DNA from: Vitis vinifera
Taxonomy: Eukaryota > Streptophyta > Magnoliopsida > Vitales > Vitaceae
Assembly (NCBI RefSeq): GCF_030704535.1
Contig: NC_081820.1
Span: 20,835,001 to 20,899,000 of the forward strand
Length of the DNA stretch: 64,000 nt
Direction: 5' to 3'
Below, piece after piece: positions 1-64,000 of this stretch (positions within the stretch are counted from its first letter, which is position 1; every line of letters begins with the position of its first letter). The translations under genes and the position numbers were made by a program. A model generated the notes under the pieces. It searched no databases, had not been told where the DNA came from, and saw only the letters and a list, made by a program, of their open reading frames with translations.

Positions 1-769
1 GAACTATAGATATAATCTTAAGAGGTTGATGACATTTATCCAATTAAATTATGAATATCAATTCATGAGGAGTTTGCATGTAGTGGATAATAGGTTACGA
101 ACTTGAAAAATTGATTGACTTGGGTTTAATTAGTTTGTATCTTGGATTCTTTGTTGACACAAAGTCTTGAGGTTACATGAAGAATTAATCATTTATATGC
201 ATAAGGGCATTTTAGTAAAAATGTAAGGTTATCTATGATTTTATGATTAATCAATTTTAGCTTCTAAATTGGATTAATTAATTAATTAGGTCCCAATAGG
301 ACCTAATGGGCTAGATTAAGTGACTTAAGCCTAAAATGGGCTTAAGTGACTTGAATCCATGAGGAAGACTATAAACCCCTCTTAAGGGTTTAGGTTTTAA
401 CATTCCATATCATTGTCTTCTAGAGAACCTTCATCACTTTCTTAAGAAGATTTGGAGCCATTCTACACAAGTGCTAAGGGCCAAAGAATGAGTGATTCGG
501 TGGAAGATTACTAGGTAGTTGAGACCATCTTCTTCAAGGGGAGTTTTGATCTAGGAACATCTAGATCAAAAGGTAGTTGTTTAAGCTCTAAATCTAAAGT
601 TTTTTGTTTTTGTATTTCATTGTAATTAGATCTAGTATCCTTAGGTTGTCATATGTATGCAGCTATGATCAAGTAATCAAGTTTGTAAAAGATGATATCA
701 TATTAACAGTTTGCTTATGATAATGTTAAGGGTAAGAAATAAGTTTCATTACAAAAATTATGGTATTAT
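1..769. other. Non-coding DNA left of the gypsy element
   Basis: No open frame that I recognise. The style (short AT tracts, direct words such as a repeated 'gacttaag') resembles plant LTR-retroelement DNA, and the gypsy element at 770-9805 is inserted at its right side. It may be an older element interrupted by the insertion. This is inference only. Confidence 0.35.
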
Positions 770-2926
770 TGTCACGCCCCAAAACCCACTCCAAGGGCGT
801 GATGGTCATTTCACACTTCAAACCTGAAGACTTAAAGTGTAACTTGACCCATACAATTATCTTGTAGTTGGAAGTTACCAATTACCAAATACCTGTTCAA
901 AGTAGCGGAACAAAAATTCTAAAATCTTCAAAACTTAACTTTAAAACTAAGCATCCATCAACCAAAATCCATTATCCAAATATATTGCAAACTCAAACAA
1001 TTCAAGTGCTAACAAAACTTTCATAATCTTCAAATCTCAACTTCAAACTATCATAAAAAAAAAATTAAAAAAAAATCAAAGTTCAATATCTAAATAGCTT
1101 CCAAAAACCAAATAATCCAAATGAACATAAACTTATAAGCTAACAATGTCCAAAAATAACATCCTAAGCAAAATCCTAATGGTGACAATTCCCCGACCTA
1201 GCCATCACTCTTCGCTCGAACTAAGGGTACCTAAAAAGTAATCAACAAATAGGAATGAGCTCAAAGCCCAATAAGGAACATTAATGCAGTTCAAGTTCAC
1301 TTGCAAAATAAAAGATATTATAACTAATTATTTTTATAAACCTTTGAGTCAGTTGCCAATACATTCAAAACTTTTAGTTGTACACATTCATTTTTTATTC
1401 AAACATTTTCATATCAAATTTAGTCAAAACATTCAAATCATTTATTTACTCTAATCATCAAACATCAAATGGTGCTCAGTTAGGTGAGACTTTTCAAATA
1501 GGTGGCTAACCTCAAATTGTTCCTTTAAGGTGGACGGAACCAAACACTACTAGTATTAGTAACCTCTAATCAAACCCCTAAAGGTTGGGGTCCAAATCAA
1601 TTACATTCCCCACTAAGAAATGTAAAGGTCAACTATTATATCCCGTTGACAAGAGCCAAAAAGTCAAAAGTCAACTATTATATCTCGTTGACAAGAGCTA
1701 AACAAAGCAGAGTCAAACACTTATTTCAATTATTCAAATTTTCAAAACATAATATCTCCACATTTCTCTATTGTAAAAAAAAAAAAAGGTTTTAACATAC
1801 ATTTTCATGTAAAACATATTTGATTCATGCATAAAACGAATAATAACTCAAAACGTTTCCAAATGATGTATATAAAAATTTGTTTCTAAAAAAAAATGCA
1901 TTAATTTCCCTTACTTTAAAAGCACTTAGAAACCTTGAAGAGTTTAGCCCCAAGAATCTGACTCCTACCTAACATCACAAAAAGATATTATTATCACAAA
2001 ATTATTTTCCAACTTTTTAACCAATAACAATTTAATTAATTAGTTTCTTTTATTTATTTTATTATATTTTATTATTTATTAATTATTATTTTTTTCAAAA
2101 ATTCATCCTCAATAATTTGTTTCTAATTCCTAAACTAAATTGAATTTCTTAGAAATATTCATTTGAAATAATTTCTCTCATCACGTCATATAAGAATTTA
2201 TTTATTTAATCCAAACCCATCATTATGTAGGTTTCCTAGACTTACTTTTTCTTTTAATAATATCAACCTATATATATATTTTTTCTTTTTTCTCATCCTA
2301 GATTCTACATGTCATTTAACTTTTCAAAGTACACACACCAATTTTACATGTCATTTGACTTTCCAAATCACACACACCAAATGACACCATCTTCAGAATT
2401 TCTTCATTTTTTTTTATATACCCAATCACGTCTTAAGTCCTCCCTCAAAGACTTCTTCCACGTTATTTTTTTTTTTTTGCTCTCTGTCAATTGCAACTCC
2501 AAACATGTATAATGTCCATTTTTTTTTTCTTCAATAGAAAATTTGGAATTTTTTTGTTTTTTTTTAAAAAAAAACAAACCGTAATCTAGATTGTGGTTTC
2601 TTCAAAAATTACCTAAAGTTTTCACAAAAAGTGACAGATCTAAGAAAATAAAATTGAAGAATTAGAAGAAATTTTTTTTACCTATAGAGATCTGTTCTTT
2701 AAACCCTGAATCTCAACTCCAATCTTACGTTCTCTGGAATTTTGTGAACAGAAATGCTATTAAAAAAAGAACATGAAGAATAGTAATTTCTAATTTATAC
2801 CTAGGGTATTTATTTGGAAAATTACAGTTTTATCTCTCTTTAATTTTATTAAATTAATTAATTAACTAATTTTATTATTATTATTATTTTCCTAACTTAT
2901 CCTTAAAAAAAAAATTGGGCGTTACA
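770..2926 (-). repeat. LTR (3' LTR of the gypsy element)
   Basis: Starts TGTCACGCCCC and ends GTTACA on the plus strand. It aligns along its whole length with 7616-9805. It lies next to the polypurine tract, so it is the 3' LTR of the minus-strand element. Confidence 0.9.
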
Positions 2927-5900
2927 TCCTCTCCTCTTTAACAAAAGTTTAGTCCTCTAAACTTGACATACCTGAGTCTTGAAATAATTGATGATGTTTT
3001 TCTCTCATCTCTTCTTCTAACTCCCAAGTGGCCTCTTGGATACTATGATTGCTCCACTGGACCTTTACCAACTTGACAACAGCATGTCGTAGTACCTTAT
3101 CCATCACATCCAGAATTTGAACAGGCACCTCTTCATAGGTCAAGTTCTCAGAAATTTGAATAGGTTCCAACTCCACAACATGAGAGGGATCATAAATATA
3201 TTTCCTCAAAGTCGAAACATGGAATACATTATGAATCTTAGATAGACTTGGGGGCAAGGCCACTTTATAAGCCAAAGTACTTACTCTTTCTAATACCTCA
3301 AATGGTCCCACAAAACGAGGACTGGGTTTCAATTTTCTTTCAAATCTCATTATAGACTTCATAGGTGAAACTTTTAAAAAAACATGATCACCTACTTCAA
3401 ACTCCAAATCTCTTCTGTGATTATCAGCATAACTCTTTTATCTGATTTGTGCTGCTTTCAATTTTTCTTTAATTAAAGAGACGTTTTCAACAATCAATAC
3501 ACAAGTTCAGGCCTCAAAAGTTTATTCTCTCCAACATCATCCCAACAAATAGGAGATCAACATCTCCTACCATATAACGCCTCAAAAGGTGCCATCCCAA
3601 TGCTAGCTTGAAAGCTATTATTATAAGCAACCTCCACTAGGAGCAAATAATCATCTCAATTACCTTTTAGGTCCAAAGCACAATCTCTTAACAAATCTTC
3701 CAAGACCTTAATTACCTTTTTTGATTGATCATCAGTCTACGAATGAAAAGCAGTACTAAAACTCAACTTAGTACCTAATGCTTTCTATAAACTGTGCCAA
3801 AATCTAGAAGTGAAACGAGGATTTCTGTCAGATACTATAGAAACAGGTACACCATGCATTCTCACAATCTCCTTAATATAAAGAGAAGCCAAACGATCCA
3901 TAGAAAAATTGACTTTCATAGGTAGAAAATGAACAGATTTTGTTAGTCGATCCACAATTACATAAATAGCATTATTACCCCCTAAGGTTCTTGGAAACCC
4001 TGTCACAAAGTCCATGGTAATATGTTCCAATTTCCATTCAGGAATAGAAAGTGGTTGTAATGATCCTACTAGTCGTTGATGCTCAGCTTTCACCTGTTGG
4101 CATACCAAACACTGAGCCACAAACCTTGCAATATCTCATTTCATACCTGGCCACCAATAATTTTGCTTCAAACCTTTATACATCTTCATCCCTTTTGGGT
4201 GGATAGCAAACTTAGAACAATGAGCTTCCTTCAGTAACTTCCTTCTTAAATCTCCATCATTTGGGACACAAAGTCTAGTCCCAAATCTCAAAATCCCATC
4301 ATTTGATAAGATAAAGTCAGGCTTACTACCCCTTTTAACTTCCTCCATAAACTGCATTAATTGCATATCATTCTTTTGTAGGGTCTTAATTCTCCCAACC
4401 AAGTCTAGTTGCACTATAAAGTTTGCCACAAGAGCTCTTGAGTCCAAAACTCTTATATGGACTTGTAAACTCCTCAAATATTCCAATAATTTCCTCTAAC
4501 AACCTTTAATAGCTGCTAAGGAACCAACAAATTTCCTGCTCAAGACGTCAGCCACGACATTCGCCTTCCTTGGGTGATACTGAATAATGCAGTCATAATC
4601 TTTAAGTAGTTCAATCCACCTTTTTCTCATGTTCAATTCATTTTGGGAAAATAAATACTTCAAACTCTTATGATTTATGAATATCTCACAAGTTTCACCA
4701 AAAAGAAAATGTCTTCAGATCTTAAGTGCAAAAACTACTACAGCTAACTCCAAATCATGAGTAGGATAATTTTGTTCATAAGACTTCAACTGTCTAGAAG
4801 CATAAGCTACAACTTTCCCATGTTGCATAAGAACACAACCCAAACCCTGACGAGAGGCATCACTATACACCACAAACCCTCCTGAGCTTGAAGAGATAGT
4901 CAAAATAGGAGTTGTCACTAATCTGTTCTTTAACTCTTGGAAACTATGTTCACAATCATTATACCACTCAAACTTAACCTTTTATGAGTCAACCTGGTCA
5001 AAGGTAGGGCGATCTTAGAGAACCCCTCAGTAAACTGCCTATAATAACCATCCAGTCCTAAGAAACTTCGAATCTCAGTCACAGTATTAGGTCTCCTCCA
5101 ATTTGACATAGCATCTACCTTTCCAGGGTCAACAGATATGCCATCTTTGGTCACCACATGCCCAAGGAAAGAGACTTTGTCTAACCAGAACTCACACTTC
5201 TTTAGTTTAACATACAATTGCTTATTTTTTAGAGTCTGCAATATAATACTCAAATGACGCTCATGCTTCTCCCTACTCTTTGAGTACACCAAAATATCAT
5301 CTATAAAAACCACCACAAACTAATTTAGATAAAGCTTGAATACCCTATTCATTAAGTCCATAAAAGCAACAGGTGCATTAGTCAAACCAAAAGGCATAAC
5401 CAAAAACTCATAATGCACATATCTAGTTTGAAAAGCAGTCTTAGGTACATCTTCACTTCTAACCTTTAACTTATGATAACTAGACCGAATATCAATCTTA
5501 GAGAACACACATACACCCTGAAGTTGATCAAACAAATCATCAATCCGAGGAAGAGGATACTTGTTCTTCATCGTCATCTTATTCAACTCTCTATAATCAA
5601 TGCAGAGTCTCATAGATCCATCATTCTTCTTTACAAATAAAAAAGAGTTCCCCAAGGTGAAACACTAGGCCTAATGAAGCCCTTATATAACAACTCTTGA
5701 AGTTGAATCTTTAAGTCCTTAAGCTCCATAGGTGCCATCCTGTAAGGGGTATTAGATATAGGAGTTGTCCCTGGTGCCAAATCAATGGTGAACTCCACTT
5801 CCCTCTCTGGTGGCAAGCCAGGTAGATCCTCTGGAAAGACATCAGGATAGTCCTTTACAATGGGTATGCCTTCTAACTTTAAATCATTTTCCTCATTCAC

Positions 5901-7600
5901 AACATAAGCCAAAAAAAGCCTTGACAACATTTCCTGAGCAAAGAGCTAGCTCGCAAGGCTGAGATCATACGCAGTGGTTTGTCCACATGCTTCCCCTCAA
6001 AACTAAAATTAGGCTGACCAAGAATGCTAAACATCACTCTTTTCCCAAAACAATCAATAGATGCATGGTATGAAGCTAACCAATCAATCCCCAAAATCAC
6101 ATCAAAATCTTGGAGGTCAAGAAGTACTAAGTCAACTATCATCTCTCTATACCCAATCATCATACAACAATCTCTAAGTATTTTATTAACCACAACAGAA
6201 TCTCCCAAAAGAGTAGCAACAAATAAATCAAAGTTCATGTTATCAATCGACATACCCAACAAACCAGTAAAAGATACGGAAACAAAAGAGTGCGTTGAAC
6301 CATGATCAATTAAAGCTCTAGCAAATAAGGTGTGAATTCGAAGGATACCTATCACCACATTAGAAGTAGCCTGAGCATCTCTATGAATCATAGAAAATAC
6401 CCGCCCTTGAGTCCCGGGCTTTTGTCTATCTTCTTTATTCTACTCCTTAAGCTTCCCAAATACAAACTTCTTATTTTCTGGACAATCCCGAACCATATGT
6501 CCTTGTATTCCACAACCAAAGCAAGCTCTTGTCTCTCTATAGCATGACCTACCCACATGCTTCTTACCACAAGTAGGACAAATCCCATCTAAATTTTGTG
6601 TTGTTTTTTCTTTATTCTGATTTCTACTTAGAGCAGACTTTTTCTACGCTTGGTTACCATGAGCACCATCATTTCTATTCCTCTTCCTTTGTTGTTCCCT
6701 ATACTGGTGAAGCTCTTCATTATCCTTCTCAGCAATAAGGGCTTTGTCTACCATCTCTGAATAAACACTAAGCTTCAGAATTGATATCTTATTCTTTAGA
6801 TAAGGCTTCAGTCCATCCTGAAACTTTAATGTTTTTTCTTCCTCTATAGCAATCAACTATAGGGAAAAACGTGATAGTTCAGTAAACTTAGCCTCATATT
6901 GGGCCGCAGTCAAATTCCTCTGTTCCAAACAAACAAACTCTCCCACCTTTTGTCGTCGAACACTATTAGGAAAGTATTTCTTAAAAAAAGCCTCCCTAAA
7001 CTAACTCCAAACAATAGGCCCCTGATCCTCCAAAAACCTCTTAGTCATACGGCACCAATGGTCTGCCTCTTGGTCTAACATAAATGTTACATAAGAGGCT
7101 TTTTGCTCCTCAGAACAATCAATGACATTAAAGAATTTCTCTATCTTCATAATCCAAGCCTATGTCTCTATTAGATCTGAAGTACCAGAAAAGTAAGGGG
7201 GACCCAACTTCTTAAAGTCGTCAAAGGAGCTACCACTAGTAGATGAGGATTGTCATTGACCATTACTTCTAGTAGCTCTAGCCTGACGCTCAACCAAGCC
7301 AGCCAAAGTCCCTAAATATCTATAAAGCCCTTCAGTACTCATAGGGGGCAAAGCCTTAGGTGGGTGAGGTATATCATCATTAGCCTGACTGTTTTGGGAA
7401 GATGCAGGTTTCCTTGGTGGCATGGTGTCCTATAAAGCAAAAGGTATAACTAAATTAGTCACTAAGAAGCCAAATAAGCAAATCAGAATTATAAGGAATA
7501 AAATGAATCGGACTAGATGAAGTTGAAACTTAAACTAATGCATCACTCATCTATTCCCAAAGGTAAACTAAACAAGTTCCCATCAAGATCACAATCTAGT

Positions 7601-7612
7601 GCTCTGATACCA
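7601..7612 (-). other. Primer-binding site, initiator-Met tRNA type
   Basis: The minus strand reads TGGTATCAGAGC, the usual plant priming sequence complementary to the 3' end of initiator methionine tRNA. It lies three bases inside the 5' LTR and fixes the orientation of the gypsy element. Confidence 0.85.
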
Positions 7613-7615
7613 CTT

Positions 7616-9805
7616 TGTCATGCCCCAAGACCCACTCCAAGGGTATGACAGTCATTTCACACCTCAAACCCAAAGGCTTAAAGTATAACCTGACCTAAAC
7701 AATTATCTTATAACTGGAAGTTACCAATTACCAAATACCTGTTCAGAGTAACAGAACAAAAATTCTAAAATCGTCAAAACTTAACTTTAAAACTAAGCAT
7801 CTATCAACCAAAATCCATTATCCAAATAGATTGCAAACTCAAATAATTCAAGTGCTAACAAAATTTTCATAATCTCCAAATCTCAACTTCTAACTATCAT
7901 AAAATAAAATAAAAATTAAAAGTTCAATATCTAAATAGCTTCCAAAAACCAAATAATCCAAATGAACATAAACTTATAAGCTAACAATGTCCAAAAATAA
8001 CATCCTAAGCAAAATCCTAATGATGACCATTCCCCGATCTAGCCATCACGCCTCGCTCGAACTAAGGGTACCTGAAATGTAATCAACAAATAGGAATGAG
8101 CTCAAAGCCCAATAAGGAACATTAATGCAATCCATGGATGAAATATTTCAAGTTCACTTGCAAAATAGGAGATATTATAACTAATTATTTTTATAAACCT
8201 TTGAGTCAGTTTTGCCAATACATTCAAAACTTTTAACTGTACACTTTCATTTCTGATTCAAACATTTTCATATCAAATTCAATTAAAACATTCAAATAAT
8301 TTATTTACTCTGGTCATCAAACATCAAATGGTGCTCAGTTAGGTGAAACTTTTCAAATAGGTGGCTAGTTTCAAATTGTTCATTTAAAGTGGACAAAACC
8401 AAACACTACTAGTACTAATAACCTCTAACCAAACCCTTAGAAGCTGGGGTCTAAATCAATTACATTCCCTACCAAGAAATGTAAAGGTCAACTATTATAT
8501 CCTGTTGACAAATGCCAAAAAGTCAAAAATTAACTATTATATCTCGTTGATCAAACCAAGCAAAGTCAAACACTTATTTCAATTATTCAAATTTGCAAAA
8601 CATAATATCTCCACATTTCTCTGTTGTAAACAAAATATAAGGTTTTAACATACATTTCATGCAAAACATATTTGATCTATGTATAAAACGAATAATAACT
8701 CAAAATGTTTCCAAATGATGTATATAAAAATTTGTTTCTAAAAAAAAAAAAGTGCATTAATTTCCCTTACCTTAAAAGCACTTAGAAACCTTGAAGAGTT
8801 TAGCCCCAAGAATCTAACTCCCACCTAACATAACAAAAATATACTATTATCACAAAATTATTTTCCAACTTCTTAACCAATAACAATTTAATTAATTAGT
8901 TTCCTTTTATTTATTTTATTTTATTTTATTATTTATTATTTTATTTTTTCAAAAATTCATCCTCAATAATTTGTTTCTAATTCCTAAACTAAATTGAATT
9001 TCTTAGAAATGTTTATTTAAAATAATTTCTCTCATCACTTTATATAAGAATTTATTTATTTAATTCAAACTCATCATTATGTAGGTTTCCTAGACCTACT
9101 TCTTCTTTTAATAATATCAACCAAAATATATATATATATATATATATGTTCTTTTCTTTTTTCTCATCCCAGATTCTACATGTCATTTAACTTTTCAAAG
9201 TACACACACCAATTCTACATGTCATTTGACTTTCCAAATCACACACATCAAATGATACCATCTTCAAAATTTCTTCATTTTTTTTTTATAAACCTAATCA
9301 CGTCTCAAGTCCTCCCTCAAAGACTTCTTCCACGTTATTTCTTTTTCTGCTCTCTGTCAACTGCAACTCCAAACATGTATAATGTCCTTTTTTTTTCTTC
9401 AATAGAAAATCTGGAATTTAAAAAAAAAAAAAAAAAACCCTAATCTAGATTGGGGTTTCTTCAAAAATTACCTAAAGTTTTCACAAAAAGTGACGAATCT
9501 AAAAAAATAAAATTGAAGAATTAGAAGAAAAAAATCTTACCTATAGAGATCCGTTCTTCAAACCCTGAATTCTAACTCTAACCTTATGTTCTTTGGAATT
9601 CTATGAACATAAATACTATTCAAAAAAGAATACTATTCAGAAAAGAACAGGAAGAACAATAATTTCTAATTTATACATAGGGTATTTATTCAAAAAATTA
9701 TATTTTTACCCCTCTTTCATTTTATTAAATTAATTAATTAACTAATTTAATTATTATTATTATTATTTTCTTAACTTATCCCTTAAAAAAATATTGGGTG
9801 TTACA
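7616..9805 (-). repeat. LTR (5' LTR of the gypsy element)
   Basis: Starts TGTCATGCCCC and ends GTTACA. It pairs with 770-2926 and is followed by the target duplication ATTAT. Near 9134-9148 it holds an AT dinucleotide run longer than in the partner LTR. Confidence 0.9.
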
Positions 9806-9810
9806 ATTAT

Positions 9811-10447
9811 TGTATAGTCTATGAGAGATTCATTTTTATTGTTCATCTTGAATTTTTATTTTTATATCATGGAAGAATTGTAAGTAGTGGTAAAAGAGTT
9901 TCCAATTATGAGAATTGTATTTCTTGTTTACTTGAAGGTGTGCGCATACTATATTATAAATAAAATGATAGAACTTTTGAATAGGAGAAGTCAAGATATC
10001 GGTACTTAAAATTCAATGGGAGATGAAAAGATGGAAGGTGAAAGTCGGTAACCAATTTCCATCTACAAGCTAGTTTTCTACCTAAATTGATAACAGAATC
10101 AAATTTTATATTTTTTTTTTTCTTCCAAATTTTCATGTGCATATAGATCTAGCACTTAGTTTTTCTCACATATTTCCTAGAAAATCCCATTTACCTCCCT
10201 CAATATTCACCTTCCCCACTTCCCTTTTTTGATCACCTGGCCTGTCTCATTTCATCACCTCCCCCACTTCCAGTTCCATGATCATCAAACTCATCTTATA
10301 AATTATTTAAGCTATATAATTAATTAATTAATTAATTAATATATTACACAATTTTAAAACTTATCACCCACATGACCAACTTGATTCATCACCCACTTCT
10401 CTTCAACTCTCCCTCTTCTCACGTCTTCCAAATCACCATCCATAAAT
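9811..10447. other. Spacer and promoter region of the PMT15-like gene
   Basis: No coding signal. It contains a TAAT/ATTA run (about 10318-10340) and a pyrimidine-rich leader just before the methyltransferase ATG. Two TATA-like words lie here (see the separate entry). Confidence 0.5.
10297..10320 (+). promoter_or_regulatory. Candidate TATA region of the PMT15-like gene
   Basis: TATAAATTA at 10297 and CTATATAAT at 10312 lie about 130-150 bases before the ATG at 10448, a normal distance for a plant TATA box plus a short leader. The AT-rich surroundings make either word weak evidence. Confidence 0.35.
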
Positions 10448-13400
10448 ATGGAGACTCCCAATAAAAAGTGGAAGAAACAGACCCAAATAGCCAAACGCCT
10501 TTTCCTAGCCATGCCTTCTGCCAAACCCTCCTCAACCTTTTCCTTCTGTACAAAAACCAACATCTATTCACTTGCTGTCATCACCTTCTTCTGCTCCTTC
10601 TCTTACTTCCTCGGCTCCTGGCAACACGGCCGCGGCACCACCTCCACAACGGCAGAATTCAGCCTCCGGGGCCGGTGTAACCCATCACAAAACTCCACCA
10701 ACACAGCCTTGAACGACCCATTCTTGGCACAATTGTCCATAGACTTCTCCACCCATCATGCGGCTGAGGACGGGGTAGCCACCGTGCCGGAGGAGAAGGT
10801 GAAAAGCTACCCTGCATGCGGGGTGGAGTACAGTGAGTACACCCCATGTGAGGGGACGAAAAGGGCTTTGAAGTTTGAGAGAGAGAGGTTGATATACAGA
10901 GAGAGACACTGTCCAGAGAAAGGTGATCTGTTGAAGTGCCGTATTCCAGCGCCGTACGGGTACAGGAACCCACCGGCGTGGCCGGCAAGTAGGGACGTGG
11001 CGTGGTACGCCAATGTGCCGCACAAAGAGTTGACCGTGGAGAAGGCGGTTCAGAACTGGATTATATATGAAGGAGATCGATTCAGATTTCCTGGCGGCGG
11101 CACCATGTTTCCCAATGGTGCTGATGCCTACATTGATGATATCGGAAAGTTGATCAATCTCAAAGATGGCTCCATCCGTACCGCCATTGACACTGGCTGT
11201 GGGGTAAGATAATTACCTTTTTTATAATTCTTGTATATTCAATTAAAGTTGACTTCAGAATGTTTTCGGATAAATTTTTTTCTTGATTTTTAATTGTAAA
11301 TAAATAATAAAAAGATAATTAAACATTTTAGATGGGTTAGGAGCTAAAGTTTAAAAATATATTTTAGATTTTAGTTTTAAGATGTTTAATTCACTTTCGA
11401 ATTGCGTACCGTGAGAGACTTTGGTAGGAATGCGATAAATTAGGGCAAGGAAATTGTAGGAAATGGAGAAAAATCTTCTCACGAGCGTGATGATTCATCT
11501 AATTTTGGACAGGTGAAGAGATAGACGTCTGAAATCTTAAGTAATAAGATATGGATAGCTATGAGAGAAGTCAAAGACAGGACACCTACTTACCATTTTG
11601 TGCCATAAAGTATCCCACATTTTGTCACTAGTTCTTTGCTTTCCATTCAAATTATTAATGATGTCTTTTCATAGGTAAATAAGAAAAAGATAACATTTCT
11701 GAATTATAGTTGGCTTATCTTTCTTTCAAAAATCAAGCCATTGAGCAATATGGATGAGAATGAAATGATAAATCCGGAGACCTTGAAATTCTCTTTGTAA
11801 AATTTTAAACATGTAGGTTGCGAGCTGGGGAGCTTATCTTCTTTCTCGGAACATCATCACAATGTCGTTTGCACCGAGGGACACCCATGAAGCACAGGTA
11901 CAATTTGCTTTGGAGCGAGGAGTTCCTGCTTTGATCGGTGTTCTGGCGTCTATCAGGCTTCCTTATCCGTCTAGGGCCTTTGACATGGCTCATTGCTCTC
12001 GCTGCCTCATCCCATGGGGCCAGTATGGTAACCTCATCATCCGTTTCATCCCTTGATGTCACATTGCTTTTCTCTTTAATTTAATGTCTGCAGCGCCATT
12101 GATCTGAGGGGGAAATCATAGAGTTAGTTTCAATTTGGGTGTACTTATAGTTTTTTTTTTGGGGCATGCCATGGAGCAGATGGGGTTTACTTGATTGAAG
12201 TTGATCGCGTTCTCCGGCCGGGTGGCTACTGGGTGCTTTCTGGGCCGCCAATCAACTGGAAGAAACATTGGAGAGGGTGGGAGAGAACAGAGAAAGATTT
12301 GAAGGCTGAGCAGCAAACCATTGAGAATGTAGCTAAGAGCCTTTGCTGGAAAAAGTTAGTGGAAAAAGATGATATAGCAATTTGGCAGAAACCAATTAAT
12401 CATTTATACTGCAAGGTTAACAGGAAGATTACTCAGAATCCACCATTCTGCCTGCCACAAGATCCGGATAGGGCCTGGTTCGTGCATTATAACTTCATTT
12501 GTTTCTGGTAATCAATTTTCGTGTTTTTAATGCTTATGCTCAAGTTTGATTCAACATGATTGTTTTCAGGTATACGAAAATGGAAACCTGTTTGACTCCC
12601 TTGCCTGAAGTTTCATACAGTCAAGAACTTGCAGGTGGGGAATTGGCGAAATGGCCTGAGAGATTAAATGTGATCCCGCCAAGGATCAGTAGTGGGAGTA
12701 TAAACGGGGTTACAGCTGAGATTTTCCAACTTAATTCAGAACTATGGAAGAAGAGAATGTCATATTATAAAGCTGTGAACAATCAGCTTCGGCAGCCCGG
12801 AAGGTACCGAAACCTTCTAGACATGAATGCCTACCTGGGTGGATTTGCTGCAGCTCTAGTTGAAGATCCAGTTTGGGTGATGAATGTGGTTCCAGTAGAC
12901 GCAAAAATCAACACATTAGGAGTGATTTATGAAAGGGGACTGATCGGAACATATCAGAACTGGTAAATTCGGTCTCATTTCATTCTCAATATGTCCAAAA
13001 GCTTGCTGCTGATAAGTGTTTTGTTGCAGGTGTGAAGCCATGTCTACTTACCCGAGGACATATGACCTCATTCATGCTGATTCAGTGTTCAGCCTCTATA
13101 AGGACAGGTGATCATTTACATAAATGTTATCGTCTGTATAATGTCTAACACAAGGCAAAAAGAACACAAATGTTTCACAGAAGTTTTGATGCTTAGAACT
13201 AGAGTTACCAATATACCCAATTCTACCACTACATGAGAGGGGGAAGGGGCATATTTGAAAGTAACATACACACCCACATGAATGAATTAAAGATACTATC
13301 TCAACCTCCTCTGTTATTTGACTTATAGGATCCCAGCTTTGTGAGATCCCTCTAAGCTTCAAATTCTGATTTATATGGGAAAAAGGGTGATAACTGATGA

Positions 13401-13703
13401 CAACTTAACAAACATGAGAGAATCATTCATCCTGGAAACTTCATTTTTTGCTTTAACTTGCATTACAGATGTGAGATGGAAGATATTCTGTTAGAAATGG
13501 ATAGAATTTTAAGGCCTGAAGGAAGCGTGATACTTCGAGATGATGTTGATGTTCTGGTGAAGATCAAGAGGATCACTGATGGGCTGAATTGGATGAGTCG
13601 AATTGTAGACCATGAAGATGGTCCTCATCAGAGGGAGAAGCTTTTGTTTGCAGTAAAATCATATTGGACAGCACCTGCTGCTGCTGACCAAGAAGGATCC
13701 TGA
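10448..13703 (+). CDS. PMT15: Probable methyltransferase PMT15-like (DUF248 family), six exons
   Basis: Exons 10448-11203, 11817-12027, 12180-12477, 12570-12962, 13030-13107 and 13469-13703, all GT-AG and in phase, give 656 residues. This is the usual length for the plant family of putative SAM-dependent methyltransferases of the Golgi, linked to methylation of wall polysaccharides such as pectin. The protein has a short basic cytosolic tail, one membrane anchor at about 39-58, a lumenal stem, then the catalytic region. That region holds the SAM motif with DTGCGVASWG near 248-257 (split by intron 1), a [14 protein letters not shown] block, [13 protein letters not shown], a second SAM-like fold near 504-520 ([16 protein letters not shown]), and a conserved end around [12 protein letters not shown]. 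The C-terminal block matches Arabidopsis PMT15 as I remember it. The start at 10448 gives a longer N-tail than usual; Met22 (10511) is an alternative. No defect is visible. The paralogues PMT16-18 are the main alternatives. Confidence 0.93.
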
Positions 13704-14163
13704 GAAACTTCTTTTAGCTTTCTTTTGAAATGTCTTCTACATTTTTTTTATTCTGATTCTTTATAATTTGTTTGAGGCAATTAAGACAGCCTTAATTTAG
13801 CTTATGTTGAATTGTTTATTTATGGGCAACTATAGTCTATATGCCATGCTAGTAGCTGTCTATAGAATATGTCTTAGTGCCCACTTTCCTACCATGTTAC
13901 CTAGCTACCAAATAATCTAATGGTTTTTGACTTTGGTGTGCATTAGACTTTATATTTTGTACACGTAATGTTTAGACTTGAACAGGTTTATGCCAATTAT
14001 TGATATTTTATGCCGTACATCTTGAACCATGCACCCCACTTATATTTCACATTGGAATTGAATATGCATGGGTCCTTTTTTTTGTGTCCTTCTAAATATG
14101 GGTCACATACGAGAACATGGTTTGCACCATCTTGACAAGCAAGGATCATAAAAAAAAAAAAGA
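13704..14163. other. 3' flank of the methyltransferase gene
   Basis: AT-rich DNA without a coding signal. It presumably includes the 3' untranslated region and poly(A) signals (an ATAA/TTTATAATTT cluster around 13760). Nothing else is seen. Confidence 0.5.
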
Positions 14164-14343
14164 ATTATTTGATTAAAATGAATGAAATGATTCCAAATCC
14201 ACAAATCTAATCCGTTCAAACATTATTTTTATAAGAAAAATGTTGGTAATTTTCTCAAAAACGGATAATTTTTAGGTTGAAAAAATATAAAGGATTAGAT
14301 TTATGAAATAAGGATTATTTCATCCCTTTCAATCAAACAACCT
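14164..14343. mobile_element. Small foldback MITE
   Basis: The left arm (about 14164-14220) and the right arm (about 14283-14343) are imperfect inverted repeats of roughly 55 bases. They share words such as TTTGATT, ATGAAAT and AATCTAATCC on opposite strands. There is no coding capacity and the target duplication is not clear, so the superfamily is unassigned. Confidence 0.6.
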
Positions 14344-14659
14344 TTAAAAAAATGTTGGATCACTTCATCATAGATGCGGATGTCCGGTTTCATGCTTAAA
14401 TTTTGAATAAAAGAAAACTGAATTGATGTAACTAAAATTTTCCCCAAAATTGAGGAAATAATTTCCAATGACATGGTATTTAGGAGTCATGCATTCTGTA
14501 ACTACAGTTCTAACTTCAACATAAATGGGATGAGCCCAATACTCAAGTTAGGTTACTCATGAAAACATCCACATCTTAGCATCATCAGCCAACTATAAGT
14601 GGACATAAAGCCCTAGAAAATGAGACAGAATGGTTAAAGAAGCCAAGGCAGAACTAGTC

Positions 14660-15049
14660 ATGGCAGCTGCGCGTTCCCTCTTCTCTCTCCGATTTCGAGC
14701 TACACTTCTCTTGGTTGTTGCACTAGTGGCACGCACACAGATGGCTTGGTCGCAGCCTTCAGCCTGCTCAACACAGCTCAACAACCTAAGTGTGTGTGCA
14801 CCATTCGTGGTCCCTGGTGCCCCTGACAGCACCCCAAGTGCTGACTGCTGCACTGCACTTCAAACAATAGACGATGCCTGCATGTGCAGCACTCTCAGGA
14901 TTGCTTCTCGTCTTCCTTCTCACTGCAATCTCACTCCCGTCACTTGCGGTAATCTCTCTCTCTCTCTCTCTCTCTCATTTATTAGAACAATGCTTGACTA
15001 TTGTCTAATAAAATTATATTCTGTGTTTTCTGTAGACGTAAATGCATGA
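14660..15049 (+). CDS. FIL1/A9-like eight-cysteine lipid-transfer family protein
   Basis: Exons 14660-14948 and 15036-15049 encode 100 residues. They comprise a hydrophobic signal peptide (about residues 1-31) and a compact eight-cysteine domain with Cys at 36, 46, 63, 64, 74, 76, 89 and 96. The order C-C-CC-CxC-C-C is the plant lipid-transfer/seed-storage/trypsin-alpha-amylase inhibitor fold. The stretches APFVVPGAPDSTPS and STLRIASRLP match the stamen- or tapetum-specific FIL1/A9 branch, so an extracellular anther role is the likely function (family knowledge, not shown here). The second exon gives only the last four residues and the stop; read-through of the intron would add a Ser/Leu-rich tail instead. 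An in-frame ATG at 14630 would add ten polar residues before the signal peptide, so 14660 is preferred. The intron begins with a CT microsatellite (about 14950-14977). Confidence 0.82.
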   Translation: MAAARSLFSLRFRATLLLVVALVARTQMAWSQPSACSTQLNNLSVCAPFVVPGAPDSTPSADCCTALQTIDDACMCSTLRIASRLPSHCNLTPVTCGNLSLSLSLSFIRTMLDYCLIKLYSVFSVDVNA

Positions 15050-15458
15050 TGTGGATGAAGACTGATCCAGGAATAATGTTGGGGCGTTATCTTTTCGTTT
15101 TGCTTTCTTTCTTTTTGCCCTTTTTTTTTCCAGTCTCCTGTTCTGAAGAGCCCTGTCATGCAGATCAGGGAGAGAACTTCATGTTATGAAATAAAGAGAA
15201 CATGTTTCTACTAGTGAAAGGAACTTAGAATAATCTGAGCATATGTTGAGAACATGTATCCAAAATACAAGTTATGGTATGTCATGAACCTACATGCTAA
15301 TAATTGCAATTAGATATATAATCACATAATTTAAACAACATGACAGACCAATATTGCATATGGAACCTATCTTCCAGGTCACCAGGTTATACAGGCCAGT
15401 CTTGGGTGGGTTCATTTTCCCCATCTTTGTCAATGAGTTCGAAAATATTTGCTCATGT

Positions 15459-15490
<32 letters not shown>

Positions 15491-17263
15491 GAGAGAGAAC
15501 TAGACCATCTAGATGAGCATCTTGGTCCACATCCATATATAGTAGTAATATCACCAGGAACAAACTTGTTTGGTGACACCCCGGACCCACATAATAAAAA
15601 ATCCAAGGTCAACTATCAATGATCAACCATAGATACCCCTCTTCTAATGACATCAATACTAACAAGAATTATAAGATATGATAATTTTTTTAAAGGAATT
15701 TAGATCTTCAAAATGTGGATCAATTACAAAATGGGGTATGCACATGGAATGAGATGTATTCCAATAGTTTTAAGAGCTCGTTCATTCAAGGAAATAATCA
15801 TTACTTCAAGGGTTTTATACTGATGAAATGGATTCTATCAAACAATCAGACAGAACAGTAAAGTTGTCTTTATACGATATAGACTCTATGAAACAATCAG
15901 ACAACACAATAAGGTTTTCCTAGCTTCAGTATGACAAATCATCATCATGCATTGACATCCAACTTATTTGAAGCAAAAACGATCCTATATTCAACTGTTA
16001 ATTTCACCAGCATTGGACATTCTGTAGAGTCTCATCTCAGTTGCAATGGGCATATTCTCACAGAAAGAAACTAGCTAGAGAAGAAAAGTTCATCCTTCCA
16101 TATACTAATACTCTAAATGACTTTCCATATGGAATCCATCCACTATATATCCAGTCAAAAGACTACGTATCAAGATATAACCAATATCCAGTTGAACACT
16201 ATCTATGAACACGAAGTAAGTTGTAAGCCCACCTACATAAACAAAACCAGGGTTTGGGAATGCTTGAAAGATGGAATCAAGGTCAGCCCGGTCCAATCAT
16301 CTTCAATTGAACAATCTTCCTGCCAGTTCAGGATTCATAGGTTTTTTCCCAAAATGAAATGGCCCATGGTTCATGTACATTACATAAATGAATTATATTT
16401 TTCAAACACTTTTTGCCAACTTAGCTCTAGCACCTCTTCCAATTTGAAATCAAGGAACATTGTCCAGTCTATGTTCTTCATCAAACCAATACTTCTCTTG
16501 CATGATCAGAATTCACAGGACTTGCCCTTCTTTGGTTATACTCACAAAAGTAAGTCATCCCTTACCTTTTAATTAATGACAAATTGATATCAAACTATTG
16601 CAGAAATGCAATAAGAAAGAAGATTGGTTATTCTCTCATGCTCCTCACACACAATACTCCAAATGAGGACGGAAATATTATGCTTCATTTAAAAGTGCAG
16701 CCAGCTTTTGCATGGCCAACATACCCCACTATTCTTCTATTGGAAATCTCATAATATCCTGAACAATTCATCCTCCAACTATATGTTAACATCCTTTTTT
16801 TTCCTCAAACTGAATGCCAAACTAAGTGAAAACAAAAGAAATCCCTAGCCCCATAAATTCATTCTAGACTAGATGTTAATAATAATCTATGACTTTTATT
16901 AGGGCAAATAATCAGATGTTAATATTAATCTAGTCTAGTGGATTCAAATCTGTCGTCTTGAAGAAATTTGAGGGCACTTGGTTTCATGTTTACAAATTTA
17001 TATACTATTCAGAAATTATTTTTAAACTTTTAAAGTTTCTTGTAATACAATGTATAGAAAAAATGGTGAACTAAAAAAAAAAATTTTGACACATTTTTCA
17101 AGCTTCTCTTCTCATTGAGGATACATATATAGAGACAGAAAAAAAAAATTTACGAAAAACAAAAGTCATATACTTCCACATAAATAATAAAAGTTCATAG
17201 ATTTACTACCAATTCTCGTTAGTACTTCCTTTTTTTTTTCCCTTTAAAAGTTATTGGGTTATA
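15050..17263. other. Intergenic DNA without a recognised gene
   Basis: AT-rich, with an AT microsatellite near 15457-15476. A 151-codon plus-strand frame (16117-16572) and a 63-codon minus-strand frame (16105-16296) overlap near 16.1-16.3 kb. The minus-strand reading is the more protein-like (a DLDSIFQAFPNPGFVYVGG segment), but I cannot assign it to a family and it has no supported start or splice sites. It may be a gene relic. Confidence 0.4.
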
Positions 17264-18654
17264 TGTTGTCCATGTGGAAGTGGAAGCTTGATATATACAT
17301 ATTGATAGAAGAAAACAAAAATAAAACAATCCACATATAAAGATACTCGAGGTTTTAATGTAATTCGATCAATCATATCTATCTCAATGTATGGGAAAGA
17401 ATATTTCATTATATGATAGAGAATATATAGAGGATAAAAATTTATACAACTATTAGGTCTGAAATATCCCACTTTTCCCCATTTTTTGTATCTCCACCCT
17501 AAACCATGACCCCTTTGCTTCATTAGTTGCCTCTCATTTTTCCTTACATCTATACCCTAATGAGCTCTCTTACTCCATTAGGTGTCTCTTGTTTTTCCTC
17601 ATATCTTCATCCACCACATAAGTCCTCACAAGCTCATCTCTCTATCATAAATTTTCCCCTCTTGACCTAGAATATTTATATAAATATTCCTACTAGTTTT
17701 CTAGTTTGTGAGAAATCTAATTACAATCACATATAAGCTTTGGAAATGTTCTATATAATACTCCTAAATAAAAAAGAAATATATTCTTATTTGGAATTTG
17801 AAACACTTCCCAATAATCTTCACCTTGAATCAAATTCTATTAAGTTAATCTTTCATCTCTCTATGATATATCATTTTCTTATGCACATCACTCTGCTCAT
17901 GTTCCATTGTTCCCTTCATGCACCATGATCTTATCATACATAACAATCCCATTGATTCTAGTATTATTGACGAGAGAAAAATTGAATCCACTTTCAATTA
18001 AAATTCGTTTAGTATTCCTCTTTTGTGATCAATTCTTCTTGCTCTTACTATTCAAATAAAGTTCTCCCAAACATCTTCAACCAATAGGCACTTTCAATTA
18101 AAGCTTTCCCAAACATCTTCAACCAAAGCTCTAATACCACTTGATGTGCATAGGAAGCTATGATATAAACATATTAATGGAAGAACAAAAAAATAAAGCA
18201 ATCCACACATAAAGGTACACAAGGTTTTAATGTGATTTGATCAATCATATCTACATCAATGGATGAAAGAGAATATCCCATTATATGACAAAGAATATTA
18301 CAATGGACAAAAACTGATACAACTATTGGTTCTTGAAATATCCTACTTTTCCTCTCTTTATATTTCCACCGGTAAAAAACTCTTCCTCACATCTATATCC
18401 TGATGAACCCTCTTACACCACTGGGTGTCTTTCGTTTTTCCTCACATTTCTATTCACCATGTATAGCCCTCACAAGCTCACCTCTCTCTCATTACTTTTT
18501 CCCTTCATGACCTAGAATATTTATAAAGATATTCTTACTAACTTTCCTTAATTTATAAAAAAATTTAATTACAATCACATATAAGCTTAGGAAATATTCT
18601 ATATAGTATTCCTTTTATAAAAAGAAATATATTTCAATTAGAAATTTGAGATAT
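17264..18654 (-). mobile_element. Short non-autonomous LTR element (TRIM/SMART-like)
   Basis: Two direct repeats of about 520-540 bp (about 17264-17805 and 18142-18654) flank an internal region of only about 335 bp without coding potential. Just inside the right repeat, at about 18128-18140, the minus strand reads TGGTATTAGAGC. This is one change from the initiator-Met tRNA priming site, so the element runs on the minus strand and the right repeat is the 5' LTR. The copies are clearly diverged (many substitutions and small gaps), so it is old. The outer ends and target duplication could not be fixed. A related copy lies at about 52150-53140. Confidence 0.7.
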
Positions 18655-19699
18655 CTCCCGACATTATGTCAATGAAATTATTTCCAATCAAGTAGCATTG
18701 TTTTGAAGATTTTATTGTCTGCTTATTTTATTTAATCAATTCAAAATTATAATTGACTTTATAGTCCATACCAAAACTGCATTTTGTGCAAATTTTTAAA
18801 TTGATGTTGTTTATCGTTTACAAGAGCTATGCATGCATGGAGTACACAAAATTTCAAGAGAGGATGAAAGCAAATTTGTAGGAAGTGAAGGAACAAATTG
18901 GAAGATCGGACAACAACATTTATGATTTAATAGAGTTTCATGTTGGATTTTTTGTAAACATGTGTTGCATTATCTTTATACTTTTATGATATGGATAATG
19001 GATTTTATATTTCTTAGAGTATATGTTATGCAGGTTAAGATCCAAACAAGTGATCATATATATAACGCTACAATAAGAAATGTCATAGGGGATAGACTTC
19101 AAATTAAAGTTGATATCATGGTCATACCAACTTATTGAATGACCCTGATCAATCGATTGCTTTCTATCCATATATCATTTCAACTTATTGCTATATCTAT
19201 TATAGCATAGACAGTTTTGAAACATTTCGAATGAAAACTTAACTAGAGTTGTGTTTGCTATGAATGAAGCTTAAATGGAGTTGGACATTTTTATTAAGAA
19301 CTTAACCTTGGTTAAGTTCTTTGTAAATGAAACTTAATTAAGTGTAGTCAAGGTGAACATTTTAATTGATAGCCTAGTTCCAATTATGTTCTTTGCAAAA
19401 GAAACTTAACCCAAGTATACAATATTTTCTATTTTTATATATATATATAAAATAAAGGATTGCATGATATATATGCATATCTACAAGTAGTAATAGCATG
19501 TGAACACATATGGTTAAGATCAAAACAGTAACATCTACATGAACAATTATGAAAATTGATATGATTACTAACACCATTGATATATAACATAATACTTCAT
19601 CAAGTTGATAGCTTCAACTTCACATATCATTGATGTATTGTACCTTAAGAAAAACACTCTATCAACCTAAATGGTAAGCTCAATTGTCATTTACAATAC
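18655..19699. other. Intergenic AT-rich DNA
   Basis: No credible coding region. Short direct words (for example GAACTTAACC and TTAAGTTC variants at 19240-19400) suggest repeat-derived DNA, but I cannot name a family. Confidence 0.4.
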
Positions 19700-20940
19700 T
19701 TGTTGACAGTTCACAAACCATCTCTACAATAAGTTTCTTAATTCTTCAACTACAAATTGGGAAGATCTCTTGCATCCTTTAACACAACAATGAGGCTTTT
19801 AACATTCCCTACAAAAAATATTGTTAAAGATAATTCTTCTTTAATAATGGAGACTAGTGAAAATACATCAGTATTTGAGATAGCAATATCGATCTCATCT
19901 CAAAAATACCAAAAAAAGAAAAAGAAAGAAAGATTATACCACAAAAGCTTCTACAATTGTTGAAGAAAAACTTTCACATGCAAAGCTAAAGGAATCACCC
20001 ATAAAAAATTCACCTTTATACTTTGATCATCACCCTTTGCCCTAAAATAATGCTCATAAACTAGCTAGCCCTTGTTTCCCCCATTTTTCCCCTTTCCACA
20101 ACACAATCTAGTTCTCCAACTTCTCAAACAGTACTCTTGGCTAACAATATGTCGCCCAATATGTTAATAGGCTTAACAAGTACCTAAAAGAGTGGCCCAA
20201 TATGTGGGCTTAAAGAACAAACACATCATGGGTTGGAATTCATATGAGCCTAGGCTAACAATCTCCACCTCTAGCTAACAAATGAAGGAGGTATATCAAC
20301 CTGTTACTCCATCATATAGAGGTCAAACCCACTATTCTAATGCATAATTGAAGCTTTTACTTCATAATAACCTTTGTTAACATGTTTAAGACATTCTTAT
20401 CCGTGTGAATCTTCTTTAGCTAAGTTACTTTTTCTTCAACTATATCTCCTAATCAATGACATCTCAAAACAATATGCTTGGTTTGAGGAATGGTCCATGC
20501 TCTTACTTAGATCCATAACACTAACTATTATAATTAACCATATACTCATCTTGTTTAAAACTCAATTCTCGGAGAAAGCTCTTTGATCATAACATCTCCT
20601 TCATTGCTTTAGTGGTAGCTATATCCTTAACTTTTCTAGTGGATAAGTCATCACACTTTTGTAACTCCCCTTCCAAAAGTGATCTAATACCTAGATGTAG
20701 ATCTCTTGCTATCAATATCACTAGGGATATATGCATTTGTAAATCCTTCCAAGACTATCAAGCTCCCCCAAAACAGAGAAACACATGCTTGGGCTATCTC
20801 TCAAGTACCTGCAAAATGACTTTACTACCTTCCCTGGATTAGACAAGAACCCGCTCATCATTCCAACTACATGACTTGAATCTAGCCTTGTGCATACATG
20901 AGATACATTAAATTCCCTATAAATAAATGAACCTCAAGTA
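19700..20940 (-). mobile_element. Ty1/copia retrotransposon 3' end, degraded
   Basis: Fossil read on the minus strand. The segment 20600-20940 resembles the copia junction of reverse transcriptase and RNase H (a conserved LSNPGK word, then a YTDAD-type RNase H block in diverged form). 20280-20600 matches the copia C-terminal RNase H region and ends with a purine-rich GAGGTGGAGATTG tract. An LTR-like sequence then begins with TGTTAGCC at 20260 and runs leftward to an uncertain end near 19.7 kb. Only the 3' portion of an element is present. It is heavily broken and therefore ancient. Confidence 0.68.
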
Positions 20941-21072
20941 TCTAGCCTTGGGAAAAATATTAAATTATAATTATATTATATACTTTTTCATTTTTCTAGA
21001 AAGATAACTAAATTTATTTTTACTTTTTTATTATTATTTTGAAATTTTGTCTCATTTACTATTTGAATTGTA

Positions 21073-21130
<58 letters not shown>

Positions 21131-21571
21131 TTTAAAATATTATGGATAAATTTTGAATCATATAATTTGATTGATCCGACAAACCTAAGTTTAATCCAAT
21201 TAACTTGAATTTAATTTGATCAACCGAATTTTGAAAAATGAAATTGAGTTTGAATTGGAATGAGTTTTTCATGTCAAAGGTTAGGTCGGATTGGACCGAA
21301 GTTAGGAATCAACACAATAATCCAAATTGTCCAAGTTGTAACCCTAATAATAAGGAGCCCACCTATTTTCTCAAGCATTTTGGCAACAATCATGATCAAC
21401 TTGATGAAGATAAGTTGCTGAAGTGGGTTCATGAAATTTACAGATCTGTGTATTGAATCCGTGGCATTACAGTTTTATTTATTTAATTGGTTGGAAAATT
21501 GAGGCTCTTTTTTAGTGATTCACTCAACAGAATGAAGATTCCAAGAAATTAAAATACTAAATTTAATCCTT
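20941..21571. other. AT-rich spacer with AT microsatellite
   Basis: It holds a long AT dinucleotide run at about 21073-21127. A 72-codon frame at 21241-21456 (ending IYRSVY, with a PNCPSCNPNN stretch) is not recognised and has no supporting gene structure. Confidence 0.5.
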
Positions 21572-22250
21572 GGCTATGTTTGGTTCCAGAAAGTACAAAG
21601 GAAAGAAAAAAATACTAAGAAAAATGATTTTCTCATGTTTGGTTGTCCTATGAAAAATATCAAAGAAAATTAAATATAATTAAAACTAATTAAAAAATTA
21701 TGTATTTTTAAATTCTTTAATCTTTATATTGATGAGTTAAAATAAATAAAATGAGTTTAAAGTAACAAAAAAAAAATAATTTATCAATTTTTAATCTATT
21801 TTTTTATTTTCTTTCACTTTTTATTTCCTTCTATTTTTCCTTTGTATTTTCTTTCCCTCGCATTTTCCCTTAAATTTTCCTGGAACCAAACATAGCCTTA
21901 ATGTTTGGTTCCCGGAAAGTACAAAGGAAAGAAAAAAAATGCTAAGGAAAATGATTTTCTCATGTTTGGTTGTCCTATGAAAAATATCAAAGAAAATCAA
22001 ATATAATTAAAACTAATTAAAAACTTATGTATTTTTAAATTATTTAATTTTTATATTAATAAGTTAAAATAAATAAAATGAGTTTGAAGTAACAAAAAAA
22101 ATAATTTATCAATTTTTAATCTATTTTTTTATTTTTCTTCACTTTTTCTTTCCTTCTATTTTTCCTTTGTATTTTCTTTCTTTCTACTTTTCCTTTATAT
22201 TTTCTTTCCCTCGCATTTTCTCTCAAATTTTCCGGGAACCAAACATAGCC
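21572..22250. repeat. Tandem pair of foldback MITEs
   Basis: Copy 1 (21572-21897) starts GGCTATGTTTGGTTCC and ends with its near-exact inverse GGAACCAAACATAGCC. Copy 2 (about 21901-22250) is about 90 percent similar, begins ATGTTTGGTTCC and ends with the same inverse sequence. Both right ends are followed by TTA. There is no coding capacity. The terminal inverted repeats resemble Tourist/Harbinger-type MITEs, but the superfamily is inferred. Confidence 0.78.
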
Positions 22251-22470
22251 TTAGTGTTTTGTACAAATTAAGGAAAATTCATTAATTAAAATATTTCTAG
22301 AATTAACCTGTACGACTCTCCCTCTCTCTCTCTCTCAAGAAAGATTTTGCTGATATTGAGAAAACTAAATTGATCTCTTCTACCCAATCAGTATCATATA
22401 GATCTGTTTACCGTAATTATTATCTTCCAGTCAAGAACTTCAACAAAGACATCATGCTTAGAAATTTAAG

Positions 22471-22478
22471 TACATGGT
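22471..22478. repeat. Target-site duplication, left copy (TACATGGT)
   Basis: Eight bases directly before the left end of the hAT element, identical to 34986-34993. Eight bases is the hallmark length for hAT insertion. Confidence 0.92.
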
Positions 22479-22496
22479 TAGGAATGGCAATTTCGC

Positions 22497-22660
22497 GGGT
22501 TTCCCGGGTCACCCGCCTCGACCCGCCCCTATTGGGACGGGTATAAGAACATGCCAATCGGGGATGGGCCGGGTTCAGGATTTATTTTAAAACCCGAATC
22601 GGGTTCGGGGCGGGGTCGGGTGTAGTTATAATTTGACCCGCCCCGCCCCGCCCCGATATG
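22497..22660. repeat. Left subterminal GC-rich array of the hAT element
   Basis: Repeated GGGTCGGG, CCCGCC and ACCCGCCCC words in both orientations, in DNA otherwise near 30 percent GC. Subterminal repeats of this kind bind hAT transposase in known elements such as Ac. That role is inferred here. Confidence 0.7.
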
Positions 22661-22683
22661 AAATTACTATTTTACCCCCCACG

Positions 22684-22691
22684 TATAAATA
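22684..22691 (+). promoter_or_regulatory. TATA box of the hAT transposase
   Basis: TATAAATA directly after the GC-rich left end. A pyrimidine-rich stretch follows, and then a good 5' splice site (CCG/GTAAGAT at 22897/22898). This suggests transcription from about 22715, a non-coding first exon and a leader intron of about 2.5 kb before the transposase ATG. Confidence 0.55.
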
Positions 22692-23841
22692 TTAGTTTCC
22701 TCTCCTCATTTTAGGTCTTCTTCTCTCAGACTCTCAGATCTCGTTCCCGTCGGCACTAGGGTTTTTCCTCCCACTCAATGGAGAAATCCATCAGATAATC
22801 CATTCGAAAATCCATTTCCTCTCGATTCATCCTTGTTTATCCCATATTCACAAGAAATCAAGAATCACAGCTATTATCTTCACGTATCTACAAACCGGTA
22901 AGATTTTTTGTTGATTTTTTGGTTGAATGATGCCTTGATTTGGTGTTGTATTCCGTTTCTAATTCGGGCAAGAGATATGAGATTTAGGATTTTTCCATTT
23001 CCAGTTTCAGATTATTGAAGGATTTTTTTTTCTATTAGTTTTCGGGTTGCTATTTAGGGTTTTGAATCCGTTTCTTGCGAATCTTAATAGGGGCTAAGCA
23101 GTCTTTTTTATTGATACGAAACCTTTTTTTTTAATTTTTTATTGATTATATGAACTTGTCAGATTGAATGTTTACTCTTTTTCCCTTTCAACACGAACCA
23201 TTCTTTTTATTGATTGAATGCTTTCAGATTGGACTTTAAAAGAGGATACAATCTTTCGGAGTGGATCATTTGAAGTCTTGACCGAAAACGGTGTGGCACC
23301 ATCTGATGGATGATTTGAAATATTCATTGAGATTGGTGTTATAATTTCATACGTGGAAAAAATCATTCCTCTTTTATTCTAAAATATCCATGATTTCAAG
23401 GTTGATATGTGGAATTCTCAATTTCTGATAGATTGGCATAAGCCCGTTTGGGTAAGTAATTTGGCTTTATAATTTTAATTTAATTAACTGTATACACCGT
23501 ATGCCTGTAATTCCAGAGGAGAAGAAGGAAGAACAAAGATTTAATCTTATTTGCTATATCGTGGCATGTTGGGGGAATAATGGCATTAACTCTACTTTAT
23601 TGTTATTATTATGTTATATATATGTGTGTGAGAGAAGATATACTTTGAAGTTGGTATTTGATGGGTAGGAATTTGATGCAACTAATATAAACTTTTATGG
23701 GTGGATTGGAATAGCTTTGAATAAGCATAGTTGCCTTGATTGGCAGCAATCTGATCATTTGAACTCTTTGTTAGTAATTAACGTCCCTGGATTTGTCAGT
23801 AATTTGTAAAAAAAATTTAGGACATAGTTGTATTTTTTTAG

Positions 23842-24385
23842 CCTCTGAATCTGTTGGTGTTTTGTCTAAATTGGTTAACATTGTAGTGCAAGTACATTGT
23901 TACTTCCAAGCTTTGCACATTTAACAAATGTTATAATAGGCCACTGAACATACTGATGGCATGCTGCTATGTTGGACGGTAAAGTATTACCTACTGCATG
24001 GAAGGTATTGGGAACTTGAAAGGCTTGGGTTAAAGAATGTTTGATTTATTGAAGAATTTGAGGGAAAATAGGAGGGAACAGAGAACTGGGACACATAGAA
24101 ATATAGTATATGCTACCAGTATGGATAAGGACTAGAAAACACAAAGTAAATTGAAACCACATTGTGGGCTACATAACAAATTGAGGGACATGTTGTAGGT
24201 ACCAACGGAAACTTAAACTTACAGGACAAAATCAATGAAAGTGATTCTTAGAGAGAGCTATGTCTGAATCTGTTGGTGTTTTGTCTAAATAATCCTAGTG
24301 CAAGTACATTGTTACTTTCAGGCTTTGCACATTTAACAAATGTTAATAATAGGCAACTGAACATACTGATGGCTTGCTGGTATGG
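23842..24385. repeat. Direct duplication in the transposase leader
   Basis: Segments of about 125-135 bp at 23842-23975 and 24262-24385 share the run from TCTGAATCTGTTGGTG to ATACTGATGGC, with a few substitutions and one short gap. A second shared piece (TATGGATAAG..ACTAGAAAAC) lies at 24120 and 24382. It looks like an internal tandem duplication within the presumed leader intron. Confidence 0.7.
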
Positions 24386-25431
24386 ATAAGAACTAGAAAA
24401 CAAGAAGTAAATTTATAACAGTCTTTTTGCGCCCTTCTTTTCTTTTTTTTTTGTTTTTTTGTTTTTGTTTTTGTGTGTGTGTTCTTGGTTGGATGGGGGC
24501 ACACATCTCTGCTGGGTTGGCTTTTATGCGACCAAGGGGTGAGTGTTACCTCACGTGTATAAATGGAGGACCTTAGAATACATTTGGTATTTGATAGATT
24601 TCTATTCATCCTTCTCCCTCTTCAATTTTTGGGGGTACTCCATTGAATAATTAACTTAATTGGGATATGTCAAAGAGGGTTGGTTGTAAGACCCTTTTAG
24701 TCTCAACTCTACCTTGTTTGGGTTTGATTAAGTTAAATTTCTCTAACTAGTGCTTCTTTTCCCTCTGAACATGTACTATGCATTCCATCAATGAACCCAT
24801 TTCTAGTGCGTATCACACTAAGATACAATCTAATGACACTAATATTCATGTGCTTTTTACTAGTAACTATTACAAATGAGTCATTTGCCCTTGTTTAATT
24901 TTTATGAAACTGCCACTTTTGCTTCCATGTTAAATCCTATTCAATATTTTTCAGCTGTATGTGTTTTGTGCTAGTGGTCTCCATATTGTGCCATTCAATA
25001 TAGAATTATTCTTCCGTAAAATTCTTTTGTCTTTAGAGAATTTGATTTTCAAATTTTGTCCGTTAATAGTTTTGATATTGGTTAAATATTCCTAATTTCA
25101 AGGTTTTGTTTTGTTTTCTGGTTATTACTTTTTAGAATATTCTTTGTTTGCTTTTGTTTTACTTTGTTTTCTGTTTTTTTTATTTTCTTCTCACTTGCTG
25201 TGGGCTGTCCATATAAACTGCATGTGTCTTTCGGTTGCACTGCCCTCGATGCTTTTCTATTACATTTATTTTCCTATTAATGGAAACTATGTTGACATCT
25301 TGCAATTCTTGGAGGTTAACCTAAATACAATCTTGCCTTTTAAACCCTTGCTTCAAGCCCTATCCAAGCTTTAGGTTACTAATTTAGGTTTGAATGTTTT
25401 ACTTATAGACTTTATTTGTTCATTAAGAAAA

Positions 25432-27644
25432 ATGACATCAGAAGAAGGGGAAAACTTTTCCATGCCAAGTGCGGGTTCAACTCCAATTACAGGCAGTACT
25501 TCAACTACTGATGGAACCTTGGTATCTAAAAGAAGAAAGTTGACTTCGGTTGTTTGGAATGATTTTGATAAAATCATAGAAGATGGACAAGATTATGCTA
25601 TTTGTAAGCATTGTAAGGGAAAGCTTAAGGCCGATAGCAAGAATGGGACAAAACACTTACATGTACACATAGATAGGTGCATGAAACGAAGAAATGTTGA
25701 TATTAGGCAACAATTATTGGCAGTAGAGAGAAAAGGTCATGGAAAAGTTCAAATTGGTGGTTTTACCTTTGATCAAGAAATGTCAAGAGAGAAGCTTGCA
25801 CGTGCAATTATATTGCATGAGTACCCACTTTCAATCGTTGACCATGTGGGGTTTAGAGATTTTGCTACTAGTCTCCAACCCTTGTTTAAGATGGTTTCCC
25901 GCAATACGATTAAGGGTGATATAATGAAGATTTATGAGGTTGAGAAAGATAAGATGATTAGCTACTTAGAGAAACTTCAAAGTAGAGTTGCTATCACAAC
26001 TGATATGTGGACATCAAATCAAAAGAAAGGCTACATGGCTATCACTGTACATTACATTGATGAGTCTTGGTTACTACACCATCATATTGTAAGGTTAGTT
26101 ATGTTATTTTTTTTTAACTTCCAAAGTGTTTTTTTATTTGATCCTTTAATGATATTGTTTGTGTTAATGATATTTTTTATTCTTAATTTAGGTTTGTTTA
26201 TGTGCCTCCTCCACACACAAAAGAAGTTCTTTCAGATGTATTAATGGATTTCTTGTTGGATTGGAATATGGATAGAAAAGTTTCTACAGTCACTGTGGAT
26301 AATTGCTCAAGTAATGACGGGATGATCAATATCTTGGTGGAGAAATTATGTTTGAGCGATTCACTCTTATTGAATGGAAAAATTTTCCACATGCGATGTG
26401 CGGCACATGTGTTGAACTTAATTGTTAAGGAAGGTTTGGATGTCATTGAAGTAGAAATTGAAAAAATTCGTGAGAGTGTTGCATATTGGTCAGCAACCCC
26501 ATCAAGAATGGAAAAGTTTGAAGATGCAGCTCGCCAATTGCGTATTCCATGCAATAAGAAGTTAAGTCTTGATTGTAAGACACGATGGAATTCCACATAC
26601 TTGATGTTATCAATTGCTATAACATATAAAGATGTGTTCCCACGTTTGAAGCAACGTGAAAAATACTACATGGTTGTGCCAACAGAGGAAGAATGGAATA
26701 TGGCAAAGGAAATATGTGGAAGATTGAAATTGTTTTACAACATAACAGAGTTGTTTTCAGGACGAAATTATCCCACTGCAAATACTTTCTTCATCAAAGT
26801 GTGCGAAATCAAAGAGGCATTGTATGATTGGTTGATATGCTCAAATGATGTTGTGAAAACGATGGCATCAAGTATGTTGCAAAAGTTTGACAAGTATTGG
26901 AGTGGGTGTCATATTGTGATGGCAATAGCAGCTATATTTGACCCAAGATACAAGATAAAGATTTTAGAGTTTTACTTTCCACTAATGTATGGGTCTGAAG
27001 CTTCAAATGAGATAGAAAAAATCCGTGGAATGTGTTATGAGTTGCTTTCTGAGTATCAATCAAAGTCTAATTTGGGGCAAAAAACTTCATCCTATGGTAC
27101 TTCATCAGGTTCAACTCTTTTGGAGTTAAACTATGATGAACAAGATCCTCTTTCAAAGTTTGACTTATTTGTTCATAGTACCATTGGAGAAAGTCATACG
27201 AAGTCGGAGTTAGATTATTACTTAGAGGAGTCTATTCTGCCAAGGAATTCAAATTTTGATGTTTTAAGTTGGTGGAAGACAAATGGTATAAAGTATCCGA
27301 CTTTGCAGATGATTGTTCGTGATATCTATGCTATTCCGGTATCTACAGTTGCATCTGAGTCAGCCTTTAGCACGGGTGGTAGGGTGGTATCAAAACATCG
27401 CAGTAGGCTTCATCCAGATACTTTGGAGGCCTTAATGTGTGCTCAAAGTTGGTTATGGAAGGAAAAAGAAGGTAACCGATTTACATAATTATCAATTTTA
27501 TGAATTGTTTTTTATTAAAATATTTAGTAAAGTTTTCTAATAATTTTTTTGGTGTTTTTTTTTTTACTAGGTGATTCATCAATTCATGACTCACAACCCC
27601 AACTCACAATGATGGATGAAAATGATGATTTACTTGTACTTTAG
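25432..27644 (+). CDS. hAT transposase (zf-BED, RICESLEEPER-like), three exons, uninterrupted
   Basis: Exons 25432-26093, 26192-27471 and 27571-27644 (all GT-AG, phases consistent) give 671 residues. A basic KRRK patch (33-36) precedes a BED zinc finger at about 41-84 with Trp42, Cys58, Cys61, His77/His79 and Cys83. The catalytic domain follows, with the first acidic motif ITTDMWTS, the second VTVDNCSSND and the hallmark CAAHVLNLIV and RWNSTYLML blocks. The C-terminal dimerisation domain (about 577-645) carries LSWWKTN, YPTLQMIVRDI and ASESAFSTGGRV. The last exon adds a short acidic tail. All expected blocks are present at normal spacing and I see no defect, so the protein may be functional. 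The ATG at 25432 is the first in frame; the reading frame extends a little upstream without an ATG. It would act in the nucleus on the element's TIRs and subterminal repeats. Domesticated relatives (DAYSLEEPER type) exist, but here it sits inside its own element. Confidence 0.93.
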
Positions 27645-28062
27645 ATTTTTTACTTAAGATGATGTTAGAGACATTTTTTCTTTCTTTTTTGCTAACAATT
27701 TCTTTGTAATGTCTTTTTTTTTATTTTTTTTCAATGTTGTTAAGCTTATGGATTTATTTTAATTTTGGATATTATATTTTGGCATGTCTTCTATGATGTT
27801 AATTACCATGGTTGTAACTAAGAACCACATTCTTTACAATCAAGTTCAAGACTTGCAAGGTAGAGTCCTTGTAAGGAAATGTTATAGATGAGACGCTAGG
27901 TAGCCTGATAATCACCCATCTTGGCTGGGGGTGCAGCTGAGCTATGGTTGATCTTTTGGGGCATTTGGGTGGAGATCTCTCTCTTTGTGGATGGATATAT
28001 AGTAGGATAGTCTCCTGCTTCATGCTAAGTAAGCACCCTCTCCCTCTCACAAAGATATATAG
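27645..28062. other. Spacer inside the hAT element
   Basis: Presumed transposase 3' untranslated region and junction to the captured ABCB piece. The word ATATATAGTAGG occurs twice (about 27995 and 28050), possibly marking a small duplication at the capture junction. Confidence 0.45.
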
Positions 28063-28756
28063 TAGGTTGTCAAACTGCCCAAGGTAAGCCTATTTTCTTT
28101 CTTCCTCCTTTTATTATGGTGAAATTCCTTCATATTCAGCATGCTAGAAAAAGTTACAAATCTTCTGTTTGTTAAATAGAGAAACAATTCTTCTTTCCTT
28201 ATAAAGGCTTGCAATATTTGGAATGGTTGTGGTGTGTATACAGGGGCTTGACACAATGGTGGGTGAACATGGAACTCAGCTATCTGGGGGACAGAAGCAA
28301 AGAATTGCAATTGCAAGAGCCATTTTGAAGAACCCACGAATCCTTCTTCTTGATGAAGCAACAAGTGCACTGGATGCTGAGTCTGAACGCATCGTCCAAG
28401 ATGCACTAGTAAATGTGATGGTAAATCGAACTACTGGTAAACAAATAGCACGCGTACTTGGGAAGGTTTTGTTTATTTCCTTTTCTTTCTTTTCTTTTAA
28501 ATTTCTCTTAGTATATTAAACTGGTTGAATCAGGATCCTGCTGTTAAACTTTAGTTTTGTACTTCATGTCCATACATTTATAAATATAGCAGACCTACAT
28601 GTAAAGATTTGGAGGTTAATTATTTTTGTTGCATGCCAATATTTAAACAAAAGCTGTTGCTATATTTTTCAGGCACCCACAATTGCAGCAGCAGCTTATT
28701 TGAGGATGGCAAGAAGACCTCCAGTTCTCCCTTCCAGCAGTTTTTCTTACTCATAG
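28063..28756 (+). pseudogene. Captured ABCB transporter exon fused in frame to peroxisomal citrate synthase exons
   Basis: A few codons ending KLPK (to 28082) stop at a 5' splice site. After an intron, the exon 28244-28436 encodes [17 protein letters not shown] (ABC signature) and [12 protein letters not shown] (Walker B and D-loop), then NRTT. This is the first or second nucleotide-binding domain of a plant P-glycoprotein-type ABCB exporter. At 28437 the same exon continues in the same frame into [10 protein letters not shown]. It ends at a splice site (28465/28466) and joins 28673-28756, which encodes APTIAAAAYLRMA and RPPVLPSS before a stop. That second part is the mid-region of peroxisomal (glyoxysomal) citrate synthase. 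Neither parent protein is complete: the ABCB piece lacks Walker A and the membrane domains, and the citrate synthase piece lacks the catalytic C-terminus. The stop truncates the chimera. Introns are retained, so capture was at DNA level. Confidence 0.85.
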
Positions 28757-28908
28757 AATCAAATGTATAACATAAATGCTTACATACTACTTTTATGGTA
28801 GTGCTACTTGTAAGATGTGCAACATAAATACTTGAATACTTATGTTGTTGTGGATTCACATACTGGTTCTAATTTGTGGCGTTTTGTAAATAAAAAAAAT
28901 AATTATAG

Positions 28909-29647
28909 GCTTTGCTGAAAATGGGTATTCGTGGTGTTACTGTTTCTGATGTCCGAGGCTTTGGTGCTCAAGGCGGTTCGCCTGAAAGACAGGCAGGTAA
29001 GTTCTTGCTTTGTGGAGGTGTCAAGTATTTCATTTTTCATGTGCTGGATATTGCATAATAGAAAAAATAGCTGATTACAATTTATATCTATACCCCATTC
29101 CTCCTTGTCCCTTTCCACCCACCTAAGTTGAATAACCGTACCTATGAACCCCTTTCCTCTTTGGCTTAGTTGCTGAAAACTATTCAAATAAATGGAAAAG
29201 AAATGCAGTTTGTGTGACATGAAATTTTTTTTCCTTTTTCGGTTTTGAAGATCTAGGGTTTGGGTGTTGGGTTCAATTTGGGGAGGGGAAAATTTGATAC
29301 ATGGTTTAGTTTATTTTTCTACAATTTCTTCCTTCTCTTTCTTTGGTAGTCTCTTCTTTGGTGCCTATGCTATCTTTACTATTTTGTTCTTGTTTGTCAT
29401 GCTGCAGGCTCTGAATTTTCTGAGGACAAATTTGTTGCTAAAGTTAAAATGGAGATTGTGGTGAGCAAAGACCAGGTATATTTAAAACTAAAACAGTCTA
29501 AATGGCCTTATAAACAAGAAGATTCACACTGTTTCCATTGCTGTACCACTCTTCAAATCTTTCCATTCCTGTCTTAGGTTGAAGCAGTAATTGACAAGAT
29601 CAATGAGGTGGCAAGGACTGGAGAGATTGGTGATGGCAAGATATTTT
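28909..29647 (+). pseudogene. GLB1: Captured fragment of nuclear-encoded PII protein (GLB1)
   Basis: Three exons with proper splice sites, 28909-28996, 29408-29475 and 29578-29647, encode about 75 residues in one frame. They start ALLKMGIRGVTVSDVRGFGAQ, continue with GSEFSED and VAKVKMEIVVSKDQVEAVIDK, and end ARTGEIGDGKIF. This is the core of the plastid nitrogen/carbon sensor PII, including the T-loop region and the C-terminal ARTGEIGDGKI signature. The transit peptide, first beta strand and C-terminal end are missing, so it cannot make a normal PII trimer subunit. The frame itself is clean, which suggests recent capture. It lies between the ABCB/citrate synthase chimera and the TIGR01589 fragment within the hAT element. 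Confidence 0.88.
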
Positions 29648-31226
29648 GTAAGATTTCAGGCTTTCTTCTTTAGGTTTTAAAAATGGTGGAATCCTTTAAT
29701 TTTCTAGTTTTCTGAACTTCAGAGCTATGCTCTGTGACTTCTGGGTGAATAAGCCAAGGAAACTTAATCTAACCTTGTCATTTGCAGCTATTAAGAATCT
29801 TCGCAATTTCATTTATACATACCCATAAAATTAAATTTCACCAATGGCTCTGTTTTGTGAAGGAGCATTAGTGACAATCATACCATGATCATGTATGTAG
29901 CACACAGAACACCATGGAACAAAGAAAACTGCAATCTGGAAAAATGGATAAAAGTTGCATTCTTTCGAGGGAGGGGACACTCTCTATGCACCAACATTCT
30001 AATAATTGGTTCTTCACCTTGAAATAGTAGTGTTATTTGTGATGAAGGAGATGAATAGTGATAATGATGGTTTTGATAATTGACTTTTATCCGACATGAG
30101 TGAGCCTTGTTACTTGGTCTTATTGGGTGAAAAACATTTCATTGGATGAGCTACCCAACATGAATGACCTCACACTCATATGCGTCAATCACAGGATAAC
30201 CCTTTCTCTTGCATATCACCTCCCCACATTTTGCTATCTTTTATTGCCTCTCATGTTAAAATGCTCTCTCTCTCTCTCTCTCCCTCCCTCCCTATCTACC
30301 CATTTACGTACTTTTGAAGCATTTTTGTAATAGATGAAGGAAATATGCATTTCATGCTACAAGTTGTAGGAAAATGGAGAAGGCTTTTAATTGCTTATAA
30401 TTTCACTTGGTTTTTCACAAAGAGAATTCAGGTGAGGATTAGCAAAACAAATAATATTGATTTCCTTCAGTCCTGCAAAAGTTTCTAATTAAATGCATGG
30501 TTTTTGAAGTTGACTTTTATTTTAGTCTTACAAGTATTTTGTTCTTCTGTGTTCCAATTTTATGATTGATTTTTACTGTGATTTGCTATTTATAATTTTA
30601 TACTTGCATATTTTGCTTTTCCATGTGCTTCTTTCCTGATGGTGCTATATATATATATATTCATAATTCATTTATTTCCAGGCGAAAACTGTCTCAACTT
30701 TATGAAGTATTAGAGATTTAGATGCAAACTTTTGAACTTAGTGAATCAGACAACCTTAGCTGCAGCTGGGAGATACCTGAGCTAAACAGAGAGATGAGTT
30801 CAACTTGCATTCAGATGTAATGAAGACCTTACAGGTTCTGCATTGATATTTTCCAGTCTTTAGTACAAATTTTGCATTTTTATTTCTCACATGATTGAAT
30901 TAAGGAGTCAGTTACTCATTTAGTCTAGATGCTATCCCTTGATGAATGGACTTAAAACAACTTAGTTGAGTTGGAACATGATCCTCAGACCTCAACATTT
31001 TTAGGAATGTCATCAGGCTATAATATTCATATACACACATGATGTGATTAGGAAGATTAGCATTTGTGACCCCTTGGTTAAAAAGGAGGGAAAAAAAACC
31101 TCCTAAGCTTTGCTTGTTGACCCCAGTCATGGTGCAATTCTTTGCATAATTTTTTAAAACCTTTTCTTAAAATGGTTTGTTGATCTGCATTTGTGTTCTT
31201 GACCAACACTAAGAAACCTTCCATAG
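29648..31226. other. Cargo spacer inside the hAT element
   Basis: No recognised coding block. A CT microsatellite is present at about 30264-30285 and an AT run at about 30646-30660. A splice-like acceptor followed by a short frame at about 30682 and text near 30720-30835 could be 5' flank carried along with the next captured gene. This is not proved. Confidence 0.4.
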
Positions 31227-32350
31227 GATTCACAGAGTGCACAGGAAATACAGTCCTCAACCCAAGTTTCACATGAGTCCCAAAGTGACCACCAGAACAA
31301 CACAGCAGAGGCTCCTGTGGCAGACTCAGGTTCAATATGCATTTCAAGCAATGATAGCAGGAAAGTTTCGCGTGAAGATATTGAACTTGTAAGACATTAT
31401 TTGCTTTCTACTAATGGATTTTTTTTTTTTTTTTTTTGTGTTGATCTCCAAAAGGGAGCTCAACAAATCTGTTTCTTATGTCGGGCTTAATAATTTTTGC
31501 AAAAACTTTCCTCCAGGTCCAGAATTTGATAGAACGGTGCCTACAGTTGTACATGAACAGGGATGAAGTGGTGAAGACCCTCTTGAGTCGTGCAAGGATA
31601 GATCCTGGATTTACAACTTTGGGTAGGCATTGGCAGGCCTTTCCATAAAGTCCAAAATCATTAACATCCACATATTTTATCATCTTAATTGGTTAACTAT
31701 TATGTCCATTTCTTTTAAATCTATGCTCATGTAAGAAATTCTGTTTGTTATTAAATTAATGGTTCGTCAATCTTTTCTTCCTCACTCTTGCTTAGGAAGA
31801 CGAGCACTTTTCCAACTGGGTGGAGTTGCATTGCATCTGACTGTGATAGGACTCTTCTAGTCTTATTGGAGCCTTGTAACTAGTGGCTGGTTTCCCATTA
31901 TTAGAGTGTTTGGATGAAATTGACCCAAGAGTCAATAAAGTGGAAACTAAATTTGATGTGATAAAAAATATAGATATTGTCTGATGTCTTCTTTGATGTG
32001 ATGGAAAACTAAATTTGACGTGATAAGAAGTTTATCCTTTGTTTTCTTATAAAGGATAAACTTGTCTTTTGAGAAGCTTAGCCGCCTAATAAATACGATA
32101 TTTGTTTGTCTAATGCTTCCAAGCAAGCATTGTTTTCTGATGTCCTCTTCTTTCTTTGTTAACTCAGTATGGCAGAAGTTGGAAGAAGAAAATGCTGATT
32201 TTTTCAGGGCCTATTACATAAGATTAAAATTGAAGAAACAAATCATTTTGTTTAATCATTTGCTTGAGCATCAGGCTCATCTCACGAATTATCATGTGTC
32301 TCCAAAAGTTCCTTTGGCGCCCATACAGAATGGAATCCATCCCATGCCTG
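31227..32350 (+). pseudogene. Captured fragment of a plant-specific TIGR01589 (A_thal_3526) domain protein
   Basis: Exons 31227-31388, 31517-31622 and 32168-32350 join in one frame (GT-AG, phases 0, 0 and 1) and give about 150 residues. A Gln/Ser-rich N-terminal part leads into VQNLIERCLQLYMNRDEVV, LLSRARIDPGFT and VWQKLEEENADFFRAYY, then LKKQIILFNHLLEHQ. This is the conserved plant-specific domain of unknown function catalogued as TIGR01589. The true N-terminus and the end are missing: the last exon stops at a splice donor after HPMP, and the next captured exon downstream belongs to a different gene. The host function of the parent is not known to me. The frame is clean, as in the other cargo pieces. 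Confidence 0.8.
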
Positions 32351-32875
32351 GTAAGTATTGACTTTACAATTTTATAGTCATGCAAAAGCTCAAATTACCT
32401 ATACTATTTCAATGCTTGTGTGAGCACTGTTATATAAACTATTTTCATGATCCATAGCATCATAAAAAAACACTAATTGCTGTGTTGACTTTAATTTGAA
32501 AATCTTGATTTTTTGGATAGCCTTAAAATGTGAATAGATAGGTCTTCTTGTGGGCTATCTTGATCAGACGTTTTCTGTAATTTTTGAGCTCTTTGTATAC
32601 CACCAGTGTACATTGGGTGCACCTCTTATTGTTAGGTGCTGTTCTCTTAATATATTATCTATTTTCCTATAAAAGAAAAGAAAACCATGAACTAAATTTC
32701 TTTTTAACATGTATGAAATTTTTTACCAGATGAACAGAAATGATAACAGAACTTCATATTCCCTTTTAGTATCCCTTTGTGGGGTTTTGGAGGTTCAACA
32801 GTAACCTCTCTTCCAAAATTCTAATCAAGTTAAAGAAGTAAAATTCTACCTTTTGTATTTTTGTGGTTTTTGCAG

Positions 32876-33172
32876 GCTCTGGCAAAGCTGGTCGCAGTTT
32901 GTGGTCCCTACCATCGAATGACAGCAGGAGCTTACAGCCTCCTTGCTGTAGTTTTGTATCATACGGGGGACTTCAATCAGGTCCATTACGAGTCCATTTT
33001 GTCTTGGTGTTCATGGAATCTTCTCTGTTATAGAATAATAAATTTGTTGTCTTTCTCAATGTTCTGTTAAACTATTTCTAGAACTAGGACTTGATCATCC
33101 AGACACGATGAAGAGTTATGGAGATCTTGCTGTGTTCTATTACAGACTTCAACACACTGAATTGGCTCTCAA
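32876..33172 (+). pseudogene. Captured fragment of a CLU/REC-type TPR protein
   Basis: The exon 32876-32980 encodes [20 protein letters not shown] and [15 protein letters not shown] second piece (about 33083-33172) encodes [20 protein letters not shown] and [10 protein letters not shown]. Both are consecutive tetratricopeptide repeats of the clustered-mitochondria family, the plant group that includes FRIENDLY and REDUCED CHLOROPLAST COVERAGE (REC). The REC branch fits best from memory. The residues normally between them (the helix with the QQKALDINERE-type sequence) are absent, so a stretch was lost or lay on an exon not captured. The splice acceptor at 32875 follows the TIGR01589 fragment's donor at 32350, but the phases do not match (1 versus 0), so splicing between them would leave the TPR frame. 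Confidence 0.83.
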
Positions 33173-34171
33173 GTATGTTGGTCTTGTGTAATGCACTATT
33201 GACTTTTCATGTATTATTCATAAACATTTGTGCTTTCTTGCTTGAAATTTCAGCAATCAAGTTATATTGTTTTTCCCTTTTTTTGATACTTACCATTTTT
33301 TTTGTTCCTACTGGAACTCAAACTTGAAACCTCCCTTCTTTATTGTTGTTGTCATTTAGTTTTTTTTTTTCACTAAATAAGATGATATTGTCATTTATTA
33401 CTGAGAGTCTGACATGAATAAAAGCCAATTAGTTTTTTTAAACCTTTATTCTGACACTGTTTGAATGATAATTTTGTTAAATCAAGTCCCAATTATATGC
33501 AGTGGAAACAATTGAGGAATTTTATTTGACTAAAGATTATGAAGGATGTTGAATCAAAGGTTTCAACATTTGGACTGTACTTTAGAAATAATATATTAGC
33601 TTGTCTTCCACATTACTTACCATTAGGATTACAGGAGGAACTATTGCTTCTGTAGTGATTCCATTTTGTTCTATTAGGTTTCAGCAACATGCTTCACTTT
33701 TTATATTGTTTGAATGCTAAATCATAGGTTTTTATCCTCAGTTGGATCTACCTATCTGCTTGATTACCACCCTATTACAAGTAACTTCACTTAGATTGCA
33801 GTCTTAGAGACTATAAAGAATTCTGTGTAGATGTGTGCCAACTACTGTTCTTCTGAACTGGGGAATTTGTAATCCTACCATAGGTTGTAAGTTTTGGGTC
33901 TGTAAAACTAATTAGTTTATTACCAAATTATCTATGCATTTTGCTGATGTAAGTCTCCTGTTTCTCTTCATGTTTATTATGATTGTTCAAGGTTGTAACA
34001 ATGAATTCCTCTTGTTTATATGCAGGACCTCTGAACAAGGCTCTTCTAGTACGTATAACTTGCATTGAAAGCTCTCTTAGATATTCAAAGTTTTTCATCC
34101 ACCTATTTCTCACATACTAAAGTAGAGATACTTCATATTGTTCTTCTGAGGTCAATCATTGTTGTGAAAGA
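33173..34171. other. Cargo spacer inside the hAT element
   Basis: No recognised coding block. At about 34025 an acceptor-like TATATGCAG precedes a short frame beginning GPLNKALL, which might be another small captured piece. Confidence 0.35.
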
Positions 34172-34387
34172 ATGGAATCATCTGTGTTGCCTTTGGAGTT
34201 CAATGGGAACACTGATCGGTGCATAATTCAAACTGCAGTGTCGCAATCTGTCCAAAGCAATGTTTCTGGAGCTGTGGATGCTTCTGCTTCTGAGGTGTCT
34301 ATACATGAATGTTTTAGGCCCACATCAATGTTTGAGAAACAGGCTAAGGTGGATGCCATACTTATAAATTTTTGTATTATTCCTTGA
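34172..34387 (+). pseudogene. Unassigned open frame near the right end of the hAT element
   Basis: A 71-codon frame starting MESSVLPLEFNGNTD, rich in Ser, Val and Ala, with a plausible splice donor after EKQAK (AAG/GTGGAT). Its composition is protein-like, and it lies in the cargo zone between a captured TPR fragment and the GC-rich end. It may therefore be a further captured exon. I do not recognise the parent gene. Confidence 0.35.
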
Positions 34388-34754
34388 ACTTGCTTCCAGA
34401 AATAATCTGGATTTGAATAGCTTGTAATGGGCATTTGGTTTTTTGTTCATCATCATTAAGCCTTTTATTGGCAATTTATCTGTGCTGACAAATACAGAAC
34501 AACTAGTTTTGGTAGTTTGAATTAGTTTGTCTAATTTCTTTAGTTTTGCTTTCCCTTTCTTGTTTTGGATTTTTTTTCTAAGTAGAAACTTGACTGGTTA
34601 TATGGGCTGGATCTGTGGGTGTGATTTCAGATTTTGATTTTTCTGTTTTATGCTGTCATGCTTGGGAAGATTCAGTTGTTTTGATGGACATTGCTCATGT
34701 TGGTTGGATTGTTTATCACAAGGGTGAGGTACAGGGCAGGCATAGCAGGCTATG

Positions 34755-34973
34755 GATTCCAGCCCAGCCCAGCCCAGCCCCGCCCCGCCCCGCCCCGCCC
34801 CGAAAACACATACCCGGGTCGGGACAGGCCGGGGATGGGATTTTAATTTTAACCCTATAACGGGGACGGGAATGCCCCGCCCCGCCCCTCCCCGGGTTTG
34901 GGACGGGTTGGGAAATAACTAAATCTAATTGGGACGGGAATGGGATAGGGGTGACCCGTCCCAAACCCGCCCG
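34755..34973. repeat. Right subterminal GC-rich array of the hAT element
   Basis: Begins with CAGCCCAGCCC and a run of four to five CCCCG units, followed by CGGGTCGGG, GGGACGGG and CCCGTCCC words. It mirrors the left array and ends at the right TIR. Confidence 0.75.
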
Positions 34974-34985
34974 TTGCCATTCCTA

Positions 34986-34993
34986 TACATGGT
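34986..34993. repeat. Target-site duplication, right copy (TACATGGT)
   Basis: Identical to 22471-22478 and placed directly after the right TIR of the hAT element. Confidence 0.92.
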
Positions 34994-35180
34994 AAGCTTT
35001 GAACTATTGACCCATCTAGAAGTTGAATTAGGAGACTTATATGTGTAAATAATAAGTACAATAAAAGAAAAGCACATATGATCGCAGCCTCTAAATTTAG
35101 AATCAAGGCTACTATAAAACAAAAGAGACTTTAAAATTGGTATGTCTTCCTTATTAAAGTTAATTCACACAACAAAATAT

Positions 35181-35936
35181 CCACTCAAAGTATTTAAATT
35201 GATCACGGTATAAAAAAGACTATGACACTGAAATTTGTAAAATGAAAATTTTTAACACAAATCTTACCTCATGCCCCATGAACTTTTAATCTTGGAAGCT
35301 CAGTTTCCAGATTTATCAAATAATTAAGTTGTGACTTTAGTGCAACACTTCAAATAAATATTGGTGACACAGAGAAAACAAAATTGGTATCACCTGACTC
35401 TGAAATGATGGCTTCTGGATATATATATATATCCAATGAAAGTATTTAAATTGATCACTGTATAAAAAAGACTAAGACACTGAAATCTATCAAATGGAAA
35501 TTATAACACAAATCTTACCTCATGCCCATGAACTTTTGATGCTAGAAGCTCAGCTTCCAGTGTCTTATCAAATAATTAAGTTGTAACTTTAGTGCAACAC
35601 TTCAAATAAAATATTGGTGGCGTAGAGAAAACAAAATTGGTATTGCCTGACTCTAAAAATGATGGCTTTTGATTAACTCCTTCATATATATATTCAATGA
35701 AAATATTTAAATTGATCACTGTATAAAAAAGACTATGACCTGTAAAATGGACAATTTTAACACAAATCATACCTCATGCCCAAGAACTTTTGATGCTGGA
35801 AGCTTAGCTTCCAGTGTCTTATCAAATGATTAAGTTGTGACTTCAGTGCAACACTTCAAGTAAATATTGGTGGCGTAGAGAAAACAAAATTGGTATCACT
35901 TGACTCTAAAAATGATGGTTTTTGGTTAACTCCTTT

Positions 35937-36002
<66 letters not shown>

Positions 36003-36468
36003 GATGAATGTATTTAAATTGATCATTGTATAAAAAAGACTACGACACTGAAATCTATAAGATGAAAAATTTTAACACAAATCTTACCTCATGCTCATGA
36101 ACTTTTGATGTTGGAAGCTCAGCTTCCAGTGTCTTATCAAATAATCAAGTTGTGACTTTAGTGCAACACTTCAAATAAATATTGGTGGCGTAGTGAAAAC
36201 AAAATTGGTATTACCTGACTATATATATATTTAATGAAAGTATTTAAATTGATCACTATATAAAAAAGACTACAACACTGAAATCTGTAAAATGGAAAAT
36301 TTTAACACAAATCTTACCACATGCCCATGAACTGTTGATGCTGAAAGCTCAACCTCCGGTGTCTTTAGTGCAACACTTCAAATAAATATTGGTGGGGTAG
36401 AGAAAACAAAATTGGTATCACCTCACTGAAAATGATGGCTTTTGGTAAACTCCTTTATACATGTATAC
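35181..36468. repeat. Five tandem repeats of about 230-310 bp upstream of CYP87-like gene A
   Basis: Copies start at about 35181, 35433, 35694, 36001 and 36231, each with TATTTAAATTGATCA, then TATAAAAAAGACTA, CACAAATCTTACC, AACTTTTGATG and GTGCAACACTTCAA. The third copy is lengthened by a TACA/TA microsatellite (about 35939-35998). Copies differ by scattered substitutions. The last ends about 50 bases before the P450 ATG, so the array occupies the promoter position. Confidence 0.85.
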
Positions 36469-36518
36469 CTGAACCAGACCAGCTATTGCTCATAGAAGAG
36501 TCTTCCTAGATCCCAAAG

Positions 36519-38928
36519 ATGGGATATCTGTGGTATGCTTTTGCTTTCACAGCGACCTTACTTGTATGTATTACACATTGGGTTTACAGTTTTAGGAAGC
36601 CCAAGTTCAATGGAAAGCTCCCTCCGGGTTCAATGGGCTTGCCAATTCTCGGAGAGACTCTTCAGTTCTTTGCTCCCAATACCGCTCTAGATGTCGCACC
36701 TTTCATCAGAGAGAGAATGAACAGGTAATTAAGCTAAAGGCTCTACTTAGGCAAATTAATGAATCCTTGCTTAAATATAGTCTGCTTGTACAAGGATCAC
36801 TTGTTTCATACTAGCAGAACCATAATACTATTCATCTTAAAGCATAGTGCATGATTTGTTGTCAGGTACGGGCCATTGTTCCGAACAAGTCTGGTGGGCT
36901 GGCCACTTGTTATTTCCACTGACCCAGACCTCAGCCGCTTCATCCTCCAACAGGAGGGGAAGCTGGTTCACAGCTGGTACACAGAAAGTTTTGACAATGT
37001 GGTAGGCAAGCAGAATGTGCTTTCAGCTAAAGGGGCTATGCACAAGTGCCTCAGAAACTTGATTTTGAATCAATTTGGCTCTGAAAGCCTAAAAACAAGG
37101 TTTCTTACTCAAGTTGAAGAGTTGGTGCTGAAACATCTGCAGTTGTGGTCTAACTGTACCTCTGTGGAGTTGAAAGAAGCCATTGCTTCTGTAAGTTTTC
37201 TCAGTTTCCAAACTCTTCTGCGTTATATTCAAGTACTCCTTACTACCCTAATTATAACAACTCTTTGATTTAATTTACAGATGATATTTGGGTTTACTGC
37301 TAAAAAGCTGTTTGACTATGATGAGTCAAGGACCCCAGAGAAGCTGAGAGAGAACTACGCTGCTTTTCTCGATGGTTTGATCTCATTCCCTCTGAAAATC
37401 CCTGGAACTTCTTATTGGAAATGTCTACAGGTAAAGCTGACTATAGTCTGATCTTGTTTATACCCTTATCGAACAAACTTTAACCTCAAATTATGTTAGG
37501 GTCGTAAAAGGGCAATGAAAACAATAAGAAATATGTTGGATGAGAGGCGTGCATCACCTGAAAGGGAAGACAAAGATTACATTGATTTTGTCCTAGAAGA
37601 GATGCAGAAGGATCAAACCATCCTAACCGAGGAAATCGTTTTGGATTTACTCTTTGCACTTCCTTTTGCTACTTATGAAACCACTTCCTCGGCTCTTGTA
37701 TTAGCCATTCAGTATCTTGGTAGCCATCCTTCAGCATTAGCAGAGATAACAGTAAGTAACACTATATTTTGAAGCTTTTAATTGATACTAATTAATCCTC
37801 TTTTCTTTTCCCATCACCAAATTTTTGGTTCATTTTTCTACTTGCAGAAAGAGCACGAGTCAATTCTAAGGAGCAGAGAAAGAGTGGATTCTGGAATCAC
37901 ATGGAATGAGTATAAATCCATGAATTTCACGATGATGGCAAGTCCAAAGAATTTTCTTGTTCTATGAAGAAAAATAAATTATTCATGGGAATCTAGTTTC
38001 ATAGTTTGTGCTGTGAATTTGCATTGCAGGTTATCAATGAAACTGTTAGACTTGGAAATATCGTCCCTGGAATTTTCAGGAAAGTGGCAAAAGACATTGA
38101 AATAAAGGGTATGTTTCGGCCGGCCCTCTACACTGTAATCTTTGACCTTACATCTTGGACACATTTTGAAGTGAATTGTATATGCATTGTATATAGGGTA
38201 TACAATTCCAGCAGGGTGGATGGTTATGATCTCCCCTCCAGCTGTCCATTTCAACCCCACTCTGTACAAGGACCCCCTTGTCTTCAATCCATGGCGATGG
38301 CAGGTATACTATCAGTTCAGAGCCCATCATTTGATACTATTAGGTTGAACCCACATTAATAAACGGGAATGTATTGATTTCTCATTCTCTATTCCAGGAC
38401 TCCAAAGATGGCCTTAGTGATATCCATCTGGAGGAGAGTCCGATGAAAATTGCTTGAGTATAGTATTTAAATGCCATTCCTAACAATTAGTTGTTTATTG
38501 CTAAAACAAACAACAGTGCCAAGAACCAAATGCAGGGTCAAGAAATTTCATGGGCTTTGGTGGAGGAATAAGACAATGTGTGGGAGCTGAGTTTGTGAAA
38601 CTTCAAATGGCCATTTTTCTCCACCATCTGCTTACAAAATACAGGTACTTAATCATACAACACTAGATTGTTCACTCATGGTTGAGGCACGCACGCACCT
38701 GAGTAATTTGGGTCACTCACTTTGTGCTTAATTACCTAGAGTTGTTGCATCAATACAAACATTATATTGTAATAATACTAACATGGTGAGTTTATCCATC
38801 TATTCAGGTGGACAGTGATCAAGGGAGGAGACACCGTTTGGAAGCCAGGACTTGTGTTTCCAAAAGGTTTTCACGTTCAAATATCTGAGAGAACCAAGTT
38901 GTATGAAGATAGTCCCATGGAAACATAA
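36519..38928 (+). CDS. Cytochrome P450, CYP87-like (gene A), nine exons
   Basis: Exons 36519-36724, 36866-37190, 37281-37430, 37500-37751, 37848-37937, 38030-38108, 38197-38303, 38517-38644 and 38808-38928 give 485 residues, a normal plant P450 length. It has an N-terminal membrane anchor (about 3-25) and a proline hinge KLPPGSMG. The I-helix oxygen-binding motif ATYETT is at 284-289, the K-helix ETVR at 345-348, FNPWRW follows, and the haem loop FGGGIRQCVG carries the ligand Cys424. All key residues are present, so it should be an active ER monooxygenase. The family call (CYP87, clan 85, acting on steroid- or triterpene-like substrates in known members) rests on remembered similarity to CYP87A and cucurbitadienol hydroxylase-type proteins. 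The substrate is unknown. Intron 5 uses a GC donor (ATG/GCAAGT). It is the upstream member of a tandem pair with 44132-47608 and sits behind a five-copy repeat array. Confidence 0.92.
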
Positions 38929-39494
38929 ATATATAGTAGCTAGAATCACTCAAATATGAGTATTCCAAAGTATATCATGGTCATGAAAATGTAAGAATAA
39001 TTGGCTCATGTCCCAGCCAAATGTATTGGTTTCAATATGCTCAATGTTATTGCCTCTGAATTCTTCATAAAAAATTATTTCTTTCCAAATTAAGGTAAGT
39101 GATACTAAAGAATGGAATCGATATATAGGAAAGTTTCAGCTCCTCATTTACTATTAATGTCAGTACAAATATAGAGTATAGATCACTATACTTTCATACC
39201 TACCTTTAATACCCTTTTTTTAGAAGATTGTGATTTCTCATCTAAATAGGATTATTATTTTAATTTTGTAAAGTTTTCGTGACGTTACAATATTTTTTTA
39301 AATAGAAATACTTAAAAACTTAATAATTTTATTTCATTTTTTACTAATTTTTTTTATTAAACAATTAAAAATTATATAATATTTAATAATTAAAAATATA
39401 TAACATTTAACTTTATGACTTAATTGCCCACATACTTTGCACATGAACCTAGTATATATATAAACATGGAATGGTTGTTAATCTAAAACTTTCT
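38929..39494. other. 3' flank of CYP87-like gene A
   Basis: AT-rich DNA without a coding signal. It probably includes the 3' untranslated region, with ATAAATATA-like signals just after the stop. Confidence 0.5.
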
Positions 39495-39628
39495 GAATAA
39501 ATAACTTTGACAAAATATATTTAGTATTAAAAATAGTAAAAGCAATTTTGTTTACTATTCCGAATAAATAACTTTGACAAAATATATTTAGTATTAAAAA
39601 TAGTAAAAGCAATTTTGTTTACTATTGG
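39495..39628. repeat. Tandem duplication with a 67-bp unit
   Basis: The unit beginning GAATAAATAACTTTGAC at 39495 is repeated at 39562 almost without change, ending TTGTTTACTATT. The near identity suggests a recent local duplication. Confidence 0.85.
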
Positions 39629-39639
39629 GAATATTGGAT

Positions 39640-40990
39640 TACTCTATTCTCTATCCTAAAATTAGGTTAGGTACATGAAATTCTCTTGCGAAAAAATATG
39701 CATCTAAAACAATTTTAGGTTCTAGAAAACAAGATTTGAGAACTTAGATCTAGATATTCCTAAATCCAATCTTTACGGTGAAGATTGTTGTAAAATAATT
39801 CAAAAGTCAAATATGATCTCAACCTACAATCTTCCGTCTGATTACTCAACCTCAAAGTTTGACACTCATCATCGAATAATTTTGTATATAGGGTTCCTAC
39901 TTGGTTTAAGTAACTTGAGTTCATCTAAAGATTAGGTCGCTTAATTTAACCCAAAAAAAATTCTAATTGATTAATTAACCTAATAAGACATACTCCAATT
40001 AATTAATTAACCTAACAAGACTCCAATTAATCAATTGACTTATTTCAAAGATACCATTCATTGATTCCTATGCAACCTTACACAATTACCAAAACTCCTT
40101 TATATACATAAGTGAACAAAGAGTTAATTCAACCTTTATAAATTGTGTCATCAAGATATATAAGTTCGAACGAGAACCATTAGGGCACATAAGACAATAC
40201 CGGTTCCCTTATAATCCAATTTTGAAGTTGACTCATCATTCAACAATAGTGAGTCAACTACACTCCAATACTATATGTATATTACAACAACACAAAGTGT
40301 TTAGGTGCATGACCAACTATCCGTTGTATATAGTTTTTTCATAAATTGGTATTTGTAATCTAATAAGATGAAAACTATTAGCCTCTCAAAGTTACCTTTA
40401 TTATCCTTGAGTTACAAATCAGACTATTATGAGAACAATTAATATGTCCTAGCTCACAAAAAGCTTATGTCAAGTTCTAATTAAGGAACCACTATGATCA
40501 TAGTTTGCCTTAACACACGTCCATAGAATCGCCTAAGGGAAAACGCTATCTCAAAGTCTATAGGATATCATAGTATTTCTATTGAGAATACTAATTGCTA
40601 TCAACTTTCATTAACAATGACCAAATTTATAGGGAATATATAATCTCTTTAGGATTTCACCCGTAAATCAAAATCACTATTAACTTTGACATAAGTTCAA
40701 TATTCTCTTAAGATTAAGAGACAATGCAACATAGTACTTTGATGAAATCATAATAACCCAATAATCTTACATCATGACTTATGGTAAGTTTTGTTCAATG
40801 TATAACCATATACACTAATACATTCACCATAAAAAACTCATCATGATGGTTAAAACCATCTATTCCTCTAATTAGAAAGTAATGTATTACAACCTCAAAT
40901 AAATTGCCTATAAACAAATCATCTATTTGTTAAGAACTCAAGACTCGTATCTTCTATGCAACCAAGTCATGAACAATGCAAAAAATGTAG
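39640..40990 (-). mobile_element. Non-coding LTR-retroelement-like sequence
   Basis: No open frame, but its reverse complement at about 40490-40625 is clearly similar to 49515-49665 on the plus strand. Shared words include AGTATTCTCAATAG, CCCTTA..GATTCTA and ACTATGATCATAG. Two dispersed copies in opposite orientation show a repeat family. The texture fits LTRs or leader DNA of a large non-coding retroelement derivative. Limits are approximate and no LTR pair was found. Confidence 0.5.
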
Positions 40991-41010
40991 GTCAAAATGC
41001 TTATAAGGTA

Positions 41011-41719
41011 TAATCCATAAAACAAAAATAAATAAAAATGTAACTAGAACTTTATTAAATAAATAATAAATTTTGAATTTATTACATCATGTCATATTTT
41101 TAAGAGATTTATCCTAATGTTTGCAACTTATTACATGAAAGCAATTAAAATTCTCTATTTAAGGTGTTGTTATTCATGTGAAATTGGTATATTAAAAGGA
41201 AAATATTTTCATTTGAAACCAACCCTTTTTAATTATTTATTTATTTATTTTATTATTTTTATTATTATTATTATTATTATTATTAAATATTTATCATGAT
41301 AAATATTTGGGTTTCATTTGAAATCAACATTATTATTATTACTCAAGGACCTCCTCAGTAGTTGAAGAAGTTCAGGGAGCTTCTTTACACGTAGCTGCTA
41401 AAGTAATTTATAGTGAATTGATTCAAGATAAATAATCCATAAAACAAAAATAAATAAAAATGTAAATAAAAATGTAACTAAAACTTTATTAAATAAATAA
41501 TAAATTCTGAATTTATTACATCATGTCATATTTTTAAGAGATTTATCCTAATGTTTGCAACTTATTATATTAAAGCAATTAAAATTCTCTATTTAAGGTG
41601 TTGTTATTCATGTGAAATTGGTATATTAAAAGGAAAATATATTAAAAGGAAAATATTTATCATGATAAATATCTCTCAAATGTGGGGTTTTATTTGAAAC
41701 CAACCCTTTTTAATTAATT

Positions 41720-41807
<88 letters not shown>

Positions 41808-41836
41808 TCAAGGACACCAACCCTTTTTAATTAATT

Positions 41837-41917
<81 letters not shown>

Positions 41918-42006
41918 TCAAGGACCTCCTCAATAGTTGAAGAAGTTCAGGGAGCTTCTTTACACGTAGCTGCTGATGTAATTTATAGTGAATTGATTCA
42001 AGATAT
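41011..42006. repeat. Large tandem duplication with ATT/ATTT microsatellites
   Basis: A segment of about 420 bp (41011-41430, from TAATCCATAAAAC to GATTCAAGATA) is repeated at 41432-42006. The second copy is expanded by ATTT and ATT runs (about 41720-41808 and 41842-41915) and by a second copy of the ACCAACCCTTTTTAATTA stretch. Both copies end with the same CTCAAGGAC..CTTCTTTACACGTAGC block. No gene is seen. Confidence 0.85.
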
Positions 42007-44131
42007 ATTTCTCACTTATTTTTCAGATTATAAAACTAATTGCTCTATATTTTACTATAAATATGAATCATACTATTTTTAATAATAAATAAATATTTAT
42101 AATAATCACATATTAATAATATTAGTATTAATTATTATTATTTGATCCTTTAACCATTATTTCCATAATTATATTGAAATTTGAATTGGAAAAGTGATTA
42201 TATTAGGGACTATTGTTGAACCATAATTGAAATGTGATGTCAACATAATATTAAAATAAAAAATAATAATAATAAGTCAAAATTCTATCTTCTAAGTATA
42301 TTTATTTTGAGTCATTTGATGTGCAAGATTATATCTTGTCCATCCATTTTAAATTTGAAAAAAAAAACTTTTAGTTGAATAAATAATATCTTTTAATTGT
42401 TTTTTTTATTATTTTTACTTATTTTTTTAGGATTATTTTAAAAAATAATTATATAAATATATAGAATAATTAAAAATAAAACACTAAATATAAAAATGAT
42501 TTTTAAAATATATTTAAAAAATATTAAAAATATGTTAAAAATATTTTAGGTTTCAAATAAAATTTTATCTACAAGAATAAAAAAAAAATAGTTAATGGGC
42601 CCTTAAATTTCAGCTTTTTTTATTTTTTATTTTTTTTATCATCTTATGATTTTAACCTAACGTGGCATAAATGTTTATCTAAATGTTTCATTCCTATATT
42701 TAATCATAAGCATATTAGGTAAGCAGCTGTCCTTTTATATTTTATTACTTTAATGACGTGGCATAAATATTTATTTATATTTTTCATATATTTAATCATA
42801 AGCATCTTATGCTGTCATCCTACCTCGACGCTAAAAACAAAAATAATAATACAAAAATTGAATGCGGTTCTACCCATAACTTGAAAAACTTAAAAAAATA
42901 AATAAAATAATCTGCAAAACATGGAAAAGTTAATGATACCGCCGAATGGGTCCCGCCTCTATAAAGAAAAAGGAAATTTGAATGAGGATTTCAAAAACAG
43001 CTACTCATTGACTTCCAACTTTTTTTTAGGTTATATATGACGTGGAGTCTTAAATTAAGAAGAAGAGTGTCGGTGAAGTTAGAGAAAATAAAATTAAGGG
43101 CCTACATGGGATCCTTTTTAAAAAATAATAATTTTGAGTATTTTTTTCATCATTTTTTATATTTATATAATTATTTTAAAAATAATAAAATAGGTAATAG
43201 GATCCAAGCAATTCAACTATATTTGATTTTCAGTCTTTCGATCAACTAATACAATGATGAAAATATCGATAATTATAAATATATCGGTATTTCGATTTTA
43301 TGGATATATCGGATATATCAAAGATATATCGACGGATATTTTGAAAAAAAATATTGATTGATGTAAAATTGATCAAAATCTAAAAAAATATATATATATA
43401 AGAAAAACTTCATAAAAATGTAATTAGAAATATAATATATATTTTAAAGTAGTTTTATTAAAGAATTTTATATATGTATAATATGATTTATTATATTTAA
43501 TAATAATATCTATGTATCGATCAAAATATGAATTTTATAAGTATATATTTATTATTAAATTACATTAAATATTTTTTCATAATAATATTATGATATTTGA
43601 TTATTATATGTTTAATTTTAAAATATATATTAATATTAAAATTATGATGTATTTAATTCAATTGTATTAAATAATATAAAATAAATTGTGATATAAGTAT
43701 AATTTTTTAATATTTAATTAATCTATTAATGATATTAAAAACACTTTGAAGAAAATTATCATGATAATTTGTATGTTTTTTTGTAATCAATTGAAAAGAA
43801 AATTGTATTTAATTATAGAATAATTATAATTAATTTATTCTTTAAAAATATTCTTATAATATTTTCTACGATGACAGTAAATATAAACGTTAATATAATT
43901 AATAAAGGGCAAACTTGCTATAATGGTTAGGTGAGTTGAACCTTTTCTTTGGGGTTTGAGTCCACGTTGACCATCCGGCATATGGAAAAATGTCGGGAAT
44001 ATATCCGAAAATTTTCATCCATGAGCTAACCAAAGTCAATGAGAACCATCCGCCTTGATGAGCCTCAGCCTCCCTCTTTCCTTCTGTTATAAGTATGCCT
44101 GAATCCAATCCAGCTCCTTTTCAAATAAGAG
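42007..44131. other. AT-rich spacer upstream of CYP87-like gene B
   Basis: No host gene. Repeats of ATATATCGG-like words at 43260-43340 form a small irregular minisatellite. The phrase GTGGCATAAATRTTTAT recurs at about 42663 and 42757, marking a short direct duplication. The last 200 bases are less AT-rich and presumably hold the promoter of gene B. Confidence 0.45.
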
Positions 44132-47608
<3,477 letters not shown>

Positions 47609-47865
47609 AGATGGTCCTATGGAAGCATAAATAACTAGAATATAATCACTTGAATAAGAGTATTTCAGCATGTGTTCCCAAATAATACACTTGTGGTCAT
47701 TGGTCATCGTGGGTTTGAACTTTTGTATCTCCATTATGGTGGGAACTGTCTTACCTTGAAAAACAAAGTCTAACATGAAGGTTGTCTATTTATATCATTG
47801 TTTTCCATAGACTAAAAGCAATGTTAGGTGTAGAGGCTCTCTATTTCCATCATTGTCATCATGCC
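47609..47865. other. 3' flank of CYP87-like gene B
   Basis: Short spacer between the P450 stop and the copia fossil. Nothing beyond a likely 3' untranslated region is seen. Confidence 0.5.
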
Positions 47866-49450
47866 CTTCATGAGGTTGGTGCAGGGAGAGATTACTTAGG
47901 TCCTGTGTTACATGATGGTATGCTCCAGAGTCTCCAGCATGGCGGAAAGATTGGAGCTAGTGATGGCATTGTCATCGATAATGGTACAGGACCTAATATT
48001 TCTCACATTGGCTCCTCCACTCTCTGTACTCCTACTATTTCATTTTTTCTCTATGTCTTGTGTATTTCTTCCATTCAACAAAACTTAACTTTAGTTTCTC
48101 TAGTTTGTCATTCTGATAAAACTTTTGTTGAATTTTTCCTTCATTTTTTATTGTGAAGGATCTCATCACAGGGGTAATTCTTGCTCGAGGTTAGAGCAAG
48201 AATAATGTGTACGAATGGCCCAGCTTAGGAGACACTCTATTCGTAGCCAAACAAGCCCTAATAGGCATGAAGACTTCCCTTGCTGGTTGGCGTGATCCTC
48301 TTGGACATATAGCATCCATAGTTCTAAACTTTCTAGTATCTCAACATAATCTAGTACTAGTTAATAGTTCTTTGTTTGCCTTGTGCTATGTGATAAGAGT
48401 CATCGACTTCCCTTTAGTATCTCTACTCTTCAAAGTCATGGCCTTTTAGACCTTCTTTACACTGATGTGTGGGGATCATCTTCCGTAGTTGCAATGAAAG
48501 GGTTTCTCATTATGTCATTTTTACAGACCACTTTACAAAATATTCTTGGTTTTTTCCTTGTAAAAAAAAAAAAATTTAACGTGCTTTCCATTTTCTCAAA
48601 GCTCAAAATTATGGTGGAAAAATATTTCAATACCTCTATTACCATGATATGTTCGGATCGTGGAGGTGAGCATCATGGACTTAAATCTCTTGTCAAGTCT
48701 CATGGAATTCAACATCTTTTTTCACCCCCACACACACTCCACGACATGTTGCCTTAACTGCATGTTGAAATTGGACTCACTTTGTTACACAAAGCTTCCA
48801 TGTCCTCTTCTCTTTGGTCTCATGCATTACAAATTGTTATTTACTTAATCAATTGGATGCCACTCCTATTCTTCAATATAAATTGCCCTTTGAGTCACTA
48901 TTTCATACCACCCTATGTATGCAAAATTGTGAGTGTTTGGTTGTTTGTGGTTGGTAGGTTCATCAACTAGACATTAATAATGCCTTTTTGCGTAGCTATC
49001 TCCATTAGGAGACTTACATGTTACAACCTCTAGACTTCATTGATGTCACCAAGCCCACTCATGTATGTCGCATACAAAAAGCCCTTTATGGCCTTAAGAA
49101 AGCCCTATGGGCGTGGCACAATGAGTTGAAAGAGTTTTTAATTTCCTTCGGTTTCATCAATTGTTAATTTGACATTTGGTTGGTTTTTTATAATTTCAAT
49201 TTCATCATCGATGTACTTTTTGGTGTATGTAGATAACCGTCACAAGAAGGTCTACCACTATTGTTTGAGAATTTTTCAAACACTTGCCTCTAAATTCTCT
49301 GTCAAGGACCTTGGCAATCTCGACTTCTTCCTAGGCATTAAAGTCATTCCCACATCACAATTTATCCCCCAATAAACACATATGTGATCTCCTTGAACAC
49401 GCCAAAATGATTGGTATAAAAAATCTAATCGCATCTACGTCCACCTTAGC
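47866..49450 (+). mobile_element. Ty1/copia retrotransposon fragment, old and broken
   Basis: Fossil on the plus strand. In order, it holds remnants of the protease-to-integrase linker (about 47980-48240, with NGTGPNISHIGSSTL and YEWPS). The integrase core follows (about 48380-48950, with KSHRLPFS, LLYTDVWG, ICSDRGGEHHGLKS and HGIQHLFSPPHT), then the start of the reverse transcriptase (about 48950-49450, with LDINNAFL, QKALYGLKKALWAWHNEL and KDLGNLDFFLGIKV). The domain order integrase before RT is diagnostic of Ty1/copia. Gag, RNase H and both LTRs are not seen. There are roughly six or more breaks and internal losses, so it is ancient. Confidence 0.85.
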
Positions 49451-50933
49451 CAAGTTGGTTCTTATGAATGAAACCCTAAGGTGGTCATATATTCACTACG
49501 GATTGAGTTAATGTTAATAAAGATTAGTAGCAATAAGTATTCTCAATAGGGACACCATGATATCTCATGGTATTGAGACATCATTCCCCCTTAAGTGATT
49601 CTAAGGATATGTCATAAGAAAAACTATGATCATAGTAATTCATTTAGTGAAATTCAACATATGCTCTTTATAAACTAAAGTATGTTAATCAATCATATAA
49701 TAAGAGAATTTGTAAGAATTGAAGAAATAATCTTAAGAAGTTGATAGTTATTGTACGCAAACTCCTTAAGAACTTGTATTTGTAATCTTACAAAGTAATT
49801 CTATCAAGGTAGTCCATCTCTTTTATGCATATATTTCAAGGTGATGCAATAGCAATACTCTTATTTGAAAAGGATTTGGATTAGATTTAGGCGTATATAT
49901 AATGGAAGGAAAGAGGGAGGTTAAGCCACATCAAGGCGCATAGTTCTCATTTGACTTTAGTTAGCCGACCCTTGAGTACAAAAAACCTTAGAACTAATGT
50001 GATTTAAAAGAAGACAACGTATTATAATAGCATTATTTAAGGTTACACATAGATCCTGTAGGCCCCTTTGGTCCAATACAATATAGGCTTCATCACTCCC
50101 GACTCAATATAATGTAGGTCCAATCACTCTTAACCCATGCATTTTTATTCTTATTCTTATTTCTTCTTTATATCTTTTTTCATTTTATCTTTGTTTTTAT
50201 TTTACTTGTACTTTTATTTTTATTCCATCTTCAATTTTCAATTTGCATTTGTACTCAATGGATTTGTTTTATCTTGATGGGTTTGTTCCCATTTCAATTA
50301 ATTAATGAGCAAGTTTGGATTTTAAGGACTCGGCCCAATTCAATCGACGAATTTTAATACACAAAGCTTAGGCTTATTTATTTTATTTTGGATCTTAAAA
50401 CTTTATTCTTAGATATTAGATTTATTTGGATATAATGCTTGAACTTGGATTACCTTAGGCTTTAATGTTTTATTTGCATAAATTTGGCCATAGGTTTTAG
50501 GCTTGGCATATAATCATTAAAATTACGCTTAATTAATTTTAACTATTTCATGTGGATCATTGGATTGAACATTGGATTTTAATTATTTAATTTGGGCCCT
50601 TATTGATTGGATTTAGAACATAGATTACAATCGATTTTGGGTTGGAGTACTTTTAAGTTAATTTGGGCTTTTCATTTGGACCATGGATTTGGGCCTTAGA
50701 TGATTACTTTGGGCTGTGCTTTTGGTCAACTTAATTTGGACTTCCTTTAATTGATGGTAGTCTGATTCCAAGGTTCACATGCCAACTGCTCCCATTTTGT
50801 TCGTTTATGTTATTCATCGTATCTTTGTAGGCATCTTTGCATTATATACAATATTGGATTTCATTTTCATTGATTAATTAATTGAATCTTTATATTTCCC
50901 TCATTTCATTAGTAGATAGGGATGATAATGAAG
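49451..50933. other. Repeat-derived intergenic DNA
   Basis: The segment 49515-49665 is similar to the reverse complement of about 40490-40625, so it belongs to the same non-coding retroelement family. The rest (for example GGTCCAAT..CACTC words at 50075-50130) has no open frame and no clear ends. Confidence 0.45.
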
Positions 50934-51375
50934 TAAGTTTTTTCTGGTACCCACCTCACCCTACCCTGCCCTTAATGGGACGAGTTTGAAATTTAAATAA
51001 ACAGATTAGAAGATTACATTGTCCACGCCCACCTTTCACCAATTATATATAAAATTAATTTTAAATTTTAATTTAATTTTTTACTTTCCTATTTTTAATA
51101 TATAATAATAATAATAAAATATTTTTCAATAAAATAAGTTATAACAAATTATAATATTTAAATTATTTATAAATTATATTTATTTTAACATAATTTAAAA
51201 AAAAATTCAAAAAAAAGTAAAACAGGTGGGATGGAGCAAGTATGAGAATTTCACATATCAATCATACCCCATTTAAATTTTTAAATGGGACAATAATAGG
51301 AATTATTTTGAATAAATGGGGCGGGGTTGGGATGAGGGCGTCCCAACTCGAACCCACCCCATTATTATCCCTCTT
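50934..51375. mobile_element. Short non-autonomous hAT MITE
   Basis: Ends AGGGATGATAATG and CATTATTATCCCT are inverted repeats. The flanks show TTAGTAGA on the left and TTAGTAGC on the right, a 7-of-8 match consistent with an old 8-bp duplication. Subterminal GGGACGAG, GGTGGGATGG and GGGGCGGGG words resemble the large hAT at 22.5-35 kb. It has no coding capacity, so it must have been mobilised by a transposase encoded elsewhere. Confidence 0.7.
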
Positions 51376-52149
51376 AGTAGCGAGCAAATTGAACTTATCT
51401 TAGTAGATGTATCTTTATGTCTTCTTCAAATTATATTGCAGTTTCGCAACTACTACTTTATTTTTCTCTAAACGTTAAATACGTTTTAAATTTTCTTATT
51501 TTGTTTGTCTCTTTTTAAAATAAAGTAAAAATATTTATCTCTAGAGGTTAATTAGGTTTTTAATTTTCTTGTTCTGTTTTTCTCTTTTTAAAATAAAGCA
51601 AAATTAGGAATGACTTCAAGATTTTCAGAAATAAAAAGTATTTTCCAATAAATGAATAAATAAAATAAATAAAAAAAGATGCCTACCTATCTAGGCTAAT
51701 TCATAAAATTATGGAAGCTCATCAAGCATGTTGGGAAGCTGATCATCAGCCCAACCCCACATAGAAGCCTACCTATCTAGGCTCATCCATCCCAGCTCGT
51801 ATAGAAGCCCACAATTCAAAATCTATTACTTTGTCATCCAGATTTGTCACAGTTCAACATCATTTATAATTCTCCATAAATTATAAAGGGATTGTCCTTT
51901 TTCACACTTTGATTCAAATATTGGTTTAAATTTAGATTTTAAAAAAAAACAACTTTGAATGTGTGGCTTCAAAGTAGAATTTCTCAAATACCTTCCAAAT
52001 ATAACGGTCATCGGTTTTTATTTTTTATTTTAAAGAGATGTTCGCATAGCTATTCATAATTTTTTACATGCAGTTGTAAAGTACTATTGTAATTTCGAAC
52101 TTAAACAATAAATGTTTTTCTTTGTATTTTAATCTTATTTTTGTTGTAT
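51376..52149. other. Intergenic DNA
   Basis: No coding signal. A short direct repeat (CCTACCTATCTAGGCT at about 51682 and 51768) is the only structure seen. A phrase beginning TTTTAATTTTCTT recurs at about 51490 and 51555. Confidence 0.45.
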
Positions 52150-53140
52150 CAATAAGCATTAATACAAGCATATTAATAGAAGAACACAAAAATAAAATGA
52201 TTCATAAAGGTACATGAAATTCTTATGTGGTTTAATCAACTATACTTATATTAACAAATAAAATAAATCATTTCATTATACTATAAAAAAAACATTATAG
52301 GGATAAAAAACAAACACAATTATTAGGTCTCAAAATATCTTATATTTATATTTCGTCATTCTTTATATCTATATCATGAACCATTAGCCCTCTTACTACA
52401 CTAGGTATCTCCATTCTCCCTCACATCTCTATTAATCTCATAGTTTTCACAATTCATCTTCATATCATCTTATAATTTTTTCCCTTCATGACCTAAAAGT
52501 TTTATAAAATTATTTCTACTAAACTACCTTATTCTATAAGGAATTTAATGATAATCACATATGAACTCTAGATATATTCTATATAATAATCTTCTTATAA
52601 AAATTAATATATACGAAGTAAGAATTTGTGACATTTCCAAGTTCCCTTATGAGTTACATTCGTAACTTAATGTCATATTCATGCGATGATATTCTATCTT
52701 TCTAAGAGTACTACCCAATCATCATCATTTCAATGACTCATAGGGTTTCCCTAATCTTAGTCTTTTTGGTTCTTCAGAATGATCGTCACCTCACCCAAGA
52801 CCAGAATGATTATCCTTGCCAAATGAGTCTACATCCATCCTAAAATTCAAAGTGAAATTTATTATTTGCCCATTCCTAATTGTCCCATCTTAAATCAATT
52901 TTTCATTCATCTATGATACACATCTTCCTTTTATTTCTTGCTCTCCTCATGTCCAAGGTCCTGTCATGCACCAAAATTCCCTTCTTAGGTCATCATGAAA
53001 AAACCATTGATTGAACTTTTAACTACAATTCTTTCTACAATCCACTTTTATGTTTTATCCTCTTTACTTTTCCTGAAATCTTCAAATTAGGTTCTTATAG
53101 ACATCTTCAACCAAAGTTCATCCCAACATCTTCAACCAGG
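52150..53140 (-). mobile_element. Second copy of the short non-autonomous LTR element (partial)
   Basis: The LTR-like part (about 52150-52633) aligns with both LTRs at 17264-17805 and 18142-18654 (shared ATATTAATAGAAGAAC, TATATCATGAACC, CCTTCATGACCTA and AATCACATATGA words). The following internal part (to about 53140) matches the internal region there, with the recurring CATCTTCAACCAAAG motif. The right LTR is missing. It is more diverged and therefore probably older or from another subfamily. Confidence 0.6.
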
Positions 53141-53319
53141 CTTTTATATATATATATATATATAATATAAGTTATAATGCAAATTTTAACTATTTTATCC
53201 AATTTTTTTCAAGTATTTACTGAAGTGTCATATATTGCATTTAATACTTTTTAAAAACATTTTAAACCTATTTCAAACTATTAGATGATTATTTATTATC
53301 ATAGATATATGAATATAAT

Positions 53320-56300
53320 TGTAGACCCCCATTTTGGGACTCGGTTTCATGCATTTTTTTGTAGCGCATATTACCAAGTGGAGGGCTCTTAATGAGCCAG
53401 ATGCTGCTTCCTGGTTAGGTGGTCAGTGAATCAGGTAGTGGGTTGGAAATGCAATGGGGTGGAGACACCTGTTGGAGGATATTCAGAAGAGCTTTTGGGC
53501 TGTTAGAGTGGAGTTTGGTTAGGCTTTCAAAGTGTGAGGGCCCCCCCCCCTCCCCTCTCTGACCATGAATCCCGACCAGATGGGACGCGCAGCCAGGAAG
53601 CTGAGGGCTGGATGCCGGCTGCAGCAGGCGTGTAGCAGCAGGGAGAGTGGTTGGGCAAGCCATGCTTGCTGACCAGTGAACAGTAGGGCAGAAGGAGGAT
53701 ACCAAAGAAAAAAAAAGAAGGGGAAAGAAAAGAGGAAAGATACCAAAAAAAAAAAGCAAAGAAAAAGGGCGGAAGAGAAAGGAAGACAAAAGGAGTAAGG
53801 GGGAAAGCATTTTTTTGGAGAGGTAAGAGAAAGATCAGTCAGGTTTGATTATCTCTTACTTTATCTTATCTTATTTTTTTAGGATCACCTTACGTTTCTT
53901 GTTGATATTCAGATGATGTTTTGATTACCTAAGGAGGCAAACCTATTTCTGACTTTTATTTGTTTGATCTTTGTTTTCTCCCGTATGAGTTGTATGTTGG
54001 ATATATTTTGTGTTTGTGTGTTAAGTTCATTGAGATCCTCCCACCAGGCTTTTTTGAAAGCTCTTTTGGTCTTCGTGATGCAGAGCTTGGTTTTAGTGGT
54101 ATTATATCCCCTTATACATTGCTCTGTTCTTCTTCTTTTTTTTGTTCTTTTTCTTTTTCTTCGCTTTTCCCCCCTATTCTTGGCATTTTCTGGAGAGGAG
54201 ATTCGTTAGCTTGAGGGTGAAGCAAAGTAGCAAACTGCCTGGGTATATTTTGCAGAGTGAGCAGGGAAAGAGCTTGTTAGTTCGATCCAGTTTAACTTGT
54301 CCTAGCAAAGGCTTCATGTTCTCATGATGAATAACACAGTTACCACATGCCTACACCTTCTTCACTATTCGCGTCAACCATACCCACTTCCTCACTTAAA
54401 CTTGCAGGAATCAAGCATCCTCCACCACGCCCATTTTCCTCTCATTCATTCTCCATCCTACTCCCTCACTTACATGGAGTCTCACGGGTGCATGCTATCC
54501 TTCACTCCTTCACATACCCATTAAAACCAGTCACCCAAGCCTCCATATCCATACAACCCACCAAACTCGTTTCTCTCTCTCCCTTGCACATGCAGACGGC
54601 CTCCCTTGCGACGCGCGACATAGCTCATTCCACCCGGGGGAGAATCCTGTCCGGCTGACATTCCACCTTCTTCGGATGTCTCACATCCGGAATCCTGTCT
54701 GGCTGACATTCCACTTTCTTCGGATGTCTCACATCCGGAATCCTGTCCGGCCGACATTCCACTTTCTTCGGATGTCTCACATCCGGAATCCATTCCACCT
54801 TCTCCAGATGTCTCACATCCGGAATCCTGTCCGGCTGACATTCCACCTTCTCCGGATGTCTCACATCCGGAATCCTACCCGGCCAACATTCCACCTTCTG
54901 CGAATGTCTCACATCCGGAATCCTATCCGGCCGACATTCCACCTTCTCCGGAAGTCTCACATTTGGAATCCTGTCCGGCCGACATTCCACCTTCTCCGGA
55001 TGTCTCACATCCGAAATCCTATCCGACCGACATTCCACTTTCTCCGAAAGTCTCACATCCGGAATCCTGTCCGACCGACATTCCACCTCCTCCGGATGTC
55101 TCACATCCGGAATCCTGTCCGACATTCCACCTTCTCCAGATAACCCACATCCGGAATTCTGTCCGGCCTGCGTTCCACCTTCCTCGCATATTTCGCATCC
55201 GGCGCTTGACGCCGGATAGGAGAGGGGGTGATTCAACTTCCCCCGTCAGACATGTCCGGATCCTCTGATGGCGCTTACCCGGAGAGCATCCGCAGCCGAC
55301 AATTCAAATTCCCCGAACAGCTTGACTCGTCAGACACTCGCGATTCGTTGAATCCATTTCCGCCCAGAATTAAAAATAAAAATAAAAAAAAAGCAAACTT
55401 CGATAATACTGACGACCAAATCTCCTGAACTGTCACTCTCTCTATGTTTCATCCTTATTTGTTTTTTCTATGAATAATCTCTCATACTCCTATTTCTTAC
55501 ATCTTTTTCAAATTCAAGATTTTAAATAGTTTTCCAATCCCTAAACCCTTTCAATAATTTTAGTTTTTTTAAATTCTCATCCTTAGGGTTTTAGGTCCTA
55601 AAAATCACATTTTTAATAAAAATTGGTTACCACTTTCTTTCTGGCAAGCCATTTTCGCACCTCCTCTATTTTAAAAATGTTTTGAAATAAGCAAAGAATC
55701 AAAATTTGTAATTCTGAATAAAGGAATTTAAGGATTTGGTCCATGCAAAAATAATCGGGCTTTGGTGGGGGCCCCACATACATGATCTTATGATCGATTG
55801 ATTGATCTGATTGGTTGAGTTGATTATCATACATGATTTATTTATCCTGCTCTCTGACATGCGTGTTATTATTCCCTAATTGTGCACTAACCTCACTTCT
55901 TGATAGCGCATTGTGGCTCGTCACCCAGGTACGTATCTATTCCCATTCTGGTATTTCTATATGCATGTTTTGATTCTCATATGTGCATGATAGTTCAGAG
56001 TATTCATTGATTTCCTCATCAATTATCATGATTGCTTCATTTTAATAGTAGAAACCCGATTTTAGGGGCTTAGAGGGGTGCTACGGTTTTCACCGTACCT
56101 TCCCGATAAGTAACCTGACCTCTAAACCTGATTCGATTTTTCACAGACCACCTCTTCCAAAACAAAGAGTCACACTTAGGGTTTTTCTTTCTTATTTTGT
56201 TTACCCTTTAAAAATAAAACAAAAATAAGTGGCGACTCCAAGTCATTTTCTTAATCAATAAAAATCAATTTTTCAAATAAAAATTGAGTTTCGCCATCGA

Positions 56301-56335
56301 GTGGGAAACGCATGAGCCGAAATGCGTAGTCCACA
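53320..56335 (+). mobile_element. Solo LTR of a Tat/Ogre-type Ty3/gypsy element
   Basis: Begins TGTAGACCCCCATTTTGGG and ends GCGTAGTCCACA. The flanks are ATAAT and AAAAT, a 4-of-5 match to a target duplication. The 3' part carries the phrases CCCGATAAGTAACCTGACC, AAGTGGCGACTCCAAGTC and CATCGAGTGGGAAACGCATG that I recognise as the conserved end of plant Tat/Ogre LTRs. No internal region or partner LTR lies nearby, so this is a solo LTR left by recombination. At 3.0 kb it is large, as usual for this clade. It contains a 48-bp minisatellite. Age moderate, judged from the near-match of the flanks. Confidence 0.75.
54642..55192. repeat. 48-bp minisatellite inside the solo LTR
   Basis: About eleven units with the core GGATGTCTCACATCCGGAAT followed by a CTGTCCGGCCGACATTCCAC-like half. 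Each unit contains a small palindrome (GGATGT..ACATCC). Because 48 is a multiple of three, frames stay open on both strands: 203 codons on the minus strand with a 16-residue repeat RIPDVRHPEKVECRPD, and 155 on the plus strand. One unit is shortened by 12 bases and one by 4. The open frames are a by-product of the repeat period and not a gene. Confidence 0.9.
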
Positions 56336-57294
56336 AAAATAAAATTAAATATTAATATTATGTAAGCAAATGGGAAAATGTATAGAATTATTTATTTTTA
56401 AAATTAATATTAGGTAAAGCATCATAAATTTAAAATACAACCTATATTGAATTTATCCTTCAATATGAAAAAAAAAATACATTTATATGTACATATATAC
56501 ATATATATAAAAATACATGAATATGAATTTATTTATTTATTATCCACAATACATGATATAAATTTATTTTTCATTTATTAATGTAGAGAGTTACTGATAA
56601 ACTCTTTTGTATAAAAATTTTCTATTATGTTTTTAAAAATATTTAGAAAAATTATGTTTAAAATTTTTTTCTATTATATTTTTGTAAAATATTTAAAAAG
56701 GTATATTTTATTATCTGAAATATATAAAATGATATAATAGATCATTTAATTAAAAATATGATATTAATTGATCAATATATAAACAAATATATCAATATAT
56801 TATCCTATAATAGGATTATATTAATAGAAAATATGTAATAATATATTATTTTTTATGTTTCTTTTAATTATTTTATAATTTTTATAATTAATTTAGTTTT
56901 TATTCTTATAAATGAGATTTATTTTACAAGTTATATATTTTTTTAATTCAGGACTTTTAATCAGTACTTCAAACAAATTCATAAAAGTTATGGTAATTTT
57001 AATTATAATAATTTAGTGTTTTAAAATTAATATCAATAATTTAATATTCAAAAATCATTTTTAAGTTTTAATAATTAATCTACTGTTGTTTTTTAAATCA
57101 CTCTTTCAATAAATAAGAAAAAATATTAAAATATTAACATAAATCATCTAAAAATTTCTGATAGTAATTTAATTTTAAACGCATTCTTATTCTCATGAAT
57201 AGTAAAATAATAAAATAAGAATAAAGATAATTAGTAATAAATATTTCAAAATAAATTTGAAATTTATTTCTTTATAAAATAACGTCAATTAGAG
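56336..57294. other. AT-rich intergenic DNA
   Basis: Very AT-rich, dense in stops in all frames. No gene, repeat boundary or RNA gene is recognised. Confidence 0.5.
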
Positions 57295-57510
57295 GAAAAT
57301 TTAAGGGAAAAGTCGAATTTGATTTACTATTATGAAAATATATGAAAAAAAAAAACCCTAAATTTTTTAAATTAGTATTATCTTCGTTTATTTAAAAACA
57401 ATTTAAAATACATACACTTTTTAACGAATCAACTAATTATTCCCAAAAATGTCATTTTACTTGTCATGTCATTCAAATCAATTGATAATTAGACTCCATT
57501 TCTTTTAATA

Positions 57511-57559
<49 letters not shown>

Positions 57560-58327
57560 TGTTATTTTATTATTTGGGATTTTTTTCTAGAAACAAACAC
57601 CTCGTGGAATTCTTATTTTAGTTTCCTAAAAATTTAGAAAATATTGTGCAAAAAAAATCCTATTTAATAAGATTAATATTTTTTTATTTCCTAGAATTTG
57701 AAGAGAAAATATTGTCAAACAAAGCTTATTTAATCATAATTACCAATTCAAAAAGTAATAAGTTTCTTTATTAAATAATAAATAATACATTTAATAATAT
57801 ATATTTATTTTAATTATGATTAATTTATTTAATATAAAATAATTATTTATTTATTTTTATATTATATATCAAAGTACGACCATATTATAAAACATTTTAT
57901 ATTTGAAAAACTCTTACAACACATTTTATTCTCTATTATATTAAACAATTATTAATATTATATAACAAATACAAATTTATTATTGTTTTATTTATTACCA
58001 AGAATATGAATTTATTTTTAACTTATTAATACTAGAATAAACATTTTTTTTTCTCTTTCAAATCCCTAATTTATAATGTTTCTAGAGAAAAAAGAATTTT
58101 TTAAATAATAAAAAAACAATAATAATAAAATATCTAAAAGGAAAGGAAACATCTACATGACAAGTAAATGGATATTTTTTTAAATAATTGGATGATTCAT
58201 TAAAAAGGGTATGTATTTCAAATTATTTTAAAATATATGAAAATAATACTAATTTAAAAAATTTAAATTCTTTTTTTCATATATTTTCATATTAATGAAT
58301 CAAATCCCACTTTTCCCAAAAATTAAT
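57295..58327. mobile_element. 1-kb element with long terminal inverted repeats
   Basis: Left arm (about 57295-57590) and right arm (about 58050-58327) are inverted copies. Shared words include GGGAAAAGT, TATGAAAATATATGAAAAAA, TTAAATTAGTATTAT, TTACTTGTCATG and TTTCTAGAAACA. Arms approach 280-300 bp with scattered differences, around an AT-rich centre of about 460 bp without coding capacity. Long inverted repeats of this kind suggest a Mutator-type or foldback MITE. A target duplication could not be read. Confidence 0.7.
57512..57559. repeat. ATT trinucleotide microsatellite
   Basis: An uninterrupted TTA/ATT run within the left arm of the long inverted-repeat element. The corresponding place in the right arm holds only a few units, so it expanded after insertion. 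Confidence 0.85.
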
Positions 58328-58717
58328 ATATAAATATACTACAATTTTGAATCACAAAATCAATCCATGCAAAATAATGTTCATCACTTTAATCAACACT
58401 CAAAAACTAAATGCTTCATAAGAATGATGAAAGAAATAGAGACCATTGAAGAGAAGCATTAAACGCAAATCCGTCAAAGTGAAATGCTACACTAGAGAAT
58501 GTTGAAGAGAAAAAAAAAAAGTAAAAACTCAATACAAAATCAAATGATGAGAAAGTGACGTGAGATAAATAAAAGTTCAATGCCCTACGGGTTGAAAATA
58601 GGGGATAAAGTTAAAATACATTAAATATGAAGTTGAAAAGAGATAGAATTCTTATAGTTGGAATGAAAAGACATTAAGAGATACGAATTGAAAATCACTT
58701 AGGTGAAAAGAATAAGG
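58328..58717. other. AT-rich spacer
   Basis: No coding signal and no repeat recognised. Confidence 0.45.
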
Positions 58718-58928
58718 TGGTATTTATTTTTTGATTAAATAAAAAAAATTAAATTTTTTTTTTATTTAATTAAAAATATCTCATTAATATTAACCCATAT
58801 AATTAAAATAAACTTGTTATCAATAAATTTAGTTTAATTATATCGATTAATGTTAATGAATTATTTTTACCTGAATAAAAAAAATCAAATATTTTAACTT
58901 TTTCTATTCAACCAAAAAACAAATACCA
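58718..58928. mobile_element. Small MITE with inverted ends TGGTATTTATTTTTTG
   Basis: The left end TGGTATTTATTTTTTGATT is matched by the inverse of the right end AACCAAAAAACAAATACCA over about 20-30 bases. The element is about 210 bp and non-coding. No clear target duplication. Confidence 0.6.
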
Positions 58929-60910
58929 TATAATTCTTTAAATCTCTTACTTTAATGATTTCACAACTATTTGCATGTTTTAATAAAATTCTATAAATAA
59001 ATAAATAAAAAAGTTGTGAATCTATTTTAAAATATATATATATTTTTTTCAAAATCATCCGTTAAAAATACAATTTTATTACAAAATTATAGAGATTTTA
59101 GTGAGATGAAAAATATTACCTTTTTGATGACTAATTTTTTTTTATGTTTATTATTTAAATTTTTTTCATAATTCAAATAGAAGTTAATAAATCCTAGATT
59201 TGAAATTTATAAAATATGAATGATATTTGTGTATAATTTTTAATTAATAAACTGATAAAACGAGAAAGAATGGTCAAAAGTAAAATAAAAATACAAAGAA
59301 TAAAATTATAAGTAAATTATGATAATTTTTTTAAGAGAATACATGAAGAATAAAAATATAAAATACATGAAGGGTTTAATAAATAGATTAGTTATGAAAT
59401 ATTATTATTTTTAATTAAATTATAATAATATTTTCAAAGAGAAACATTATCTAAACCAGAATTTTAAGTTGTTTCATAGGTTTACATTTTTAGAAATAGA
59501 AAAAATTAATAATCTATTTTTGTAATCCTAAAATTTTGATAATAATATTTAACTTTTCATATTAAAATTATTTTAATTGAATTATGATAATTTTTTTAAA
59601 GATAAACATTATCTAAATTTAATTATTATTATTATTATTATTATTATTATCATTATTATTATTTCTCTATAAATTCTTTACCGTATTTTTTGTTGTGTAA
59701 TTAACATTATCCGATTTTCCTCCATTGGATTCAGTAATTTTATAAAATATTTTTAATATTTAAAAAAAAAATTAAATATTAATAATATTAAAAACACTTC
59801 CACTAATTATTATCGAATGCGATTAAAAGTGATAACAAACCTTAACCATGGAAAACAAAGGCTATTGGGTCCAACTAAGGGCCCTGGATTTGCAAATCAA
59901 TTGCTAAAGAATTGAGGTTCAGTTGCCCTAACTCGATACTTGTTTTTTTTTTATGGGCCAAAAATTAAATTTGATGCGTGTATAGATTAGACTATAACTT
60001 TACAACTTAGCGTAGATGTAGCTTTACGATCAAGTATAGATGTGCTTGCGGTTATGCAGCTCAACTACTCATATGTAAACATCAAAATGTTATTTCATTA
60101 TCAAATTATTGTTAGAACATATAAAATCATTTTTTTATTATTACATATAATTAAAAAATATGTTCCGCCTTTAAAATTGATAAATAAATAAATAAGATGG
60201 TATCAAAAATATTTAGAGTTTGTTTAATAATATTTTTATTCCAAATGGTTTATATTGTTTTGAGAAATCATCCTAAGGGATTTTTCAAAATTTTAAAAGT
60301 ATTTTTTAAACTTTTCAAATATTTTATTTTTAAAAAAAATTATTTTTTTAAATTAAAAATATTTTTATAAATACTGTTAAACAAACTCTTAATATTTATA
60401 AAAATTTAATATATAATTAAAAAATAATTTATATTTTCCATTTTGAAAAATAAAAATAGGATGATAGAAAAATCAGTTCCAAAATTATTTTCAAAACTTT
60501 AATTTGAAAAAAAAATTAAGAAAACAAAAAGGTAATAAAATATACCTTCATTGGTAAAACTGCTTCAAATAATTTTGGAATTTTTTTCAGAAACATAGAA
60601 TAAGATAATATTTTCTCATTTTATTCTTAATTAAAGTCTAGATATTTATGACTATATTATCATATATGAGCAATAAAGAGAGACATTTAATGAAAAGTGA
60701 CAATTATGACTCCCTTAATTAATGAATTAAGGCTATTAAAAATATCACAAAACCCTCAAAAATAGTAAAATTGTTCATGTAAAATTACTAAAAAGTCCCA
60801 AGACTAAAAAAAAAGGGATTTCATATATTGAAAAAAAAAAAGAGAGAGAGATAATTCTTAAAAAAAATTCAAAATAAATAATTATGTTCCTACGTTGTCC
60901 AACATCCAAA
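58929..60910. other. AT-rich intergenic DNA
   Basis: No gene seen. An ATT run lies at about 59622-59660. Other T- and A-rich tracts occur throughout. Confidence 0.5.
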
Positions 60911-60914
60911 GCTG

Positions 60915-60939
60915 GCGCGTGTTTTAAACTCACACGCGT
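60915..60939. promoter_or_regulatory. Two CGCG boxes upstream of the IQD gene
   Basis: GCGCGT at 60915-60920 and ACGCGT at 60934-60939 fit the VCGCGB consensus bound by calmodulin-binding CAMTA factors. They lie about 30-55 bases before the TATA box in otherwise AT-rich DNA. Function is inferred from the motif alone. Confidence 0.45.
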
Positions 60940-60970
60940 CGTCTCCCCTTGTACTGTTCGTTCTCTCTTG

Positions 60971-60977
60971 TATATAA
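60971..60977 (+). promoter_or_regulatory. TATA box of the IQD gene
   Basis: TATATAA about 88 bases before the ATG, followed by a pyrimidine-rich CTCTCCTCTC leader typical of plant 5' ends. Confidence 0.6.
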
Positions 60978-61058
60978 CCTCTCCTCTCTCTTCTAAAAGT
61001 ACCAGTTTCTTTAACGAAAATACTAAAAACCCAGTGGCTACATCCTCAGGCGATAACA

Positions 61059-64000
61059 ATGGGCAAAAATTCCAGATGGTTCCGGCGACTGTTTTCCGGA
61101 AAAAAGTCAAAGAGCTCGCCGGCGGCGGAGTCTGTTGGGTCAGACTCAAAGCAGGCGAAGAACAAGAAGAAATGGAGCATCCTCGGATCTGGAAACGCAG
61201 AAGAAATTAAGGAGGAGCCGTCGAAGGAGGTCGAGACCCGAATATCGTGTGCAGAGCCCCAGTCAGGTTCACAAGTGGACGCGAGCAGGCACGCCATAAC
61301 TGTGGCGGCGGCGGCCGCAGCGGTGGCCCAGGCTGCTGTAGCGGCGGCACAGGCGGCAGCGGAGGTTGTGCGGCTCACGAATAGAGGGAAGTGTAGCGGG
61401 AGCGGCGGCCGGCGGATGGACGTTGCAGCGGTTATAATACAGTCTGCTTTCAGAGGCTACCTGGTAATCATGAATATTTTTATTTCCTACAATGCCCTTA
61501 GATTTTGGAATTAATTACGTTACTTTACTTTACTTTAATGCATGGCTGTGTTGTTGGATGTTTGATTTGATGACTTAATCATTGTGAGCTTTCTTCTTCA
61601 CATGACATTACATGAGGAAATGTGTAATTTTATTTTTTTTAAATTAAAAATATAATTTTATTTAAAATTTTCTTTATTTAGATATAATTGCTATTACTAC
61701 GTACTGACGGCAACGAGGATTTTGAAATGATAAGGATCGATATGAATATATTTCGTATTTTTATTTTTAAATAAAAAATAATAATAACCTTATGTAAGAT
61801 ACAAAAATTTGAAAAAGTTGTGGTTTTAAAAACTATTTAAAATATTAAATCATCAGTAAAATTTTATCATCTCAAAATTTCAAATTTTTTTAAAGTGATT
61901 TTTAAAGGCATTAAATAAATCTTCTTCTTCTTTTTGTAAATACTCTATTTTTATATAAACTTTTTTATTTCAAAAACAAATATATATCCAAATTAACAAA
62001 TACTAAATGTTTTTTAATGTACATGAACAAATCCTGTTTTAAAAAATAGTTATTTATTCTTAAAAATAAAAAATAGAATATTTTTATTAATTTTATAATA
62101 ACTGTTTTAAAAAATAATTATATAAATATAAAAAATAATTAAAAATAAAATAATACATATAAAAGTTATTTTAAAAATATTTTAGGTTGTTAAATAGATT
62201 TTTATTTTATAAAACATTAAAAACAAATTTTAAAAATTGTATTCAAAAACCATTTTGGAAAACGACTACCAAACTATAATTTTATTTTAAAATTTGAAGG
62301 TGAATTATAATTTATATTTCATGTGAGATAGTTTGAAAAAGAATGTGAAGTACTAGTCCTTGTATGAAACAAAGTAAATAAATATGACAAGAATTGTAAG
62401 TCGGTGTGTAATTTCATTTGGAAGAAAAGGCATAATTCTTGGTGGTTGAGGGTCATTATTAGTCTTAGCTTTGAATTTGGTAAGAAAAGAAAGGAGATTT
62501 GGAAGGTGGTGGGGGCACTCATTTGTAGTGATGTGTGTTTTCTGCATCAAAGACTAGTCATTTCCTATTGTCCACGGCACACTCTTGCATCATCTATTTA
62601 TTTCAACATTTTGAGGTCCATTTATTATGTCTCTCTACACCTCTTTCCTTCTACCAATCCAATTAGAATCATTAAGGTCATACCCAAAAATAATACAAAC
62701 ATTTCTCTAAGATGTGGTTGGGATATCTTTTAGGACTTTTTCCATTCTTTTGTCACCCAAGGGGGCTTTGGCCTTTGGGGTTTGCAAAAATGAAGTGGAG
62801 ACCTTTTTTGATTGTTCCACCTACCATGAATAGATTTGGGTAGGACTAGATGCTTTGGCCCCACCTAATTTGTATTAGTCCTTAGTGCTTCAAACCAAAT
62901 ATTTAGAGTAAAATGGAATGGAATGGAATGGTAGTATAGATTTTAATTCCATGGCATGTTTGGAAATGGGAAGTGTTGATCATATCTGCAGTGATTATGG
63001 CATTAAAAGTGGCTTTAGGGTTATTGGGTGTAGTTATTTGTAAAGTCTGTCTCACCAAATTCAGTCTTGTCATGCTATGCCTTTCCTGCTTTCCTTTCTT
63101 TTACAATGCAAAGGCATCTCCTCCTGCTTTTCTCTAGTGGTTTTGGGCTTGTAAAGGGCAAAAGTTACACTGATTTAGTAAGAAAAATGCATACAAATTC
63201 TCAACCAAATAATAGGTATGTGTCTTTTGGGCACTTGAATCATTGAATGTGGCCTTACCCACCCATGCCAGTTTTTGGAAAAGCACTTATTTCACCTCCC
63301 CTTTTGAGACTGGATTCAGTACTTCTGGGCATTGGTTATTTCTGCAGCTAAGTTTTTGGCATCATATCTCTCTTTTACCTGCCCAAATTTGAACTCTGCC
63401 ATCTACCCGCCATGAATTCATATCCAAAAACCATATTTATTGCAAAAAGAAAAAAAAAAGTTTTCATTGGTCACAAATTTGTTACATGAAGATCTAAATT
63501 TAATTAGGGTATAACAATGCTAGTTTTAAAGTCATGAATGGTCATCCAAATGAAAATTCTTAGAACAGACGATGTCGAGTCGTTGGTGCCCATCAATTAG
63601 TTTTTAAATGAAATGATTTTAATTTTATTTTAGTATTAGTTTATTTAACATATAGCAATGTCAATTTCAAGGTCAAAAATGGGTTACCCGAATGATAATT
63701 CTTAGAACAAATAAATGGGGTGTGATATTAAACATTGTATTAAGTTTAATCTATTGTCGTTGAATATCAATTGATTTTTATATTGAACCGTCAAAGTCTT
63801 ATAATGTCATTTAGTATATTTCTTACATCAAACAAAGGGATATGATATATAATATTATAAAAGATTTAATCAATCAGATTTGGAATGAGATGGTCAAAAC
63901 TTTTCATATTAGTTTTGAACAGTTTTGATCTCTAAGGGGAAAAGGGTGATCTGATTATTTGGGATAATGTGTAGGCAAGGAGGGCACTGAAGGCACTGAA
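61059..64000 (+). CDS. IQ-domain (IQD) calmodulin-binding protein, 5' part only
   Basis: Exon 1 (61059-61463, 135 codons) ends in phase 0 after FRGYL at a GTAATC donor. Exon 2 begins at 63975 after TGTAG with ARRALKAL and runs off the window. The basic N-terminus (MGKNSRWFRRLFSGKKSK), the RHAITVAAAAAAV and AAVAAAQAAAEVVRLT helix, and an IQ motif assembled across the splice (IIQSAFRGYL then ARRALKAL) are diagnostic of plant IQD proteins. These bind calmodulin and act as scaffolds at microtubules, the plasma membrane or the nucleus. The intron position inside the IQ motif is the one conserved in this family. The member is closest to the IQD25/26 group from memory. The first intron is long (2511 bp). 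The DUF4005 C-terminus is outside the window. Confidence 0.92.
61464..63974 (+). other. Intron 1 of the IQD gene
   Basis: GT-AG intron without a recognised gene inside. The first 900 bases are very AT-rich; from about 62350 on the composition is more balanced. A 109-codon frame (62404-62733) has no family resemblance. A GGAATGGAATGGAATGG microrepeat lies at about 62915. Confidence 0.75.

What the first reader, a model, noticed from the sequence alone, without database searches (positions are those of the whole stretch)
22479..34985. A 12.5-kb autonomous-looking hAT element that carries fragments of at least five host genes
Sequence shows perfect 12-bp TIRs, an exact 8-bp target duplication, a complete 671-residue hAT transposase frame and cargo recognisable as ABCB, citrate synthase, PII, TIGR01589-type and CLU/REC-type genes. 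Gene capture is known for Pack-MULEs, Helitrons and CACTA elements and has been noted for hATs. Captures are usually found in non-autonomous elements, whereas here transposase and a multi-gene cargo share one element. It may therefore move its own exon-shuffling payload.
Basis: partly seen in the sequence, partly recalled or inferred. Interest (0 to 1): 0.92.

Follow-up and report, generated by a model that had tools for sequence, protein, structure and literature searches.

The report
Grapevine hAT transposon carrying gene pieces
In DNA that matches grapevine, a 12.5-kb jumping gene with an unbroken gene for its own predicted mobility enzyme carries pieces of at least five plant genes, and other predicted grapevine proteins hold parts of the same cargo in other combinations; grapevine elements of this kind were already described in 2008.

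Summary
A 12,507-bp hAT element lies at 22479-34985 with perfect 12-bp TIRs, an exact 8-bp TSD and a three-exon, stop-free 671-aa transposase. The species is grapevine (VitviT2T_000999 is identical over 652 aa). A predicted Vitis vinifera protein (XP_010648030.1) carries ABCB, a longer citrate-synthase part, CLU, the sixth exon and the element's 3' stretch; no other copy with the whole combination was seen. Other Vitis gene models join similar transposases to other host exons. Cargo therefore appears to be gained and trimmed in steps (inferred). Benjak et al. 2008 already described a grapevine hAT family (Hatvine-6) of variable length with intact transposases and captured introns and exons, so transposase and cargo in one element is not new for this species. 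Added here is the anatomy: sense-only fragments, an in-frame ABCB::citrate-synthase exon, and a captured gene start with its own ATG. Movement and expression are untested.

The parts
22471..22478 (.). left target-site duplication TACATGGT
   Evidence: sequence; identical copy at 34986-34993
22479..22490 (+). left terminal inverted repeat TAGGAATGGCAA
22491..22738 (.). left GC-rich subterminal region (likely transposase-binding region, inferred)
   Evidence: 6 CCCGCC motifs (both strands) in the first 260 bp, 0 in the 11,987-bp interior; GC 0.52 against 0.35 inside
25432..26093 (+). transposase exon 1 (BED-like zinc finger below cut-off; presumed first catalytic Asp)
26192..27471 (+). transposase exon 2 (hAT-like RNase-H PF14372, hAT dimerisation PF05699)
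27571..27644 (+). transposase exon 3, completing 671 aa
   Evidence: nearly the same C-terminus in P0001
28244..28465 (+). ABCB transporter exon fused in frame to a citrate-synthase exon ([10 protein letters not shown]...[14 protein letters not shown])
   Evidence: same junction in P0121
28673..28756 (+). second citrate-synthase exon, cut off by a stop
28909..28996 (+). PII exon a
29408..29475 (+). PII exon b
29578..29647 (+). PII exon c
30820..30834 (+). TIGR01589 gene exon 1 with start codon (MKTLQ)
   Evidence: P0122 begins MKTLQDSQ
31227..31388 (+). TIGR01589 gene exon 2
31517..31622 (+). TIGR01589 gene exon 3
32168..32350 (+). TIGR01589 gene exon 4 (VWQKLEEEN... to ...NGIHPMP)
32876..32980 (+). 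CLU/TSS exon ([15 protein letters not shown]...); read in another frame in P0121, P0241 and P0253
33082..33172 (+). CLU/TSS exon (ELGLDHPDT...ALK); the stretch ATIYQQKALDINER that lies between the two in a CLU protein (P0245) is missing
   Evidence: stretch present in P0241 and P0245
34171..34348 (+). sixth cargo exon (MESSVLPLEFN...FEKQAK), donor unidentified
   Evidence: related exon in P0022, P0121, P0242
34631..34684 (+). short 3' exon-like stretch, the last exon of P0121
   Evidence: 17 of 17 residues shared with P0121
34726..34973 (.). right GC-rich subterminal region
   Evidence: 7 CCCGCC motifs (both strands) in the last 260 bp; GC 0.63
34974..34985 (-). right terminal inverted repeat
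34986..34993 (.). right target-site duplication TACATGGT

Best explanation
This is a 12,507-bp hAT DNA transposon with matching ends, an 8-bp target duplication and an unbroken transposase reading frame, and it has likely gathered same-sense fragments of at least five host genes in steps between its transposase gene and its 3' end while likely remaining able to make its own predicted transposase. The likely route of capture is copying of host genomic DNA into the element during repair of breaks (gap repair, or fork stalling with template switching), because introns are kept and at least one breakpoint (ABCB::citrate synthase) lies inside exons; this step is inferred. By comparison of predicted proteins, a second cargo version exists in V. 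vinifera (P0121) with a longer citrate-synthase part and no PII or TIGR01589 part in its model, and V. piasezkii has an ABCB + CLU model that keeps a CLU stretch lost in the window. So cargo was likely gained or trimmed at different times, with ABCB + CLU as the older part. The TIGR01589 part looks recent: 154 of 155 residues equal a full-length protein of unnamed source. Its captured start codon, the in-frame ABCB::citrate-synthase exon and the kept splice sites would allow chimeric transcripts; transcription is untested.
For: Ends, TSD and frame; uniqueness. Transposase domains. Residues D191, D257 and E610 (catalytic by motif, recalled) conserved in 13, 15 and 14 of 15 aligned homologues; Hermes transposase structures match, E610 within the main alignment (60.4 bits in the best hit), D191 only in a weak one (5.0 bits) and D257 in none shown. 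Species and copies: P0002 identical over 652 aa; P0001 99%, cluster of 24 members. Cargo families. All six cargo fragments found are on the transposase strand. P0121 shares ABCB::CS, CLU, sixth exon and the 3' stretch; P0241 and P0253 share parts. P0022 carries a transposase followed, after 18 other residues, by the sixth exon; CLU sequence follows the transposase in P0018 and P0026 (Pfam) and, by shared tail strings, in P0007, P0008, P0009 and P0017. Of 42 Vitis-like proteins picked from the 120 listed (of 2335 hits), 23 carry a non-transposase tail of 40 aa or more; of 12 such fusions scanned, 10 had a host Pfam domain (9 above cut-off, P0045 below) and P0022 and P0024 had none. Transposases 97-99% identical to the window's carry CLU tails that the window lacks in that form (P0008, P0009, P0018, P0026; tree).
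Against: No DNA of other copies, no donor-gene DNA, no RNA and no empty site could be examined; the search of the window's own genome did not complete. Gene predictors can fuse only sense fragments to the transposase, so sense tails in other copies are no evidence of bias; only the window's six fragments are unbiased, and they may not be independent captures. No other copy with the whole cargo was seen. P0253 could be a model of this same locus in another assembly. P0003, nearly identical to the window's transposase, ends in another frame at the exon-2 end, so some copies or readings are broken. The order of gains rests on protein models only.
Confidence: 0.8

Rival explanations
1. The cargo was brought in by another mobile element (a Helitron or other transposon) that inserted into an ordinary hAT element.
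For: Same-sense multi-gene cargo with introns is also what Helitrons can carry (recalled).
Against: A simple scan (exact GC-rich stem of 6-12 bp, loop 2-6, then CTRR-T) found no Helitron-like 3' end on either strand of 27601-34985, and no nested TIR of 9 bp or more with an 8-, 9- or 10-bp duplication. Other Vitis models join transposase to cargo exons and cargo to the hAT 3' stretch.
Confidence: 0.07
2. Two neighbouring hAT copies moved as one unit (macrotransposon), taking along the DNA between them, as proposed for Pack-TYPE elements.
For: Gisby and Catoni 2022 (PMC8903248, section 9 read) propose acquisition by fusion of neighbouring insertions for Pack-TYPE elements, hAT included.
Against: The fragments come from at least five gene families and at least one junction cuts through exons, which one stretch between neighbours would not give; with up to one mismatch the TIR 12-mer occurs in the element only at its two ends.
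Confidence: 0.15
3. The element is dead freight: the transposase frame is intact but not expressed, the element is moved in trans if at all, and the chimeric gene models are annotation artefacts.
For: P0121, P0253 and the transposase fusions are predicted models; the 2008 table gives only 2 EST hits for Hatvine-6; the citrate-synthase part ends in a stop.
Against: The 671-aa frame is open with the presumed catalytic residues kept, and several near-identical transposases exist, which suggests recent spread.
Confidence: 0.3

Closest known systems
Hatvine-6 / hAT-6_VV (Benjak, Forneck and Casacuberta 2008, PMC2528002; sections 6, 10 and 12 and passages read)
   Same: grapevine hAT, variable length, shared transposase and TIRs, many intact ORFs, variable region often made of genic introns and exons
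Pack-hAT elements of maize and rice (Gisby and Catoni 2022, PMC8903248; passages and section 9 read)
   Same: hAT TIRs and 8-bp TSD around captured coding DNA
   Different: defined there as non-autonomous; elements with a transposase match were classed as autonomous and kept apart
Gene-fragment-carrying Ds2 and Ds-l4 elements of maize (Du et al. 2011, PMC3260210; passages read)
   Same: hAT superfamily, captured gene fragments with introns
   Different: non-autonomous Ds elements; 2 Ds2 and 9 Ds-l4 elements with gene fragments, called rare for hAT
CACTA transposon of soybean with mobilised gene fragments (Tgm-Express; PMC1947982, search listing only)
   Same: several captured gene fragments, novel exon combinations
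   Different: CACTA superfamily

Membership tests
hAT superfamily | 8-bp target-site duplication | tested here: met
   TACATGGT on both sides
hAT superfamily | short terminal inverted repeats | tested here: met
   12 of 12 bases
hAT superfamily | hAT transposase with RNase-H and C-terminal dimerisation domains | tested here: met
   PF14372 107.6 bits, PF05699 108.7 bits; Hermes match E 7.7e-18
hAT superfamily | BED zinc finger | tested here: inconclusive
   PF02892 16.7 bits, below its cut-off of 20.6
Hatvine-6 | grapevine hATs with similar transposase but a variable, often gene-derived remainder | tested here: met
   protein models against the description; TIRs of other copies not seen
Hatvine-6 | TIR 13 bp, TSD 9 bp as tabulated | tested here: not met
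   12 bp and 8 bp here; the same paper's text gives 8-bp TSDs for the high-copy families
Hatvine-6 | sequence match to hAT-6_VV | not testable with these tools
   no Repbase copy on hand
Pack-TYPE (Pack-hAT) | captured coding DNA between TIRs | tested here: met
Pack-TYPE (Pack-hAT) | no transposase (non-autonomous) | tested here: not met
   intact 671-aa transposase frame
autonomous transposon | able to mobilise itself | not testable with these tools
   needs an excision assay

The most novel reading that the evidence does not exclude
A grapevine hAT lineage has become a self-moving exon-shuffling machine: a fixed front end (TIR, promoter, transposase) drives a cargo bay at the back into which sense, splice-ready gene fragments are loaded one after another, so that each jump spreads transposase-host fusion transcripts and new multi-domain proteins, some of which (such as the ABCB::citrate synthase::CLU chimera) may have become working genes.
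Probability: 0.15. Interest if true: 0.8.

Novelty: new member of a known kind. Interest (0 to 1): 0.45.

Why it matters
It is an unusually complete example of a transposon that keeps its own enzyme while carrying a layered set of host gene pieces. Because very similar transposases carry different cargo, grapevine may offer a series of copies in which the steps of gene capture by hAT elements, an open mechanistic question, could be read one by one. At least one public grapevine protein (named ABC transporter B family member 18) appears to be transposon cargo and is probably misnamed.

Tried and rejected
Helitron ends and nested TIR/TSD pairs in the cargo stretch: none with 5-, 8-, 9- or 10-bp duplications (the 2-3-bp matches there lie in the GC-rich end, or in an A/T-rich pair). 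A third near-TIR at 38471-38482 has no partner with a matching duplication in the window. Rfam: no match in the window. Sixth exon: Pfam found nothing for it or for the longer relative P0242, and the PDB gave only a chance-level match (E 0.22); from memory, P0242's later part resembles the stretch before the kinase domain of Raf-like MAPKKKs (CTR1/EDR1 type), which no call supports. Another short piece (MNSSCLYAGPLNK..., about 34 kb) gave no Pfam match. ORFs in the 5' region 22479-25431 were listed but not scanned for domains. Papers: Hatvine-6 is named in 1 paper of the library and Pack-hAT in 2; the wider searches (one search listed 15 of 20) showed no later study of this grapevine family that I recognised from titles and abstract starts.

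Errors of my own: the rows 'TIG4' and 'CLU-a alt' were read one base off and show stops; the right frames are. The protein search was flooded by TIGR01589 proteins, so donors of the ABCB, citrate synthase, PII and CLU parts were not found. Tree: 32 rows, 30 of the 42 proteins plus 2 outgroups; 12 shorter or partial ones were left out by hand, transposase ends were cut by hand, cargo labels were set by hand from Pfam and shared tail strings, and rows marked 'none' may have short or unidentified tails (P0004: 52 aa).
Full report
WHAT WAS CLAIMED AND WHAT IS THERE. All of this is in the sequence. The ends are TAGGAATGGCAA at 22479-22490 and its inverse at 34974-34985, flanked by TACATGGT on both sides. 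With low-complexity matches filtered out, this is the only such pair 0.2-25 kb apart in the window, and 200 shuffles gave one such pair in all. Both ends are rich in G+C (0.52 and 0.63 over 260 bp against 0.35 inside) and hold 6 and 7 CCCGCC motifs against none in the 11,987-bp interior, as expected of hAT subterminal binding sites (inference).

TRANSPOSASE. Exons 25432-26093, 26192-27471 and 27571-27644 give 671 aa without a stop. Pfam finds the hAT RNase-H and dimerisation domains well above cut-off and a BED finger below cut-off. Presumed catalytic residues D191, D257 and E610 (assigned by motif, recalled) are kept in 13, 15 and 14 of 15 aligned homologues. Hermes transposase structures match (best E 7.7e-18); E610 lies in the main alignment, D191 only in a weak second stretch. 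The host is grapevine: P0002, annotated VitviT2T_000999, equals the window over its 652 aa, and P0001 is 99% identical with 24 cluster members.

CARGO. Between the transposase and the 3' end, on the transposase strand and with splice-site-like borders, lie: an ABCB exon running in frame into a citrate-synthase exon; a second citrate-synthase exon cut by a stop; three PII exons; four exons of a TIGR01589 gene with its start codon (exon 4); two CLU/TSS exons lacking a stretch that lies between them in a CLU protein (P0245); and a sixth exon (MESSVLPL...) of unknown donor. Family evidence: ABC_tran 48.1, P-II 61.9, A_thal_3526 92.1 and TPR_12 31.7 bits, above cut-off; citrate synthase below cut-off in Pfam and NCBIfam, but E 1.7e-12 to a peroxisomal citrate synthase 3 and 1.4e-13 to another citrate synthase in the PDB; PII E 1.8e-34 to PDB 2o66, a PII protein. 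The TIGR01589 part equals a full-length protein of unnamed source (P0122) at 154 of 155 residues, so it looks recent if that protein is the grapevine donor.

THE CARGO IS SHARED IN PART AND VARIES. P0121 (XP_010648030.1, Vitis vinifera, predicted, named ABC transporter B family member 18) reads ABCB::citrate synthase - CLU - sixth exon - the last stretch before the 3' GC-rich end. It has the same ABCB::citrate-synthase junction (3 of 70 residues differ) but a much longer citrate-synthase part, for which the element gave no match, and no PII or TIGR01589 part in the model. P0253 (V. vinifera) joins the TIGR01589 part to CLU, and may be this very locus in another assembly. P0241 (V. piasezkii) joins ABCB to CLU and still holds the CLU stretch missing here. 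So neither V. vinifera version is simply the parent of the other, and ABCB + CLU looks oldest (inference). No second copy with the whole combination was seen.

THE FAMILY AT LARGE. Of 42 Vitis-like transposase proteins picked from the 120 listed (2335 hits in all), 23 carry a tail of 40 aa or more beyond the transposase. Of 12 fusions scanned, 10 had host domains: Ras, tRNA synthetase with COPA/B, protein kinases, eIF3_p135 (CLU central domain), HMG-CoA synthase with or without DUF707, and a weak PfkB; P0045 is below the curated cut-offs, and P0022 and P0024 had none. In a tree of 30 of these rows and 2 outgroups two Vitis clades appear: one of 9 rows, 7 of which I labelled by hand with kinase/PfkB-like cargo, and one of 21 rows with CLU (6), COPB with or without MetRS (3), HMG-CoA synthase (1), the sixth exon (1), the window (1) and 9 without a label. 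In the larger clade P0008, P0009, P0018 and P0026 are 97-99% identical to the window's transposase but carry CLU tails from other parts of that protein; others there are more diverged or fragmentary (P0017 82%, P0019 77%). So cargo seems to turn over faster than the transposase (inference). Predictors can fuse only sense exons, so this list cannot show a sense bias; the window's six same-strand fragments are suggestive only.

COMPARISON WITH WHAT IS KNOWN. Benjak et al. 2008 (PMC2528002; sections 6, 10 and 12 read) describe Hatvine-6: variable length, 35 copies with more than 90% of the transposase, 17 with potentially functional ORFs, shared transposase and TIRs, and a remainder that is often genic introns and exons. 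They also report that all but one of the transposon insertions they tested were polymorphic among cultivars; the text does not say whether Hatvine-6 was among them. The element here fits the description, except that the table gives TIR 13 and TSD 9; the family name is therefore likely but not proven. Maize Ds elements with gene fragments (PMC3260210, passages) are non-autonomous, and Pack-hATs (PMC8903248) lack a transposase by classification. Capture by gap filling or template switching is proposed for animal Pack-TIRs (PMC8277862, passages), and by fusion of neighbouring insertions for Pack-TYPE elements. A 2026 review of gene capture in plants (PMC13317346) has no occurrence of the word hAT in its main text by the search.

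VERDICT. Real, well bounded, and a fine specimen, but of a kind already reported in the same species. Added here are the layered cargo, the in-frame ABCB::citrate-synthase exon shared with a public predicted protein, the captured gene start, and the sixth fragment. Autonomy, expression and the mechanism of capture are predicted, not shown. On checking, the confidence was lowered slightly (0.82 to 0.80) because no second copy with the whole cargo was seen.

Noticed in passing
28244-28465 and P0121 (XP_010648030.1): A public predicted grapevine protein named ABC transporter B family member 18 is a chimera of transposon cargo (ABCB, citrate synthase, CLU, sixth exon, hAT 3' stretch) and is probably misnamed.
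   Followed up: yes
P0016, P0024, P0028, P0029, P0030, P0033, P0045: A second Vitis hAT transposase clade carries its own cargo set (protein kinase and PfkB-like pieces, labelled by hand); P0029 and P0024 end in proline/arginine-rich stretches that resemble translated GC-rich subterminal repeat (by eye).
   Followed up: partly
23844-24420: Internal duplication in the element's 5' region: blocks at 23844-23971 and 24119-24159 recur about 260-420 bp downstream at 85-100% identity.
   Followed up: no
35177-35943: Three tandem copies of a 253-bp unit start about 190 bp beyond the element's 3' end.
   Followed up: no
2949-6391, minus strand: Broken LTR-retrotransposon remains: reverse transcriptase above cut-off, integrase and chromo-like matches below it.
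   Followed up: no
10448-12966: Gene pieces of a putative SAM-dependent methyltransferase (Methyltransf_29).
   Followed up: no
36876-37268 and 44443-44832: Two similar ORFs (MFRT..GWP.VIS.DPD.SRF..QQEGKL...), likely paralogues; no Pfam match in these pieces; cytochrome P450 by recall only.
   Followed up: no
54642-55182: A 48-bp unit repeated 11.6 times with long open frames on both strands (155 and 203 aa).
   Followed up: no
38471-38482, minus strand: A TIR-like sequence with one mismatch and no partner.
   Followed up: partly
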